DNA of 64,000 nt from Pseudomonas brassicacearum (lineage in GTDB: Bacteria; Pseudomonadota; Gammaproteobacteria; Pseudomonadales; Pseudomonadaceae), in assembly GCF_009601685.2 (NCBI RefSeq), contig NZ_CP045701.2:2108001-2172000 (forward strand), read 5' to 3'. Shown here one piece after another: positions 1-64,000 of this stretch. How positions within the stretch are numbered: position 1 is the first letter of the stretch; each line of letters begins with the position of its first letter. The position numbers and the translations under genes were made by a program. The notes under the pieces were generated by a model. That model did no database searches. It was not told the origin of the DNA and saw only the letters and a program-made list of their open reading frames with translations.

Positions 1-15
1 AGCTTCTTCGGTTAA
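1..15 (+). CDS. fadB: 3' end of fadB (fatty oxidation complex alpha subunit), partial
   Basis: Only the last four codons (Ser-Phe-Phe-Gly) and a TAA stop are in the window. The assignment rests on the next gene being fadA, which follows fadB in one operon in Pseudomonas. The 30-base gap to fadA fits an operon. Nothing in the residues themselves proves identity. Confidence 0.55.
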   Translation, partial: SFFG

Positions 16-30
16 GCGCCCAACGACTAG

Positions 31-1221
<1,191 letters not shown>

Positions 1222-1239
1222 GCGTCGCGTTGATGGAAG

Positions 1240-1270
1240 CCGGGGCCAAGTGCCCCGGTTTTTGTTTTTT
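1240..1270 (+). terminator. intrinsic terminator after fadA
   Basis: CCGGGGC at 1240-1246 pairs with GCCCCGG at 1252-1258 and is followed by a run of T. Confidence 0.85.
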
Positions 1271-1330
1271 CGGGTTTAGTAAAAAAAAGATTTTGTTTTT
1301 ATTTTGAAAAAATTTGAGTGAGTGCCAAGC

Positions 1331-1567
1331 ATGCCGATACAACCTGGGCTCTACCAACATTACAAAGGTCCGCAGTACCGCGTATTCAGTGTCGCGCGGC
1401 ATTCCGAGACCGAGGAAGAAGTGGTCTTCTATCAAGCCCTGTATGGCGATTACGGCTTTTGGGTGCGTCCCTTGAGCATGTTCGAGGAGTCCGTTGAGGT
1501 TGACGGCGAACAGGTGCCACGCTTTGCTTTGGTGCAGGCCGAGGAGAGCATTTTTTCCAAGCCTTGA
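1331..1567 (+). CDS. DUF1653 family protein
   Basis: This is a protein of 78 residues starting MPIQPGLYQHYKG. The Y-H-x-K-G-x-x-Y-x-V start, the ETEE..VFYQALYGD centre and the WVRP...F segment are those of the DUF1653 family, which is of unknown function. The ATG at 1331 is preferred to an in-frame GTG at 1322; neither has a strong ribosome site. In P. aeruginosa the same small gene lies between fadA and topA, which supports it as a core gene. It probably has its own promoter, since a terminator precedes it. Confidence 0.85.
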   Translation: MPIQPGLYQHYKGPQYRVFSVARHSETEEEVVFYQALYGDYGFWVRPLSMFEESVEVDGEQVPRFALVQAEESIFSKP

Positions 1568-1682
1568 GGCCGGTATGTGGGCAACCCTGCGCTTGACCTC
1601 ACCTTGCAGCCACTATATATAGCGGTGCCGCGTCAGGCGCCAACCGCCTTTCACTTTTTAGAATTCAGGAATTTTCTGATCC

Positions 1683-4295
1683 ATGGGCAAATCGCTGGTC
1701 ATTGTGGAATCCCCGGCTAAGGCCAAGACCATCAACAAGTATCTGGGCAACCAATACGTGGTGAAGTCGAGTATCGGCCATATCCGAGACCTGCCCACCA
1801 GCGGTTCGGCTAGCGCCAGCAAGGAGCCAGCCGCCAAGCGCGGCAAGGCTGCTGCCGGTGAAGGCCCGGCGCTGTCGCCGAAAGAAAAGGCGCGCAAGCA
1901 GTTGGTCTCACGCATGGGGGTCGATCCGGAGCACGGCTGGAAAGCCAAGTACGAGATCCTCCCGGGCAAGGAAAAGGTCATCGAGGAGCTGCGCCGGCTC
2001 GCCAAGGATGCCGACACCATCTATCTCGCGACGGACTTGGACCGCGAAGGGGAAGCCATTGCCTGGCACCTGCGCGAAGCCATTGGTGGGGATGACAGCC
2101 GCTACAAGCGCGTGGTGTTCAACGAAATTACCAAGAAGGCCATCCAGGAAGCCTTCTCCCAGCCGGGCGAGCTGGATATCGATCGGGTCAACGCCCAGCA
2201 GGCGCGTCGCTTCCTCGATCGCGTGGTGGGCTACATGGTCTCGCCACTGCTGTGGGCCAAGATCGCCCGCGGCCTGTCGGCCGGCCGCGTGCAGTCGGTC
2301 GCGGTGAAGCTGGTGGTGGAACGCGAGCGGGAAATCCGTGCGTTCATCCCTGAAGAGTATTGGGAAGTCCACGCCGACCTCGGCACTGCCAAGGGCGCGA
2401 CTGTGCGCTTCGACGTGGCCCGCGAGAAGGGTGAAGCCTTCAAGCCGCTCAACGAAGCCCAGGCCATGGCGGCGCTGGAGAAGCTCAAGGCTTCCAGCTA
2501 CAGCATCGTCAAGCGCGAAGACAAGCCGACCAGCAGCAAACCGTCGGCGCCGTTCATCACCTCCACGCTGCAACAGGCCGCGAGCAATCGCCTGGGCTTC
2601 GGCGTGAAGAAAACCATGATGATGGCCCAGCGCCTGTACGAAGCCGGCTACATCACTTATATGCGTACCGACTCGACCAACCTTTCGGCCGATGCCGTGG
2701 CGATGGCGCGCACTTATATAGAAAGCGAGTTCGGCAAGAAGTACCTGCCGGACACGCCGAACGTCTACAGCAGCAAGGAAGGCGCGCAGGAGGCGCACGA
2801 AGCGATTCGTCCGTCCGATGCCAATACCGAGCCAAGCAAGCTGTCGGGCATGGAACGCGATGCCGAGCGTCTCTACGAGCTGATCTGGCGCCAATTCCTG
2901 GCCTGCCAGATGCTGCCGGCACAATACCTGTCGACTACGGTCAGCGTCGGTGCCGGCGACTTCGAGCTGCGCGCCAAGGGCCGTATCCTGAAGTTCGACG
3001 GCTACACCCGCGTCATGCCGCAAATCACCAAGCCTGGGGATGACGACGTCCTGCCGGACATGGCCCAGGGCGACGTGATGAAGCTGATCAAGCTTGATCC
3101 GACACAGCATTTCACCAAGCCACCGGCTCGTTACTCCGAAGCCAGCCTGGTCAAGGAAATGGAAAAGCGCGGCATCGGTCGTCCTTCGACCTACGCAGCG
3201 ATCATCTCCACCATCCAGGACCGCGGCTATGTGGCGCTGCACAACCGTCGCTTCTATTCGGAAAAGATGGGTGACATCGTTACCGAGCGTTTGTCCGAAA
3301 GCTTCTCGAACCTGATGGACTACGGCTTCACCGCCGGTATGGAAGAGAACCTCGACGATGTGGCCCAGGGCGAGCGCGACTGGAAAAACGTTCTCGACGA
3401 GTTCTACGGCGACTTCAAGAAAAAGCTCGAAGTGGCCGAAAGCCCTGACAGCGGCATGCGCGCCAACCAGCCGGTCATGACCGACATCCCATGCCTGACC
3501 TGCGGGCGTCCGATGCAAATCCGTACCGCCTCGACCGGTGTGTTCCTTGGTTGCTCGGGCTACAGCCTGCCACCCAAGGAGCGCTGCAAGGCGACCGTCA
3601 ACCTGGTGCCGGGCGACGAAATCGCCGCGGACGACGAGGGCGAATCGGAATCCCTGGTGCTGCGCGGCAAGCATCGTTGCCCGATCTGCAGCACGGCGAT
3701 GGATGCCTACCTGCTGGATGAAAAGCGCAAGCTGCACATCTGCGGTAACAACCCGGACTGTGCCGGCTACGAGATCGAAGAGGGCACTTATCGCATCAAG
3801 GGCTACGAAGGCCCGAGCCTGGAGTGCGACAAGTGTGGCAGCGAGATGCAGCTCAAGACCGGTCGTTTCGGCAAGTTCTTCGGTTGCACCAACCCGACCT
3901 GCAAGAACACCCGCAAGCTGCTCAAGAGCGGTGACGCGGCGCCGCCGAAGATGGACCCGGTGAAGATGCCTGAGCTCAAGTGCGAGAAGGTCAACGACAC
4001 CTACATCCTGCGCGACGGCGCCTCCGGCCTGTTCCTGGCAGCCAGCCAGTTCCCGAAAAACCGTGAGACCCGTGCGCCGTTGGTGATGGAAATCGTGCCG
4101 CACAAGGACGAAATCGATCCGAAGTACCATTTCCTTTGCGAGGCGCCGCAGAAAGACCCGGATGGACGTCCGGCGGTCATTCGCTACAGCCGCAAGACCA
4201 AGGAGCAGTACGTGCAGACCGAAGTTGACGGCAAGCCGACCGGCTGGAAAGCCTACTACGACGGCGGTAAGTGGACGGTTGAAGACAAGCGCTGA
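1683..4295 (+). CDS. topA: DNA topoisomerase I (omega protein)
   Basis: This type IA topoisomerase relaxes negative supercoils behind RNA polymerase. The protein has 870 residues. The N-terminal TOPRIM domain starts [15 protein letters not shown], with the acidic DLDREGEAI motif near residue 117. The active tyrosine is in ITYMRTDS (about Y326). Three Cys-rich zinc-finger modules follow from about residue 600 (CLTC, CPIC and CDKC motifs), then a DUF-type C-terminal tail. All core motifs are intact. The gene stands alone between fadA and an uncharacterised gene and ends before a strong hairpin terminator. Confidence 0.97.
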
Positions 4296-4360
4296 TTGAT
4301 GGCGCCTGTTTGACGATCCGGGGCTAATGAGGCTCCTCAGCCTGATAGCCTCGAATGTAC

Positions 4361-4409
4361 AAAAAGGCCGCATGACAACCCACAGGTTTTCATGCGGCCT
4401 TTTTGTTTT
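4361..4409 (+). terminator. intrinsic terminator after topA
   Basis: AAAAAGGCCGCATGA at 4361-4375 pairs with TCATGCGGCCTTTTT at 4390-4404. The A/T flanks make it able to work in both directions. Confidence 0.85.
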
Positions 4410-4487
4410 TGGCTTGCAGTGGCCTCGGTTGATCCATGACACTGTCACACTTGCGTGAAGCTTTCATTTCGTTGGGGAGATGCCGCC

Positions 4488-5012
4488 ATGGCCCACGAAC
4501 TCTATACCCGCACCAATCAGAAAATCTATTTCGCCGGTCTGTCGCTTGAAGCACTTACCAGGGCCGAGGATGGACGTGCGATGAATTCCCCGGCGTTGCT
4601 CCAGGCAGGACGCGAATCCGCGCTGTTTCACCTGTACGGTGCATTGTTGGGGTTGTGCCATGAAATCGCCGGTTTCTATCGCCTGCCACAAGCGAATGCG
4701 CCGCGGGCCGAGCTGTTGTTGACCCGTGAAGTGCTGGAAACCATCGCTATCCCGGAATTGGCCGAAATGGTCGAATTGGCGCACAACCCGGAAACCTGGC
4801 TGGCGAAGCTATTGGCGGCCCATGCGGCGCTGTTCGAGCCGCCGCGGGCCCCGCGCAAGCCCAAGGGGGACGTGACCCAGCCGTTGATCGTGGCGGTCAA
4901 TCTGGACGAGCAAGAGCCCGAGCAGGAGTTGAGCCGGGAGGAGCTGGAGAGCTGGCGCCAGAACCTCAAGAGCCTGGCGATACGCTTTCGTGAAGGGTTG
5001 AACGAGTGCTGA
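4488..5012 (+). CDS. conserved Pseudomonas protein (DUF6586-like)
   Basis: This is a soluble, mainly helical protein of 174 residues starting MAHELYTRTNQKIYFAG. The ATG at 4488 is preferred to an upstream in-frame GTG at 4455 because GGGGAG lies six bases before the ATG. I recall an orthologue in the same place in P. aeruginosa (between topA and sulA), annotated as hypothetical. The C-terminal third is acidic (DEQEPEQELSREELESW). No catalytic motif or membrane segment is visible. The function is unknown. Confidence 0.8.
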   Translation: MAHELYTRTNQKIYFAGLSLEALTRAEDGRAMNSPALLQAGRESALFHLYGALLGLCHEIAGFYRLPQANAPRAELLLTREVLETIAIPELAEMVELAHNPETWLAKLLAAHAALFEPPRAPRKPKGDVTQPLIVAVNLDEQEPEQELSREELESWRQNLKSLAIRFREGLNEC

Positions 5013-5118
5013 GTTTTCCCTCGGCCCGTTACATTCGTTGATAACGCTTGGTCAAGATCCCGAGCGGAGCCTGGCCGATGACTATATAATCCTCGCCTTT
5101 CGTGGAGAACAGACTTTT

Positions 5119-5352
5119 ATGCCTACGTCCTTTCTAGAAATTGTCGAACTTCCTGATGGCCGCATCGAGCTGCGCAGGGCTGAGGACGAGGGTTCTCTGG
5201 TTACCCTGAACTTCTCCGAAGATGCCAAGGTATTCCTGCAGGGCCAGCACGTCGAAGTCGCCAAGGCGATGCTGAGCGTGGGCGTCCAGATGGCAGGTCG
5301 CCTCGTTGAAGGCGAATTCAACAAGGAAGAGGGGCCGCGGGTCCTTCATTGA
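5119..5352 (+). CDS. small conserved protein of the topA-lexA region
   Basis: This is a protein of 77 residues starting MPTSFLEIVELPDGRIEL. The ATG at 5119 is chosen over a TTG at 5038, which would add a tail without family support. It is short, acidic and has no membrane segment. A gene like it sits next to sulA in other Pseudomonas as far as I recall. It converges on sulA, with a hairpin between them. No function can be assigned. Confidence 0.75.
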   Translation: MPTSFLEIVELPDGRIELRRAEDEGSLVTLNFSEDAKVFLQGQHVEVAKAMLSVGVQMAGRLVEGEFNKEEGPRVLH

Positions 5353-5389
5353 TCCCGCCTGTCGGCTTTTTTGGATAGTGTGACTGGTC

Positions 5390-5412
5390 GGCTTCTCTGT
5401 CTTGGAGAAGCC
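5390..5412. terminator. hairpin between convergent genes
   Basis: GGCTTCTC at 5390-5397 pairs with GAGAAGCC at 5405-5412. It has no clear T run, so its strength as a terminator is uncertain. Confidence 0.5.
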
Positions 5413-5423
5413 CCGCGTTTGTC

Positions 5424-5897
5424 TTAGCCCAATCGAATATTCAGGCTTTGTGCGTCCCCGGTACGGGCGGCGCTGATCAACTGTTGCCGTGCGGTCGCGG
5501 TTAGCGGGTTGAGCCAGCTGACCACGGTGTGGCTGCGGCCCAGGCGCAAGGCCTCGCAGGTCAACTGTTGGGCGCTTTGGGCGCCCCGTGGTTGCAACAA
5601 CAGGATGCGTTCGCGGTTCAGGCCGGCATCCCGCAGCCAGGCCTGGGTGACGCTGGCCGGTGGTGCGATCAGCGTCAGCCAGCGAGCATCCTGGTCCTGG
5701 CTGAGTTCTCGCAGAATCGGCGCCAGCAGGTTCAGGCAGTTTCCGGCCGCACCACGTAACGACAGTTCGCTGAAAGCCTCGGGCTCGACGCCCCAGGGCG
5801 ACTCGATGACCTCTTTCAGGACTGGAGCCAGCGGTTGGGCCATGAATGCCTCGAACAGCGGAAGTTGTGTGTGTTGTGGTGTGTGAGGGAACTGCAT
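5424..5897 (-). CDS. sulA: SOS cell-division inhibitor SulA
   Basis: SulA blocks FtsZ polymerisation during the SOS response. The protein has 157 residues from the ATG at 5897, which follows a strong TAAAGGAGG site; an in-frame ATG at 5930 would overlap lexA and is less likely. The LTLIAPPASVTQAWLRDAGL and ERILLLQPRGAQSA segments are the RecA-fold-like core of the SulA family. The gene starts 10 bases after lexA ends, so the two form one LexA-controlled operon. The same lexA-sulA order is known in other pseudomonads. Confidence 0.92.
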   Translation of the reverse strand: MQFPHTPQHTQLPLFEAFMAQPLAPVLKEVIESPWGVEPEAFSELSLRGAAGNCLNLLAPILRELSQDQDARWLTLIAPPASVTQAWLRDAGLNRERILLLQPRGAQSAQQLTCEALRLGRSHTVVSWLNPLTATARQQLISAARTGDAQSLNIRLG

Positions 5898-5907
5898 AAA
5901 GCCTCCT

Positions 5908-6516
5908 TTAGCGGCGAATGACGCCGACACTCAAGCCTTCGATGACCAGGTCCTGATCTTTCAGGTTCACTTCGATGGGCGCGAACTCCGGGTTTTCGGC
6001 GATGAGCCAGACCTTGCTGCCGTCGCGCTTGAAGCGCTTGACGGTCACCTCGTCGCCGATTCGCGCCACCACGATCTGGCCATTGCGGGCTTCGCGGGTG
6101 GTGTGCACGGCCAGGAGGTCACCGTCGAAGATGCCGATGTCCTTCATGCTCATGCCGTGTACACGAAGCAGGTAATCGGCCCGAGGATGGAAGAACGAAG
6201 GGTTGATGTTGCAGGATTCCTCGACATGCTGCTGGGCCAGGATCGGTGCGCCTGCCGCTACCCGGCCGATGATCGGCAGGGTGGTTTCGTCGGCCTTGGC
6301 TTCGAAGCCGGGAATACGAATGCCACGGGATGCGCCCGGAGTCATTTCGATCGCGCCCTTGCGCGCCAGCGCCTTGAGGTGTTCTTCAGCCGCGTTGGGC
6401 GACTTGAAACCCAGTTCCTGGGCGATTTCCGCACGGGTCGGCGGATAGCCGTTGTCTTCGAGGCAGCGTTTGATGAAGGCCAGAATCTCTGCTTGGCGTG
6501 GCGTCAGCTTTAGCAT
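5908..6516 (-). CDS. lexA: LexA repressor
   Basis: This is the SOS repressor and self-cleaving protease. The protein has 202 residues. The N-terminal winged helix ([16 protein letters not shown]) is followed by the cleavage site A88-G89 in GRVAAGAP and the catalytic dyad S123 (HGMSMKD) and K160 (VTVKRFKR). It is complete. It heads a lexA-sulA operon and represses itself through two LexA boxes upstream of its start. Confidence 0.98.
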
Positions 6517-6526
6517 ATTGATCGCT

Positions 6527-6542
6527 CTGTCTTTTTATACAG
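6527..6542. promoter_or_regulatory. LexA box 1 of the lexA-sulA promoter
   Basis: The sequence CTG-N10-CAG (CTGTCTTTTTATACAG) fits the SOS box consensus. It starts 11 bases upstream of the lexA ATG. Confidence 0.85.
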
Positions 6543-6545
6543 TGA

Positions 6546-6561
6546 CTGGGATTATATACAG
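6546..6561. promoter_or_regulatory. LexA box 2 of the lexA-sulA promoter
   Basis: The sequence CTGGGATTATATACAG (CTG-N10-CAG with a TATATA core) lies three bases beyond the first box. Two tandem boxes are typical of lexA autoregulation. Confidence 0.88.
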
Positions 6562-6715
6562 TGGACGCCACTTGGCAATCCTCCTTTTTTCATCGGCCGC
6601 TGGACGGTCGGTCGGGCTGTTGGATACGACATGGCTACCACCCGTGAAAAGGTGTGGTTAAATACGTGACCGGGCGTTCGCAAAACGCCCCGGCAGGCTT
6701 GACAACCCCTAGGCT

Positions 6716-6742
6716 GAAACGTATGTTTCAAACAAGTGTTTG
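6716..6742. promoter_or_regulatory. double PsrA operator before psrA
   Basis: Two palindromes sit side by side: GAAAC-GTAT-GTTTC at 6716-6729 and CAAAC-AAGT-GTTTG at 6729-6742, sharing base 6729. Both fit the published PsrA motif (G/C)AAAC-N2-4-GTTT(G/C). They end 15 bases before the psrA ATG, so they should mediate autoregulation. Confidence 0.88.
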
Positions 6743-6757
6743 TCAGGCGGAGTAACC

Positions 6758-7465
6758 ATGGCCCAGTCGGAAACCGTTGAACGCATTCTCGATGCTGCCG
6801 AGCAGTTGTTCGCGGAAAAAGGTTTCGCTGAAACCTCGTTGCGTCTGATCACCAGCAAGGCCGGGGTGAACCTGGCGGCGGTGAACTATCACTTCGGCTC
6901 GAAAAAGGCCCTGATCCAGGCGGTATTCTCGCGGTTCCTCGGGCCTTTCTGCCTCAGCCTCGATCGCGAGCTGGAACGGCGCCAGGCCAAGCCTGACGTC
7001 AAGCCGACCCTGGAAGAGCTGCTGGAAATCCTGGTCGAGCAAGCCCTTGTCGTGCAACCGCGCAGCGGCAACGACCTGTCCATTTTCATGCGCCTGTTGG
7101 GCCTTGCCTTCAGCCAGAGCCAGGGCCACCTGCGACGTTACCTGGAAGACATGTACGGCAAGGTTTTCCGTCGCTACATGCTGCTGGTCAATGAGGCCGC
7201 ACCGCGTATTCCACCCATCGAGCTGTTCTGGCGGGTGCACTTCATGCTCGGCGCCGCGGCGTTCAGCATGTCCGGTATCAAGGCGCTGCGCGCCATTGCT
7301 GAAACCGATTTTGGCGTGAACACGTCCATCGAGCAGGTGATGCGCCTGATGGTGCCGTTCCTGGCAGCGGGCATGCGTGCCGAAAGTGGCGTCACCGATG
7401 AAGCCATGGCTGCCGCGCAACTGCGTCCGCGCAGTAAATCAACGCCGGCGCTGGCCAAGGCGTAA
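6758..7465 (+). CDS. psrA: TetR-family regulator PsrA
   Basis: PsrA senses long-chain fatty acids, represses itself and beta-oxidation genes, and activates rpoS in Pseudomonas. The protein has 235 residues from the ATG at 6758, preceded by GGCGGAG. The N-terminal TetR helix-turn-helix (ILDAAEQLFAEKGFAETSLR...NYHFGSKKALIQAV) is intact, followed by a ligand domain of normal length. It is divergent from lexA and has two perfect PsrA palindromes just upstream. Its place between lexA and nagZ matches P. aeruginosa. Confidence 0.95.
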   Translation: MAQSETVERILDAAEQLFAEKGFAETSLRLITSKAGVNLAAVNYHFGSKKALIQAVFSRFLGPFCLSLDRELERRQAKPDVKPTLEELLEILVEQALVVQPRSGNDLSIFMRLLGLAFSQSQGHLRRYLEDMYGKVFRRYMLLVNEAAPRIPPIELFWRVHFMLGAAAFSMSGIKALRAIAETDFGVNTSIEQVMRLMVPFLAAGMRAESGVTDEAMAAAQLRPRSKSTPALAKA

Positions 7466-7636
7466 GTGCACGGGTGGGCGCGGCGGCCTACATCCGCTAA
7501 GCTAGCCGCCCATGCCGACTCTCGTTTCGAACCCGTTCCATTTTTCATTGCATGACCGCAACCTGCCGGGCCTTGGGCCCAGCGGTGTGGTCGTGCCTGT
7601 GTTACCGCACGGGTTCATCATTATCAAGGAAATGCT

Positions 7637-8647
7637 ATGACTGCTGGCCTGCAAGGCTCGTTGATGGTGGACGTCGCCGGTACCTGGCTGACGGCCGAAG
7701 ATCGCCACCTGTTGCGCCAGCCTGAAGTAGGCGGCCTGATCATCTTTGCCCGCAATATCGAGCATCCACGTCAGGTGCGCGAGTTGAGCGCATCGATCCG
7801 CGCCATCCGCCCCGACCTTTTATTGGCGGTGGATCAGGAAGGTGGTCGTGTTCAGCGGCTGCGCCAGGGTTTTGTGCGGCTGCCGGCGATGCGGGCGATA
7901 GCCGATAACCCGAATGCCGAATACCTGGCCGAGCAGTGTGGCTGGATCATGGCTACCGAAGTGCTGGCGGTCGGCCTCGACTTGAGTTTTGCCCCGGTGC
8001 TGGACCTCGATTACCAGCGCAGCGCCGTCGTCGGCAGTCGTTCCTTCGAAGGCGATCCCGAGCGCGCTGCGTTATTGGCCGGTGCCTTCATCCGCGGCAT
8101 GAGCGCCGCCGGGATGGCCGCCACTGGCAAGCATTTCCCGGGGCATGGCTGGGCCGAGGCCGATTCCCACGTGGCGATTCCGAACGATGAGCGCAGCCTC
8201 GAGCAGATTCGCGCCAATGACCTGGTGCCGTTCGCCAGGCTGAGCAAGCAACTGGCCGCCGTCATGCCGGCCCATGTCATCTACCCGCAGGTCGACGCCA
8301 ATCCAGCCGGGTTTTCCCGCCGCTGGCTGCAGGACATCCTGCGCGGCGAGTTGCAATTTGAGGGTGTGATCTTCAGTGATGACCTGTCGATGGCCGGTGC
8401 TCATGTGGTCGGTGATGCCGCCAGTCGTATCGAAGCGGCGTTGACGGCGGGTTGCGACATGGGCCTGGTGTGCAATGATCGCGCGGCTGCAGAGTTGGCC
8501 TTGAGCGCTGCCCAGCGCCTGAAGGTCAAGCCTTCGGCACGGATCGCCCGCATGCGTGGCCGGGCCTTTGCCTCCACCGAGTATCGCCAGGACCCTCGCT
8601 GGTTGGCGGCGCTTGGCGCGCTGAGGGCTGCCCAGCTGGTTGATTAG
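7637..8647 (+). CDS. nagZ: beta-N-acetylhexosaminidase NagZ
   Basis: This GH3 cytosolic enzyme removes N-acetylglucosamine from anhydromuropeptides during cell-wall recycling and so influences AmpC induction. The protein has 336 residues, the normal length. The AVDQEGGRVQRL, GKHFPGHG and ADSH (catalytic His) motifs and the nucleophile in IFSDDLSM are all present. An AAGGA site lies just before the ATG. It follows psrA by about 170 bases and probably has its own promoter. Confidence 0.96.
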   Translation: MTAGLQGSLMVDVAGTWLTAEDRHLLRQPEVGGLIIFARNIEHPRQVRELSASIRAIRPDLLLAVDQEGGRVQRLRQGFVRLPAMRAIADNPNAEYLAEQCGWIMATEVLAVGLDLSFAPVLDLDYQRSAVVGSRSFEGDPERAALLAGAFIRGMSAAGMAATGKHFPGHGWAEADSHVAIPNDERSLEQIRANDLVPFARLSKQLAAVMPAHVIYPQVDANPAGFSRRWLQDILRGELQFEGVIFSDDLSMAGAHVVGDAASRIEAALTAGCDMGLVCNDRAAAELALSAAQRLKVKPSARIARMRGRAFASTEYRQDPRWLAALGALRAAQLVD

Positions 8648-8678
8648 CATCTTTTGAAGGTCGCTATCTCGAAGCAAG

Positions 8679-8738
8679 GTGGGAGCAACATCGGCGCGAT
8701 CTGACCCTCCGCCATCGCAAGCAAGCTCGGCTCCCACA
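8679..8738. repeat. degenerate REP pair
   Basis: GTGGGAGC at 8679 and GGCTCCCACA ending at 8738 form an inverted pair of REP-like sequences in the gap between convergent nagZ and the helicase gene. Confidence 0.7.
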
Positions 8739-8750
8739 AGGATTGGGGGG

Positions 8751-11444
8751 TTAGCGCTTTTCCAGCTTGTCCGGCAGCGGCGCGAACAACGCCTCAATAT
8801 CATCGCTCTGCAATTTCCAGTCTCCGGCCACGCGTCCGTCCAGCACCCCGGCCGCGAGGTCGGATTTTTCCTTTTGCAGCAGCTGGATTTTCTCTTCCAC
8901 CGTGCCTCGGGCAATCAGCTTGTAGACGAACACCGGCTTTTCCTGGCCGATGCGGTAGGCCCGGTCGGTCGCCTGGTTTTCGGTGGCCGGGTTCCACCAC
9001 GGGTCGTAGTGAATCACCGTGTCGGCCTCGGTCAGGTTCAGGCCTACACCACCGGCCTTCAGGCTGATCAGGAAGATCTGACGCTTGCCGCTCTGGAATT
9101 CCTTGACGGGCGTGCGACGGTCCCGGGTCTGGCCGGTCAGGAGGGCATAATCGACGCCGCGTTTCTTCAGTTCATCTTCAATCAGCGCCAACATGGACGT
9201 GAATTGGGAAAACAACAGCACCCGGCGACCTTCTTCAAACAGCTCTTCGAGCATTTCCATCAGGCTGTCGAGCTTGCCCGAGGTGCTGCCTCGGGCGGGC
9301 AGGGTGGCGTCGTTGATCAGGCGCAGGTCGCAACACACCTGGCGCAGCTTGAGCAGTGCTTCGAGAATAATGATCTGGCTGCGGGCCACGCCTTTGCGGG
9401 TGATCTCGTCGCGGACCTTCTTGTCCATCGCCAGGCGCATGGTTTCGTAGACGTCCCGCTGGGCGTCGCTGAGTTCGACCCAATGGATGATCTCGGTCTT
9501 GGGTGGCAACTCCGTCGCCACTTGCTCCTTGGTCCTGCGCAGCAGGAAAGGTTTTATCCGACCGTTGAGGTGCTGCAGTCGTACATCGCTGCCACGCTTT
9601 TCGATCGGTACACGGTAATCGCGATTGAAACTCTTGACGTCCCCGAGCCAGCCCGGCAACAGGAAGTGAAACAACGACCACAGTTCCCCCAGGTGATTTT
9701 CCAGGGGCGTGCCGGACAGGCACAGCCGCTGGCGGGCGTTGAGCTCGCGGGCGGCCTGGGCGGCTTTGCTGGTGGGGTTCTTGATGTACTGGGCTTCATC
9801 GAGAATCAGCACGTGCAATGGCTGCGCGGCCAGGCGCTCGACATCCTTGGGCAGCAGGGCATAGGTGGTGAGGACCAGGTCGTAATCGGCCAGTCGTTCG
9901 AAATGCTTTTTGCGCCCGGCGCCATACAGGGCCAGCACCTTGAGTTGCGGCGTGAAATGAGCCGCCTCGTCGAGCCAGTTGGGGATCAGGCTGGTGGGCA
10001 TCACCACCATGCACGGTCGGTCGAGGCGTCCGGCGTTTTTTTCGCTGAGAATATGCGCCAGGGTCTGTAGGGTTTTGCCCAGGCCCATGTCGTCCGCGAG
10101 AATGCCGCCGACTTCCAGCTGCCTGAGCGATTGCATCCAGCTCAAGCCTTCGAGTTGATACGGCCGCAGCGTCGCGTTCAGGCCTTCTGGCGCGGTGGCG
10201 GTGTAATCCTTGATGTCCCTCAGGCGTTGGGCCAGGCCGCGAATGTGTTCGCCACCTTCCCAGGTCAACGGCATGTCCTGCAGCGGGTTCAGGCGCAGGG
10301 CGTCCGCGCTGTTGAGGCGCAGTTTGGTGGTGCCGGGTTCTTGCAGGTAAAACTCGCCCAGGGTCGCCAGCACCGGTTTCAGCCGGCCATAGGGCAGGGC
10401 CACCTGCTGCGGGCCGAACTCCGAGTTCGGGCGGTTGGGCAGGTTGACCAGAATGAGTTCGTCGTCCCGACGCCTGGCCAGGCGTTCCGGGTTGAACAGT
10501 TCGATGTGCGAGCGCATCAGGTTCAGCAGGATCGGCAGCAGGCTCAGGCGCTCACCGTTGACGATGATTCCCAGTTCCAGGTCGAACCAGTCTCGCTCCG
10601 GCGTTTCCTCTACCGTGGCGTACCACTCGTCCACTGCCGTCAGGTCGAAGCCGAAGTCTTCGTCGATCTGCAGTTCCCAGCCTTGGGTGCGCAGTTTCGG
10701 CAGGTCGTTGAGGGTGAAGGTCAGCCAGGCACTGTCGTTGACCATCTCGTACAGTTCGCCGGCGCTTTCCGGCAGGGCCTTGCTTTGTCGGGTCGCGACC
10801 TTGAAGCCGAGGATCCGCAGCTGTTCGCGGTAGGACTGTTCCACATCCGTGTGGCGTTTTATCCGCAGCGTCTGGGTTTCCTGGCGAATCAGCACGTCGG
10901 TGTTGCGCTGGCCGCTGACGTATTCGTCCAGGTAACCGAAGGACAGCGCGGCGCGGTGTTGGATGTAGCGCTGCATCTTGCCGTTGCGCGGCTCGAAGGC
11001 GCTGAACTCGACACTGGCCAGCCATAGGCGCGGCACCGGTTGCACGTTGTCCACCAGCACTTGTGGTGGGGCCTTGGGGCTGCGGTTGTCCAGCACGGCC
11101 TGGAGTTTCTCCAGCAGGTGCGCGTCTTTTTCGGCGGCCGGGTAGGCCAGGGTTTCCTGGACTTGCAGCAACACGGCCGCGCAGTGCTTGCAGTTGATGC
11201 GCACCGGGCAGGAGCACGCGGCTTCGAGCAGGATCAGCGTGCCCTTGGCTGACTCCTTCAGGCGAATGGTCTGACGGTAGACGTTACCGCCAGAGCCTTC
11301 GCAACTGGCGGTGATGGTGCTGTCGCCGGCCTCGACGATCCTGACGCGGTTTTCCAGCGCATAACGGCGCCCGCGCTCCAGGCTCTGTTCCTTGAATCGA
11401 TTGACCCAGGAAGGTGCCAGGGGTTTGCTCAGGGGCGAGGGCAT
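8751..11444 (-). CDS. SNF2-family DEAD/DEAH helicase with SWIM zinc finger
   Basis: This is a protein of 897 residues. An N-terminal SWIM motif (CSCPVRINCKHC, near residue 75) precedes an SNF2 ATPase. The Walker A motif is DDMGLGKT and the DEAQ box is in LILDEAQYIKN. The second RecA lobe has LLFSQFTSML and the closing ATDRAYRIGQ motif. Such proteins are DNA-dependent ATPases thought to remodel DNA-protein or transcription complexes; the substrate is unknown. It is on the minus strand 11 bases before csiV ends, so it is probably cotranscribed downstream of csiV and mfd. The position between nagZ and csiV is not what I remember from P. aeruginosa. Confidence 0.92.
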   Translation of the reverse strand: MPSPLSKPLAPSWVNRFKEQSLERGRRYALENRVRIVEAGDSTITASCEGSGGNVYRQTIRLKESAKGTLILLEAACSCPVRINCKHCAAVLLQVQETLAYPAAEKDAHLLEKLQAVLDNRSPKAPPQVLVDNVQPVPRLWLASVEFSAFEPRNGKMQRYIQHRAALSFGYLDEYVSGQRNTDVLIRQETQTLRIKRHTDVEQSYREQLRILGFKVATRQSKALPESAGELYEMVNDSAWLTFTLNDLPKLRTQGWELQIDEDFGFDLTAVDEWYATVEETPERDWFDLELGIIVNGERLSLLPILLNLMRSHIELFNPERLARRRDDELILVNLPNRPNSEFGPQQVALPYGRLKPVLATLGEFYLQEPGTTKLRLNSADALRLNPLQDMPLTWEGGEHIRGLAQRLRDIKDYTATAPEGLNATLRPYQLEGLSWMQSLRQLEVGGILADDMGLGKTLQTLAHILSEKNAGRLDRPCMVVMPTSLIPNWLDEAAHFTPQLKVLALYGAGRKKHFERLADYDLVLTTYALLPKDVERLAAQPLHVLILDEAQYIKNPTSKAAQAARELNARQRLCLSGTPLENHLGELWSLFHFLLPGWLGDVKSFNRDYRVPIEKRGSDVRLQHLNGRIKPFLLRRTKEQVATELPPKTEIIHWVELSDAQRDVYETMRLAMDKKVRDEITRKGVARSQIIILEALLKLRQVCCDLRLINDATLPARGSTSGKLDSLMEMLEELFEEGRRVLLFSQFTSMLALIEDELKKRGVDYALLTGQTRDRRTPVKEFQSGKRQIFLISLKAGGVGLNLTEADTVIHYDPWWNPATENQATDRAYRIGQEKPVFVYKLIARGTVEEKIQLLQKEKSDLAAGVLDGRVAGDWKLQSDDIEALFAPLPDKLEKR

Positions 11445-11455
11445 AGGCGCGCCAA

Positions 11456-12022
11456 TCAGTCCGGAATGACTTCAGGTGCCTGCCGTGGCGCGGGCGCGGT
11501 CAACGAGGTGATCTTGATCAGCAGGCCAAGATGACCGTTGTCGAGGAAGTTCAGTTGGCCATTTTTGGTATGGCTCTGCTGCTTGAGGCGCTCACTGGAG
11601 GTGACCAGGCCATTGGCGTTGATCTGGTTGATCCAGAAATCGGCATCCACGTCGGTGAAACGGCCCAGCTTCAGTTCCAGGGTGCCTTCGATGGGGAACT
11701 GCCCGAACTGTTCGGCGCCGTCGCTGATGGCGATTTTGCGCCCCTGCTCGCCGAGGGTCTGCTGCCAGGCCTTGTGCATCAATACCGTGTATTGGCCGCT
11801 GGCGTTGAGTTTCTCGACGATGTTGCCCATGGCCGGTGTGCGCTGGCTGTCCGCGCCCAGGCGTTGCGCGCCGGCGTCCCAGTCTTCCGGTGCGGCGCGG
11901 CTGGCAATCGCCGGCTCGGCGTTCTGGCGCACCAGGATCATTTCAACCTGATACAGGTCGTCGGCAAATGCCAGGGGAGCGACCAGGGTCATCAACAAGG
12001 TCAGTGAGCGAAACAGGCGCAT
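11456..12022 (-). CDS. csiV: CsiV-family periplasmic protein
   Basis: This protein of 188 residues has a clear signal peptide (MRLFRSLTLLMTLVAPLAFA-DD). The following DLYQVEMILVRQ and the closing GHLGLLIKIT segments are those of the CsiV family, a peptidoglycan-linked protein needed for cell shape in Vibrio. The gene lies 10 bases downstream of mfd on the same strand, as in P. aeruginosa. The role in Pseudomonas is inferred from the family only. Confidence 0.82.
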   Translation of the reverse strand: MRLFRSLTLLMTLVAPLAFADDLYQVEMILVRQNAEPAIASRAAPEDWDAGAQRLGADSQRTPAMGNIVEKLNASGQYTVLMHKAWQQTLGEQGRKIAISDGAEQFGQFPIEGTLELKLGRFTDVDADFWINQINANGLVTSSERLKQQSHTKNGQLNFLDNGHLGLLIKITSLTAPAPRQAPEVIPD

Positions 12023-12032
12023 TTGGCGTCCT

Positions 12033-15000
12033 TCAAGCAGTGGTCGTAGTGAGGCGCTCGAACAGCGCCTCTACGGTATTGAAGCGCTCTTCCGCGCGTT
12101 CCATGGGCACCATGAATTTGAACATCGTGGCCCCTTCGAACTTGTAGCGTTTGGGCTGGCCCTGGATCAACTTGATCAGCACCAGTGGATCGACCGGGGT
12201 CTGGGCCTCGAACTCGATCCGGCCGCCGTTGGGGCCGCCGTCGACTTTCTTGATGCCCAGTTGTTCGGCCTTGAGCTTGAGCAGCGTCGTGCGCACCAGG
12301 TTCTTGGTCGGTTCCGGCAGCAGGCCGAAGCGGTCGATCATCTCCACTTGCAGGTCCTTGAGGCCTTCCTCGTCGCTGGCCGAGGCGATGCGTTTGTAGA
12401 GGATCAGCCGTGCGTGGACGTCCGGCAGGTAGTCTTCCGGGATCAGTGCCGGCACCCGCAGGTTGATTTCCGGCCCGCCGCCCAGGGGTTGATCGAGGTT
12501 CGGCTGTTCGCCCTTGCGGATCGACTTGACCGCGCGTTCGAGCATTTCCATGTACAGGGTGAAACCAACGGCCTGGATCTGGCCGCTCTGGCCGTCGCCG
12601 AGCAATTCGCCGGCCCCGCGGATTTCCAGGTCGTTGGTGGCCAGTACGAAGCCGGCGCCCAGATCCTGGGTATTGGCGATGGCTTCCAGGCGTTTTTCCG
12701 CATCCGGGGTGATCTGCTGGCGCGGTGGCGTCAACAGGTAGGCGTAGGCCTGGTGGTGGCTACGACCAACCCGGCCGCGCAACTGGTGCAACTGGGCCAG
12801 GCCGAACTTGTCGGCGCGTTCGATGATGATGGTGTTGGCGCTCGGCACGTCGATGCCGGTCTCGATGATGGTCGAGGCGATCAGCACGTTGAAGCGCTTG
12901 TGGTAGAAGTCGCTCATCACCTGTTCGAGTTCGCGTTCGCGCATCTGCCCGTGGCCGATGCCGATACGCGCTTCCGGCACCAGCTCGGCCAGGTCGGCGG
13001 CGCATTTCTCGATGGTCTTCACGTCATTGTGCAGGTAATAGACCTGGCCGCCACGCAGCAGCTCGCGCAGCAAGGCTTCCTTGATCGTACTTTTGTTCTG
13101 TTCCATGACGAAGGTGCGCACCGACAGGCGACGGGCCGGCGGCGTGGCGATGATCGACAGGTCGCGCATGCCCGACACCGCCATGTTCAGCGTGCGCGGA
13201 ATCGGCGTGGCGGTCAGGGTCAGTATGTCGACTTCGCTGCGCAGGGCCTTGAGCTGTTCTTTCTGGCGCACGCCAAAGCGGTGCTCTTCGTCGATGATCA
13301 CCAGCCCCAGGCTCTTGAACTTCACGTCGTCCTGCAGCAGCTTGTGCGTGCCGATGACGATGTCGATCTTGCCCTCGGCCAGGTCGGCCACGGCGGCGTT
13401 CACTTCCTTGGTGGATTTGAAACGGCTCATCACTTCCACGGTCACCGGCCAGTCGGCAAAGCGGTCGCGGAAACTGTTGTAGTGCTGCTGGGCGAGCAGG
13501 GTGGTCGGCACGAGGATCGCCACCTGCTTGCCGCCGTGCACGGCAATGAACGCGGCGCGCATCGCCACTTCGGTCTTGCCGAAGCCCACGTCGCCACACA
13601 CCAGCCGGTCCATCGGCTTGGGTGCGAGCATGTCGGCGCGCACGGCTTCGATGGTGGTCTGCTGGTCGACGGTTTCTTCGAACGGGAAACCGGCGCTGAA
13701 GGTTTCGTAGTCGGCTTTCGGATCGGCGAAGGCATAGCCCTCGCGGGCCGCACGACGGGCGTAGATGTCCAGCAGCTCGGCGGCCACGTCGCGCACCTGT
13801 TCGGCCGCCTTGCGCTTGGCTTTCTGCCAGGTTTCCGAACCCAGGCGATGCAGCGGGGCCAGGGCGTCGTCGCTGCCGGTGTAGCGGGCGATCAGGTGCA
13901 GGTTCGCCACCGGTACATAGAGCTTGGCACCCTCGGCGTATTCGAGGGTCAGGAACTCGGCGGCCTGGTTGTCGATTTCCAGTGTCGCCAGGCCCAGGTA
14001 GCGGCCCACGCCGTGGTCGATGTGCACCACGGGCGCGCCTTCGCGCAGTTCGGTGAGGTTCTTGATGACCGCGTCGTTGGCGGCGTCGGCGCGTTTCTCG
14101 CGACGACGGCGCTGCATGACGCGCTGGCCGAACAAAGGACTTTCGGCCACCAGTGCCAGGGCCGGGTCATCCAGGACCAGCCCGTCGTTCAGTGGCGCGA
14201 TGGTAATCGCCAGGCGATCCTTGCCGGCGACGAAGTCCGGCCAGCTGTCCACCGTCTTCGGTCGCAGCTTCAGGCGCTCAAGCAGCTCCAACAGCACTTC
14301 GCGACGACCTGCGGATTCAGCGGTGAACAGCACGCGGCCGGGGAATGCATCGAGAAAGCCTGCCAGCGCCGCCAGGGGCTGCGTGGCCTTGGCTTCGATG
14401 GCCAGGTCCGGCAACGCCTTGGCCGGGAAACGTTCACGGCCGACGCCGGTTTCCACGTCTTGCTGGCTGGCCACCACTCGTGGCCAGCCCTTGAGGCGGG
14501 CAAAGCAGTCTTCCACCGGCAGGAACAGTTCGGCCGGAGGTAATAAAGGACGGGAAGGATCGACGCGACGCTCTTCGTAGCGGTTGCGCACGTCGTTCCA
14601 GAAGTTTTCCGCCGCCTGCTCAATGCCCGGCAGGGAAAACACCTGGGTGTCCTGGGGCAGGTAGTCGAACAGGGTGGAGGTTTCTTCGAAAAACAGCGGC
14701 AGGTAGTACTCGATGCCGGCGGGGGTGATCCCGCTGCTCAGGTCCTGGAAGATCGGGCAGCGCCGGAAATCCACATCGAAGCGCTCGCGAAAGCGGGCCT
14801 TGAAGCGGGTCACGGCGTCTTTCTGCAGCGGGAACTCCTTGGCCGGCAACAGGCGGATCGACTGCACTTTGTCGATGGAGCGCTGGTTTTCCGGGTCGAA
14901 GGTGCGCAGGGTTTCGATTTCGTCATCGAACAGGTCGATGCGATACGGCAGTTTGCTGCCCATCGGGAACAGGTCGATCAATGCGCCGCGTACCGCGAAC

Positions 15001-15482
15001 TCGCCGTGTTCGTAAACGGTGTCGACACAGCGATAGCCGCTGGCCTCAAGGCGGGTGCGCATTTGCTCGACATCGAGCTTCTGGCCGATGTCCAGCACCA
15101 GGCTGCTGCCAAGCAGGAATTGGGTCGGTGCCAGGCGATGTAGGGCCGTGGTGATCGGCACTACCAAAACGCCATGACTGAGCTCCGGTAGCCGATAAAG
15201 GCTGGCGATTCGCTGGGAAATGATGTCCTGGTGCGGCGAAAACAGATCGTAGGGCAGGGTTTCCCAGTCCGGAAAATGCAAGACCGGCAAATCCGGAGCG
15301 AAGAAACTCAGCTCCTGTTCCAGCCGCTCGGCGCTTTGGCTGTCGGCGGTCAGCAGCAGGGTGAAGCGCTTTGCAGCGCTGGCAGCCTCGGCGATGGCCA
15401 GGCTCAGGGCGGCACCGGGCAGGTTGCCCCAGTGCTGTTTACCTGCCGCGGCAGGGAGAAGCGGAAGACGCAGAACGGGCAC
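12033..15482 (-). CDS. mfd: transcription-repair coupling factor Mfd
   Basis: Mfd removes stalled RNA polymerase at lesions and recruits UvrA. The protein has 1149 residues from a GTG at 15482 (MPVLRLPLLPAAAGKQHWG); the open frame runs much further upstream but that part is antisense to gap. In order it has the UvrB-like N-terminal module, the RNA polymerase-interacting domain, the RecG-like ATPase (CGDVGFGKTEVAM Walker A, IIDEEHRFG DEEH box) and the TRCF C-terminal domain. It is divergent from gap and leads a mfd-csiV-helicase run. Confidence 0.96.
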   Translation of the reverse strand: MPVLRLPLLPAAAGKQHWGNLPGAALSLAIAEAASAAKRFTLLLTADSQSAERLEQELSFFAPDLPVLHFPDWETLPYDLFSPHQDIISQRIASLYRLPELSHGVLVVPITTALHRLAPTQFLLGSSLVLDIGQKLDVEQMRTRLEASGYRCVDTVYEHGEFAVRGALIDLFPMGSKLPYRIDLFDDEIETLRTFDPENQRSIDKVQSIRLLPAKEFPLQKDAVTRFKARFRERFDVDFRRCPIFQDLSSGITPAGIEYYLPLFFEETSTLFDYLPQDTQVFSLPGIEQAAENFWNDVRNRYEERRVDPSRPLLPPAELFLPVEDCFARLKGWPRVVASQQDVETGVGRERFPAKALPDLAIEAKATQPLAALAGFLDAFPGRVLFTAESAGRREVLLELLERLKLRPKTVDSWPDFVAGKDRLAITIAPLNDGLVLDDPALALVAESPLFGQRVMQRRRREKRADAANDAVIKNLTELREGAPVVHIDHGVGRYLGLATLEIDNQAAEFLTLEYAEGAKLYVPVANLHLIARYTGSDDALAPLHRLGSETWQKAKRKAAEQVRDVAAELLDIYARRAAREGYAFADPKADYETFSAGFPFEETVDQQTTIEAVRADMLAPKPMDRLVCGDVGFGKTEVAMRAAFIAVHGGKQVAILVPTTLLAQQHYNSFRDRFADWPVTVEVMSRFKSTKEVNAAVADLAEGKIDIVIGTHKLLQDDVKFKSLGLVIIDEEHRFGVRQKEQLKALRSEVDILTLTATPIPRTLNMAVSGMRDLSIIATPPARRLSVRTFVMEQNKSTIKEALLRELLRGGQVYYLHNDVKTIEKCAADLAELVPEARIGIGHGQMRERELEQVMSDFYHKRFNVLIASTIIETGIDVPSANTIIIERADKFGLAQLHQLRGRVGRSHHQAYAYLLTPPRQQITPDAEKRLEAIANTQDLGAGFVLATNDLEIRGAGELLGDGQSGQIQAVGFTLYMEMLERAVKSIRKGEQPNLDQPLGGGPEINLRVPALIPEDYLPDVHARLILYKRIASASDEEGLKDLQVEMIDRFGLLPEPTKNLVRTTLLKLKAEQLGIKKVDGGPNGGRIEFEAQTPVDPLVLIKLIQGQPKRYKFEGATMFKFMVPMERAEERFNTVEALFERLTTTTA

Positions 15483-15665
15483 GGAAGGTTGAGCTCCAGC
15501 GTTGCGACAAAGTCGACAATTGTAGCGGGGGAAGGGGGCTGCTGTCAGTTGCAGACTACCCAGGCCGACAGGAAAACCACGGTGCGACAGGCGCGCATTG
15601 CTCCGCCGAGGACTCGGCGGCATAATGTAGCCCCTTTTTTCAGCCCCTACATGTGGAAGGTTACC

Positions 15666-17114
15666 GTGACTCAGAAGCCCGACCAGTGTCTTGGTGAATG
15701 GATTGATCGTGAAGCTCTCGCAGAAGCGATGATCCCTCTCATCGGTCAGCTCTACCGCAATAACAACGTGGTGAGCTCGATCTATGGCCGCAGCCTGATC
15801 AACCAGTCTGTCATCGCGATCCTCAAAGCCCACCGCTTTGCTCGCCACCGTTCTTCCGACGACAGCGAACTCTCCGTCCACGAAACATTCCCCCTGCTCA
15901 AAGCCATGAGCGAGCTCAAGCTCGGCGCGGCTTCGGTGGACCTGGGCAAACTGGCATTCAAATTCCGCAACGAAGGCAATGGCCGTAGCGCCGAGCAGTT
16001 CGTCCGTGAAGAGATGGCTGATGTGGTTGGCCAACAGAACGCTTCGCCTCGCAAAGGCACTGACGTGGTCCTGTACGGCTTCGGTCGTATCGGCCGTCTG
16101 CTGGCGCGCATCCTGATCGAAAAAACCGGTGGCGGCGATGGCCTGCGCCTGCGTGCCATCGTGGTGCGCAAGGGCGCCGAGAACGATCTGACCAAGCGCG
16201 CCAGCCTGCTGCGTCGTGATTCGGTCCATGGTTCGTTCAATGGCACCATCATCATCGATGAAGAAAACAACACCATTCTCGCCAACGGCAACCTGATCCA
16301 GGTGATCTACGCGAAGAACCCGACCGAGGTGGACTACACCCAGTACGGCATCAAGGACGCGCTGCTGGTGGACAACACCGGCGTATGGCGTGATGCCGAG
16401 GGCCTGGGCCAGCACCTGGCCTGCCCGGGCATCGACCGCGTCGTGCTGACTGCGCCTGGCAAGGGCAAGCTGAAGAACATCGTTCACGGCATCAACCACG
16501 GCGAAATCACCGCTGACGACAAGATCATCTCCGCCGCTTCTTGCACCACCAACGCCATCGTGCCGGTGCTCAAGGCCGTGAACGACAAGTTCGGCATCAT
16601 CAACGGTCACGTCGAAACCGTTCACTCGTACACCAACGACCAGAACCTGATCGACAACTTCCACAAGGGCGACCGCCGTGGCCGTAGCGCCGCGCTGAAC
16701 ATGGTCATCACCGAGACCGGTGCTGCCACCGCCGCTGCCAAGGCCCTGCCTGAGCTGGCTGGCAAGCTGACCGGCAACGCGATCCGTGTGCCGACGCCAA
16801 ACGTGTCGATGGCCATCCTCAACCTGAACCTTGAGAAAGCCGCCACTCGCGAAGAGATGAACGAGTACCTGCGCTACATGGCGCTGCATTCCGACCTGCA
16901 CAAGCAGATCGACTTCGTTAATTCGCAGGAAGTGGTGTCCACCGACTTCGTGGGCTCGCGCCACGCCGGTGTAGTGGATGCTGAAGCAACCATCTGCCAA
17001 GACAACCGCGTTGTTCTGTACGTCTGGTACGACAACGAGTTCGGTTACAGCTGCCAGGTGGTTCGCGTGATGGAAGACATGGCCGGTGTAAACCCGCCTG
17101 CATTCCCGCGCTAA
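15666..17114 (+). CDS. gap: glyceraldehyde-3-phosphate dehydrogenase (long form)
   Basis: This is a 482-residue form with an N-terminal extension of about 130 residues before the NAD-binding fold (VVLYGFGRIGRLLAR). The catalytic cysteine is in ISAASCTTNAIVP. The GTG at 15666 (MTQKPDQCLGEW) is chosen because GGAAGG lies five bases upstream; an in-frame ATG at 15651 would add five residues but has no ribosome site. The long form is the one next to mfd in other Pseudomonas. A strong terminator follows. Confidence 0.93.
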   Translation: MTQKPDQCLGEWIDREALAEAMIPLIGQLYRNNNVVSSIYGRSLINQSVIAILKAHRFARHRSSDDSELSVHETFPLLKAMSELKLGAASVDLGKLAFKFRNEGNGRSAEQFVREEMADVVGQQNASPRKGTDVVLYGFGRIGRLLARILIEKTGGGDGLRLRAIVVRKGAENDLTKRASLLRRDSVHGSFNGTIIIDEENNTILANGNLIQVIYAKNPTEVDYTQYGIKDALLVDNTGVWRDAEGLGQHLACPGIDRVVLTAPGKGKLKNIVHGINHGEITADDKIISAASCTTNAIVPVLKAVNDKFGIINGHVETVHSYTNDQNLIDNFHKGDRRGRSAALNMVITETGAATAAAKALPELAGKLTGNAIRVPTPNVSMAILNLNLEKAATREEMNEYLRYMALHSDLHKQIDFVNSQEVVSTDFVGSRHAGVVDAEATICQDNRVVLYVWYDNEFGYSCQVVRVMEDMAGVNPPAFPR

Positions 17115-17130
17115 GCCTTAGCTGCTTATG

Positions 17131-17159
17131 AAAACGCCCCGACTTGTCGGGGCGTTTTT
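17131..17159 (+). terminator. intrinsic terminator after gap
   Basis: AAAACGCCCCGAC and GTCGGGGCGTTTT form a hairpin followed by T residues. Confidence 0.9.
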
Positions 17160-17219
17160 GTATCTGGAGTTTGTGCTGCCTGGGCTTGCTCCGGGCGGCG
17201 ATCCGACGAAGGCAATCTA

Positions 17220-18518
17220 TCAGGCGCCGCTCACCATCGAAGCTTGCGCGGTCCGCAGTTCATGACGATTACCCTTGAACAACACCAAGGTAGCAATCAA
17301 CCCCAATATGGCCGCGCCACTGAGCCAGATCCCCGGCGCGGCCTTGTTATCCAATACATGAATCAGATAGGTACAAGCCGCCGGGGTAAACCCGCCGAAC
17401 GTCGCTGTCGCCAGGCTGTAGGCCAGGGAGAAACCGGTGGTGCGCACCTCGATCGGCATGATTTCCGTCAAGGCCACGACCATTGCACCGTTGTACGATC
17501 CATACAGGAACGACAACCACAGCTCGACGATCAGCAAATGGCTGAAGCTGGGATTCGCCACCAACCAGGACAGCGCTGGATAGGCGGTGAGGATCGCCAG
17601 GACAGTCGCACCGAGCAGCAGGGGTTTGCGTCCGATCTTGTCGGAAAACGCCCCCATCACGGGCAGCCAGAAGAAATTCGACAAACCGATGCACACCGTG
17701 ACCAGCAGCGCATCGAGGTCTGAGAGGTTCAGCTCGGCCTTGCCGAAGGTTGGTGTGTAAGCGGTGATCAGGTAGAACGACACGGTGGTCATCACCACCA
17801 GCGCCATACCGGCCAAGACAATGCCGAAGTTCTGACCGATGGAGCGGACAATGTCCGACAGGCTGGGACGATGTTTCCTTGCTTGGAACTCGGGTGTTTC
17901 CTCCAATGAGCGACGGATCACGAATATCGCCGGCACAATCATGCACCCCACCAGGAACGGTACGCGCCAGCCCCAGTCGCCCATTTCCTGGGGGCTCAGC
18001 CAGTGATTGAGGCCCACCCCCAGCAGGCCGGCAAACACCACGGCAGCCTGTTGGCTGGCGGATTGCCAACTGACAAAGAAACCCTTGCGCCCCGGTGTGG
18101 AGATTTCCGCCAGGTAAACCGACACGCCGCCCAGTTCCACGCCCGCGGAGAAGCCTTGCAGCAAACGACCGAGCAGCACCAGCAAGGGAGCCGCCACGCC
18201 CAGGACGGCGTAGCCCGGCACGCAGGCGATCAGTATCGTGCCCATGGCCATCATCGCCAGCGTGATGATCAAGCCTTGGCGACGACCGTGGCGGTCGATG
18301 TAGGCACCGAGAAAAATCGCCCCGAGGGGACGCATCAGGAACCCGGCACCAAACGTGGCCAGGGACAGCATCAGCGAGGCGAAAGCGCTGTCGGCAGGAA
18401 AGAACGTCTTGGCGATGGCCGTGGCGTAGAAGCCATAGACCATGAAGTCGAACATCTCCAGGAAGTTGCCGCTGACAACGCGAAAAATCGCCTTGCCGTT
18501 GCTCGTTTGGGAAGACAT
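17220..18518 (-). CDS. MFS transporter of the metabolite:H+ symporter type, citrate-carrier-like
   Basis: This is a 432-residue, 12-helix membrane protein. The [16 protein letters not shown] start, the loop motif [13 protein letters not shown] and the [15 protein letters not shown] segment are those of the MHS group that contains CitA and the tricarballylate carrier TcuC. The likely substrate is a tri- or dicarboxylate, inferred from family only. It sits alone on the minus strand between gap and apbE, where I recall the nqr operon in P. aeruginosa. Its own promoter probably lies in the REP-bearing gap upstream. Confidence 0.82.
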
Positions 18519-18602
18519 GGGTAGCTACTCGTTCTGGTAAATCTTGTATGAAGGTGCTGCACCCCTGTGGGAGGCTTGCAGGAACCTTGGAACCTTGGAA
18601 CC

Positions 18603-18719
18603 TGTGGGAGCAAAGCTTGCTCGCGATGAACGATGACTCGGTCTTGCAGTTGAACCGTATCGCCTGGATCGCGAGCAAGCTTTGCTCCCACAGGGCTCCA
18701 TTGGCTGGCTCCCACAGGG
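18603..18719. repeat. REP cluster between the divergent MFS and apbE genes
   Basis: TGTGGGAGCAAAGCTTGCTCGCGAT near 18603 faces its inverse ATCGCGAGCAAGC...GCTCCCACA ending at 18692, and a further GGCTCCCACAGG half follows at about 18708-18719. Confidence 0.85.
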
Positions 18720-18777
18720 TTTTTTGCGTGCGCTGGCGTTCATAATGGCGGGCGCGGTTTTGAGGGGGGATGAAGAT

Positions 18778-19794
18778 TTGTTAACTGGACGATGGATTGG
18801 GCTTATGGTGCTGGCCGGTGTGTTGTCGGGTTGCGGCAACGGCGACACCCTGGAGCGCTTCGACGGCCCGACCATGGGCAGCCACTATTCGATTCAATAC
18901 GTCAGACATTCCGCCGGCCCCGCTGCGAAAACGGTGCAGACCGAGGTGGAAATCATCCTCGCCGAAGTGGATCGGCAACTCTCGACCTATCGCAGCGACT
19001 CGGACATCGAGCGTTTCAATGCGCTACCGGCCAACAGCTGTCAGGTCATGCCTGGCCCGGTCCTGGAGTTGGTCCGCGTAGGTGAGCGGTTGTCGGTTCA
19101 AAGCGACGGCTCGTTTGACCTGACCGTGGAGCCGCTGCTGAACCTGTGGGGCTTCGGGCCCCAGTCCCGAGAAGAGAAAGTGCCGACTGCAGAAGATTTG
19201 GCCCTGATGCGGCAACGCGTCGGTCATGGTCATTTGCGCATCGAGGGCGAGCGGTTGTGCAAGGACGCCGCGGTGGAAGTCGACTTCAACAGCGTCGCCG
19301 CCGGTTATGCCGTCGACCGCATCGCCACCAGGCTACAAGCCCTGGGCATCGACAGTTACCTGGCCGAAGCTACCGGTGAACTCAAGGCTGCGGGGCGCAA
19401 GCCAGATGGTTCGGCCTGGCGTATCGCCTTGGAAGAGCCCCGGGACGACCGGCAAGTGGCCGAGCGTGTCATCGAGGTCAACGGCTACGGGGTTTCCACC
19501 TCGGGCGACTACCGTAAATATTTCGAACAGGGCGGCAGGCGTTATTCCCACACGTTTGACGCCCGCACCGGCACGCCGGTCCTACATAACCTGGCGTCAG
19601 TCACGGTGATTCATCCTTCGGCGTTGATGGCCGATGGACTATCGACGCTGTTGCTGATTCTGGGGCCTGAACGGGGTTGGGACTATGCCCAGAAACATGA
19701 CGTCGGGGTATTTTTCGTGTTGCGGGAGGGGGAGCGGTTCGTCGTTCGCACCAATGAAGCATTTGAACGGATGACTGGCGGAAAAACCCAATGA
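18778..19794 (+). CDS. apbE: FAD:protein FMN transferase (ApbE lipoprotein)
   Basis: This enzyme attaches FMN from FAD to Thr/Ser of flavoproteins such as NqrB, NqrC and RnfG in the periplasm. The protein has 338 residues. I choose a TTG start at 18778 because GGGGGA lies seven bases upstream and it gives a clean lipoprotein signal (LTGRWIGLMVLAGVLSGC). The GPTMGSHYSIQY start motif, VDFNSVAAGYAVDRIA and the ADGLSTLLLILG segment are intact. In P. aeruginosa I recall it as the last gene after nqrA-F, which are missing here, so its target protein must be encoded elsewhere. Confidence 0.87.
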   Translation: MLTGRWIGLMVLAGVLSGCGNGDTLERFDGPTMGSHYSIQYVRHSAGPAAKTVQTEVEIILAEVDRQLSTYRSDSDIERFNALPANSCQVMPGPVLELVRVGERLSVQSDGSFDLTVEPLLNLWGFGPQSREEKVPTAEDLALMRQRVGHGHLRIEGERLCKDAAVEVDFNSVAAGYAVDRIATRLQALGIDSYLAEATGELKAAGRKPDGSAWRIALEEPRDDRQVAERVIEVNGYGVSTSGDYRKYFEQGGRRYSHTFDARTGTPVLHNLASVTVIHPSALMADGLSTLLLILGPERGWDYAQKHDVGVFFVLREGERFVVRTNEAFERMTGGKTQ

Positions 19795-20005
19795 TGACAG
19801 CGCTGTGAAAGCATACCTGTGGCGAAATAGCACAGGCAAAACTAGCCTACGACGCGACCAAGGGGTAATGTGCGCGGCGTTGACGCTTCTATAGACTGTG
19901 GCCGGGCTCGTGAACCGGCCCCAAATTGTTCCTTCATGCCGCAGGCCGGCATGATTTAGCCGTCGGTGCCAAGTGAGGCGCCACGGCCTGTTCTGAGGAG
20001 TACGC

Positions 20006-21400
20006 ATGGCTGTCTACAACTACGACGTGGTGGTACTGGGCTCTGGCCCAGCGGGGGAAGGCGCGGCAATGAACGCGGCCAAGGCAGGGCGCAAGGTGGC
20101 GATGGTCGACAGCCGTCGGCAGGTCGGCGGCAACTGCACCCACTTGGGTACCATCCCGTCCAAGGCCTTGCGTCACTCCGTCCGGCAGATCATGCAGTTC
20201 AACACCAACCCGATGTTCCGGGCCATCGGCGAGCCGCGCTGGTTCTCCTTCCCGGACGTGCTCAAGAGCGCCGAGAAGGTGATCTCCAAGCAGGTGGCCT
20301 CGCGCACCGGCTACTACGCCCGTAATCGCGTTGATGTGTTCTTCGGCACCGGCAGCTTTGCCGACGAGCAGACGGTCGAAGTGGTCTGCGGCAATGGCGT
20401 GGTCGAGAAGCTGGTGGCCAAGCACATCATCATCGCCACCGGTTCGCGCCCGTATCGTCCAGCCGATATCGATTTCAACCATGCACGTATCTACGACAGC
20501 GACACCATCCTGAGCCTGGGTCACACCCCGCGTAAGCTCATCGTCTATGGCGCCGGCGTGATCGGTTGCGAATACGCCTCGATCTTCAGCGGCCTGGGTG
20601 TGCTGGTGGAACTGGTGGATAACCGTGGCCAGTTGCTGAGCTTCCTGGATTCGGAAATCTCCCAGGCCCTGAGCTATCACTTCAGCAACAACAACATCAC
20701 CGTGCGCCACAACGAAGACTACGACCGCGTCGAAGGCGTCGACAATGGCGTGATCCTGCACCTCAAGTCCGGCAAGAAGATCAAGGCCGACGCCTTGCTC
20801 TGGTGCAACGGCCGTACCGGCAACACCGACACCCTGGGCCTGGAAAACATCGGCGTGAAGGTCAACAGCCGCGGTCAGATCGAAGTCGACGAGAACTACC
20901 GTACTTGCGTGACGAACATCTACGGCGCCGGTGATGTGATCGGCTGGCCGAGCCTGGCCAGTGCCGCCCACGACCAGGGCCGTTCGGCCGCCGGCAGCAT
21001 TGTCGACAACGGCAGCTGGCGCTTCGTCAACGACGTGCCGACCGGCATCTACACCATTCCGGAGATCAGCTCGATCGGCAAGAACGAGCAGGAGCTGACC
21101 CAGGCCAAGGTGCCGTACGAAGTGGGCAAGGCCTTCTTCAAGGGCATGGCGCGGGCGCAGATCGCCGGCGAGCCGCAAGGCATGCTGAAGATCCTGTTCC
21201 ACCGCGAGACCCTGGAAGTGCTGGGCGTGCACTGCTTTGGCTACCAGGCGTCGGAGATCGTGCACATCGGCCAGGCGATCATGAACCAGCCGGGCGAACT
21301 GAATACGTTGAAGTACTTCGTCAACACCACGTTCAACTACCCGACCATGGCAGAAGCCTATCGGGTAGCGGCCTATGACGGGCTCAACCGGCTTTTTTGA
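20006..21400 (+). CDS. sthA: soluble pyridine nucleotide transhydrogenase
   Basis: This FAD enzyme moves hydride from NADPH to NAD+. The protein has 464 residues. It has the FAD-binding [15 protein letters not shown], a degenerate redox motif [15 protein letters not shown] in which the second cysteine of lipoamide dehydrogenases is a threonine (normal for this family), the NAD-binding [12 protein letters not shown], and the [15 protein letters not shown]-terminal interface motif. A GAGGAG site precedes the ATG. The position downstream of apbE agrees with P. aeruginosa. Confidence 0.96.
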
Positions 21401-21442
21401 GCGGCTCCGGCCGGTGGCCTGAGCCGGCCGGGGAGACCGATT

Positions 21443-22165
21443 TCAGCCATTCTCGAGCGTGGCGGTGGCCAAACCGGGAAAGTCTGTAATCAGGCTGTCA
21501 GCGCCAAAGTCGGCGAGCCTGCGCATCAGCGCGGGCTCGTTGACGGTCCACACCGACACATGCAGCCCCTGTCGCTGCGCCTTGATCAGGCGTTCCGGCG
21601 TGCACAGGGTCCAGTTCAGCGCCAGAATCTCGCAGCCGTAACTCTGGGCGACCTTCAACGGATCGAGCCAGGCGTATTCGGCCACCAGCCCGCGGGAGAT
21701 ATCCGGGGTCAGGTCCAGGGCGGCCTTGAGCACTTCCCGGGAACTGGACGTGATGGTGATCTTGTCCAGTAGCCCGAAACGCTGGGCCATTTCGCGGATG
21801 CCCAGCACCGTGGCGGCGGCGCGGGTGCGCGAGGCGCTCTTGACTTCCAGTTGCCAGTGCTCGAAATCACACTTCTCGAACAGCTCCTCCAAGCGTGGGA
21901 TCGGGCACGGCTTGATCCAGCCCGGGCCACCCTTGCGCGCATCGTAGGTCACCAACTCGGCGGCGGAATGCTCCACCACCTTGCCGCGCCGGTCCGTGGT
22001 GCGCTTGAGGGTCGGGTCGTGGATCACCATCAACTCGCCGTCCATGGACAGGTGCAAGTCCAGCTCGCAACGGCGTACGCCGTGCTTGAGGCACTCCTGA
22101 AAACCGGTCAGGGTATTTTCCGGCGCTTCGCCCTTGGCGCCGCGGTGGCCATAAATGAGGGTCAC
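21443..22165 (-). CDS. glpQ: glycerophosphodiester phosphodiesterase, cytosolic type
   Basis: This enzyme hydrolyses glycerophosphodiesters to sn-glycerol-3-phosphate and an alcohol. The protein has 240 residues and no signal peptide, so it is the UgpQ-like cytosolic form. The catalytic signatures GHRGAKGEAPENT and CELDLHLSMDGELMVIHD are present, as is the closing SLITDFPG. Its ATG overlaps the stop of the PilZ gene by four bases, so the pair is translationally coupled. The order matches P. aeruginosa. Confidence 0.9.
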   Translation of the reverse strand: MTLIYGHRGAKGEAPENTLTGFQECLKHGVRRCELDLHLSMDGELMVIHDPTLKRTTDRRGKVVEHSAAELVTYDARKGGPGWIKPCPIPRLEELFEKCDFEHWQLEVKSASRTRAAATVLGIREMAQRFGLLDKITITSSSREVLKAALDLTPDISRGLVAEYAWLDPLKVAQSYGCEILALNWTLCTPERLIKAQRQGLHVSVWTVNEPALMRRLADFGADSLITDFPGLATATLENG

Positions 22166-22758
22166 GGTTCTTCCTTATCGATACCTGATTCGTTCTGTTC
22201 CCGGGCCAGGCGCCGCTCTTGCGCCTGTTTCTGCAGGATGTAGCGGGCCAGCAACTGGCGCTGGGCGTCGGTTGGGCGTTCGAACTCGGTGCCCACGTCG
22301 TAGCCGTCGCCCTTGGGGTCGCAGTGGGTGACCCGCGCGCGAAGCAACAGGCCGAGGGCCTGGGGCATCAGCACCAGTTTGATTGACAAGTGGCTGCCGA
22401 CCGCGATCGGCGTAGGGTGTTGGAAGTCGACGCCGCCTTCGGAAATGATCACCGGCTGCGGTTCGCCGATTTCGCCGAGCACCGTCAGGGCAATGACCTG
22501 GCTGAGCAGGTCGATGCGTTTGTTCATTGCCTTGAGATACGCCACGATGCTGCGTTCGCGCTCGCTGATCTGGCGCAGCAGGTGCTGTGACTCGAATTCG
22601 CTCAGGTGCAATTCACTGAGCAGATTGAACAATGGAGATGCATCCTGCAACACATCCTGGCCAGCAGCTTCAGGAATGGACAGGGGCCGAATTTCCAGTG
22701 CGATCGTGTCCTCGATACGGTAGTATTCGCGGCGATCTTCTTCATCTAATGTCGACAT
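22162..22758 (-). CDS. PilZ-domain protein
   Basis: The start MSTLDEEDRREYYRIED at 22758 is preferred; longer versions run into DNA antisense to the lolC promoter. The protein has 198 residues. An RREYYR sequence fits the RxxxR half of the c-di-GMP-binding PilZ motif, but the second half near YDVGTEFERP is degenerate, so binding is not certain. The middle has a helical segment with many glutamines and serines. It is cotranscribed with glpQ and divergent from lolC. Confidence 0.8.
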   Translation of the reverse strand: MSTLDEEDRREYYRIEDTIALEIRPLSIPEAAGQDVLQDASPLFNLLSELHLSEFESQHLLRQISERERSIVAYLKAMNKRIDLLSQVIALTVLGEIGEPQPVIISEGGVDFQHPTPIAVGSHLSIKLVLMPQALGLLLRARVTHCDPKGDGYDVGTEFERPTDAQRQLLARYILQKQAQERRLAREQNESGIDKEEP

Positions 22759-22852
22759 GGCGAACCCATGGTAGCGGCGGTGGTCTGAGTGTAAAGCTGG
22801 TTTGTGACCCCCGCCACAAGGACGTTCCTTTTCCCTCCGAACAAGCCCCGAC

Positions 22853-24103
22853 ATGTTCAGACCTCTCTTCGTATTTATCGGCACGCGTTATACCCGTGCA
22901 AAGCGTCGCAATCATTTCGTATCGTTCATTTCCCTGACGTCCATCATCGGGCTGGCCCTTGGCGTGGTCGTGATGATCGTCGTGCTTTCGGTGATGAACG
23001 GCTTCGACCATGAGATGCGCACCCGCGTGTTGGGCATGGTGCCCCACGCGACCCTCGAATCCGGCGAAGCCATCAGCGACTGGCCGAGCCTGGCCGCCAA
23101 GGTCAAGCAGAACCCGCAGGTGCTGGCCGTTGCGCCGTTCACCCAGATGCAGGGGCTGCTGACCAACGACGGCAAGGTGTCCAAGGTCTTGCTCAATGGC
23201 ATCGACCCCGGGCTCGAGCGGCAGGTATCGATCATCGATAACTTCATGCAGCAGGGCAAACTCGACGACCTGGCGCCAGGCAGTTTCGGCATCGTCATCG
23301 GCGACAAGGCCGCGGCCAAGCTCGGCGTTGCCATTGGCGACAAGCTGACGTTCGTCGCCCCGGAGGTCACCGTGACCCCGGGCGGCATGTTCCCGCGCAT
23401 GAAACGCTTCACCGTGGTCGGCATTTTCCATGTCGGCGCCGGCGAGCTGGACGGTTACCTGGGCGTCACCAACCTCCAGGACCTGGCACGCCTGCATCGC
23501 TGGAAGCCGGATCAGGTCCAGGGCCTGCGGTTGAAGTTCGATGACCTGTTCCAGGCACCGCGCGTTGCGTGGACCATCGCCCAGCAACTCGGCGAAGATC
23601 GTTACTACGCCCGGGACTGGACCCGTACCCACGGCAACCTGTACCAGGCGATCCGCATGGAAAAAGCCATGATCGGCCTGCTGCTGTTGCTGATCGTTGC
23701 CGTGGCGGCGTTCAACATCATCTCCACGCTGGTGATGGTGGTGAACGACAAGAAGGGCGACATCGCGATCCTGCGCACCCTCGGCGCCACGCCGGGGCAG
23801 ATCATGCGCATCTTCATGGTCCAAGGCACGGTCATCGGCGTGATCGGTACGTTCGTCGGCGCCCTGGTCGGGATGTTCGCCGCGCTGAATGTCAGCGCCG
23901 CGATTGCCGCCCTCGAAGGCCTGATCGGGCACAAGTTTCTCAACGCCGACGTGTACTTCATCGATTACCTGCCATCGCAATTGCAGGCCGATGACGTGTT
24001 GATGGTCTGCGGCGCCGCGTTGGTCCTGAGTTTCCTCGCCACCCTGTATCCTGCCTGGCGTGCCGCGCGCACCCAGCCTGCGGAGGCGTTACGTTATGAG
24101 TGA
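22853..24103 (+). CDS. lolC: lipoprotein-releasing ABC transporter permease LolC
   Basis: LolC is a subunit of LolCDE, which extracts outer-membrane lipoproteins from the inner membrane and passes them to LolA. The protein has 416 residues. An N-terminal helix follows [20 protein letters not shown]; a large periplasmic domain spans roughly 60-260; three helices close the protein ([31 protein letters not shown] and the final [17 protein letters not shown]). The FtsX-type fold is intact. Its end overlaps lolD by eight bases. Confidence 0.95.
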
Positions 24104-24794
24104 GTCGGGCATGAGTGAACAAGCAATCTTGAGCTGCCGCAACCTGGGCAAATCCTACGAGGAAGGTCCTGAGTCGGTGGTGGTGTTGTCGGGCCTGCAG
24201 CTGGAGCTGCATCCTGGTGAGCGCGTGGCGATTGTCGGCACTTCCGGGTCGGGCAAGAGTACCTTGCTCAACCTGCTGGGCGGCCTGGATACGCCGACCG
24301 CCGGCAGCGTCTGGCTGGCGGGCGAAGAACTTTCGGCGTTGAACGAGAAGGCCCGTGGCCTGCTGCGCAACCGATCCTTGGGCTTCGTCTACCAGTTCCA
24401 CCATTTGCTGCCCGAATTCACCGCGCTGGAAAACGTCTGCATGCCGCTGTTGATCGGCCGCACGGCGATTCCAGAGGCCCGACAGCGGGCCACGGCGTTG
24501 CTGGAGCGGGTAGGGCTGGGGCATCGCCTGGAGCACAAGCCGGCCGAACTGTCCGGTGGTGAGCGCCAACGCGTAGCGATTGCCCGGGCCCTGGTCAACA
24601 AGCCTGGCCTGGTGATGCTCGACGAGCCGACCGGCAACCTCGACGCCCACACGGCCCAGGGCATCCAGGATTTGATGCTGGAGCTCAGCACGTCGATGCG
24701 CACCGCGTTCCTGGTGGTGACCCACGACATGAACCTGGCCCGGCAGATGGACCGTGTCCTGCACTTGCAGGAAGGTTGCCTGACGCCCATCTGA
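24096..24794 (+). CDS. lolD: lipoprotein-releasing ATPase LolD
   Basis: This is the ABC ATPase of LolCDE, 232 residues. It has Walker A (GTSGSGKST), the Q-loop region ([18 protein letters not shown]), the signature LSGGERQR and Walker B ([12 protein letters not shown]). The ATG at 24096 has GGAGG nine bases upstream; a second in-frame ATG is at 24111. It overlaps lolC and is followed by a hairpin and then lolE. Confidence 0.96.
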
Positions 24795-24803
24795 CCAACC
24801 GAA

Positions 24804-24835
24804 ACCCGGTGCTTGAAACAAGTGCCGGGTCTTTT
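24804..24835 (+). terminator. terminator-like hairpin between lolD and lolE
   Basis: ACCCGGTGCTTG and CAAGTGCCGGGT pair with one internal mismatch and are followed by TCTTTT. It could lower lolE expression relative to lolCD. Confidence 0.6.
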
Positions 24836-24857
24836 ATTTTCATACGGTGCCCCGCGA

Positions 24858-26102
24858 ATGTTCAGACCGTTATCGATCTTTATCGGCACGCGCTATACCC
24901 GCGCCAAGCGCCGCAATCGCTTTGTTTCGTTCATCTCCATGACCTCGATGATCGGCCTCGCCCTGGGTGTGCTGGCGATGATCGTGGTGTTGTCGGTGAT
25001 GAACGGCTTCCAGCGCGAAATGAGCTCGCGCATCCTCGGCATGGTGCCCCACGCCACTATCGTCGGCGTCAATCCGATCGACGATTGGCAGCCGGTGGCC
25101 GCCGCGGCGCTGAAAAACCCTGAAGTCACCGCCGCCGTACCTTTCACCGAGATGGAAGGCATGCTCAGCTATAAGGGTTCGATGCAGCCGATCCAGATCA
25201 GCGGCGTTGACCCGGCCCAGGAAGGCAAGGTGTCCATCGTCGCCCAGCATATCGTCCAGGGGCGTCTGGATGCCTTGAAACCCGGAGAGTTTGGCGTGGT
25301 GATCGGTGAAATCACCGCCCGTCGCTTTCGCCTGAACGTCGGCGACAAAATCACCTTGATCGTGCCGGAAATCAGCAGTGCCCCTGGCGGCATTACCCCA
25401 CGGATGCAGCGGCTGAACGTGGTAGGTGTGTTCAAGGTGGGTGCCGAGCTGGACGGCTCCATGGCGCTGATCCACCTGGCCGACGCCGCGCAGATGCAGC
25501 AGTGGCAGCCCAACCAGGTGCAAAGCGTGCGCCTGGCGGTGAAAGACTTGTACGCGGCGCCGAAGGTCTCCGCTGATATCGCCGCCAGTCTTGGCGCGGC
25601 CTACAAAGCCGACGACTGGACCCACACCCAGGGCAGTCTGTTCAGCGCCATGAAAATGGAAAAAACCATGATTGGCTTGCTGTTGCTGATGATCGTCGCG
25701 GTGGCGGCGTTCAACATCATCGCCACGCTGATCATGGTGGTGAATGACAAGGGTGCGGACATTGCGATCCTGCGCACCATCGGCGCCACGCCGCGGCAGA
25801 TCATGGCGATCTTCATGGTCCAAGGCACGGTGATCGGCGTCGTCGGCACGCTGATTGGCGGCGTGCTGGGGGTGATCGCAGCGCTGAACGTCAGTGCGCT
25901 GGTGGGCTGGCTGGAACGGGTCAGCGGCCAGCACATTTTCAGTTCCGATGTGTACTTCGTCAGCAACCTGCCCTCGGAGCTGCAGCGCGGTGATGTGCTG
26001 CTGATCTGCTCGGCCGGGTTCATCCTGAGCTTCCTCGCCACCGTGTACCCGGCGTGGCGTGCGGCGAAGGTCGAGCCGGCGCAGGCGTTGCGGTATTCCT
26101 GA
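24858..26102 (+). CDS. lolE: lipoprotein-releasing ABC transporter permease LolE
   Basis: This is the second permease of the complex, 414 residues. It is a clear paralogue of the protein encoded at 22853: both start [18 protein letters not shown] and share VSFIS and the VVLSVMNGF segment. The periplasmic domain is more divergent. The ATG at 24858 is chosen because the shared start is there. The C-terminal helices ([14 protein letters not shown] and FILSFLATVYPAWRAA) are intact. It completes the lolCDE operon. Confidence 0.95.
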   Translation: MFRPLSIFIGTRYTRAKRRNRFVSFISMTSMIGLALGVLAMIVVLSVMNGFQREMSSRILGMVPHATIVGVNPIDDWQPVAAAALKNPEVTAAVPFTEMEGMLSYKGSMQPIQISGVDPAQEGKVSIVAQHIVQGRLDALKPGEFGVVIGEITARRFRLNVGDKITLIVPEISSAPGGITPRMQRLNVVGVFKVGAELDGSMALIHLADAAQMQQWQPNQVQSVRLAVKDLYAAPKVSADIAASLGAAYKADDWTHTQGSLFSAMKMEKTMIGLLLLMIVAVAAFNIIATLIMVVNDKGADIAILRTIGATPRQIMAIFMVQGTVIGVVGTLIGGVLGVIAALNVSALVGWLERVSGQHIFSSDVYFVSNLPSELQRGDVLLICSAGFILSFLATVYPAWRAAKVEPAQALRYS

Positions 26103-26124
26103 GGTTGTCGCGGACTCTGAATCC

Positions 26125-26268
26125 CCCTGTGGCGAGGGAGCTTGCTCCCGCTGGGCTCTGTAGGAGCTGGCGAAGCCTGCGATCTTTTGATCTTGATCTT
26201 GATCTTTCGCTTGAGACTCAAATGTCTGGGGAAAGATCGCAGCCTCGTTGCACTCGTCAGCTCCTACA
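26125..26268. repeat. composite repeat, copy 1 (TGTAGGAGCTG family)
   Basis: A REP-like half (CTGTGGCGAGGGAGC...GCTCCCGCT) is followed by a long inverted repeat from TGTAGGAGCTG at 26159 to CAGCTCCTACA at 26268. Inner arms are CTGCGATCTTT and AAAGATCGCAG. The same unit is present in the opposite orientation at 57505-57611. Confidence 0.85.
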
Positions 26269-26295
26269 GGACTCTCCCCACCGGGGGCGTCGGGC

Positions 26296-27648
26296 TCAAT
26301 CCCCCTTCGGCAATTCGATCAGGAATCGCGTCCAACCATCGGCCGACTCACAGCGGATCTGCCCGCCGTGGGCGCGGATGATCGAGCGGGTGATGGCCAG
26401 TCCGAGCCCCGCGTGTTCGCTGCTGCCCTCCTGGCGGGCCGGGTCGGCGCGGTAGAAGCGGTCGAACAGTCGCGGCAGCAAATCCGCTGCAATCCCCTCG
26501 CCACTGTTCTCCACGCTTATGTTCACCCCTTGAGCCTCATCGATAATGCGCACCCGCACTTCGCCGTCAATCGGGGTGAAGCGCAGCGCATTGTCCAGCA
26601 GGTTGGAAAGGGCCCGGCGCAGCATGTTGCGGTCACCCTCGATGCGGCTCTCGCCCTCGCGGCTCAGGCGTACGTTGGCGTCTTCGGCCAGGGGCGCGAA
26701 GAAGTCCAGCAGCGCGTCCACTTCTTCGGCCAATTGCAGCGGTTCGCGATTGAGCGCCAGCAGGCCGTGGTCGGCCTTGGCCAGGTACAGCATGTCGTTG
26801 ACCAGTTGCGCCATCCATTGCAGTTCTTCGAGATTGCTGTGCAGCGCCTCGCGGTAATCCTCCAGCGGGCGTTCGCGGGTGAGCGTGACCTGGGTGTGGG
26901 TCAGCAGGTTCGACAGCGGCGTGCGCAATTCATGGGCGATGTCGGCAGAAAACGCTGAGAGCCGCTGAAACGCATCGTCGAGGCGTCCGAGCATGGCGTT
27001 GATGCTGTGGGCCAATTCCGCCAGTTCGGCGGGCATTTGCTCTTCGGGCAGTCGAGCGTTGAGGGAGCGGGCCGAGACGCTGCCGGCAATGGCACCCATG
27101 CGTCGCAAGGGGCGCAAGGCCCGCCGGGCGGCCCAGGCGCCAAGCAGGGCGGTGGCCAGGGCCGAGAGGCCGACGGTCAGCCAGATCAGGCGCTGCATGC
27201 GTTGCAGGAAGTGCTGGTGGTGGGTGATGTCGAGCAACAGGGTCAGCTGCGGCGAATTGGTTCGATCGGGATACAACGGCGCATTCAACACCCGGTAATC
27301 GGTGTCGGCATCGCTGAGGGTCGACAGGCCGGGACGCTCCGGCAATTGAGCTGGAATCCGGATCGAGCTGTCGTACCAGCGCACACCATCGCTGCCCTTG
27401 ATGCGCAGCGCCAGGTCGGCCTGACGGCTCAGTTCATCTTCCAGGCGAGCCTGGGTCTGCTCGGCGTCGAGGTCTTGCAGGGCTCGGCGCAGGCCGATCA
27501 GCTTGCCTTCGAGCAGTTGCTGGTCCAACTCGATGAAATGCGCCTCGCTGCCACGGCTGAACAACACCCCGGCGAACAACGACACCACAGCGGTGCAGGC
27601 GGCGAACAGCAGCGCCAGGCGACTGCTCAGCGACCACCGGCCCCTCAC
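26296..27648 (-). CDS. heavy-metal-type sensor histidine kinase (CusS/CopS-like)
   Basis: This is a membrane kinase of 450 residues. It has a helix at 8-30, a periplasmic domain of about 130 residues, a second helix near 165-185, a HAMP segment ([15 protein letters not shown]), the H-box [17 protein letters not shown], the N-box [11 protein letters not shown] and G-boxes ending in [13 protein letters not shown]. The architecture and the neighbouring cupredoxin gene suggest copper sensing. Its start overlaps the response regulator stop by four bases, so both are one operon. Confidence 0.88.
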
Positions 27649-28325
27649 AGGCTGCGCTCTTCAAGCACATAGCCCATGCCCCGCACGGTGTGGATGAGTT
27701 TGCTGGGAAAGTCATCGTCAATCTTGATTCGCAGGCGTCGTATCGCGACTTCGATGACGTTGGTGTCGCTGTCGAAATTCATGTCCCAGACCTGGGACGC
27801 GATCAGCGATTTGGGCAGTACTTCGCCTTGGCGGCGCAGGAGCATTTCCAGCAGGGCGAATTCCTTGGCGGTGAGGTCGATGCGCCGACCGCTGCGTTCG
27901 ACGCGACGGCGGATCAGGTCCAGGCGCAAGTCGGCCAGTTGCAGGCTGGTTTCCTGTTGCGTCGAACTGCCTCGACGCAACAGGCTGCGCACTCGCGCCA
28001 GCAGCTCGGAAAAAGCAAAGGGCTTGACCAGGTAGTCATCGGCGCCCAGCTCCAGGCCGTGTACCCGATCCTGTACCGCATCCCGCGCGGTGAGAAACAG
28101 CACCGGTGTATCCAGCCCGGCGCCGCGGACCGCTTGCAGGATCTGCCAGCCATCGCGGCCGGGCAACATCACGTCGAGGATCAGCAAAGCGTATTCACCG
28201 CTCAAGGCCAGTTGCTGGCCGGTGACGCCATCGGCCACCAGGTCGGCGTTGAACCCGGCTTCACCCAGGCCTTGGCGCAGGTATTGGCCGGTTTTGGTTT
28301 GGTCTTCGACGATCAGCAGTTTCAT
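27645..28325 (-). CDS. OmpR-family response regulator (CusR/CopR-like)
   Basis: This regulator has 226 residues from ATG 28325 ([20 protein letters not shown]). The phosphoacceptor is in [14 protein letters not shown], the switch lysine in [24 protein letters not shown], and the C-terminal winged helix ends in [13 protein letters not shown]. It is the upstream gene of the kinase pair and is divergent from the cupredoxin gene, which is its likely target along with itself. Confidence 0.9.
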
Positions 28326-28389
28326 GGGCAGCTCAAGGCATGGTTTGAACGTGGGCGTTATACCGCGACGGCCGTGGCCGTGGCACAAC

Positions 28390-28416
28390 CTGACAGAGTT
28401 GTAATGCAGTTGTCAG
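28390..28416. promoter_or_regulatory. candidate response-regulator site upstream of the cupredoxin gene
   Basis: CTGACA at 28390-28395 and TGTCAG at 28411-28416 form an inverted repeat in the divergent promoter region. Copper regulators of the CopR/CusR type bind such repeats, but the match to a published box is not exact. Confidence 0.4.
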
Positions 28417-28482
28417 TCAATTGGCAGCCGCACCCATCTAGAGTCCTGGGCAAGTTGAACCTTACCTTGTCGGAGTATGAAC

Positions 28483-29013
28483 ATGTTGATGGTAAACCGT
28501 CTGATCCTGGCCGCCTCTGCGTGGGTATTGAGTACCGCGTTGTGGGCATCGCCCGGTGAGCACTTTGATTTCGGCCAGCCCACGCCAGCGGCCAAGGCCA
28601 GTCGCACCATCGAGGTGGTGATGGGCGACATGTCGTTCAATCCCGGCGCGCTGGATATCAAGGCGGGCGAGACGGTACGGTTCGTACTGATCAATAAAGG
28701 CCAGTTACTGCACGAATTCAACCTCGGTAACGCTGCGATGCATGCCCAGCACCAGCAGGAAATGCTCAAGATGCAACAGAGCGGCATGTTGACGCCGACC
28801 GGGATGAAGCCAGGAATGGAGCATGCCTCGATGGGGCACGGTGGCAAAGGCGGCATGATGCGCCACGACGACGCTAACAGCGTGCTGGTTGAGCCGGGTA
28901 AGTCCGCGGAGTTGACCTGGGCTTTTGACAAGGCCACCCGGCTGGAATTTGCCTGCAATGTCCCCGGTCATTACCAGGCCGGGATGAAGGGCGACCTGAC
29001 AGTCAGTCAGTAA
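28483..29013 (+). CDS. periplasmic cupredoxin (plastocyanin/azurin-type copper protein)
   Basis: The protein has 176 residues from ATG 28483, which has GGAG seven bases upstream; the ATG at 28477 is too close to it. A signal peptide ends at WASPGEHF. A type I copper site is visible: His in LLHEFNL and the Cys-x4-His-x4-Met set in CNVPGHYQAGM. Between them is a Met/His-rich insert (MHAQHQQEMLKMQQSGM and later MEHASMGHGGKGGMM) that could carry extra copper. It is divergent from the two-component pair and probably acts in periplasmic copper binding. Confidence 0.88.
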   Translation: MLMVNRLILAASAWVLSTALWASPGEHFDFGQPTPAAKASRTIEVVMGDMSFNPGALDIKAGETVRFVLINKGQLLHEFNLGNAAMHAQHQQEMLKMQQSGMLTPTGMKPGMEHASMGHGGKGGMMRHDDANSVLVEPGKSAELTWAFDKATRLEFACNVPGHYQAGMKGDLTVSQ

Positions 29014-29074
29014 GCACTCAAAGGCTGCGGCAAAGGCTGATAGAATCGGCTGATTCTTCAGTCAGGTTTCCGTC

Positions 29075-29905
29075 ATGCATCCCGCAGCCGAACATTCGCC
29101 GCTGGGCAAATCCAGCGAATACATCGCCACGTACACGCCGTCACTGCTGTTCCCGATCCCGCGCGCCGCGAAATGGGCGGAACTGGGCCTGACGGCCGAG
29201 ACCCTGCCGTACAAGGGCGTGGATTTCTGGAACTGCTTCGAGCTGTCGTGGCTGCTGCCGTCCGGCAAGCCGGTGGTGGCCATCGGTGAGTTCGCGATCC
29301 CGGCGGATTCGCCGAACATCATCGAGTCCAAATCCTTCAAGCTGTACCTCAACTCCTTGAACCAGACGCCGTTCGCCGATACCGCGAGCCTGGAAACGAC
29401 CCTGCGCCAGGACCTGTCGGCGGCTGCCGGCAAAGCAGTGGGTGTGCGGATCCGCAGCCTCAAGGACGTGGAGCGTGAAGGCATCGTGGCGCTGCCCGGT
29501 ACGTGCATCGACGATTTGGACATCAGCGTCGACTCCTACGCGCACCCGCGTCCGGAGCTGCTGCGCTGCGATGCTTCACGCATTGTCGAGCAAAGCCTGC
29601 ACAGCCACCTGCTCAAGTCCAATTGCCCGGTGACCAGCCAGCCCGACTGGGGCAGCGTGGCGGTGGAATATCGCGGCGCGGCCCTGGACCCGGCCAGCCT
29701 GCTGGCCTACATCGTCAGCTTCCGCCAGCATTCCGATTTCCATGAGCAATGCGTGGAGCGGATCTTTCTCGACCTGCAGCGCTTGCTCAAGCCGGAAAAA
29801 CTGACGGTGTATGCACGGTATGTGCGTCGGGGCGGGCTGGATATCAATCCGTATCGCAGTACTGAAGACGTTCAACTGCCGAACCATCGCCTGGTCCGCC
29901 AGTGA
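29075..29905 (+). CDS. queF: NADPH-dependent 7-cyano-7-deazaguanine reductase QueF
   Basis: QueF reduces preQ0 to preQ1 in queuosine tRNA modification. The protein has 276 residues and is the long two-domain form. It has the [15 protein letters not shown] motif in the N-terminal half, the catalytic cysteine in [15 protein letters not shown], and the HEQCVERIF and [16 protein letters not shown] segments. An AGG lies before the ATG. It is a single gene ending before a terminator. Confidence 0.96.
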
Positions 29906-29913
29906 GTCTCTGA

Positions 29914-29936
29914 TGTGGGAGCGGGCTTGCTCGCAC
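29914..29936. repeat. single REP element
   Basis: TGTGGGAGCGGGCTTGCTCGC is a single REP copy just after queF. Confidence 0.75.
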
Positions 29937-29965
29937 AATGGATTGCATTTCAGATTGCCGACATT

Positions 29966-29999
29966 AAAAAGCCCCGCTAGCGATAGCAGGGCTTTTTTG
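29966..29999. terminator. bidirectional terminator between queF and the DUF4404 gene
   Basis: AAAAAGCCCCGCTA faces TAGCAGGGCTTTTTT, with A and T runs on either side, serving both convergent genes. Confidence 0.85.
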
Positions 30000-30011
30000 C
30001 ATTTGAAGGGT

Positions 30012-30275
30012 TCAGATCCCCATGTTGCCCAAGGCTTGCACGATGTTGCGCAAGGTCCCGGCAAGGGTGGGGTGTTCCACCTCGAAGCGCTCGACAGCCA
30101 GGTTCACATTGTCGGCGAGGTTGTTGTCCGGCGTTTTGGTTTCCAGCTCAAGTTCAAACTCGATCTGTTCCATCAGCGTCCGTAGATCATCACGCTCGGC
30201 TTCGGAAAGCGGCGGGTTCTGGTCCAATTGCTCGCGCAGTGTATTGAGCTGTTCTTGCAATTCGCGGGCAGGCAT
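30012..30275 (-). CDS. DUF4404 family protein
   Basis: This is an acidic helical protein of 87 residues starting MPARELQEQLNTLREQL at 30275 after GGGAG. The heptad-like N-terminal half suggests a coiled coil, and the end (HPTLAGTLRNIVQALGNMGI) is typical of DUF4404. The function is unknown. It converges on queF. Confidence 0.82.
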   Translation of the reverse strand: MPARELQEQLNTLREQLDQNPPLSEAERDDLRTLMEQIEFELELETKTPDNNLADNVNLAVERFEVEHPTLAGTLRNIVQALGNMGI

Positions 30276-30384
30276 TGGCGTACTCCCTTTATTGATAGGC
30301 ACAGCCATGGACCGCGACAGCGTGTCAAAAGTCCGTGGCTTACCTTAAGAGTAATCTACCCTCGCGCTCCCTGCATGATCCCGG

Positions 30385-31005
30385 TCATGGCTTCTCGCCT
30401 TTGAGTCGGCGCAGGCTGATGTCCGCCAGGCAAGTATCAAGTTCGCCCAGGTGATCGATCACTGAATGCACCCCCAGGCCGAACAATTGCACGGTGGCCT
30501 TGGCACGCTTGGTTTCCCGTTCCTGTTGGCTCAGCGCTTGCCATTCGTCAGGCGCCAGGCCACACAGCGAGCCGCAGGACGCCAGGCCGATGGTCCACAA
30601 ACCGGCGTTGAGGCCTGACTGCAACAACCGGGGTTCGCCACTGACCAACACGCAACCGTCCAGTTGCTGGACGTTCAGCGCCATCAGGGCCTGCCAGCAG
30701 GCATGCGGTGCCGGCCAAGGATTATTTGTTGCGGGAAGTTGCGGTGGTTTGATCCACGTTGGCAATGACGCCGCCAAGGCATGGCTGACGGCAGGTGGCA
30801 ATTCGTCGAGCCAGGCGCAAGGGATTTCCTGGCGCTGCAACTGGTGCAAGCTCTCAAGGGCGCCAGGTGTTGGCTGTGCATGCTCGACGGGCTCTGCGCC
30901 TGGCTGACGGATGCGCGCGCCGAAATCCACCAGGCATCCGCTCAGGCCAAACAGTACGGCGGTCAGGCTAGGGGCGGGGAGGGGCAGGGCTTCGGGGCGG
31001 GGCAT
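30385..31005 (-). CDS. HAD-superfamily protein lacking the nucleophile aspartate
   Basis: This protein has 206 residues. Its start, AVLFGLSGCLVDFG (from about residue 15), aligns by eye with the first motif of phosphonoacetaldehyde hydrolase-like HAD enzymes (D-W-A-G-T-T-V-D-F-G), but the nucleophile aspartate is replaced by glycine. A later GCVLVSGEPRLLQSGLNAGLWTIGL segment resembles the HAD motif IV region (GD....D...A....G). It is probably a non-catalytic or altered HAD-fold protein. It lies on its own, divergent from mlaA. Confidence 0.7.
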   Translation of the reverse strand: MPRPEALPLPAPSLTAVLFGLSGCLVDFGARIRQPGAEPVEHAQPTPGALESLHQLQRQEIPCAWLDELPPAVSHALAASLPTWIKPPQLPATNNPWPAPHACWQALMALNVQQLDGCVLVSGEPRLLQSGLNAGLWTIGLASCGSLCGLAPDEWQALSQQERETKRAKATVQLFGLGVHSVIDHLGELDTCLADISLRRLKGEKP

Positions 31006-31206
31006 GGGAACATCCTTGAAATAACCACCAGCCTAAAGGGCCTCGATGACAGTCCGGTGACAGTGAAATGAAGGACGCCGGTCGTGGAAACGTCCTACAG
31101 CCTACGTGTTTTTCGGTGCTGCCTATCCACGCGTTCCGTCTTATACTAGCCAGCTTACCGCCTGGGCTCGGCGCCCTTGCCTGAACAATCCAAGGAGTTT
31201 CCCCCT

Positions 31207-31896
31207 ATGCGCTGGAGCCATCGTCTAGCTCAGCTATGTTTGTCTGCCAGCGTCCTGCTGGTTCCGTTCGTTGCCCAGGCCGCGACGGAAGAAGATCCTT
31301 GGGAAAGCATCAACCGTCCAATCTTCATCTTCAATGACACCATTGACACCTATGCGCTCAAGCCACTGGCCCAGGGTTATCAATACGTGACGCCGCAGTT
31401 CCTTGAAGACGGCATCCACAACATGTTCCGCAACATCGGCGACGTGGGCAACCTGGCCAACAACGTGCTGCAGGCCAAGCCGGCCGCGGCCGGGGTCGAC
31501 ACTGCCCGGTTGATCTTCAACACCACCTTCGGCCTGCTGGGCTTCTTTGATGTGGGCACCCAGATGGGCCTGCAGCGCAGCGACGAAGATTTTGGCCAGA
31601 CCCTGGGCTACTGGGGCCTGGACAGCGGGCCGTATGTGATGTTGCCGCTGCTGGGGCCAAGCACCCTGCGTGACGCGCCGGCCAAGCTGGTCGATGACTA
31701 CACGGCCCCGTATCGTTATATCGATAACGTCTCGGTGCGTAACTCTATTCGAGGCCTGAACATCGTCGACACCCGCGCCAGCCTGTTGTCGGCCGAGAAG
31801 ATGGTGCGTGGCGACAAATACGTCTTCATCCGCAATGCCTACCTGCAAAACCGCGAATTCAAGGTCAAGGATGGCCAGGTCGAAGACGATTTTTAA
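31207..31896 (+). CDS. mlaA: outer-membrane lipid-asymmetry protein MlaA (VacJ family)
   Basis: MlaA removes misplaced phospholipids from the outer leaflet. The protein has 229 residues from ATG 31207. It has a signal peptide ending VAQA-ATEED rather than a lipobox, so it looks non-lipidated. Family signatures include EDPWESINRPIFIFND, ARLIFNTTFGLLGFFDVGTQ and DFGQTLGYWGLDSGPYVMLPLLGPS. It precedes the RssB-like regulator gene, as in P. aeruginosa. A hairpin terminator follows. Confidence 0.93.
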   Translation: MRWSHRLAQLCLSASVLLVPFVAQAATEEDPWESINRPIFIFNDTIDTYALKPLAQGYQYVTPQFLEDGIHNMFRNIGDVGNLANNVLQAKPAAAGVDTARLIFNTTFGLLGFFDVGTQMGLQRSDEDFGQTLGYWGLDSGPYVMLPLLGPSTLRDAPAKLVDDYTAPYRYIDNVSVRNSIRGLNIVDTRASLLSAEKMVRGDKYVFIRNAYLQNREFKVKDGQVEDDF

Positions 31897-31915
31897 TTTC
31901 GACCTGTAAAACCAG

Positions 31916-31940
31916 GAAGGCGGCCCAGAAGGCCGCCTTC
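31916..31940 (+). terminator. intrinsic terminator after mlaA
   Basis: GAAGGCGGCC and GGCCGCCTTC form a 10-bp perfect stem. Confidence 0.8.
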
Positions 31941-32241
31941 TGTGCTTTGGCGTCGTGTTTGAACAGGTTTGATCCTTCCATTGAGTTACGCTTCGCTCGG
32001 TTCTTATAACTCTCTGTGCTTTGACAAATAAAGACGGCAAGCGGCTATCTGCATGAGCTTGAAACGCCCCGCGGATGGGAGTACCGTCTGCGCCTTAGAA
32101 GGGCACCTCTGATGTAGTTGCGTGTAGGGCAAAGACCTGAAACCTGTACGACAGAGAGGCTAGAAAGCGAATCCAGTAGTGCGTGCAAGGCCAGACGGCC
32201 CAGCCCGCTACGCCAACCTAATTCTGGCGCCGTTTGCCCAC

Positions 32242-33423
32242 ATGCCAAAAACCAGTGCCACGCTGCTGATAATCGATGATGACGAAGTGGTGCGAGCCAG
32301 TCTCGCAGCCTACTTGGAAGACAGTGGTTTCAGCGTCCTGCAGGCCAGCAATGGCCAACAGGGTCTTCAGGTATTCGAGCAAGACAAGCCCGACCTGGTC
32401 ATCTGCGACCTGCGCATGCCGCAGATGGGCGGACTCGAACTCATTCGCCAGGTCACCGAGATTTCCGCGCAGACCCCGGTGATCGTGGTTTCGGGCGCCG
32501 GCGTGATGAACGACGCGGTCGAGGCATTGCGCCTGGGCGCGGCAGATTACCTGATCAAGCCCCTTGAAGACCTCGCGGTGCTCGAGCACTCGGTGCGCCG
32601 GGCCTTGGACCGTTCGCGGCTGTTGTTGGAAAACCAGCGCTACCGCGAAAAGCTGGAGACCGCCAACCGCGAGCTGGAAGCCAGCCTGAACCTGTTGCAG
32701 GAAGACCAGAACGCCGGGCGCCAGGTGCAGATGAACATGCTGCCGGTCAGCCCCTGGGCCGTCGACGATTTCCGTTTTGCCCACCAGATCATCCCGTCGT
32801 TGTACCTGTCGGGCGATTTCGTGGACTATTTCCGGGTCGATGAGCGGCGAGTGGCGTTCTACCTGGCGGATGTTTCCGGCCATGGTGCTTCTTCGGCATT
32901 CGTGACGGTGCTGTTGAAGTTCATGACCACGCGCCTGTTGTTCGAGTCCAAGCGCAACGGCACGCTGCCAGAGTTCAAGCCTTCGGAAGTCCTTGGGCAT
33001 ATCAACCGAGGCCTGATCAGTTGTAAGCTGGGCAAACACGTCACGATGGTCGGTGGAGTCATCGACGAGGAGACGGGTTTGTTGACCTATAGCATTGGCG
33101 GTCACCTGCCTTTGCCTGTGTTGTATACGCCAGACAGTGTGCGTTACCTGGAAGGACGTGGTTTGCCGGTGGGCCTGTTCAACGAGGCCACCTACGAAGA
33201 CCACGTACTGGAATTGCCGCCGACATTCAGCCTGACGCTGATGTCTGATGGCATTTTGGACCTTTTGACAGAACCTACACTCAAAGAGAAAGAAGCGGCC
33301 TTGCCTGAACGGGTGAGAGCAGCGGGCGGCAGCCTGGAAGGCTTGCGTCAAGTGTTTGGATTAGCCACGCTAGGGGAGATGCCGGATGATATCGCCCTGT
33401 TAGTGTTGAGCAGGAACCTTTGA
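32242..33423 (+). CDS. response regulator with PP2C/SpoIIE-type phosphatase domain (RssB-like)
   Basis: This protein has 393 residues from ATG 32242 (MPKTSATLLIIDDDEVVR). The receiver domain carries the acidic pair DDD, the phosphoacceptor in LVICDLRMP and the switch lysine in LIKPLED. A helical linker (about 125-180) joins it to a SpoIIE-type Ser/Thr phosphatase with SGDFVDYF and VSGHGASSAF metal motifs. It overlaps the STAS gene (TGATG), its likely substrate, in a partner-switch arrangement like RssB/RssC. No good ribosome site is seen; an in-frame GTG at 32179 is possible. Confidence 0.88.
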   Translation: MPKTSATLLIIDDDEVVRASLAAYLEDSGFSVLQASNGQQGLQVFEQDKPDLVICDLRMPQMGGLELIRQVTEISAQTPVIVVSGAGVMNDAVEALRLGAADYLIKPLEDLAVLEHSVRRALDRSRLLLENQRYREKLETANRELEASLNLLQEDQNAGRQVQMNMLPVSPWAVDDFRFAHQIIPSLYLSGDFVDYFRVDERRVAFYLADVSGHGASSAFVTVLLKFMTTRLLFESKRNGTLPEFKPSEVLGHINRGLISCKLGKHVTMVGGVIDEETGLLTYSIGGHLPLPVLYTPDSVRYLEGRGLPVGLFNEATYEDHVLELPPTFSLTLMSDGILDLLTEPTLKEKEAALPERVRAAGGSLEGLRQVFGLATLGEMPDDIALLVLSRNL

Positions 33424-33905
33424 TGAGTACCGGTAGAATCCAGTTCGCCGAGCAGGACGGCACCTTTGTCCTGAAGTTTGTCGGTGAAGTGCGCCTGACC
33501 CTGTGTTCGGCGCTGGATGCGACGATTGAGCGGATCTTCACTGCGCTGAACTTCAGCGCCATCGTGATCGACCTGACCGAAACCCGCAGCATCGACAGCA
33601 CCACATTGGGCCTGCTGGCCAAACTGTCGATCCTGTCGCGGCAAAAGGTCGGTCTGCTGCCGACTGTCGTCACCACCCACAACGACATCACCCGTCTGCT
33701 GCAATCGATGGGCTTCGACCAGGTGTTCAACATCGTGAGCGACCCTGTGCCGTGCCCGGAATGCCTGGACGACCTGCCTGACCAGGACCAGTCCGAAGAA
33801 GAAGTGCGGATCAAGGTGCTCGAAGCCCACAAGATCCTGATGGGGCTCAACGATTCCAATCGTGAAGCCTTCCATGACCTGGTGAATGCGCTAGAGGGGC
33901 CTTGA
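33423..33905 (+). CDS. STAS-domain anti-sigma factor antagonist
   Basis: This is a protein of 160 residues. The STAS fold runs from the start to about residue 105, with the phosphorylatable serine region in TRSIDSTTLGLLAKLSILSRQ. A C-terminal tail carries a CPECL motif and an acidic stretch. It is translationally coupled to the phosphatase before it. The likely action is partner switching that links a signal to a sigma factor or turnover pathway; the final target is unknown. Confidence 0.88.
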   Translation: MSTGRIQFAEQDGTFVLKFVGEVRLTLCSALDATIERIFTALNFSAIVIDLTETRSIDSTTLGLLAKLSILSRQKVGLLPTVVTTHNDITRLLQSMGFDQVFNIVSDPVPCPECLDDLPDQDQSEEEVRIKVLEAHKILMGLNDSNREAFHDLVNALEGP

Positions 33906-33936
33906 TCCCTGGGTTTTGCTTAGGCTGACCGCCCTC

Positions 33937-33996
33937 ATCGCGAGCAAGCTCGCTCCCACATTGGAATGCATTCACCTGTGGGAGATTGCTCGCGAT
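33937..33996. repeat. REP pair
   Basis: ATCGCGAGCAAGCTCGCTCCCACA at 33937 faces CTGTGGGAGATTGCTCGCGAT ending at 33996. Confidence 0.85.
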
Positions 33997-34037
33997 AGTG
34001 TCTATCGATCCGCCACATCCCTCAGGCCAAGCCACAT

Positions 34038-34072
34038 AAAAAAGGGCGAACCCACCAAGGTTCGCCCTTTTT
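34038..34072. terminator. bidirectional terminator by tal
   Basis: AAAAAAGGGCGAACC pairs with GGTTCGCCCTTTTT. It serves tal on the minus strand and the STAS operon on the plus strand. Confidence 0.88.
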
Positions 34073-34091
34073 GCATGCCTTGTGAATCAGC

Positions 34092-35018
34092 TCAAAGCTT
34101 GGCTTGCAGCAACGCCTCCAGTTTCTCCTGGTCCCGGGCAAACTGACGAATACCTTCGGCCAGTTTCTCGGTCGCCATGGCGTCCTCGTTGGACAACCAG
34201 CGGAACTGCGCTTCATTGAGGTTCAAGCGCGCCTCCCCGGCTTGCCCTGGCGCCAACTTGCGCTCCAGCTTGCCTTCGTCGGCGGCCAGTTTTTCCAGCA
34301 GGTCCGGGCTGACGGTCAGGCGGTCGCAGCCGGCCAGTTGCTCGATCTGGTTGAGGTTGCGGAAGCTCGCGCCCATGACCACGGTCTTGTAGTCATTGGC
34401 CTTGTAGTAGTTGTAGATGCGCGTCACCGACTGCACGCCCGGATCATCCGCGCCGGTGTAGTCGTTGCCGTTGGCTTTCTTGTACCAGTCGTAGATACGG
34501 CCCACGAACGGCGAAATCAGGAACACCCCGGCATCGGCACAGGCAGCGGCCTGGGCGAAGGAGAACAGCAGTGTCAGGTTGCACTGGATGCCTTCACGCT
34601 CCAACTGCTCGGCAGCGCGGATACCTTCCCAGGTGGAGGCGATCTTGATCAGCACGCGCTCGCGGCCAATGCCGGCCTTTTCGTACAGATCGATCAGACG
34701 ATGCGCACGCTTGAGCATGGCCTCGGTGTTGAACGACAGGCGCGCATCCACTTCAGTGGAAATGCGCCCTGGGATCACTTTCAGGATTTCTTGCCCAACC
34801 GCCACGGCAAAACGGTCGCTGGCCAGGCCCACGTCGCCCTTGCAGTCCGCCACGCAGGCGTTCAGCTGCTCGGCATAACCTTGAATGGCCGAAGCCTTGA
34901 GCAGCAGGGAAGGGTTGGTGGTAGCGTCCACGGGCTTGACGCGGGCGATGGCCTCGAAGTCGCCGGTATCGGCCACGACGGTGGTGAATTGCTTGAGTTG
35001 TTCCAGCTTGGAAGTCAT
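34092..35018 (-). CDS. tal: transaldolase
   Basis: Transaldolase moves a three-carbon ketol unit in the pentose phosphate pathway. The protein has 308 residues from ATG 35018 ([10 protein letters not shown]). The family start [13 protein letters not shown], the Schiff-base lysine in [16 protein letters not shown] and the closing [11 protein letters not shown] segment are intact. It lies alone, between the STAS operon and dusA, as in P. aeruginosa. Confidence 0.96.
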
Positions 35019-35196
35019 GAGTATGCTCTGTCCTATGGGTCCGTTGACATTACCCGAGGGCCGGCAGCCACTCAAGGGCGCGAAGGGGGATCGACGGGCC
35101 CCAGCGGCAACAACCTGAAAACGGTTGTTTGAAAGGCCGGGGCGGTATCGGTAGATACGATGCCAAAACAGCGTGCAGGTTCAAAGCAAGTGACGG

Positions 35197-36183
35197 TTAA
35201 CGCCCTTCCAGCAGTTGCCCCGCCTGATCCAGCAGCGCCAATGGGTCCTTGGTCTTGTGGATGTCCACCGACAACAACTGCCGAAACCGCCGCGCTCCCG
35301 GGAAACCGGTGCCCAGCCCCAACACGTGACGGGTGATGTGATGCATCGCGCCGCCAGCGGCCAGGTGATCGGCGATATAAGGTCGCAACTGCGCCAGCGC
35401 CTCGGCCCGGGTGATGACCGGCGCGGTGCTGCCGAACAATTGCTGATCCACTTCAGCCAGCAGATATGGGTTGTGATAAGCCTCGCGCCCCAGCATCACA
35501 CCGTCGAAGGTCTGCAGATGTTCGTGGCACGCCTCCAGCGTCTTGATCCCGCCGTTGAGCACAATCTCCAACTCCGGAAAATCCGCCTTCAACCGCGCGA
35601 CCACGTCATAACGCAGCGGCGGGATGTCGCGATTCTCCTTCGGCGACAACCCCTCCAGAATCGCAATCCGCGCATGCACGGTAAAACTCGTACACCCGGC
35701 CTCACGCACCGTCCCGACAAACTCACACAATTGCTCGTAACTGTCCCGCCCATTGATCCCGATGCGATGCTTGACCGTCACCGGAATCGACACTGCATCG
35801 CGCATGGCTTTCACGCAGTCAGCCACCAACCCCGGATGCCCCATCAGGCAGGCGCCGATCATATTGTTCTGCACCCGATCGCTGGGGCAGCCGACGTTGA
35901 GGTTCACTTCGTCGTAACCATGCTCCTGGGCCATACGGGCGCAGGCGGCCAGGTCGGCCGGGACACTGCCGCCTAGTTGCAGGGCTAGCGGGTGTTCGGC
36001 TTCGTGGTGGCGCAGGAAGCGTTCGTGGTCACCATTGAGGAGCGCGCCGGTGGTGACCATTTCGGTGTAGAGCAGCGCGTGCTTGGAGAGGATGCGTAGG
36101 AAGAAGCGACAGTGGGCGTCGGTCCAATCCATCATCGGGGCGACGGAGAAGCGGCGGGAGAGCGGGGCAGTTTGTAAGGGCAT
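35197..36183 (-). CDS. dusA: tRNA-dihydrouridine(20/20a) synthase DusA
   Basis: DusA reduces uridine 20/20a in the tRNA D-loop using FMN and NADPH. The protein has 328 residues. It has the FMN-binding FSVAPMMDWTDAHCRFF, the active cysteine in VNLNVGCPSDRVQ, and the VKHRIGIN and LNGGI segments. The gene is intact although an island is inserted at its 5' end: the first 60 coding bases (from the FMN-site region to the ATG) are part of a 75-bp direct repeat found again at 44460-44534. dusA is a known integrase target. Confidence 0.96.
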   Translation of the reverse strand: MPLQTAPLSRRFSVAPMMDWTDAHCRFFLRILSKHALLYTEMVTTGALLNGDHERFLRHHEAEHPLALQLGGSVPADLAACARMAQEHGYDEVNLNVGCPSDRVQNNMIGACLMGHPGLVADCVKAMRDAVSIPVTVKHRIGINGRDSYEQLCEFVGTVREAGCTSFTVHARIAILEGLSPKENRDIPPLRYDVVARLKADFPELEIVLNGGIKTLEACHEHLQTFDGVMLGREAYHNPYLLAEVDQQLFGSTAPVITRAEALAQLRPYIADHLAAGGAMHHITRHVLGLGTGFPGARRFRQLLSVDIHKTKDPLALLDQAGQLLEGR

Positions 36184-36198
36184 TGGGAATCTGAATCA
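36124..36198. repeat. attachment-site-like direct repeat, proximal copy (in dusA)
   Basis: These 75 bases cover the dusA start and 15 bases upstream. They match 44460-44534 at 70 of 75 positions in the same orientation. The pair brackets the accessory block, as expected for att sites of a dusA-targeting element. Confidence 0.85.
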
Positions 36199-36285
36199 GC
36201 GAGGCGGATGGCACAGTTTATCAGGGAAGGGCAGGAGGTGTTGGGAGAGCAATATTGCGCCGACTTCACCATTTGTGCGGGGACA

Positions 36286-36345
36286 TTGTCGAGTGAGAAA
36301 TACGCCGAGGATTTGAAGGCGATTACCGTGTACGCGATACGGAGT
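36286..36345 (-). pseudogene. C-terminal relic of a RelE/ParE-type toxin
   Basis: On the minus strand, in a frame different from the antitoxin, the residues TPYRVHGNRLQILGVFLTRQ look like the last strands of a ParE toxin (typically PYRV-x-G-x-x-(I/L)-x-IL-x-V). No N-terminal two-thirds of a toxin is present; the antitoxin 3' end runs directly into this piece, suggesting an internal deletion. Confidence 0.45.
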
Positions 36346-36586
36346 CCGCGCCAATTTGATTCCCTCGCCGGGCACGCATCGCTGCCACTTGGTCATCGGA
36401 AGCGAATTTGCCTTGGTCAGCTTCCTTTACCGCAAGTTCGATCTTTGTGGTCATCGCTTTTTCACGTTCGATGTAGTCGCGAAGAACGTCCATTGCCAGG
36501 TAGCTCGCACTTTGCCCGTTGGTCTTGGCCAGGTCGGCGAGGGAGTTCGATAGGTCTTCGGGCAGATTCAGGGATATGCCGGACAT
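36323..36586 (-). CDS. ribbon-helix-helix antitoxin, orphaned
   Basis: This protein of 87 residues starts MSGISLNLPEDLSNSLADLAKTNGQSASYLAMDVLRDYI, a typical RHH DNA-binding domain of the ParD/CopG group, followed by a toxin-binding helix (IELAVKEADQGKFASDDQVAAMRARRG). The final residues (NQIGADSVSRTR) do not look like a family C-terminus and are probably read-through into a deletion scar. The partner toxin survives only as a fragment overlapping the 3' end. Confidence 0.75.
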   Translation of the reverse strand: MSGISLNLPEDLSNSLADLAKTNGQSASYLAMDVLRDYIEREKAMTTKIELAVKEADQGKFASDDQVAAMRARRGNQIGADSVSRTR

Positions 36587-36828
36587 GGCAGCCTCGATGG
36601 TGGACGTTTTCGGGCATCTTACACCGTTGACCGAGCGCTTGAATCAGCAGGCCTTCGCAAGGTGTGTCTCGACGTGAATTGTTTCCCTCCTGCACAGATC
36701 TGAAAAGCCTCACCGACGCCGCCGTCGAAGGGTACATTTCTGCGGGTGAATCTGGTTTGGGCTAGGCCTGTGCAGTGACTACAAATTGCTCGGCTCTTAC
36801 TCTTATTGCCTTCTTGATAGAAAATTTA

Positions 36829-37628
36829 ATGAATCTGTCCCATTTCTTTCGCATGGATGGGCGGAAAATACCGTCTAGCCGACCCGCCTCATTCCGCTTT
36901 TTCCGCCTCACGAATGCTATGTCGAAGTCTTTGCCGGCGGTGCCGCGCTTTACTTCATTCGACCCCAGGCCTCCCCGGTTGAAGTCCTGAATGACATCAA
37001 CGGCGACTTGGTGACGCTCTATCGCGTCGTGCAGAACCACCTGGAAGAATTCGTGCGCCAGTTCCAATGGGCGCTCAGCTCCCGTCAGGTGTTCGAGTGG
37101 CAGAAAATAACCCGTCCCGAAACCCTCACCGACATCCAGCGCGCCGCCCGGTTCTTCTACCTGCAGCACCATGCCTTCGCCGGCAAGGTCACCGGGCAGA
37201 CGTTCGGCACCGCGACCACTGGTCCGGCCATCAACCTGCTGCGAATCGAGGAGAACCTCTCGGCCGCGTGGCAGCGACTGTCCGGCACCTACGTCGAAAA
37301 CCTCCCCTGGCTTGAATGCGCTGAACGCTACGACCGTGCCCACACCTTCCACTACATGGACCCCCCTTACTGGCAGACCGCGGGCTACGGTGTGGACTTT
37401 CCGTTCGAGAACTACGAGCGGATTGCCGACTTCATGCGCCGCTGTAAAGGCAAGGTGATGGTCAGCATCAACGACCACTCTGACATCCGCCGTGTGTTCA
37501 AGGGCTTTCACTTCGAGACTTTGGACATCCGCTACAGCAGCACCAATCAGCGGCAAGGGAAAACTGAGATCAGTCAAGAACTGGTGATCATGAATTGGGA
37601 TCCGGTATCCTCTGGAGGATTATTTTAG
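36829..37628 (+). pseudogene. D12-class DNA adenine methylase, two frameshifts
   Basis: From ATG 36829 the frame reads MNLSHFFR; after about 36853 an extra base shifts it so that the motif FAWMGGKYRLAD (the SAM-binding W-x-GGK motif) is read in a second frame. An extra C near 36883 shifts it again into the frame that carries FPPHECYVEVFAGGAALYF, EVLNDINGDLVTLYRVV and the catalytic DPPY (HYMDPPYW). The restored protein would have about 265 residues, normal for phage-type Dam enzymes. Downstream of the second shift the frame is open to 37628. A shortened protein could start at 37008 but would lack the SAM motif. Confidence 0.8.
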
Positions 37629-37864
37629 AAGGCGTAACCAGGGTGGTTGGGCACGCACCGTGCATGACCGGCAACCAGTGAATACGGTGCCTGGAGGCTA
37701 ATTGCGTTCGCAAAGAAGATCGGCATCCGGTAATGTTAGATAAGCATTGCCTGCCATCGCAGTCGTATTGGATGCATGAGTTTCGATGAAGCACTGTGTG
37801 GCGGCTCAATACATTAGCCAGCCAAAGCTATTTGTATAATTCTAGCTAATTCAAAGGAATGTCT
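37629..37864. other. gap before the low-GC gene run, with a candidate promoter
   Basis: No coding signal is seen. TATAAT at 37835-37840 is a good -10 box for the gene at 37865; the -35 region is weak. AAGGA lies six bases before that ATG. Confidence 0.4.
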
Positions 37865-38779
37865 ATGAGTAATTCGGCCCAAAGTGGTAATGCAAACTTG
37901 AATAATGGTACTAGTCAAAATGAACTTAGACGAACATTCATTGCAATGTTGTTTGCCCTGGTTGCAGCGACAATAGCTCAGCAAATAGCTGAGCTATTAT
38001 TTGTAGTTACCGGCGGTTGGGATTTGGCTTCTAGTCCACCGAAGATGTGGGAAAATTTACTTTCCGGCAATGGGCTGCTTTTTGCATCGCTTACGCACTC
38101 TTTTCTGGCGTTGCTTATGGTATCAATGAGCTGGGTTATGTGGTCTAAGTCTCAAGCTGCCGGCCATAAGACTGAGATTGCACATATTTTTTCAAAGGAG
38201 TTTGTGCTTTTATTAATCGAAGTATTTCTTGTTGTTCTGTATTTTGCTATTGCCAAAACAATGGAGCAAAATTTTACGGAGTATATGAAGGATAAGCAGA
38301 TATCTAAATATGTTGGAGTGGCGTCTGCTCGTCCCGAAGCACTCCAAATGATGTGGGTGTTTTCCGTCTTCTTTGTCTGGGACGTGATTGTAGATGTTAT
38401 CTATAGTCCACGCACCCCCCATCCTGTTCTTATCCGCGAAAGGTTTTACTCTTTCATTCAAGGGCTTTTGACATACTGCTCTATCTCATTGCTCTGTGTT
38501 TTCGCTGCTTGGATGGTTAGCCGGGCAGCGCCATCTGCGGGTACTCCATACGAAGCTCTATGGGGCGACATATCGCTAATTGCTCTTCTTTTGTTTTTCG
38601 CATTGGGTAAACAGCTCGAATACTTCGCGATCAAATTTTTCCCAGGCGAAGATAGCCGGAAAAATACTAGGCGTGACCATCCGCCTTCAACTAAGGCGGC
38701 GGTAATGATGGTTTTCCTTTCTGCCGTTTATATTTATTCGATGATGGTGTTGATATGGCCGCCGAGCTTCCTCAAATAA
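37865..38779 (+). CDS. unknown polytopic membrane protein
   Basis: This protein of 304 residues starts at ATG 37865, which has AAGGA upstream; an ATG at 37859 is too close to it. After a polar, Asn/Ser-rich start it has about six or seven hydrophobic segments (roughly 27-48, 70-95, 112-130, 160-178, 200-220, 232-250 and 280-300). I do not recognise the family and no catalytic motif stands out. Codon and base use are much more AT-rich than the core genes. Its 3' end overlaps the P-loop gene by 25 bases, so the two are coupled and probably functionally linked. Confidence 0.75.
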   Translation: MSNSAQSGNANLNNGTSQNELRRTFIAMLFALVAATIAQQIAELLFVVTGGWDLASSPPKMWENLLSGNGLLFASLTHSFLALLMVSMSWVMWSKSQAAGHKTEIAHIFSKEFVLLLIEVFLVVLYFAIAKTMEQNFTEYMKDKQISKYVGVASARPEALQMMWVFSVFFVWDVIVDVIYSPRTPHPVLIRERFYSFIQGLLTYCSISLLCVFAAWMVSRAAPSAGTPYEALWGDISLIALLLFFALGKQLEYFAIKFFPGEDSRKNTRRDHPPSTKAAVMMVFLSAVYIYSMMVLIWPPSFLK

Positions 38780-39315
38780 TTGGCTTAGTAGGGCCTATCA
38801 GGGCCGGTAAAACGACGATTACAAAATACCTGGTTGAGAAATACGGGTATATATCCGCTTCCAACTCTGACGTGCTTAGGGAAATATTAGAAGGTATGGG
38901 GATACCTTCTGATCGGGAAAGATTGGGAAGGTTGGGTAACTCGATTTTTAAAGTTTTGGGGAACGACATTATCGCAAGGTATCGCCTCGATAACCTTCAC
39001 TTGGGGCGGATAGTTGTCGATGGCATTCGCTATCCAGAGGAGATAAAACGGTACTCTGAAGTTGCGAGTTTTAAACTTTTGGCTGTCACAGCAGATCCGG
39101 ATGTGCGTTTTGATAGGACCTTAAGAGACCGGACAGAATTGAAGGATGTAGGAATTTCTCGTGAAGCGTTTGATGGTTTAGTACTGTCGAGAAGTGAACT
39201 AGATGTTCCTCAGCTCGTGTCAATAGCGGATGAGGTAATTGTAAATGAAAAAGGTTTTGAGAGTCTAAAGCAAAGAGTTGATCAGATTCTGAAAAAATGG
39301 AGTTCTGACTCTTAA
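38755..39315 (+). CDS. P-loop kinase-like protein (nucleotide/dephospho-CoA kinase fold)
   Basis: This protein of 186 residues has a Walker A motif at residues 13-20 (GPIRAGKT) followed by ITKYLVEKYGY. The IVVDGIRYPEEIKRY segment and the D-P-D-V-R-F-D-R-T lid-like region resemble dephospho-CoA kinases and phage dNMP kinases. The true substrate is unknown. It overlaps the membrane protein gene upstream by 25 bases and converges with the SAM methyltransferase gene, overlapping it by four bases. AT-rich like its neighbours. Confidence 0.75.
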   Translation: MAAELPQIIGLVGPIRAGKTTITKYLVEKYGYISASNSDVLREILEGMGIPSDRERLGRLGNSIFKVLGNDIIARYRLDNLHLGRIVVDGIRYPEEIKRYSEVASFKLLAVTADPDVRFDRTLRDRTELKDVGISREAFDGLVLSRSELDVPQLVSIADEVIVNEKGFESLKQRVDQILKKWSSDS

Positions 39316-40052
39316 GGAAGGCCTAGAAGTTGTTTTAAAGTGTTTGCGCAGGCCTCCATCTGCGCATCGCTTTTACCAAATATCCAATATTCGTGATTTA
39401 GACATAAATCACTTGAGTCATGGATTCTAAGTATCTTAAAACCGCAGTCTTGTATGTCTGAAGCGAGCTTTTCTCTGGCAGCGATGCTGCGCCGATATAC
39501 GTTGGCGACAATGACTCCCGTTGCTTTCAAGGTCCTGCTTAGCTCGGTTAGTTGAGCTTTGTAAAATGGGAAGTGCAATACAAATACGGCAATCACCATT
39601 TCGAAATAGCCCTCTTCATAAGGAAGAGTGTATGTGGTGTCAGAGAAAACATAGCAGTCGAGATCGTTGCTCGAATGGGATTTGACTACTATCTCATCTG
39701 CATCTGATAGGACGTAATGCATTCCCAGCGTAGCATTGACTTTAAATACCGGGTTTTTGCCTGCGCCGATTTCTAGAAGGCTGGAGGGTGCGATTTTAAT
39801 AGCTAACGATTCAAATAAAGAGCGGACTTTACCATTTGCGGGGCTTATTAATTCAGGGAATTGGGCGCGAGCGCGGCATAGATTGCTGACTTCTATTGGC
39901 TTCAGCTCGTCGAGGTGTTCAATATGAGTGTAGAAGTAATCCATGAATCTGAAATATTTGGTTCCTTGATATATCGTCTCACTTGGTCCTTTCTCATTTT
40001 TTTTATATTTGAGAACACCAGGTTCGATCATCTCAAAATCTTCTTCGTTCAT
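39312..40052 (-). CDS. class I SAM-dependent methyltransferase, unknown substrate
   Basis: This is a protein of 246 residues. An N-terminal helical region (to about 85) precedes a Rossmann fold with motif I SLLEIGAGKNP (91-101), an acidic post-I strand (HYVLSDADEIV) and a motif IV-V region (YFEMVIAVFVLHFPFYKAQLTELSRTL). The family looks like Methyltransf_11-type small-molecule or protein methylases; the substrate is not evident. It is 18 bases downstream of the DNA methyltransferase gene on the same strand, probably in one operon. Confidence 0.75.
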   Translation of the reverse strand: MNEEDFEMIEPGVLKYKKNEKGPSETIYQGTKYFRFMDYFYTHIEHLDELKPIEVSNLCRARAQFPELISPANGKVRSLFESLAIKIAPSSLLEIGAGKNPVFKVNATLGMHYVLSDADEIVVKSHSSNDLDCYVFSDTTYTLPYEEGYFEMVIAVFVLHFPFYKAQLTELSRTLKATGVIVANVYRRSIAAREKLASDIQDCGFKILRIHDSSDLCLNHEYWIFGKSDAQMEACANTLKQLLGLP

Positions 40053-40070
40053 GCTCCACTCCCTCGGATC

Positions 40071-41267
40071 CTAATTTTTTATAAATACTAGAATGTCTTC
40101 GCATTTAACTTTTGCCATTAAGCGTCTGCGACTTATTTTTATGTTTCTTTCTTTCCTTAGCGCGAGAGTGAACCCCTGATTGATTGCAGAAAATATTAAA
40201 TCGTCAGTAGTTGAGGCTCTTGCCTGAGATTCACCCACTACTAATGCCATAGATGAGCCTTGTTTAAGTATGCGAAAGCTCTGTTTGAAAAAGCTAGCCA
40301 TGAAGCTCATATATAATTCATGGCTGTTTTTTCTAGAACGATTTGACCTGGCCCCAGACTCGGCTGAGCGAAGCTTCTCAAAATCTCTAAAGCCCAGCCG
40401 TTCAGCAGCAAGCTCGTCTTTATCAAACCACAAGTAACTGAGTCGTTGTGACTTTACATAATCGGCCACGCCGTAATAAGGCGGGGAGGTCATGATGAAG
40501 TCAATGTGATCGTTCGGAATAGACTCCATGTTCGCTACGCAGTCACCGGCAAGCAGTTTGTAACGAGATCGAGTTTGTTTTCTCGTTTCCTTCTCTACGT
40601 GAACTTGTACCGCCTTGTGAGAAAGCTGAGTTAATTTAAGATATTCGTTAGTAGCATTGCGAAATGTTAATAGTGCATCTTTTGGAACTATTTCGGACGG
40701 CTTTGGTTTTACGTTATCGCAAACCCATCCCCAATGACGACCCTGTGAAGAGGTGTTTTTCAGTATTCCGGAGAAAATCGCAAGCAAACATTTTTTAAGT
40801 TGAAGGCTTTTGGTTTCAAGTATGGAAGATAATAAACGGTTTAATGTGAAAAGTGTGTCCGGGTGATACCAAGCACGAAGTTCCTCTTCATGAGGATGAG
40901 GTTCTGCTAGTTTTGTTCCAAAAAGATTTTCCGATTCGTTGATAATAATATCAATTTGCTTTCGAAGGCTGTTTGGGTCAGGGAAGTAGAGCTTTGCTTC
41001 GCTCATAAGTAACGCAATTGGGTTTGTGTCTATCCCAATAAAATTTCTACCTAGTCTAACTGCCTCTACTCCAGTTGTTCCGGACCCGTTAAAAGGATCT
41101 AAAACAATATCGCCTTTTTGCGTAAAAGCAGGAATTAGCGTGCCGGGAATCGCTGCAATATAGGTTGCTGGATACCAATGGAGTGAGTGGATTCCCGAAT
41201 TGCTGAGATTTGGGAAAGACCAATCTATATTTTCTAGATGCTCAGTTAAGTTCAAATGGGAATTCAT
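40071..41267 (-). CDS. DNA methyltransferase (N4-cytosine/N6-adenine type)
   Basis: This protein has 398 residues if it starts at ATG 41267 ([20 protein letters not shown]). Motif [11 protein letters not shown] (57-66), precedes the catalytic TSPPYYG (260-266), so the order is SAM motif first. A region of about 190 residues between them could recognise the target. The closing [11 protein letters not shown] is typical of the N6_N4_Mtase fold. The start overlaps the HD gene by 26 bases, which suggests translational coupling; a GTG at 41342 is an alternative start. No restriction nuclease is adjacent. Confidence 0.85.
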
Positions 41268-42546
41268 CCGTTTCGGCGTAGAAGCTTCCTTTATATGTTT
41301 CCGGGAATTCAGCTTCAAAAATATCGACTTCAAAAAGGTCACAGAATGCAGTCGTAACCTTTTTTCTCCATTCGATTATATCTGGCAATAACATTTTAGG
41401 TTTGCCTGGTGTCTTCTTAATCAGCGAAATCATACAGCTAGTAGAGTTTTCGCCGAGAATTACTGTCCCCTTGTCATTGTCAAGAGGGACCTTAATTTCA
41501 CGGCAAATTAGACCTTTTTCATTCCATACGAAATAGGTCGGATCATTGAACGGTACATCCACACGATGTGAAATGTATTCAGCAATCTCCGCGTTCTTAA
41601 GTTTTTTTGAAGTGTGAAAGTTTTTAAACCATACGTAATCAATAAGATGATATTCGCATCCGGAAATGAGCTGCTGTGCCAAAGTTGCTGTGCTCGGGTG
41701 TTTGCGAAGTTTCTCTTCAAACTCCGGCTCAGTCATATGCCAATTTTCAAGTGTGATAACTTCATTCTCAACTGCTCGACGAACTAAATCCGTTTGGAGC
41801 GCGTTGTATGGAATGCATTCAGGGTGTGCAATTATCATTGTGTAGATGCGCTGCCTGAAATCTATCCACTTTTTTAGCGGTTCAATAGCTGCTTCGCTAA
41901 AGATAAGTCCAGATTTTTCGTTCAACTTCATGCATTTGCGCAGTTTAACTATGTTTTCTCTAGCATAGTCCCATCCAAGCATCGCTGCCATTCGATGAAC
42001 GTTGTCGATGTTATCGATATCAATGTCCGCAGACACAGCGCTGTGGAGTCCAGGTTTCGGACAAACTAGATTAATCACCGCATCTTGATTGACGTTGTGT
42101 TTGCGCAAAATCTTCTCAAGTTGCAACTGCTTGCCTGGAACAATTTCTAGATACGCATTATCTTTGTTGAGCGTTCCGCTAATTAAAGCTGACAGCGTTT
42201 CTTCATGATTAAAGTTAGGGGCGACACGTTTGAGTTCCGATTCCACGAGATGGCCATACGGTGGAATGGCTGCATCATGTAAAATCGCTGCGGCGAGTAG
42301 TGCCTTTGTTGCATCTATACTTAAATTGCTTTTGTGTGCTAATTCTACAGCAAGATAAGTTACCCCAATCGAGTGAGGGAGGCGTCTGGATCTTCCGAGT
42401 TCTTGGATAAGAGGCACATCAAAATTCATTTGACGCATGTTTCGTAGCCGGTGAATCTCCGGGCTATCTATGAGATCGGCGAGTAACGAAGTTAGGCTTT
42501 CATCTGAAAACCTCATGAGCCCATGCAAGATGTCGTGGAATTCCAT
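41242..42546 (-). CDS. HD-domain phosphohydrolase (dNTPase/SAMHD1-like)
   Basis: The protein has 434 residues from ATG 42546 ([13 protein letters not shown]), with AAGGG five bases upstream. The start [15 protein letters not shown] and the metal-binding set H58 (RLPHSIGV), H90-D91 ([12 protein letters not shown]) and H99 match the HD family that contains dGTP triphosphohydrolases and SAMHD1. The C-terminal half is unfamiliar. dGTPases of this kind can act in phage defence by draining dNTPs; here the function is inference. It heads a coupled minus-strand run with the DNA and SAM methyltransferases. Confidence 0.82.
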
Positions 42547-43292
42547 ATGGCCCTTCATTTCAAACGTAGCGGGGCGTAAACCCAAATTGGTCAATTGTAC
42601 ACGCTAACGGTGCGTATATCACATGCCACTCAAGCGATCCCCATGCTGCCAGGGACGCTGCACCCATGACTGACCGATTTGCACCCTTGATTTCGACATC
42701 TTTGGTCAGCACTGTCAGTGCCAGACCAAGCAAGGCCCGCCTGAACAAGGGTCTGTAAATCCTTCCAGATATCTAGGTGGCTTTTCCCCGGCAGCGGCAG
42801 ACCGCATAGAGGCCGTACCTTCGTAGATGAGACGTTGAAGTCCAAGCGCCCGAATGTCTACCCGGTCAAGATCACCTCGCAAGCTTGGAGGGCCGAGCGC
42901 CCTTGACGGCGACTTAGCTGCAGTTGCTCGCCTATACAAGATACTTTTTTCATCGGGATGCATTGCGCTCCGGTGAGGGGACACCACCAATCGAGGGGCC
43001 TCAGATACCCAAATGTTTCGTTTAAGCAGAGTGACTGGCTGATTTTTTAGCGCAAATTTAGGGCGAAACGCAGGCCGTTATAGGCCCTTGCCGGCCTTTC
43101 AAATGAGGCATTAACCTCATCAATAGTGGGCTATAGCGGCCTGCGGTCTCGCCTGATCGGGTTCGAGTCCCTAACCATAGCGACTGAATTGCTGTAGTGG
43201 ACAAAATACTGCCATTTGCAATAGGCAGCTATCACCACTAAATGGACATCTGGCTTTTGAAGTTTGTGTGATTTGGCTAGCGGCCTGCTACG
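42547..43292. other. 746-base gap with no recognisable gene
   Basis: Short open frames on both strands have no family features I recognise. The segment holds a strong inverted repeat at 43070-43144 (listed separately), a T-arm-like GGGTTCGAGTCCC at 43159-43171, and a small CTGCC/GGCAG hairpin near 43210-43228. The base composition changes from AT-rich to GC-rich across it, so it may be a junction of two inserted pieces. Confidence 0.5.
43070..43144. repeat. long RNA-like inverted repeat inside the island
   Basis: The arm 43070-43087 (GCAGGCCGTTATAGGCCC) pairs with 43128-43144 (GGGCTATAGCGGCCTGC) over 17 base pairs with one bulge and one wobble. Inside lies a second hairpin ATGAGG at 43103-43108 with CCTCAT at 43115-43120. 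There is no T run, so it is not a simple terminator. Confidence 0.6.
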
Positions 43293-44000
43293 TCAACGGC
43301 TCCAGAACGCCGCGCTCGCATTTTTCAGTTGCGCATCGAGCGATTCCCATGCGAACCCGGCGTTTCGGGTAAGCATCTCGATGATCTCCACGAGGCGTTG
43401 CATCTGCTCTACAGTTGTTTTGATGTCACCCCATTTGATGCCTAACGTGCTGATGTCAACAAACTGGTATTTATCTGCTAAATAGCGCACTTCTGTATGT
43501 GCAGATACCTTGTCACGAATGGTTCTGAATGACTTAATTGTTGCACTAGTTGATAACACCGCCCATAGTTTGCTGGCCTCGCAATACAATTCATCGAATT
43601 GGGATCCAAGCTGAGCTTCTTCGCGCAGCTCCAAGCGTCTCAGGGCCTCAAGTATTTCGGTGTCGGTCACATCTTTGTCGTTAGGTATTTTCCAGTTAGC
43701 AAACTGTTCACGTAGTGTTTGTCGAAGAGCGTCGTCAGTCAGTGCTTGAATACTATTGTTTAAGCTTGGTGTTCGCGGATCATCATCGAACGTCAGTTTT
43801 GCTATGTCCTGCGCACATGAGAGGAATAATGAGTGCTTAAGAATGCTAAACCCCATAGCTCGTTCTCCGGAGCCAAGGGTGGTCACGACAGTTTCATCGA
43901 AAAGCATCGGGTCTAGGATCGAATACCTCTGACGCATTTCAATAAATGCATCGAGTAAATGAGATGCATGAGCCTGAATTTTTTCAAGCGAGGTAGGCAT
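43293..44000 (-). CDS. HEPN-domain protein, AbiU2-like
   Basis: This all-helical protein has 235 residues from ATG 44000 (MPTSLEKIQAHASHLLDAF). The segment RTIRDKVSAHTEV contains R162-x5-H168, the (R-x4-6-H) signature of HEPN RNases, and the layout (long helices, then a loop, then R-D-K-V-x-A-H) resembles the abortive-infection AbiU2 family. HEPN proteins commonly cleave RNA in defence and toxin systems. No clear antitoxin is adjacent; the small gene at 44098 upstream on the same strand could be a partner. Confidence 0.65.
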   Translation of the reverse strand: MPTSLEKIQAHASHLLDAFIEMRQRYSILDPMLFDETVVTTLGSGERAMGFSILKHSLFLSCAQDIAKLTFDDDPRTPSLNNSIQALTDDALRQTLREQFANWKIPNDKDVTDTEILEALRRLELREEAQLGSQFDELYCEASKLWAVLSTSATIKSFRTIRDKVSAHTEVRYLADKYQFVDISTLGIKWGDIKTTVEQMQRLVEIIEMLTRNAGFAWESLDAQLKNASAAFWSR

Positions 44001-44097
44001 GATTTGTGCCTCTATTAACCTTGTAAAACAGATCCTGCCGTCTTCGTCCAAGAGCGGCCCAAAAACTTGAATTCGGAAACGGCATAGCCGATCGACT

Positions 44098-44313
44098 CTA
44101 GCCAGCGGTCTTTCCCTTCAGCCTGGCCAACCCCTGCGTTATGTGCCCGGCGTTCTCACCAATCGTCCATAAAGCCCCGCGAACGTTTTCCCCAACCTCT
44201 GCCAGACGTTGCTTTTCAGCATGAAGCGTCAGCTCCATCAGGGCACCCTCCAATCCGAGCTGATTTTCATACACCCTTTCCAGCACGTCCGCTAGCGAAT
44301 ATTTGTCTGACAT
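44098..44313 (-). CDS. small hypothetical protein
   Basis: This is a protein of 71 residues starting MSDKYSLADVLERVYENQLGLEGALMELTLHAEKQ. It is soluble, amphipathic and helical, with a basic C-terminus (LARLKGKTAG). I do not recognise the family. It lies 97 bases upstream of the HEPN gene on the same strand, near the distal end of the dusA island. It might be a small partner of the HEPN protein, but nothing in the sequence shows that. Confidence 0.55.
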   Translation of the reverse strand: MSDKYSLADVLERVYENQLGLEGALMELTLHAEKQRLAEVGENVRGALWTIGENAGHITQGLARLKGKTAG

Positions 44314-44459
44314 GGCATCGACTTCTTTCGAAAAAGGAAAGAGTAGTACCGGTAGTGCATCTCGTAGGCGGTAATCGCTGCATGCTTAGAAATTGCTACA
44401 AAGCAATGTGTTCTCGAGCGGGTGGCCAGACTGGTCGGGGTTCAACGTGCCGGCTACGC

Positions 44460-44534
44460 CCAATCCATCATCGGTACGACGGAGAAGCGGCGGTAGAGCG
44501 GGGCAGTTTGTAGGGGCATTGGGAGTCTGAATCA
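44460..44534. repeat. attachment-site-like direct repeat, distal copy
   Basis: This is the second copy of the dusA 5' end (70/75 identical to 36124-36198). The five mismatches include one that would create a stop in the dusA frame (TAG region at 44495 read in plus sense is not coding). No dusA body follows, so it is a displaced att copy. Confidence 0.85.
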
Positions 44535-44591
44535 AAATAGCATGACGTTGAGCTCACACCGAGGATCAAAGCAAATGCGACTGCCCCATTC

Positions 44592-45314
44592 TCACTGCCC
44601 CATGCTTACGCTGATTATGGTTTCGGTTTGGATGTCTACCAAGCTCAATGCACCGTCGGAAAATGAGCAGCCAGTGTCGATATAAACGACGTTGCCCAGG
44701 CGTATGATGCTGGGTACTGTTGAGTGCCCAACATAGAGCCGGTCTATTCCTCTGATGGAAGTGTGGTCTTGTTGCTCGATTTTCTCTCTTGCATACAGTG
44801 CTGTTTTCAAGGCGTGCCGCTGATGTGGCTCCCCAGAACTTCCAGTGATAGCGTCTTTGGCTTCCTGCCAGCCATCGTCACTTCGGATGACAGGAACTTC
44901 GGCATGGACTATTCCAATTGTTTGATCGCTTGGTAAATTGATTTCGATGATCAATGGAAGTGCTTGCAAGGCTTTTAAAAGCTCATGCTGGATGGTGGGC
45001 TGTAATTCGTACAACCAGGCTCCACCATTTCGGATATGTCGGGGTATGTCGCCATGGCCGGAGATACAGTCAATAAGCATCTGCTCATGATTGCCGCGCA
45101 CGGCATGGAACCACGGTTTCTCTAGCCAGTTCAATACGTCTATGGAGTCGGGACCTCGGTCGATGAGGTCTCCCACGGAAAAGATGCGATCCAGCTCTGT
45201 GTTGAAGTCTAGTTCGTTTAAGGCTGCTGTTAGAAGTTTGAAGTGTCCGTGGATGTCGCCCACCACAAAGTCGCGACCTTTTTTATTGGGTGGGAATGAT
45301 TTCGTCTTGTACAT
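44592..45314 (-). CDS. PPP-family metallophosphoesterase (PrpA/PrpB or lambda phosphatase type)
   Basis: This protein of 240 residues carries the metal motifs GDIHGH (about 18-23), GDLIDRGPDS (about 47-56) and RGNHEQM (about 74), then a late YVGHST histidine. These are the features of bacterial and phage lambda Ser/Thr phosphatases. The substrate is unknown. It lies just outside the distal att repeat, alone on the minus strand, next to the Fic module. Moderately AT-rich. Confidence 0.87.
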   Translation of the reverse strand: MYKTKSFPPNKKGRDFVVGDIHGHFKLLTAALNELDFNTELDRIFSVGDLIDRGPDSIDVLNWLEKPWFHAVRGNHEQMLIDCISGHGDIPRHIRNGGAWLYELQPTIQHELLKALQALPLIIEINLPSDQTIGIVHAEVPVIRSDDGWQEAKDAITGSSGEPHQRHALKTALYAREKIEQQDHTSIRGIDRLYVGHSTVPSIIRLGNVVYIDTGCSFSDGALSLVDIQTETIISVSMGQ

Positions 45315-45406
45315 TTATAGTGCTTCAACAGATGTTGAGTGGCGGTGACTGTATCACTTGGCGAAATGAACGGTAAGACGCTGAGTGGGGGGATAACGTT
45401 GTACGG

Positions 45407-46006
45407 TCAAGCTTGAATCGCCTGCCCAATACACTTCTCAAAAACCTGCTCCATAGGCTCCATAACGCAGTTGTAAGCCGCGATATTGGCATAGATCCAC
45501 TCGTCCTTTTCAATCCCCCACCAACTGATCTCAAACCCGGCATTCATGATGAGGTGTTCAAACAGGATGCGCTGGGCACGGCCATTGCCTTCGCGGAAGG
45601 GGTGTACGACGTTGATGTCGGAATAGGCCTCTGCCACAGCGACTATCAGCTCAACCCGCTCCATGCCCTCGAACCAGTTTGCCGCGGCCATGTTGGCGAA
45701 GATCTTATTGGCTTCTTTCTCCATGTACTCAGGTTGGCAGAAGCGGGTGGCTTGTTTGGACATTCCAACGGTACGCAGCTCTCCGGCCCATTCGAACAGG
45801 TCGGAAAAGAGAATTCGATGAATGTTTTGAAGGTAAGCCAGGCTGTAGGGAGGAGGGCTGAATTCGACGTTGTCCGCGGCGATGGCCGAGAGTTGTTGTT
45901 CGGCTTCGCTTAGGGTCGGTTCGTCTCGAATATCGAGTTTGTTGCGAAGGACGGTGGAGCCGGGATAGCAATAAGCGTCCTCGCCGACTCCATATTTGTC
46001 AGGCAT
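45407..46006 (-). CDS. Fic-domain AMP-transferase toxin
   Basis: This protein of 199 residues carries the full Fic motif HPFREGNGRAQR (H135-R146). The flap region KQATRFCQPEYM (about 84-95) positions the target. Fic enzymes transfer AMP from ATP to Tyr/Thr/Ser of target proteins (topoisomerases in the VbhT and FicT cases). The ATG overlaps the stop of a 56-residue antitoxin gene (TGATG). The pair is therefore a class I Fic toxin-antitoxin module. Confidence 0.9.
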   Translation of the reverse strand: MPDKYGVGEDAYCYPGSTVLRNKLDIRDEPTLSEAEQQLSAIAADNVEFSPPPYSLAYLQNIHRILFSDLFEWAGELRTVGMSKQATRFCQPEYMEKEANKIFANMAAANWFEGMERVELIVAVAEAYSDINVVHPFREGNGRAQRILFEHLIMNAGFEISWWGIEKDEWIYANIAAYNCVMEPMEQVFEKCIGQAIQA

Positions 46007-46176
46007 CAGGTTCTGGTCTGGGTGAAGGCCTTCAAGACCTCTTCACGCGTTGGCATTTTGCGTTCGCCGTCCGCGAAGGTCGTTTTGAAACCTTCCAGAC
46101 GGAGGCTGGCCGCGTAGTTGGATCTACGCGTCCTGGCGGCATAGGCCTTTTTGGTTTCAAGGCTGACATTGCCCAT
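46006..46176 (-). CDS. Fic antitoxin, YhfG/VbhA-like
   Basis: This gene encodes 56 residues, MGNVSLETKKAYAARTRRS and onward, ending FTQTRT. The segment A-S-L-R-L-E-G (S24-x3-E28-G29) matches the inhibitory helix motif (S/T)-x-x-x-E-(G/N) of class I Fic antitoxins, in which the glutamate blocks ATP binding. GAGG lies about eight bases upstream of the ATG. The stop overlaps the fic start, so translation is coupled. Family name YhfG is from memory. Confidence 0.85.
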   Translation of the reverse strand: MGNVSLETKKAYAARTRRSNYAASLRLEGFKTTFADGERKMPTREEVLKAFTQTRT

Positions 46177-46410
46177 GGGCTGGACCTCAAATCGCGCTGG
46201 TGGGCGGATTATAGCCCATCCTGTTGGCGTGGCCTATGTTGCGGCCTGGACGAAAAGCGTTGGGCGCATTCGTTTCGAGATTTGTCCTTGTCGCCCATAG
46301 CTGCGCTGCCCAATCCATAGCCGGACACTCTCATCGGAAATTTCCCTCAAGCCGCGTCGCTCCCCGCTGACTATCCACCCAGTCACCCCGTGCGCTAAGT
46401 TTTCTCCGTC

Positions 46411-46622
46411 GCTGCAAATTCAGCGGCAGGGTGTGGAAGCCCTTACTCAAAGGCGCGTAGCGCCGCAAAATTTAAAGCAGACACTTTTCTTATGTCTGCT
46501 GTTAAATTACGGCGGCTGTACGCGGGGCGTCCTAGGGCGCGCCGGGTTCCTGAGTGCCGGTCTTCCACACCCGCGTACAGCTGCCACCCATCATGTGGAA
46601 GTGATGCTGGCAGATATTTCTC
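46411..46622 (+). ncRNA. highly structured leader or small RNA, candidate
   Basis: Consecutive perfect stems are visible: GCTG/CAGC (46411-46424), GGCGC/GCGCC (46452-46464), AATTTAA plus GCAGACA with TGTCTGC plus TTAAATT (46469-46508), and GCTGTACGCGGG (46515-46526) with CCCGCGTACAGC (46570-46581). The last encloses two small hairpins. CTTCCACACCC (46562-46572) can pair instead with GGGTGTGGAAG (46429-46439) or in part with TGTGGAAG (46593-46600). The segment ends before the ribosome site of the small gene at 46642. Confidence 0.55.
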
Positions 46623-46641
46623 TTACTCAGGAAGTTAGCCA

Positions 46642-46812
46642 ATGAAAAAGCTCACCCCCAACCCTCCGAAAACCACAGCCAATCCAAGGTGGTTTTCGTC
46701 TAGCGTCACCCAAGAATATCTCCTGCCAAATATCCGAATCTCGATCCCTGATTCGCTCCCTTTGCCTGCGGCATCCCAATCCGCCACTGGCCTTTCATCC
46801 CCGCAGGAGTAA
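46642..46812 (+). CDS. small Pseudomonas-type protein starting MKKLTPNPP
   Basis: This frame encodes 56 residues and starts after GGAAG. The opening MKKLTPNPP is shared, from memory, by a large set of short Pseudomonas proteins of unknown function (DUF3077/DUF6124-type), but the rest (KTTANPRWFSSSVTQ and on) does not follow the pattern I remember, so the gene may be shortened or frameshifted. It ends six bases before the next gene and contains that gene's ribosome site, implying coupling. Confidence 0.5.
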   Translation: MKKLTPNPPKTTANPRWFSSSVTQEYLLPNIRISIPDSLPLPAASQSATGLSSPQE

Positions 46813-46818
46813 CCCCTC

Positions 46819-47094
46819 ATGTCCCGCTACATGCCTATCACTGGTATCGAAAACAATTTCCACGCGCTCCTGATCGACACAGAAGCGCCGCTGGACGTGC
46901 TGCACGACACCGCCGCTTACCGCATCGCCGCTGTCACTCAGTTGCTGGAAAACCTCGCCATGCGTTCCGACATCAGTACGGACGCCGTGATACTTCATGA
47001 TTTTGCCCAAGTGCTAGCGATCCCCCTGCGCGATGGGTGTGATTTGCTGGATGTGATTGGGCGGCGATTGCAGGCGCAGGTCTTGGCTTTGTAA
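46819..47094 (+). CDS. conserved Pseudomonas small protein
   Basis: This protein of 91 residues starts MSRYMPITGIENNFHALLIDTEAPLDVLHDTAAYRI. It is soluble and helical. A GCAGGAG site lies within the end of the gene before it. I recall related short proteins as the second gene of such pairs in fluorescent pseudomonads, with no known function. It ends before a REP pair. Confidence 0.7.
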   Translation: MSRYMPITGIENNFHALLIDTEAPLDVLHDTAAYRIAAVTQLLENLAMRSDISTDAVILHDFAQVLAIPLRDGCDLLDVIGRRLQAQVLAL

Positions 47095-47154
47095 TGGAAG
47101 TGGGCGATCTCATAAGGTCGCCTGCCTGACTCATCATCCCTTGCAGCCAGCGAT

Positions 47155-47243
47155 TGTGGGAGCGAGCCTGCTCGCGATAGCGGTGGGTCAGTTTGCAGGA
47201 TGCTGGCCGTGCTGATGCCTTCGCGAGCAAGCCCGCTCCCACA
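47155..47243. repeat. REP pair
   Basis: TGTGGGAGCGAGCCTGCTCGCGAT at 47155 faces TTCGCGAGCAAGCCCGCTCCCACA ending at 47242. Confidence 0.85.
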
Positions 47244-47273
47244 GGTTAGTCGGCGTTTCGATGAGTTTGCTTA

Positions 47274-47292
47274 TATCCCCCCTGGGGGGATA
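47274..47292. promoter_or_regulatory. RcnR operator
   Basis: TATCCCCCCTGGGGGGATA is a perfect 9+9 palindrome around a central T. G/C tracts flanked by AT inverted repeats are the DNA target of RcnR/CsoR-family regulators. It lies 41 bases before the rcnR start. Confidence 0.85.
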
Positions 47293-47332
47293 GGATGGCG
47301 GGGTAAATTCATCGAAACCCAAGGCTCAAACC

Positions 47333-47620
47333 ATGACTGAGCACGACCACGAACATCCCCACCAAAGCCATGCGGCGATCATCAAGCGGCTCAAGCGCGC
47401 GGACGGTCATTTACGCAGCATTATCACGATGATCGAAGAGGGGCGTGAGTGCGTGGATATCGCCCAGCAGTTGCATGCGGTGGAGAAAGCGGTGTGCCAG
47501 GCCAAGCGGACGTTGATCCAGGATCACATCGATCACTGCCTGGAGGACACCGTTTCGTCGTTGCATAAAGGCGAGCGCGCGCCGCTGGAAGCCTTCAAAC
47601 AAATCACCAAGTATCTCTAG
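47333..47620 (+). CDS. rcnR: Ni/Co-responsive repressor RcnR (CsoR/FrmR family)
   Basis: This all-helical repressor has 95 residues. The histidine-rich start (MTEHDHEHPHQSH) precedes KRLKRADGHLRSIITMIEEGRECVDIAQQL, in which C40 is the conserved metal ligand; the second helix has the H-A-V-E-K-A-V-C region and the IDHCLEDTV end. The His-rich start favours RcnR over FrmR. It represses itself and rcnA through the palindrome at 47274. Confidence 0.92.
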   Translation: MTEHDHEHPHQSHAAIIKRLKRADGHLRSIITMIEEGRECVDIAQQLHAVEKAVCQAKRTLIQDHIDHCLEDTVSSLHKGERAPLEAFKQITKYL

Positions 47621-47627
47621 GCCCGAC

Positions 47628-48470
47628 ATGCCCAATTTTGCTGAATTGCTGCAACAGGGTGGCACTCACGCCTGGTTGTATTTCCCCAGCGCTATCTTGC
47701 TGGGCGCCTTGCATGGCCTGGAACCGGGTCATTCGAAAACCATGATGGCGGCGTTTATCGTGGCCATTCGGGGCTCGGTCAAGCAGGCGGTGTTGCTGGG
47801 CTTGGCGGCGACGCTGTCCCACACCGCGGTGGTGTGGTTGGTCGCCATCGGCGGCATGTACCTGGGCCAGGGGTTGGACGCCGAAACCTCCGAGCCATAT
47901 TTCCAGCTGGCCTCTGCCGCGCTGATCATTGCCATTGCGCTGTGGATGCTGTGGCGTACCTGGCGCGGCGAGCAGATGTTCAGGTTCGCGCAAAGTCATG
48001 AACACCATCATCACGATCACGATCATCACCACCACGAACATGACCACGGGCATCCCGAACCCAAAGGCCTGGTGCTGTCGCTGGAGGGTTATCAGGACGC
48101 CCACGAACAGGCGCATGCCAACGACATCCGCAAGCGCTTCACCCATCGGGAGGTCAGTACGGGCCAGATCATAATGTTCGGCCTGACGGGCGGCCTGATT
48201 CCTTGCCCCGCGGCCATTACCGTGCTGCTGCTGTGCCTGCAAGTCAAAGAGGTCGCGCTGGGCGGCCTGCTTGTTCTGTGCTTCAGCATCGGCCTGGCGA
48301 TGACCCTGGTGACCGTGGGGGCTGCAGCGGCCATTGGTGCAAGGCAGGCGTCCAATCGCTGGCCTTGGCTGGGCACCGTTGCGCGTCGGGCACCTTACCT
48401 GTCCAGCGTGTTGATCATCGGCGTCGGTCTCTACGTGGGTTTCCACGGCTGGATCGGCTTGAGCGCGTAG
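47628..48470 (+). CDS. rcnA: nickel/cobalt efflux protein RcnA
   Basis: This inner-membrane exporter of Ni2+ and Co2+ has 280 residues. It has about six membrane segments, with the first signature HGLEPGHSKTMMAAFIV and a histidine-rich cytoplasmic loop (HEHHHHDHDHHHHEHDHGH, about residues 124-143) followed by THREVSTGQIIMFGLTGGLIPCPAAITVLL. It starts seven bases after rcnR, so the two are one metal-induced operon. Confidence 0.94.
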   Translation: MPNFAELLQQGGTHAWLYFPSAILLGALHGLEPGHSKTMMAAFIVAIRGSVKQAVLLGLAATLSHTAVVWLVAIGGMYLGQGLDAETSEPYFQLASAALIIAIALWMLWRTWRGEQMFRFAQSHEHHHHDHDHHHHEHDHGHPEPKGLVLSLEGYQDAHEQAHANDIRKRFTHREVSTGQIIMFGLTGGLIPCPAAITVLLLCLQVKEVALGGLLVLCFSIGLAMTLVTVGAAAAIGARQASNRWPWLGTVARRAPYLSSVLIIGVGLYVGFHGWIGLSA

Positions 48471-48640
48471 CCTCCACCGATCAGTTCGCACCTTCTGGCG
48501 CAGAGGGTGCGCTGCCCAGCCGCTGCAAAGAAGCGCCTTCCAAGGTCTTCCACAGCTTACGCATCGTTGGGTTGCGATTGGCAATCGCACAGTACGAGCG
48601 AATCTCCAGGCGCGTTGAAGTGCGTTGCGTTGGCGCAAAA

Positions 48641-49616
48641 GGCACCGCTCTGTGGGAGCAAGGCTTGCCCGCGATGAAGCTGACGCGGTCTTCCGAAGGC
48701 CAAGGTGTCTGCATCGCGAGCAAGCTTTGCTCCCACGGATGAATCAACCAGCCTTGGCCGGCCTGCGCAATGCCGCAATGTCCCGCTTGGGCGGCACGCC
48801 AAACAAGCGGGCATATTCGCGGCTGAACTGGGAAGGGCTTTCATAACCCACCTTGAAGGCGGCACTCGCCACGTCCATGTGCTCGGCACCGCTCTGTGGG
48901 AGCAAGGCTTGCCCGCGATGAAGCTGACGCGGTCTCCCGAAGGCCAAGGTGTCTGCATCGCGAGCAAGCTTTGCTCCCACGGATGAATCAACCAGCCTTG
49001 GCCGGCCCGCGTAATGCCGCAATGTCCCGCTTGGGCGGCACGCCAAACAAGCGGGCATATTCGCGACTGAACTGGGACGGGCTTTCATAACCCACCTTGA
49101 AGGCGGCACTCGCCACATCCACGTGCTCGGCACCGCTCTGTGGGAGCAAGGCTTGCCCGCGATGAAGCTGACGCGGTCTCCCGAAGGCCAAGGTAACGGC
49201 ATCGCGAGCAAGCTTTGCTCCCACGGATGAATCAACCAGCCTTGGCCGGCCCGCGCAATGCCGCAATGTCCCGCTTGGGCGGCACGCCAAACAAGCGGGC
49301 ATATTCGCGGCTGAACTGGGAAGGGCTTTCATAACCCACCTTGAAGGCGGCACTCGCCACGTCCATGTGCTCGGCACCGCTCTGTGGGAGCAAGGCTTGC
49401 CCGCGATGAAGCTGACGCGGTCTCCCGAAGGCCAAGGTGTCTGCATCGCGAGCAAGCTTTGCTCCCACGGATGAATCAACCAGCCTTGGCCGGCCCGCGC
49501 AATGCCGCAATGTCCCGCTTGGGCGGCACGCCAAACAAGCGGGCATATTCGCGGCTGAACTGGGACGGGCTTTCATAACCCACCTTGAAGGCGGCACTCG
49601 CCACGTCCACGTGCTC
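48641..49616. repeat. four exact-length 244-bp tandem units (REP pair plus AraC gene 3' end)
   Basis: Units run 48641-48884, 48885-49128, 49129-49372 and 49373-49616. Each has a REP pair (TGTGGGAGCAAGGCTTGCCCGCGAT and ATCGCGAGCAAGCTTTGCTCCCA) followed by the last 141 bases of the AraC gene on the minus strand. The fourth joins the intact gene. Units differ at only a few bases. The stop codons fall at 48744, 48988, 49232 and 49476, exactly 244 apart. Confidence 0.95.
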
Positions 49617-50384
49617 GTTGAGCATCAAGCGTTTTGCTTCGTTCAACCGCAGCCACTTCTGGTATTGCAGCGGGCTCATCGCCGTGAGCTGGCGGAAGTG
49701 ATGGTGAAACGTCGGCGCGCTCATTTGCACCCGCGCCGCGAGGTCGTCTACGCGCACGGGTTCGGTGTAGTTCAATTTCAACCAGTCGATGGCCTTGGCG
49801 ATCCGGTAGCCCTGGCTATCGACCGAAACGATCTGCCGCAGTCGGGCGGCCTGGTCGCTGAGCAGCAGCCGGTAGTGAATCTCACGCTGGATCAACGGCG
49901 CCAGTATGGGGATGGCTTCGGGTTCATCCAGCAGCCCCAGCAGGCGTGCGAATGGCGCCAGCAGGTCAGGCGTCGCGGTGCCGATTCCCGCGCCGATCCC
50001 GACCGCTCGATCACGCGGCGGCGGCAGGCTGCCTTGGGCGATCAGATCGGCCACCATGCGCAAGTCGAGCCTCAGGACCAGGCCCAGGCAGGGCTGTTCG
50101 GGGCTGGCCTGCATCACCTCGGAATTGGCCGGGATGTCCAGGGAAGTCATGAGGAATCGCCCGGTGTCGTAGCCATAGGCTTCGCCACCGATCCACACCT
50201 GTTTCTCGCCTTGAGCCACCAGCACGATGCTCGGTTCGATCATGCAAATCACTGGCGGCGCCGGGGCGTCACGCCGAAAGAAGACGAGGCCGGCGATGGG
50301 CGTTTCAAAGTCGCCCGGCTGTGAGGTCCGGGCGCCGATGATGGCGGCCAGAGTCTCTTGTACGGATCTGCGTTGGGTGGCCAT
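49476..50384 (-). CDS. AraC-family regulator
   Basis: This protein has 302 residues from ATG 50384 ([17 protein letters not shown]). The N-terminal AraC_N cupin domain ([31 protein letters not shown] region) is the YqhC-type aldehyde/small-molecule sensor. Two helix-turn-helices follow ([23 protein letters not shown] and [22 protein letters not shown]). It is divergent from the alcohol dehydrogenase gene, which it probably regulates, as YqhC does with yqhD. Its 3' end is copied three more times downstream. Confidence 0.88.
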
Positions 50385-50570
50385 GTCGGTTCCGGGTGTC
50401 ATCTCGGCTCAAGCGCTATAGGCAGAACATTAACTCGCCAAGCGAAGCGCTGCCTATACGCGATAGAAACACTCATAGGATCAGGCAAGCATCTCAGCGT
50501 AATGCACTACCGGCCGGCTGGGCCGAGCCCTGAAGATACAACCTCATTCAATCCAGCAAGGAGTCCTCTG

Positions 50571-51620
50571 ATGCGTGTACAAGCCTATGGCGCTCACGCG
50601 GGCGACAAGCCCCTTGAACCCCTGCAGATCACTCGTCGCACGCCGGGCGCGCACGACGTCCAGATCGACATCGCTTTTTGTGGTATCTGCCATTCGGACC
50701 TGCACCAGGTGCGTGCCGAGTGGGCGGGTACCCAGTTCCCTTGCGTGCCGGGCCACGAAATCGTCGGCCGGGTCGCGGCGGTCGGCGCCCATGTGTCCGG
50801 CTTCAAGGCCGGCGACCTGGTGGGCGTTGGCTGCATTGTCGACAGCTGCAAGCACTGCGACGACTGCAACAGCGGCCTGGAAAACTATTGTGACGGGATG
50901 ATCGGGACCTACAACTTTCCCACCCCGGATGAGCCCGGTTGGACGCTGGGTGGCTATTCGCAGAACATCGTGGTGCATGAGCGCTATGTGTTGCGCATTC
51001 GTCACCCCGAAGCCCAGCTTGCCGCCGTCGCGCCGCTGCTCTGCGCAGGCATCACCACCTATTCGCCGCTGCGCCACTGGAACGTCGGGCCGGGCAAGAA
51101 AGTCGGCGTGGTCGGCATCGGCGGCCTGGGCCACATGGGCATCAAGCTCGCCCATGCGATGGGGGCTCACGTCGTGGCATTCACCACGTCCGAGTCCAAG
51201 CGCGAGGATGCCAGGCAGTTGGGGGCCGACGAGGTCGTCGTGTCGCGCAATGCTGAAGAAATGGCCGCGCACACCAAGCGTTTCGATTTCATCTTGAACA
51301 CCGTGGCGGCCCCTCACGATCTGGACGCATTGCTGGTACTGCTCAAGCGCGACGGCACGATGGCCCTGGTGGGCGCCCCGGCAACTGCGCATCCTTCGCC
51401 GAATGTCTTCAACCTGATCATGAAGCGGCGCACCCTGGGCGGGTCGATGATCGGCGGCATCCCCGAGACCCAGGAGATGCTCGATTTCTGCGCAGAACAC
51501 GGCATCGTCGCCGACATCGAACTGGTCCGGGCCGAGCAGATCAACGCGTCCTACGAACGCATGCTCAAGGGCGATGTGAAGTATCGCTTCGTGATCGATA
51601 ACGCGACTTTGGCCGGCTGA
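50571..51620 (+). CDS. Zn-dependent NAD(P) alcohol dehydrogenase (YahK/cinnamyl type)
   Basis: This oxidoreductase of 349 residues interconverts aldehydes and alcohols. It starts MRVQAYGAHAGDKPLEP after an AGGAG site. It has the catalytic zinc ligand region GICHSDLH and GHEIVG, the structural zinc cysteines CKHCDDCNSGLENYC, and the cofactor loop VGVVGIGGLGHMGIKLA. The family (YahK/AdhA) usually prefers NADPH. It is divergent from the AraC gene. Confidence 0.92.
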   Translation: MRVQAYGAHAGDKPLEPLQITRRTPGAHDVQIDIAFCGICHSDLHQVRAEWAGTQFPCVPGHEIVGRVAAVGAHVSGFKAGDLVGVGCIVDSCKHCDDCNSGLENYCDGMIGTYNFPTPDEPGWTLGGYSQNIVVHERYVLRIRHPEAQLAAVAPLLCAGITTYSPLRHWNVGPGKKVGVVGIGGLGHMGIKLAHAMGAHVVAFTTSESKREDARQLGADEVVVSRNAEEMAAHTKRFDFILNTVAAPHDLDALLVLLKRDGTMALVGAPATAHPSPNVFNLIMKRRTLGGSMIGGIPETQEMLDFCAEHGIVADIELVRAEQINASYERMLKGDVKYRFVIDNATLAG

Positions 51621-51700
51621 AGACAGACGTCAACGGCCCGCTTGCCAACTGCTCGCGAAAGCGGTCTGCCAGAGACGGTGATGTTGGATGAGCTGCCGTC

Positions 51701-51725
51701 ATCGCGAGCAAGCTCGCTCCCACAC
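51701..51725. repeat. single REP element
   Basis: ATCGCGAGCAAGCTCGCTCCCACA lies between the dehydrogenase and the exporter. Confidence 0.75.
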
Positions 51726-51748
51726 AAGAAACACAGGATTGTCCTCCA

Positions 51749-52966
51749 ATGACCGATAACCCCTTGCCACAAGGCCAGCCCGCCTGGGGCGCGGTGCTTG
51801 CCATGGCCCTCGCCGCATTCGTGCTCGTTGCCTCGGAGTTCATGCCAGTCAGCTTGCTGACGCCGGTAGCGGCCGATCTTCACGTCAGCGAAGGGCAGGC
51901 CGGCCAAGGCATTGCCGTCTCTGGCGCCTTTGCGCTGATCACCAGCCTGTTCATCGCATCGCTCGCCGCCCGGGTCGACCGCAAATGGCTCCTTCTGGGG
52001 CTGACATTGCTGATGATCGTTTCAGGCACCGTGGCGGCGTTTGCACCAAACTATGCGGTATTCATGCTCGGTCGCGCGTTGATCGGCGTGGCGATTGGCG
52101 GCTTCTGGTCGCTGTCGGCAGCCACCGCCATGCGGCTTGTGCCGGACGATCAGGTTCCGCAGGCACTGGCCATCGTCAATGGCGGCAATGCCTTGGCGAC
52201 GGTGGTCGCTGCGCCGCTGGGCAGTTTCCTGGGGGCGATCATCGGTTGGCGTGGCGCGTTTTTCTGCATCGTGCCCGTCGCCGCCATCGCCCTGGTCTGG
52301 CTGCTGTTACGCCTGCCCTCCATGCCTTCGCAGGGGAAGCAGGGCAGCACCAATGTCTTCAAGTTGATGACCCGGGCACCGGTCGCACTCGGCATGCTGG
52401 CGGTCAGCACGTTTTTCATGGGCCAGTTCATGTTGTTCACCTACCTGCGACCGTTCCTTGAAACGGTGACGCAGGTGAACGTTTCCATGCTGTCCTTCAT
52501 GTTGCTGGTGATCGGTGTGGCGGGTTTGCTGGGCACCTTCCTGATCGGCGCCTGCTTGAAAAACAACCTCTATCGGACGCTCATCGTCATCCCGCTGTTG
52601 ATGGCCGCGATTGCCATTGCCCTGGTGGTGTTCGGTGGCTCGGTAACGATCACGACCGTCCTGCTCGGCCTTTGGGGCTTGGTGGCCACGGCGGCGCCCG
52701 TAGGTTGGTGGACCTGGCTTTCGCGGACGCTGCCGGAAGATGCCGAAGCCGGCGGCGGCCTGATGGTGGCGATCGTCCAACTCGCCATCGCCGCGGGCGC
52801 GACAGTGGGTGGCCTTCTGTTCGACCTGAGTGGCTATCGCGCGACCTTTGAAACCAGCGCGGCGGTGTTGGGCGTTGCCGCTGTTCTTGCGGTGCTGGCT
52901 GCTCGGTCAGCGCTCCGGGAATCTTCATCGACTACGCAAGCAACGCCCTATGGCTCGGTGGGTTGA
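51749..52966 (+). CDS. MFS exporter, DHA1 type (NepI-like)
   Basis: This 12-helix transporter of 405 residues starts at ATG 51749. The N-terminal VASEFMPVSLLTPVAADL and the loop ARVDRKWLLL and FMLGRALIGVAIGGFWSLSAATAMRLV segments are those of the YdhP/NepI drug or nucleoside exporters. The precise substrate is unknown. It is downstream of the alcohol dehydrogenase gene but separated by a REP element, so cotranscription is uncertain. Confidence 0.88.
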   Translation: MTDNPLPQGQPAWGAVLAMALAAFVLVASEFMPVSLLTPVAADLHVSEGQAGQGIAVSGAFALITSLFIASLAARVDRKWLLLGLTLLMIVSGTVAAFAPNYAVFMLGRALIGVAIGGFWSLSAATAMRLVPDDQVPQALAIVNGGNALATVVAAPLGSFLGAIIGWRGAFFCIVPVAAIALVWLLLRLPSMPSQGKQGSTNVFKLMTRAPVALGMLAVSTFFMGQFMLFTYLRPFLETVTQVNVSMLSFMLLVIGVAGLLGTFLIGACLKNNLYRTLIVIPLLMAAIAIALVVFGGSVTITTVLLGLWGLVATAAPVGWWTWLSRTLPEDAEAGGGLMVAIVQLAIAAGATVGGLLFDLSGYRATFETSAAVLGVAAVLAVLAARSALRESSSTTQATPYGSVG

Positions 52967-53080
52967 GGCGAGCCGTGTAAGCCAAAGAAGGTTGAAAGGA
53001 CGACCGTTGGGCGCTTCAGGTTGGTGGCATATTGATGGCTTGTTATGCTCTTGGTTTGTTATCCATCACGTTGGTTGATT

Positions 53081-53356
53081 GTGACTACCGAGCGAATTTC
53101 CCAATTAGAGCAAGCCCTTATGGCCGTTATCGCCGCCGCCGGGAAGAGGGGGATCAACAGCGATGAACTGTGTGCACACGCCGTGGGCGGGCTGATCTCC
53201 GATCCGTACTGGAGCTGGGCGGATACCCGATACGCGCAAGGTGCGGCTGACGAAATCGACAATGCCTTGCATAAACTCGTGGGCAGACCGGCGCAAGAAC
53301 TGACGCCACCGGTGCCCGGGAACGATCCAACACTCGAATCAGCGCCGCAGTTCTAG
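53081..53356 (+). CDS. small hypothetical protein
   Basis: This protein of 91 residues is read from GTG 53081 (MTTERISQLEQALMAVIAAAG). It has a helical start and a Trp-containing middle (LISDPYWSWADTRYAQGAADEIDNAL). No known motif is seen. A terminator follows. An upstream in-frame start at 53045 would add 12 residues. I do not recognise the family. Confidence 0.6.
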   Translation: MTTERISQLEQALMAVIAAAGKRGINSDELCAHAVGGLISDPYWSWADTRYAQGAADEIDNALHKLVGRPAQELTPPVPGNDPTLESAPQF

Positions 53357-53370
53357 TGTGTTCTCCAACG

Positions 53371-53399
53371 AAATGGGCGACCTCAAGGGTCGCCCATTT
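53371..53399. terminator. bidirectional terminator
   Basis: AAATGGGCGACC and GGTCGCCCATTT form a perfect 12-bp stem between convergent genes. Confidence 0.8.
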
Positions 53400-53402
53400 G
53401 CG

Positions 53403-53891
53403 TTAAAGCCCCAGGCCTTGCTCTACCAGCGCGAGCAAGGTGTCCTCGTCCAGCATGGCGGGTTCAGGATGCGGTTGTGCGGACAGGCGCAGTGCCTGGA
53501 TATGCCAGAGCGATTCACCATGTTCGCCGAGTGTGCGCACGATGCAGTGTTCCTGCCCCTTCATATGGACTTCAATGCAGCCTTCGCCCTTGGACGAGAA
53601 ACGCGCAATCGGGTCGAATGAAATGCGCTGGTGATTGCCTTCGATCACCAGTTGATCGATGGCGTAGCTGTACGTCGAACCGCTGGAATGACTTTCAAAT
53701 ACATGGGTGGGGTTACGCCGAATGTCCAGGCCTGCCTCGCACACGGGCGCCAACCAGGTTTCGATCTGGCGATACAGTTCGTAGACCTGGGCGGGCCAGT
53801 GCTCGATCGCCAGGTCGGCGCAGTTGTCGGTATCCGCGCGGGTTTGCTGGGTTTTCCTCAGTTTGGCCGCTAGCTCGTCTGCCTTGCTCAT
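53403..53891 (-). CDS. conserved hypothetical protein
   Basis: This protein of 162 residues starts MSKADELAAKLRKTQQTRADTDNCADLAIEHW. It has an alpha/beta appearance with a charged N-terminal helix and no signal peptide or membrane segment. The segment SYAIDQLVIEGNHQRISFDPIARFSSKGEGCIEV looks like a beta-sheet core. I do not recognise a family. It converges on the small gene at 53081. Confidence 0.7.
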   Translation of the reverse strand: MSKADELAAKLRKTQQTRADTDNCADLAIEHWPAQVYELYRQIETWLAPVCEAGLDIRRNPTHVFESHSSGSTYSYAIDQLVIEGNHQRISFDPIARFSSKGEGCIEVHMKGQEHCIVRTLGEHGESLWHIQALRLSAQPHPEPAMLDEDTLLALVEQGLGL

Positions 53892-54031
53892 GTCGATTCC
53901 CTGTCGTGATGATAGGTTGAGCTTAGCTGATGGGCTGGGGTGTTCATTTGCGCTGGGTCATGGGGTGGGGGAGCAAGCGCCTTCACAACATGGAAGCGGT
54001 GCCTGAGAGGTTCTGTTCATTTCGGTAACGC

Positions 54032-54319
54032 TTAAACTGCCAAGGCGCTGATCACGTGTTTCGGATCATTATGAATCGCCCGCAACAGCGCTTTAGCGGG
54101 ACCGGTTGGCTCGCGTCGTCCTTGCTCCCAATTGCGAAGCGTGCCCAATTGGACGTCGATCAGTGCTGCAAATTTGGCTTGGGTCAGGCCGGTAGCCTTG
54201 CGTATTTCTTTCACCTGCAGCGCATCGACGATGAACTCCCGGGACGGCTGGCGCTCGCCTCGAACGATTTCATCCATCTGTTGTACGCTTTCCATCAGCT
54301 CATCGAAAAATTTGCTCAT
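54032..54319 (-). CDS. NadS/HigA-type antitoxin
   Basis: This helix-turn-helix antitoxin has 95 residues. An N-terminal region (MSKFFDELMESVQQMDEIVRG) precedes the HTH VKEIRKATGLTQAKFAALIDVQLGTLRNWEQGRREPTGPAK. It starts two bases after the toxin stop, in the toxin-first order of higBA. It should repress the operon and neutralise the toxin. Confidence 0.9.
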   Translation of the reverse strand: MSKFFDELMESVQQMDEIVRGERQPSREFIVDALQVKEIRKATGLTQAKFAALIDVQLGTLRNWEQGRREPTGPAKALLRAIHNDPKHVISALAV

Positions 54320-54321
54320 GG

Positions 54322-54636
54322 TTATCTCCAGTGCTCGACAATCATTTTTAATGCTTTGCGTTGATCGACAGTCAAATCTTGCTGTTCATTTTTCGGGTAT
54401 ATCATCAACAGCGCGATCCGCGAAGCATGGACGAAGTGGTAGTAGATCACCCTGGCCCCACCCCGTTTGCCATGGCCTTTGGCTGCGATGCGGATCTTTC
54501 GGATCCCCCCGGTGGCTTCCATAACATCACCAGCGGAGGGGTTGCACACCAATAGTTTCTGTAGGACAGCGAAATCATCGTCATCCATCAGTTCTTTGAC
54601 TCGCCGGGTAAAAATTGGAGTTTCAATAAAAATCAT
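54322..54636 (-). CDS. RelE/HigB-type toxin
   Basis: This 104-residue toxin starts MIFIETPIFTRRVKELMDDDDFAVLQKLLV. The ATGGIRKIRIAAKGHGKRGGARVIYYHFV segment is the family core, with basic residues for mRNA contact, and it ends in LMIYPKNEQQDLTVDQRKALKMIVEH. It is immediately upstream of its antitoxin and appears intact. Such toxins cleave mRNA on the ribosome. Confidence 0.9.
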   Translation of the reverse strand: MIFIETPIFTRRVKELMDDDDFAVLQKLLVCNPSAGDVMEATGGIRKIRIAAKGHGKRGGARVIYYHFVHASRIALLMIYPKNEQQDLTVDQRKALKMIVEHWR

Positions 54637-54767
54637 TGCTAATGTACGCCAGTGGCTTACTTTTGAGCAATCCTATTGAACTTCACCTTCCGATTCACCC
54701 CGTGAGTTGTAACCAAATTCGGGAATGCCCCGATGATCAGGACAGGACACAGGACCGAGCACCAACC

Positions 54768-55199
54768 ATGCGCATGACAACACTGAGCAATAACGACCTG
54801 GGACCGTTGCGCGATGCGCTCACCCTGGCCGGTCTTCCCGTGGACGACCTGACGTATCCCGGTCGACAGTTCTTCAGCTTCAGCCACCAAGATGTTGTTG
54901 TGGCGTTTGGTGGCATCGAGGGGGAGGGGGCTGACCGGTTGCTGCGCTCACTGGTTGTTCTTGAGGGGCAGCGGGGGAAGGGCGCTGGCTCGGCGGTGCT
55001 GGCCGCTATCGAAGCGTTTGCCAAACGTGAGGGTGTAGAGCAGCTCCATCTGCTGACCGACAGCGCCGCCGTGTTTTTTACCGGCCAGGGCTATCAGGCA
55101 CAGGACCGCTCGCTGGCGCCTGCTTCGATCAGTGCGACGGCCCAATTCAAAACCTTGTGCCCGGCTTCTGCGACGTACCTGAGCAAACGCCTCGTCTAG
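54768..55199 (+). CDS. arsN2: GNAT acetyltransferase ArsN2
   Basis: This protein of 143 residues starts MRMTTLSNNDLGPLRDALTLAGLPVDDL. The acetyl-CoA-binding motif A is RSLVVLEGQRGKGAGSAVLAAIE, and the closing ATAQFKTLCPASATYLSK is typical of ArsN2, an acetyltransferase found with arsenic-resistance genes. No ars operon is in the window, so an arsenic role is family inference only. Its end overlaps the chrA end on the opposite strand by four bases. Confidence 0.82.
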   Translation: MRMTTLSNNDLGPLRDALTLAGLPVDDLTYPGRQFFSFSHQDVVVAFGGIEGEGADRLLRSLVVLEGQRGKGAGSAVLAAIEAFAKREGVEQLHLLTDSAAVFFTGQGYQAQDRSLAPASISATAQFKTLCPASATYLSKRLV

Positions 55200-56554
55200 C
55201 GCAGCAGGTGCACCGCCAGCCCAGCCAGCCCGCACGCCAGCAACACCTGGATCACCCCCAGCTTGTAGCGAAACAGCGCAACGGCCGCCCCGATGGCGAT
55301 GATTGCCGACGGCCAGTCCAGAGCACCGGCAAAACCGTTGGGCCAGAGTACGTGGTAACCGAAGAAGCACGCCAGGTTGAGGATCACCCCGACCACCGCC
55401 GCGGTGATCGCCGTCAGTGGCGCGGTGAATTTCAGCATGTTGTGCGTCGATTCCACCAGCGGGCCGCCGGCGAGGATGAACAGGAACGAGGGCAGGAACG
55501 TGAACCAGGTCACCAGCGTGGCCGCGACGGCCCCGGCGAGAAAGGCCTGTTCGGGACCAAACACCTGCATCACGTAGCCTCCGACGAAACCGACGAAGGC
55601 CACGACCATGATCAGCGGCCCGGGGGTGGTTTCGCCCAGGGCCAGGCCGTCGATCATCTGTGCCGGCGTCAGCCAGCCGAAGTGTCCGACGGCACCCTGG
55701 TACACGTAGGGCAAAACCGCATAGGCGCCGCCGAACGTCAACAATGCAGCCTTGGTGAAGAACCAGGCCATTTGCGTCAGCGTGCCTTCCCAGCCGAACA
55801 CCGCGGTCAGCAGGCCCATTGGCAATGTCCACAACAGGACGCCGATGATCGCCAGCCGGGCGAGCCTGAAGGTGCTGAACCGGACGTGGTCCGGGGGTGG
55901 GGTGTCATCGTCGATTAATGCCGGGCCGAAGGATTGGTGCTTGCCATCATGGCCGCCCAGGCTGAATTTTTCCGGTATCCAGCGACCGCCCAGGTAACCG
56001 ATGAGGGCGGCACCCAGCACGATCAGCGGAAAGGGCACGTTGAAGGCAAATATTGCGGTGAACGACGCTGCGGCGATCGCCCACAGCCAATTGTTCTTGA
56101 GTGCGCGGGAACCGATCCGGTGGGCGGCATGCACGACGATTGCCGTCACGGCCGGCTTGATGCCATAGAAAATGCCCGCCACGACCGGCACTTCGCCAAA
56201 GGCGACGTACAGCCAGGACAATGCGATGAGAATGAACAGCGAAGGCAGCACGAACAGCGCCCCGGCGATCACCCCGCCCCAGCTTCGGTGCATCAGCCAA
56301 CCCAGGTACGTGGCCAGTTGCTGGGCCTCTGGCCCCGGCAGCAACATGCAGTAATTAAGCGCATGCAGGAATCGTCGCTCGGAAATCCAGCGTCGGCGCT
56401 CTACCAGCTCCTGATGCATGATCGAGATCTGCCCCGCAGGGCCGCCGAAGCTGATGAAGCCCAATTTGAGCCAGAACCAGAAAGCCACGCGCAGGCTGAC
56501 GGCGACGGGTCTGGTCAGGGGCTGTTCGTCGTCGGTTGGGGTCGGTTTGCTCAT
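55196..56554 (-). CDS. chrA: chromate transporter ChrA
   Basis: ChrA exports chromate by antiport. The protein has 452 residues and two homologous CHR domains. Domain one has FWLKLGFISFGGPAGQI and LPGPEAQQLATYLGW; domain two has FFTKAALLTFGGAYAVLPYV and GLALGETTPGPLIMVVAFVGFVGGY. About ten membrane helices are expected. The long two-domain form is complete. It converges with arsN2. Confidence 0.94.
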   Translation of the reverse strand: MSKPTPTDDEQPLTRPVAVSLRVAFWFWLKLGFISFGGPAGQISIMHQELVERRRWISERRFLHALNYCMLLPGPEAQQLATYLGWLMHRSWGGVIAGALFVLPSLFILIALSWLYVAFGEVPVVAGIFYGIKPAVTAIVVHAAHRIGSRALKNNWLWAIAAASFTAIFAFNVPFPLIVLGAALIGYLGGRWIPEKFSLGGHDGKHQSFGPALIDDDTPPPDHVRFSTFRLARLAIIGVLLWTLPMGLLTAVFGWEGTLTQMAWFFTKAALLTFGGAYAVLPYVYQGAVGHFGWLTPAQMIDGLALGETTPGPLIMVVAFVGFVGGYVMQVFGPEQAFLAGAVAATLVTWFTFLPSFLFILAGGPLVESTHNMLKFTAPLTAITAAVVGVILNLACFFGYHVLWPNGFAGALDWPSAIIAIGAAVALFRYKLGVIQVLLACGLAGLAVHLLR

Positions 56555-56749
56555 GGGGGACGGGGCACGTAGAAGTCAAAGGCGATCTACGGTATGGGGC
56601 GTTACGCAATTTGGATAGCCCCCCGGCAAGGTTTGCTTGTAAAAAGGTTTGCTTGTAAAAAACAGCCCTTCAAACAGTTGAAACACAAGGTTGAAACAAT
56701 CATCGCCGGATCATTGCGCTTTCGCACAATCGCCCCAAGGAGTGGGTCA

Positions 56750-57409
56750 ATGAAACAACGTCTTGCCATTGTCGTGCTGATCGTACTGGCATTGGGTTCC
56801 ATGGGCGCGGCCAATGCCCGCCAGTCCGGTGACGCACGGGCGCAATCCGTGGCCGGGGTGTTCGACTACTATTTGCTGGCGCTGTCCTGGTCACCGACGT
56901 TCTGCCTGACTCACCAGGCGGATGCGCAGTGTTCCGGCAAAGGCTACGGCTTTGTGCTCCATGGCCTCTGGCCGCAATACACCCGCGGCGGCTGGCCGCA
57001 ATCCTGTGCGCCCCAGGTGCCGTTGACGGCGGCGGAGCAGAAGAAGGGGTTGGCCTTGTTTCCTACTCGCAAGTTGATGGCGCATGAGTGGTACAAACAC
57101 GGCACTTGCAGCGGCTTGGGCGCCATGGGCTACCTGGAGGTTGCCGACAAAGCCTTGGGCGCGGTGAAAATTCCATCGCAGTTGCAGCCGTTCAATTCCT
57201 CGTATTATTTCCAGGCGGATGAAATTGTCCGGTTGTTTCGCCAAAGCAATCCAGGCATCGGGCCTGACGGCATTGCGGTGATTTGCAGCGGGCCGCAACT
57301 GTCGGAAGTGCGGGTGTGCATGGACAAGGATTTAGAGTTCGCCGCGTGTGGCAGGGGCGTCAGGACACAATGCCGAGCCGGGGAGATCCGGGTGCCGCCG
57401 GTACGGTGA
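56750..57409 (+). CDS. secreted ribonuclease T2 family protein
   Basis: This enzyme of 219 residues starts at ATG 56750 (AAGGAG upstream) and has a signal peptide ending near ANARQ. The two catalytic conserved segments are FVLHGLWPQY (His) and HEWYKHGTC (His, Glu, His). The protein resembles E. coli periplasmic RNase I in layout. It should degrade RNA in the periplasm. It stands alone downstream of the divergent chrA. Confidence 0.92.
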   Translation: MKQRLAIVVLIVLALGSMGAANARQSGDARAQSVAGVFDYYLLALSWSPTFCLTHQADAQCSGKGYGFVLHGLWPQYTRGGWPQSCAPQVPLTAAEQKKGLALFPTRKLMAHEWYKHGTCSGLGAMGYLEVADKALGAVKIPSQLQPFNSSYYFQADEIVRLFRQSNPGIGPDGIAVICSGPQLSEVRVCMDKDLEFAACGRGVRTQCRAGEIRVPPVR

Positions 57410-57460
57410 GGGCCATAACCTGACCCGTGGCCGAGGGACCTGGCTCCCGCTCGGCTGCGC

Positions 57461-57515
57461 TGTAGGAGCTGTGTAGGAGTTGTGTAGGAGTTGTGTAGGA
57501 GCTGTGTAGGAGCTG
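57461..57515. repeat. five tandem 11-base units
   Basis: Units of TGTAGGAGCTG or TGTAGGAGTTG start at 57461, 57472, 57483, 57494 and 57505. They repeat the outer arm of the adjoining composite repeat, so the arm was expanded by slippage. Confidence 0.9.
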
Positions 57516-57611
57516 TCGAGTGCAACGAGGCTGCGATCTTTCCCCAGACACTTGAATCCCAAGTGAAAGATCAGATCAGATCAAAAGATCGCAGCCTTCG
57601 GCAGCTCCTAC
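57505..57611. repeat. composite repeat, copy 2 (inverse of 26159-26268)
   Basis: TGTAGGAGCTG at 57505 pairs with CAGCTCCTACA ending at 57611; the inner arms are GGCTGCGATCTTT and AAGATCGCAGCC. Its reverse complement matches copy 1 closely, with small differences in the GATCA/GATCTT loop repeats. Confidence 0.85.
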
Positions 57612-57798
57612 ATGGGTAATTTCATCGTTCTGATGAGGGTATTTTTGTTGGCTCCTGGGCGGGTTTTTGGATCCACTGCAGCCACCCATCGGCTCTGCTG
57701 CATAGGCAAATTGCCGCCTCACAAGCGGTAGGCTAAGCTCACGAATATTAGGGGCTTTGAGCGAATTCGCTCATGTTTTGCCCCCTTCAGGAATTCGC

Positions 57799-59370
57799 TT
57801 GCCTATCCCTATTTTCGATCCTTTCCATGTCCCGGGTGGTGCCTTGAAGCGCCTGCCGTTGCTCAAGGCAGCGGTGACGTTTATCGCGGCGGTGTGCCTG
57901 TGCCTGTGCGGTTTGCTTTACCTGCAACTGCAGCAGTCGCGCAGTCACGACCTGGAGTCGGCCCGCGTCGCTTCGGCGACCCTGACCCGGGCCATGGCCC
58001 AGCAGGCCCAGGACACCTTCCTCCAGGCTGATCTGGTGTTGGCCAGTCTGGCAGATTGGATCCAAATAGATGGCCTCGGCCCCGCCGTACAGCCGCGCTT
58101 GCAGCAAACCTTTGCCCGACGTGTGCAATCGCTTGAGCAATTGCATGGCCTGTTCCTGTTCGACAAGCACGGTCACTGGGTGGTGACCTCCTTTGACGAC
58201 CTGCACAGGGGCGCGGGGGTGGCGGATCGGGAGTATTTTGCTTTCCATCAACAGAATGCCTCCTTGGTCGCCCATATCGGCCCGGCGATCCGCAGCCGGC
58301 AAAACGGCGAATGGATCATTCCCGTTTCCCGGCGTTTGAATGATCAGGATGGCCACTTCCAAGGCGTGTTGATGGCCGGCATCAAAATGTCGTACTTCGA
58401 CCGATTCTTCAAAAGCTTCAGCCTGGATGAGCAAGGCGAGATGGCCCTGGCTTTGTCTGACGGGACACTCTTGGCCCATCGCCCCTTCGATGAGGGGCGG
58501 ATCGGTCACCCCTTGGCCCAGGAAAGTATTTACAACCATGCCCTGGCCAGCGGGATGTCTGGCGATGCACTCATTCGTTCGGCCTTCGACGGTGTCGTCA
58601 GGCTGTATGGGCACCAACATCTGCAGGCTTATCCGCTGGTGGTCACTGCCGCGATGTCTGAAGATGCGATCCTGGCGGGGTGGCATGACAGGGCTTTCCA
58701 ATCCAGCCTCATTGTCGGCCTGGTGGTGCTGGGCATTTGCTTGTTCGGCTGGGTATTCGTGCGCCAGGTACGTACCAGCGAACGGATCGAGGCAGACTTG
58801 CGCAAGGCTCAAGAAGCGTTGGAGCTGATTGCCACCCATGACAGCCTCACCGGGCTGGCGAACCGGCGTCTGTTCGAACGGGCCCTGGACATTGAGTTCG
58901 GCCGGGGGGCTCGTCAGCGCAGCCCCTTGAGCCTGATCATGCTCGATATCGATTGCTTCAAGCGCTACAACGACGCCTATGGGCACGTGGCAGGCGATCA
59001 TTGCCTGGCGGAAGTGGCCAAGGTGCTCAAGAGCTGCTGTCATCGCAAGGCCGATCTGGCGGTGCGTTATGGCGGCGAAGAGTTTGCGGTCCTGTTGCCC
59101 GATACCAATATTTCGGGGGCCATGGCGTTGGCCGAGCAGATCCGCCGCAGCGTCATCGACAAGCACATCACCCATTCCGGTTCCCCGACCGGCTACCTCA
59201 CGGTGAGCCTGGGCTGCTATGCCTTTGTGCCCAGCAGCCTGGACAGCATCGAGGTCTTCATCCAGCGGGCCGATGCGGCGCTTTACCAGGCCAAGCACAG
59301 CGGCCGCAACCGTGTGGCGGTGTTATCGACGGAAAGTGGGCTCGATACGCTGGCGCGCTCGGATCGTTGA
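57799..59370 (+). CDS. membrane diguanylate cyclase (Cache-GGDEF)
   Basis: This protein of about 523 residues is read from TTG 57799 (MPIPIFDPFHV), with AGGA six bases upstream; a longer reading from TTG 57757 is also open. A helix near 22-45 and another near 305-325 enclose a periplasmic double-Cache-like sensor. The GGDEF domain has HDSLTGLANRR, the active RYGGEEFAV (near residue 424) and the RxxD inhibitory site RKAD five residues before it. It should synthesise c-di-GMP. It stands upstream of a second c-di-GMP gene. Confidence 0.88.
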   Translation: MPIPIFDPFHVPGGALKRLPLLKAAVTFIAAVCLCLCGLLYLQLQQSRSHDLESARVASATLTRAMAQQAQDTFLQADLVLASLADWIQIDGLGPAVQPRLQQTFARRVQSLEQLHGLFLFDKHGHWVVTSFDDLHRGAGVADREYFAFHQQNASLVAHIGPAIRSRQNGEWIIPVSRRLNDQDGHFQGVLMAGIKMSYFDRFFKSFSLDEQGEMALALSDGTLLAHRPFDEGRIGHPLAQESIYNHALASGMSGDALIRSAFDGVVRLYGHQHLQAYPLVVTAAMSEDAILAGWHDRAFQSSLIVGLVVLGICLFGWVFVRQVRTSERIEADLRKAQEALELIATHDSLTGLANRRLFERALDIEFGRGARQRSPLSLIMLDIDCFKRYNDAYGHVAGDHCLAEVAKVLKSCCHRKADLAVRYGGEEFAVLLPDTNISGAMALAEQIRRSVIDKHITHSGSPTGYLTVSLGCYAFVPSSLDSIEVFIQRADAALYQAKHSGRNRVAVLSTESGLDTLARSDR

Positions 59371-59577
59371 AGATCGGTTGGAATCATCGGCAACGTGTCA
59401 CGGTCCATTGTTCAGACACTGCGCTGGCGGCATACACGAGGTGCGTAGGTTCTTTCGCAAAAAGCCGTGGGCTCGCCAACCGATCAGGTAGCGGGTGCTA
59501 AGGTTGGGAACACGACTGGCTCTGGATCTCACCGTTCTCGACACCGAAGCCAGCGTTGACAGGATAGGAGCAGGTCA

Positions 59578-62154
59578 ATGGATTCCACTGCCGATAGCCC
59601 TTCGAACACTGCGCGTCACACACCGATTACCCGTCGCCTGGTCGTGGCGCTCGGGGCGATGTTTGTCCTGGGCGTCCTGGTGGCGGTTGCCGCATTGTTC
59701 AATATTGCGCAAAAGCTGGACGCCGAGGATGTGCGCAAGACGCATTTCTATATCGAGCGCGCCCTCGAGAATCGCATCACCGCCTCAAAAAACTACATCG
59801 CCAGTTACGCCTATTGGACCACGGCCTACGACCACCTCAACGGCGAGGTCGACGTGCAATGGGCCTACGCCGAACAGAACATGGGCAAGACCCTGTTCAC
59901 CAATGATGAATACGAGGGTGTGTTTGTCATTGATCGGCAACGCACCAAATATGCCGTGGTGCGCGGGCGCAATGTCCAGGATGAAGCTGCGGTTTATATG
60001 AATGCGCCGCTGACGGACCTGGTGGACCAGCTCCAGGCGCAGCCTGACCTGACAAAGTCGACGATCCGCTACACGTTGTTCGAGGGCTGGCCGGCCATCG
60101 TCACGGCTTCGGTGATTCTGCCCAACGACGAACGGCCCCAGGTCGAGTCCAAAGGCACCTCGGTCCTGCTGTTCGTCGACCAACTGACGCCCGTCAAGCT
60201 GCGCAAGCTGGGCAAGAGTTATGGCCTCACCGACTTGAATCTCAAGAAAGACACCGCGCTTGAGCCCGGCCAGCCGGCGGTGCCGCTGGACAGTACTGGC
60301 TTTAGTCTGGTGTCGCGCCTGGAGCGACCGGGCCAGCAATTGCTCTGGTCCCTGGTGCCGCCGTTGGGTGGTGCATTGCTGATTCTGGCACTGCTGACTG
60401 CCTACTTTTTTCGCTATGCATTGCGCACGGCACGGCATGTGGACGCCAGTTACGACAGCCTGGAACAGTCGGCGCATGCCCTCGAGGCCAGCGAAGAGCG
60501 CTTCCGGGCCGTGGCCGAGGCGGCCTCCGACTGGATATGGGAAATCGACGGCCAGCAACGCATCACTTATCTGTCGGGGCGTTTCAATACGGTCACCGGT
60601 TTTTCCGACCAGCAATGGCTGGGGCAGGACATCGAGCAACTGCTGTATTGCGACACCACGCCGATTGCCCGCTGGCTGGGCAAGTTGACGGAGGAACAGA
60701 ACAACAGCAACTTGCGCTGTTCCTACCGCGATTACTCCGGGCAATTGCGCTTCTGCCGTGTATCGGCACGCCCGATCTACAACAAGACCGAGGTGGTGGG
60801 CTATCGCGGCACCGCCAGCGACATCACCGATGAAGTGGCGGCCCATGCCCAGGTCCAGCATCTGTCGATGCACGATGCGCTGACCGGCCTGCCGAACCGT
60901 AACAAGTTGGCGCGGCACCTGGATGATGCGCTGGTGGCCAAGGAGCATTCCGCGCCGCTGACCTTGCTGATGGTCGACCTGGACAACTTCAAGCCGATCA
61001 ACGACTCCCTCGGCCACCCGGCCGGCGACGCGGTGCTGCTGGAAGTGGCCCAGCGACTGCGCGACTGCACCCGTGAGCAAGACCTGGTGGCGCGCCTGGG
61101 GGGAGACGAGTTCGTGTTGGTGCTCAACGGGATGGAGCACACCACTGAGATCGATCGATTCTGTGAGCGGCTGATCGACAGCCTGCAGCAGCCGATCCTC
61201 TACGAAACCCATTCGTTGCACATCGGCGCCAGCATTGGTATCGCTGTCAGCCGTCGCCAGGGTTATGTGCCCGGAGAACTGATCCGCTGCGCTGACATTG
61301 CCTTGTACCAGGCCAAGTCCGAGGGCAAGAAAACCTGGTGCTATTTCGCCTCGCAGATGAACGATCAGATCCAGCACCGGCGCCAACTGGAAAGCGACCT
61401 GCGCCAGGCTGTGAAGAAAAACGAATTCGTCCTGCATTTCCAGCCGCGCTACACCGTCGATGGTCGGGAGATCGTGGCGGTCGAGGCGTTGGTTCGCTGG
61501 CAGCATCCGACCCAAGGCTTGTTGAGCCCCGACGCCTTCATCCCATTGGCCGAGCAAACCGACCTGATTGTCCCGCTTTCGCGATGGGTATTGCGCGAGG
61601 CCTGCGAAACCGCACTGACCTGGCCGGGACAATTGATGGTCTCGGTGAATCTGTCACCGGCGCAGTTCGAGCGCAGCGATGTCGTGGAGGATGTGCGACA
61701 GGTGTTGGTCGAAACCCGTTTCCCGGCGAGTCGCCTGGAACTGGAGATCACTGAAAACGTGATGCTCAATGACGTTGATGGCGCTCTGCAGGTCATGAAT
61801 GCCCTCAAGGAGCTGGGCGTGCGCTTGAACATGGACGATTTCGGTACCGGTTATTCGTCCCTCGGTTATCTGCGCACCTATCCATTCGATGGCATCAAGA
61901 TCGACAAGCGCTTCATTGCTTCGATGAGCAACAGCAGCAACGACCGCGCCGTGGTACAAGCGATCATCAACCTGGGCAAGGCCATGGGGCTGACTGTGAC
62001 TGCCGAGGGCGTGGAGACCCTGGCCCAGCTCGGTTCATTGGGCTCGGACCAATGCCACGAAGTGCAGGGTTATTTCCTCAGCCGGCCGATCGACAAGCAA
62101 GCCTTTGCGCGCTTGTTGGAGAAAGGCCAGCCCTTGTCGAAAACGGGTTCCTGA
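59578..62154 (+). CDS. CHASE4-PAS-GGDEF-EAL c-di-GMP enzyme
   Basis: This membrane protein of 858 residues has a helix near 20-43, a CHASE4-type periplasmic sensor (to about 260), a second helix (260-280), a PAS domain (about 300-420), a GGDEF domain (HDALTGLPNRN, RLGGDEFVLV with the RxxD site REQD) and an EAL domain (VEALVRWQHP, EITENVM and DDFGTGYSS). Both catalytic signatures are intact, so it can in principle make and hydrolyse c-di-GMP. It follows the first cyclase by 207 bases and may be regulated separately. Confidence 0.93.
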   Translation: MDSTADSPSNTARHTPITRRLVVALGAMFVLGVLVAVAALFNIAQKLDAEDVRKTHFYIERALENRITASKNYIASYAYWTTAYDHLNGEVDVQWAYAEQNMGKTLFTNDEYEGVFVIDRQRTKYAVVRGRNVQDEAAVYMNAPLTDLVDQLQAQPDLTKSTIRYTLFEGWPAIVTASVILPNDERPQVESKGTSVLLFVDQLTPVKLRKLGKSYGLTDLNLKKDTALEPGQPAVPLDSTGFSLVSRLERPGQQLLWSLVPPLGGALLILALLTAYFFRYALRTARHVDASYDSLEQSAHALEASEERFRAVAEAASDWIWEIDGQQRITYLSGRFNTVTGFSDQQWLGQDIEQLLYCDTTPIARWLGKLTEEQNNSNLRCSYRDYSGQLRFCRVSARPIYNKTEVVGYRGTASDITDEVAAHAQVQHLSMHDALTGLPNRNKLARHLDDALVAKEHSAPLTLLMVDLDNFKPINDSLGHPAGDAVLLEVAQRLRDCTREQDLVARLGGDEFVLVLNGMEHTTEIDRFCERLIDSLQQPILYETHSLHIGASIGIAVSRRQGYVPGELIRCADIALYQAKSEGKKTWCYFASQMNDQIQHRRQLESDLRQAVKKNEFVLHFQPRYTVDGREIVAVEALVRWQHPTQGLLSPDAFIPLAEQTDLIVPLSRWVLREACETALTWPGQLMVSVNLSPAQFERSDVVEDVRQVLVETRFPASRLELEITENVMLNDVDGALQVMNALKELGVRLNMDDFGTGYSSLGYLRTYPFDGIKIDKRFIASMSNSSNDRAVVQAIINLGKAMGLTVTAEGVETLAQLGSLGSDQCHEVQGYFLSRPIDKQAFARLLEKGQPLSKTGS

Positions 62155-62223
62155 AAACCTGTTGCAACCACCCAGCCCGTTTGTCGGTCTCAACTGTGAC
62201 TTGGCCTTTCGAGTTCTGGCGCT

Positions 62224-63018
62224 ATGAAAAACCTTCGGATCGCGACCTTCAACATCAATGGCATCCGGGCCCGGCTGCCCAACCTGCTGGATTGGTTGGA
62301 GCGGGAAAAGCCCGACATTGCCTGCTTGCAGGAGCTCAAGGCCGTGGACAAGGATTTCCCGGCGGCGGAGCTGGAGTCGGTGGGGTATGGGGCGATCTGG
62401 CATGGACAGGCGTCCTGGAACGGTGTCGCGATCCTGGCCCGTGACGCGCAGCCGCTGGAGAGCCGCCGAGGCCTGCCCGGCGGGGAGGATGACAGTCACA
62501 GTCGCTATCTGGAGGCGGCGGTGCATGGCGTGCTGGTGGGCTGCCTGTACCTGCCCAACGGCAACCCCCAACCGGGGCCGAAGTTCGACTACAAGCTGGC
62601 GTGGTTCGAACGGCTCATTGAATACGCCCAAGGGTTGCAGGCCAGTGATCATCCCGTGGTGCTGGCCGGTGACTACAATGTGGTGCCCACCGACATGGAC
62701 ATCTACAACCCGCGCTCCTGGCTCAAGGATGCGCTGTTACAGCCCGAAAGCCGCGCGTGCTATCAGCGGCTGCTGGACCAGGGCTGGACCGATTCGTTGC
62801 GCCACCTGTATCCGGACGAGCGGATCTACACCTTCTGGGATTACTTTCGCCAGCACTGGCAGAAAAACTCCGGGCTGCGCATCGATCACCTGCTGCTCAA
62901 CCCGGTGGCCAGCGCCTACCTGAGCGAGGCCGGTGTGGACGCCTGGGTCCGGAACCAACCCCACCCCAGCGACCATGCGCCTACGTGGATCCGGCTGGCG
63001 TCACGCAAGCGGCGGTGA
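62224..63018 (+). CDS. xthA: exodeoxyribonuclease III
   Basis: This AP endonuclease/3'-exonuclease has 264 residues. It has RIATFNINGIRARL, the metal glutamate in CLQELKA, the GDYNVVPTDMDIYN core, the GLRIDHLLLN motif and the terminal SDHAPTWI histidine. All catalytic positions are present. It acts in base excision repair. It lies 69 bases after the EAL gene. Confidence 0.94.
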   Translation: MKNLRIATFNINGIRARLPNLLDWLEREKPDIACLQELKAVDKDFPAAELESVGYGAIWHGQASWNGVAILARDAQPLESRRGLPGGEDDSHSRYLEAAVHGVLVGCLYLPNGNPQPGPKFDYKLAWFERLIEYAQGLQASDHPVVLAGDYNVVPTDMDIYNPRSWLKDALLQPESRACYQRLLDQGWTDSLRHLYPDERIYTFWDYFRQHWQKNSGLRIDHLLLNPVASAYLSEAGVDAWVRNQPHPSDHAPTWIRLASRKRR

Positions 63019-63135
63019 CCAGGCGAGGCATCTCGGTCGATTGTTGTCTCTGTGAGGGGAATGCCTTATATCTGGCGGCCAATAGCCGTGCGCTTGTCGT
63101 GAGCGCAGCGCCGACCCTGGAAAAGGACACCCCTC

Positions 63136-63960
63136 ATGAGTCATCCCCAACTGAGCGACACGGCCCGCTATCTGCGGCGCCTGGGTTTCGACGCCCCCCC
63201 AGCGCCGACCCTCGACACGTTGCGTCAACTGCAGCAGCGCCATACCGCCGAATTCCCTTTTGAAACCCTGTCGACGTTGCTGCGTCAACCCGTGCCCATC
63301 GATCTTGAATCGGTCGAACGAAAAATTTTCGAACAAGGGCGCGGCGGCTATTGCTATGAACTCAACCAATTGTTCCTGGCGTTGTTGCAGGCGCTGGGTT
63401 TCGACGCTCGCGGCATCACCGGGCGCGTGGTGATGAACGCGCCCGAAGGCACCTGGGCTGCCCGAACCCATCGGTTGAGCCTGGTGACGTTCGACGGTGT
63501 GCGCTACATCACCGACGTCGGCTTTGGTGGCATGGTGCCCACTGCGCCGTTGCTGCTGGACAGCCGTGAAGCACAAGTCACGCCCCATGAGCCGTACCGC
63601 ATCGATACCCATGCGGACGGTTACCTGTTGCGCGCCAACGTCGCCGACGAATGGCGGCCGATGTACTTGTTCGATCTGCAACGCCAGGAAGACATCGACT
63701 ACACCCTCGGTAATTGGTACGTCAGCAGCCACCCGGAGTCCCCGTTCATGGGGCGGTTGATGGTCGCCCGCACCGGCGATGGGCTGCGCAAGACCCTGAA
63801 CGGCAACAGCTATGCGGTGCACCGGATGGGGCAGGAAAGCGAGCGCCGGTTGATCACCGACACCGATGAGTTGATCGACTTGCTGGAACAAGAATTTGGC
63901 TTGCGCGTACCGCCGCGCGAGCTGTTGCAGCTGGCGATCGTGGGGTTGCTCCAGGCATAG
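63136..63960 (+). CDS. arylamine N-acetyltransferase
   Basis: This NAT-family enzyme of 274 residues transfers acetyl from acetyl-CoA to arylamines and hydrazines. The catalytic triad is C73 (RGGYCYELN), H112 (ARTHRLSLV) and D127 (YITDVGFGG). The family start YLRRLGFDAPPAPTLDTLRQLQQRHTAEFPFET is intact. It stands alone and ends near the window edge. The natural substrate is unknown. Confidence 0.94.
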   Translation: MSHPQLSDTARYLRRLGFDAPPAPTLDTLRQLQQRHTAEFPFETLSTLLRQPVPIDLESVERKIFEQGRGGYCYELNQLFLALLQALGFDARGITGRVVMNAPEGTWAARTHRLSLVTFDGVRYITDVGFGGMVPTAPLLLDSREAQVTPHEPYRIDTHADGYLLRANVADEWRPMYLFDLQRQEDIDYTLGNWYVSSHPESPFMGRLMVARTGDGLRKTLNGNSYAVHRMGQESERRLITDTDELIDLLEQEFGLRVPPRELLQLAIVGLLQA

Positions 63961-64000
63961 AAAACAGTTGGCCGGGGGATCCTGTTCCTGCGAATGGCAA

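Follow-up and report, generated by a model that had tools for sequence, protein, structure and literature searches.

Three minus-strand genes in a 64,000-nt stretch of Pseudomonas brassicacearum DNA (the window) form one heritable unit. They occur together in all nine loci that have a close relative of the HD protein and enough flanking sequence, and the HD metal site is conserved in the relatives. An initial annotation, made from the sequence alone, had proposed these genes as a coupled HD phosphohydrolase, DNA methyltransferase (MTase) and SAM-dependent methyltransferase (SAM-MTase) with a possible defence function. Of the two observations that it had named as refuting the proposal, rare co-occurrence of the homologues and a non-conserved HD metal site, neither was made. 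The unit that it recognized is real but incomplete, as a convergent membrane protein and a P-loop kinase also belong to it. Our preferred reading, to which we give a probability of about 0.42, is that the five genes are one mobile candidate anti-phage module acting on nucleotides. The deeper core of the unit is the HD and DNA MTase pair, whose partners are exchangeable. The genes and their surroundings are as follows.

36124-36198, no strand: left island repeat at the 5' end of dusA, a 75-nt direct repeat (context only)
37008-37628, plus strand: prophage Dam methylase remnant, MethyltransfD12 3.9e-6, profile positions 57-247 of 253 (context only)
37859-38779, plus strand: membrane protein of 306 aa, structure model with about seven long helices, no Pfam match
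38755-39315, plus strand: P-loop kinase, dNMP-kinase-like, 186 aa, PHROG 139 6.6e-14, AAA_17 3.6e-10
39312-40052, minus strand: class I SAM-MTase, 246 aa, Pfam Methyltransf_11 2.1e-5
40071-41267, minus strand: DNA N4/N6 amino-methyltransferase, 398 aa, core gene, ATG at 41267, N6_N4_Mtase 8.1e-26
41242-42546, minus strand: predicted SAMHD1-like HD phosphohydrolase, 434 aa, core gene, ATG at 42546, Pfam HD 2.1e-5
44460-44534, no strand: right island repeat, 93% identical to 36124-36198 (context only)

The three minus-strand open reading frames lie where the initial annotation had placed them, and the Pfam matches agree with the families that it had assigned. They are AT-rich, as it had described: the G+C content is 0.42 at positions 39001-41000 and 0.41 at 40001-42000, compared with about 0.58-0.63 for most of the remaining window. 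The genes also overlap or nearly touch: the HD and DNA MTase genes share 26 nt, and 18 nt separate the DNA MTase gene from the SAM-MTase gene. The kinase and membrane-protein genes on the plus strand converge with these three, with a 4-nt overlap between the kinase stop and the SAM-MTase stop and a 25-nt overlap between the membrane-protein and kinase genes. An alternative in-frame TTG start is present at 42594 for the HD gene, and a longer open reading frame from GTG 41342 for the DNA MTase gene. Searches with Pfam and PADLOC find no restriction nuclease among the five conserved genes, in line with the earlier reading, and a promoter and terminator scan gave the same counts as in shuffled sequence.

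All five genes are present in identical order in the nine complete loci (9/9), which comprise the window, six genome loci and two viral contigs (L015 and L016). The six genome loci, found when genomes were scanned with the HD protein and all shown by tblastn to carry the five genes (6/6), are from P. fluorescens HKI0770, P. saxonica, P. lundensis L1802, Acinetobacter courvalinii, Exilibacterium tricleocarpae and an Alteromonadaceae MAG. The loci in the window, L015 and L016 nearly duplicate one another (84-98% per protein), so the nine amount to about seven independent loci, and viral contig L028 has an incomplete set because the contig ends at the kinase. Orientation and tight packing are also identical across the nine loci: the HD and MTase genes overlap by 11-92 nt, where the largest overlaps (92 nt in L009 and 80 nt in L012) hinge on script-selected start codons; the MTase and SAM-MTase genes are 1-27 nt apart; the SAM-MTase and kinase ends range from a 20-nt overlap to an 8-nt gap; and the kinase and membrane-protein genes overlap by 13-28 nt. 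Correlations between the pairwise distances of the five proteins are 0.96-0.994 for 36 pairs from nine loci and 0.935-0.989 for 21 pairs from seven loci; common host descent contributes to both. As a proxy for co-occurrence we matched clusters by the exact size of their longest contig, using the best 120 of 138 HD homologues and the best 120 of 3595 MTase homologues, and among the HD clusters whose contigs reach 4 kb or more, 63 of 99 match an MTase cluster. A miss by this proxy does not mean absence: there is no match for 36 of the 99 HD clusters or for 15 of the 49 larger membrane-protein clusters, and the proxy missed contig 78719 (L009), which carries all five genes. Three other genes were rejected as members. 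Among L001-L013, AbiU2 matches the window's locus and no other, and it has no match in L015 or L016, where there is little upstream flank; the PPP phosphatase has no match in L001-L013, L015 or L016; and Fic has a single weak 65-residue match, in L022. Because L001-L007 span just 3-4 kb, they give this comparison little power.

The module occurs in mobile settings. In the window it lies inside an 8.3-kb dusA island flanked by the 75-nt direct repeats, with no integrase among the open reading frames listed for the island; dusA islands are already described in the accessible part of the literature. In L008 a phage integrase and a DUF927 protein lie upstream of the module, and in Acinetobacter the module is about 0.7 kb from genes matching TnsA, rve/Mu-transpos_C, TniB and TniQ (Tn7-like). 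The Dam remnant beside the window's module matches longer Dam genes, which adjoin the module in L010, L015, L016 and L028, where a reading by eye places Dam between the module and phage lysis or tail genes. On the prophage-plasmid pPL-38ph, Dam is annotated directly after Rz and tail genes and the module is absent. A defence hotspot after Dam is not supported, as PADLOC recognizes no defence gene in this slot of other phages except for one weak AAA match. A separate DCD-like gene is located near the module copy in L013.

Distant HD relatives still have an MTase gene immediately downstream, with changed partner genes, and four architectures can be distinguished.

Type A: membrane protein, P-loop kinase, SAM-MTase, DNA MTase and HD (the five-gene set)
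Type B: FAD enzyme, HD, MTase and P-loop kinase (Rhizobium etli pA, L022; viral contig L026)
Type C: 428-aa uncharacterised protein, HD, MTase and AIRS enzyme (genome G571, L019; viral contig L037)
Type D: PP-loop enzyme, membrane protein, HD, MTase and second MTase (one copy, L027)

In L026 the type B copy directly follows an HsdR-like gene and a pair of genes assigned by eye to HsdS and HsdM, and the PNP_UDP_1 protein upstream in R. etli matches CBASS PN effectors (1.4e-13). The PP-loop enzyme of type D was called by eye from SGGRDS and has a weak QatC match.

The module is rare. A full-length HD match was found in 4 of 298 genomes of the genus, including the window's own, and three further weak matches are other HD proteins. 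The class draw (2/369) and the phylum draw (2/398) each returned the window's genome and the distant G571, and the order draw (1/390) the window's genome only; these draws share genomes with one another, and the window's own is in all of them. None of the class, order and phylum draws yielded a new type A copy. The family of G571 gave G571 only (1/149), and searching 388 genomes of the phylum with a profile yielded four matches, namely the window's, G571 and two generic HD genes. The E. coli collection has no match in either the close search (36200-46500) or the distant search (HD and MTase), and the close search of plasmids returned a single Dam match and nothing else. The HD query gave two weak Staphylococcus matches in the phage collection, one of which (L023) has no MTase in the stretch examined. 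A Listeria match (H6) was also obtained, and an archaeal match (H7, Natrinema) has no DNA methyltransferase among its annotated neighbours.

We compared the HD protein with its relatives and with solved structures. H58, H90, D91 and H99, which the initial annotation had listed, are invariant in 25 of 25 aligned relatives, as are H114 and D178; the latter, which it had left unnamed, is the remaining metal ligand by alignment to 2o6i and 6brg. The structure model, a check that had been proposed for the C-terminal half, matches SAMHD1/EF1143 across residues 1-417 with the metal site kept, and the predicted fold is thus SAMHD1-like over the whole protein, including that half. The description as a dNTPase-type HD protein holds for the fold and the metal site, but three active-site positions differ. 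The residues aligned with SAMHD1 H210, K312 and Y315, which we take to be phosphate-contacting residues, are I, N and N in the window's protein, and across the HD types they are I, T or S at the first position and N at both others. In motif terms, HDxxI takes the place of HDxxH, with T or S as the last residue in distant types, and DNxDN that of D(K/R)xDY. Because these three positions are replaced, the substrate of the protein may be something other than a standard dNTP. Among the best 120 of 138 HD homologues, 118 have DxDNxDN and 2 have HDxxHGP. DxDNxDN is present in all 14 MTase-adjacent HD copies and in none of six HD genes that lack an MTase in the examined stretch (L005, L006, L007, L023, L034 and L035, with about 1.5 kb of flank for five); L026, L027 and L037 came from scans with DxDNxDN among the patterns, and 11 of the 14 were found independently. 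The motif thus singles out an HD subfamily, and the altered active site of its members points to an unusual substrate.

The other proteins of the module were analysed in the same way. Motif IV of the DNA MTase (SPPY) is present in all of the best 120 of 3595 homologues, and D(P/T/S)(F/Y)xG in 117 of these. In 13 type A-like sequences the mean pairwise identity is 0.91 in the motif IV stretch and about 0.68 in the RHWGWVCDN stretch; it falls below 0.3 only in residues 101-120 and 201-240, and so the 13 sequences have no large variable target-recognition stretch. The earlier suggestion that this enzyme could mark self DNA stands as far as an N4/N6 DNA methyltransferase is concerned; because a large variable target-recognition stretch is lacking, marking of the restriction-modification kind can be proposed only tentatively. 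The kinase matches PHROG 139 (dNMP kinases) over residues 6-181 and the PADLOC dCTPase model at positions 156-307 of 630 (1.2e-10), and its closest solved structures are the AdkA-like 3lw7 and the UPF0200 protein 3h0k. The SAM-MTase is a generic class I enzyme, for which an informative solved relative was not found. The membrane protein has 74 homologues at E <= 0.001 among 5.8 billion proteins, a count limited by the sensitivity of the tool. A Foldseek search of PDB and BFVD gave no match to it at E <= 0.001, which does not imply a new fold.

A defence role fits the mobile setting, and the gene content suggests how a defence module of this kind might work. In the resting state, the DNA methyltransferase would mark or scan host DNA at a fixed motif. 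Upon infection, the HD enzyme would be released and would hydrolyse a nucleotide pool, thereby blocking phage replication. The kinase-like protein and the SAM-MTase could make or remove a nucleotide that sets HD activity, and the membrane protein might be a second effector or a tether. The control step is modelled on Clover, in which, according to the accessible text of its description (PMC12265719), the HD dGTPase CloA is the immune effector, the CloB product controls it, and one nucleotide activates and another inhibits; since that HD effector is ruled by nucleotides, nucleotide-handling partners are plausible as controls of the HD protein here. Counted against the defence reading are the rarity of the module, the replaced active-site positions of the HD protein, the lack of a PADLOC, NCBIfam or PHROG defence model for the HD, membrane or SAM-MTase protein, and the accessory enzymes, which are also suited to base modification. 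If the module is a defence system, it ties DNA methylation marks to control of the nucleotide pool, a linkage that we do not know from elsewhere. The HD-MTase core with its exchangeable small-molecule enzymes provides directly testable modules, types A to D.

The main rival, which we retain as an unlikely one because the partner classes suit it, is nucleobase modification, in which the MTase and accessory enzymes make an unusual base or install it, either in DNA or on a free nucleotide, and the HD protein clears the wrong nucleotide. Phage HD enzymes have this clearing role in phages with hypermodified DNA, and FAD/GidA-like, PP-loop and AIRS enzymes are classes used in nucleobase decoration. 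These three classes, the SAM-MTase and the dNMP-kinase-like protein would all suit base modification, as would the kinship of the kinase to dNMP kinases and an HD active site unlike that of canonical dNTPases. However, the DNA MTase is an ordinary amino-methyltransferase by family, and the five genes include no thymidylate-synthase-like or TET/JBP base-forming enzyme. An unlikely but more specific form of the defence reading is a nuclease-free counterpart of restriction-modification: a fixed-specificity MTase would mark self, a SAMHD1-like hydrolase would replace the restriction enzyme and respond to unmarked DNA that is being replicated by destroying a possibly non-canonical nucleotide, and the exchangeable kinase, AIRS, PP-loop or FAD enzymes would make the coupling signal. 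If this is true, the HD-methyltransferase core would define an immune-system family that comes in at least four architectures.

Cargo that serves prophage fitness or lysogeny and is unrelated to defence, for example by tuning nucleotide pools to the element's own replication, is consistent with the several copies at prophage ends beside Dam. We consider it quite improbable, as the five genes also lie beside Tn7-like genes and in the integrase/DUF927 element and the HD-MTase core recurs with other partners. The HD protein could also cut unmethylated nucleic acid, making the pair a restriction-modification system with an HD nuclease. HD proteins such as Cas3 can act as nucleases, and within the DxDNxDN family the HD gene always adjoins a DNA MTase gene. 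The fold and catalytic layout, however, are those of the SAMHD1/EF1143 phosphohydrolases, and a large variable target-recognition stretch is missing from the MTase, so this explanation has very little probability. AT-rich islands do gather unrelated genes, and AbiU2 lies in the same island outside the unit, but three genes brought together by chance as unrelated AT-rich cargo are ruled out by the conserved order, overlaps and correlated divergence in 9/9 loci, together with the contig co-occurrence.

Returning to the candidate anti-phage module, we compared it with known systems. Its HD protein shares the metal site (H...HD...D) and the whole-protein fold with the SAMHD1/EF1143 dNTPases; it differs from them at the aligned phosphate-contact positions and in adjoining a DNA MTase. 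The PADLOC dGTPase model gives only a weak local match to it, spanning 57 residues (70-126; 4.1e-5). The PADLOC dCTPase system, which we take to be AvcD-like, has a deaminase domain that is absent from the module, and the kinase has AAA-type matches only. With the dNMP kinases of PHROG 139, presumably of the T4 gp1 type, the kinase is the sole component in common. The module shares with type II restriction-modification a DNA amino-MTase with motifs I and IV, a candidate self-marker, but lacks a cognate restriction endonuclease among its five genes. According to the accessible text of one account (PMC9122589), BREX systems all seem to lack a nuclease; PglZ and BrxC matches are absent from the ten module-region proteins scanned with Pfam and PADLOC, and for the MTase the comparison rests on the best 25 of 81 PADLOC matches, so that a PglX match is possible. 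No PADLOC, NCBIfam or PHROG model assigns the HD, membrane or SAM-MTase protein to a defence system, and no description of an HD-MTase module was recognized in the titles and abstract beginnings of the open-access literature, which mostly excludes subscription journals. As far as the accessible description goes, Clover (CloA and CloB) and the module both pair an HD-fold protein, in the module a predicted nucleotide hydrolase, with a gene for a protein that handles nucleotides. Where Clover has the CloB nucleotidyltransferase, a class without a Pfam match (E <= 0.05) among the ten proteins of 37008-46006, the module has a DNA MTase, a SAM-MTase, a P-loop kinase and a membrane protein instead. 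The five-gene HD-MTase combination thus looks uncatalogued, and its predicted SAMHD1-like nucleotide hydrolase would be an effector of a known kind.

The five-gene type A module (HD phosphohydrolase, DNA methyltransferase, SAM methyltransferase, P-loop kinase and membrane protein) lies in the window within the remnant of an island whose repeats derive from the 5' end of dusA, and further genes stand in and beside it.

window 36124-44534, dusA island remnant, 8.3 kb, bounded by 75-nt repeats
window 43293-44051, minus strand, AbiU2-type HEPN protein (3.7e-26), within the island
window 44592-45314, minus strand, PPP-family phosphatase
window 45407-46006, minus strand, Fic protein (PADLOC PDC-S04, 3.9e-81)

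The island still holds a prophage Dam remnant, and no integrase was seen among the ORFs listed for it. In the genome of a relative (G005), dusA and an incomplete copy of the repeat are separated by about 46 kb. A search of other module loci turned up no AbiU2-type gene, and the phosphatase and Fic genes follow immediately beyond the right repeat.

The related loci, including viral contigs L026 and L037, have surroundings of their own.

L013 (type A) 7046-9515, divergent FAD oxidoreductase, dCTP-deaminase-like and MazG-like genes
L019 (genome G571, type C) 3810-5096 and L037 (type C) 6760-7746, 428-aa protein common to both
L027 6019-12157, PP-loop-like and membrane protein genes, then HD-methyltransferase pair and second methyltransferase
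L026 (type B) 771-6763, HsdR-like gene (EcoEI_R_C, 3e-29) and two more genes
L022 (Rhizobium etli plasmid pA, type B) 3954-5789, 611-aa protein with PNP_UDP_1 domain

The gene order in L027 constitutes a fourth architecture, represented by this single locus. The two copies of the type C protein share 25% identity (2.4e-12), and Pfam returned no match for the L019 copy. The three L013 genes lie a short distance upstream of the type A module, and their FAD oxidoreductase shows a weak relationship (5e-8) to the FAD enzymes of type B. In L026, visual inspection marked the two genes accompanying the HsdR-like gene as resembling HsdS and HsdM, and the run overlaps the type B FAD gene by 4 nt. The 611-aa gene, located upstream of the type B set on plasmid pA, encodes a protein that matches the PN-superfamily effectors of CBASS.
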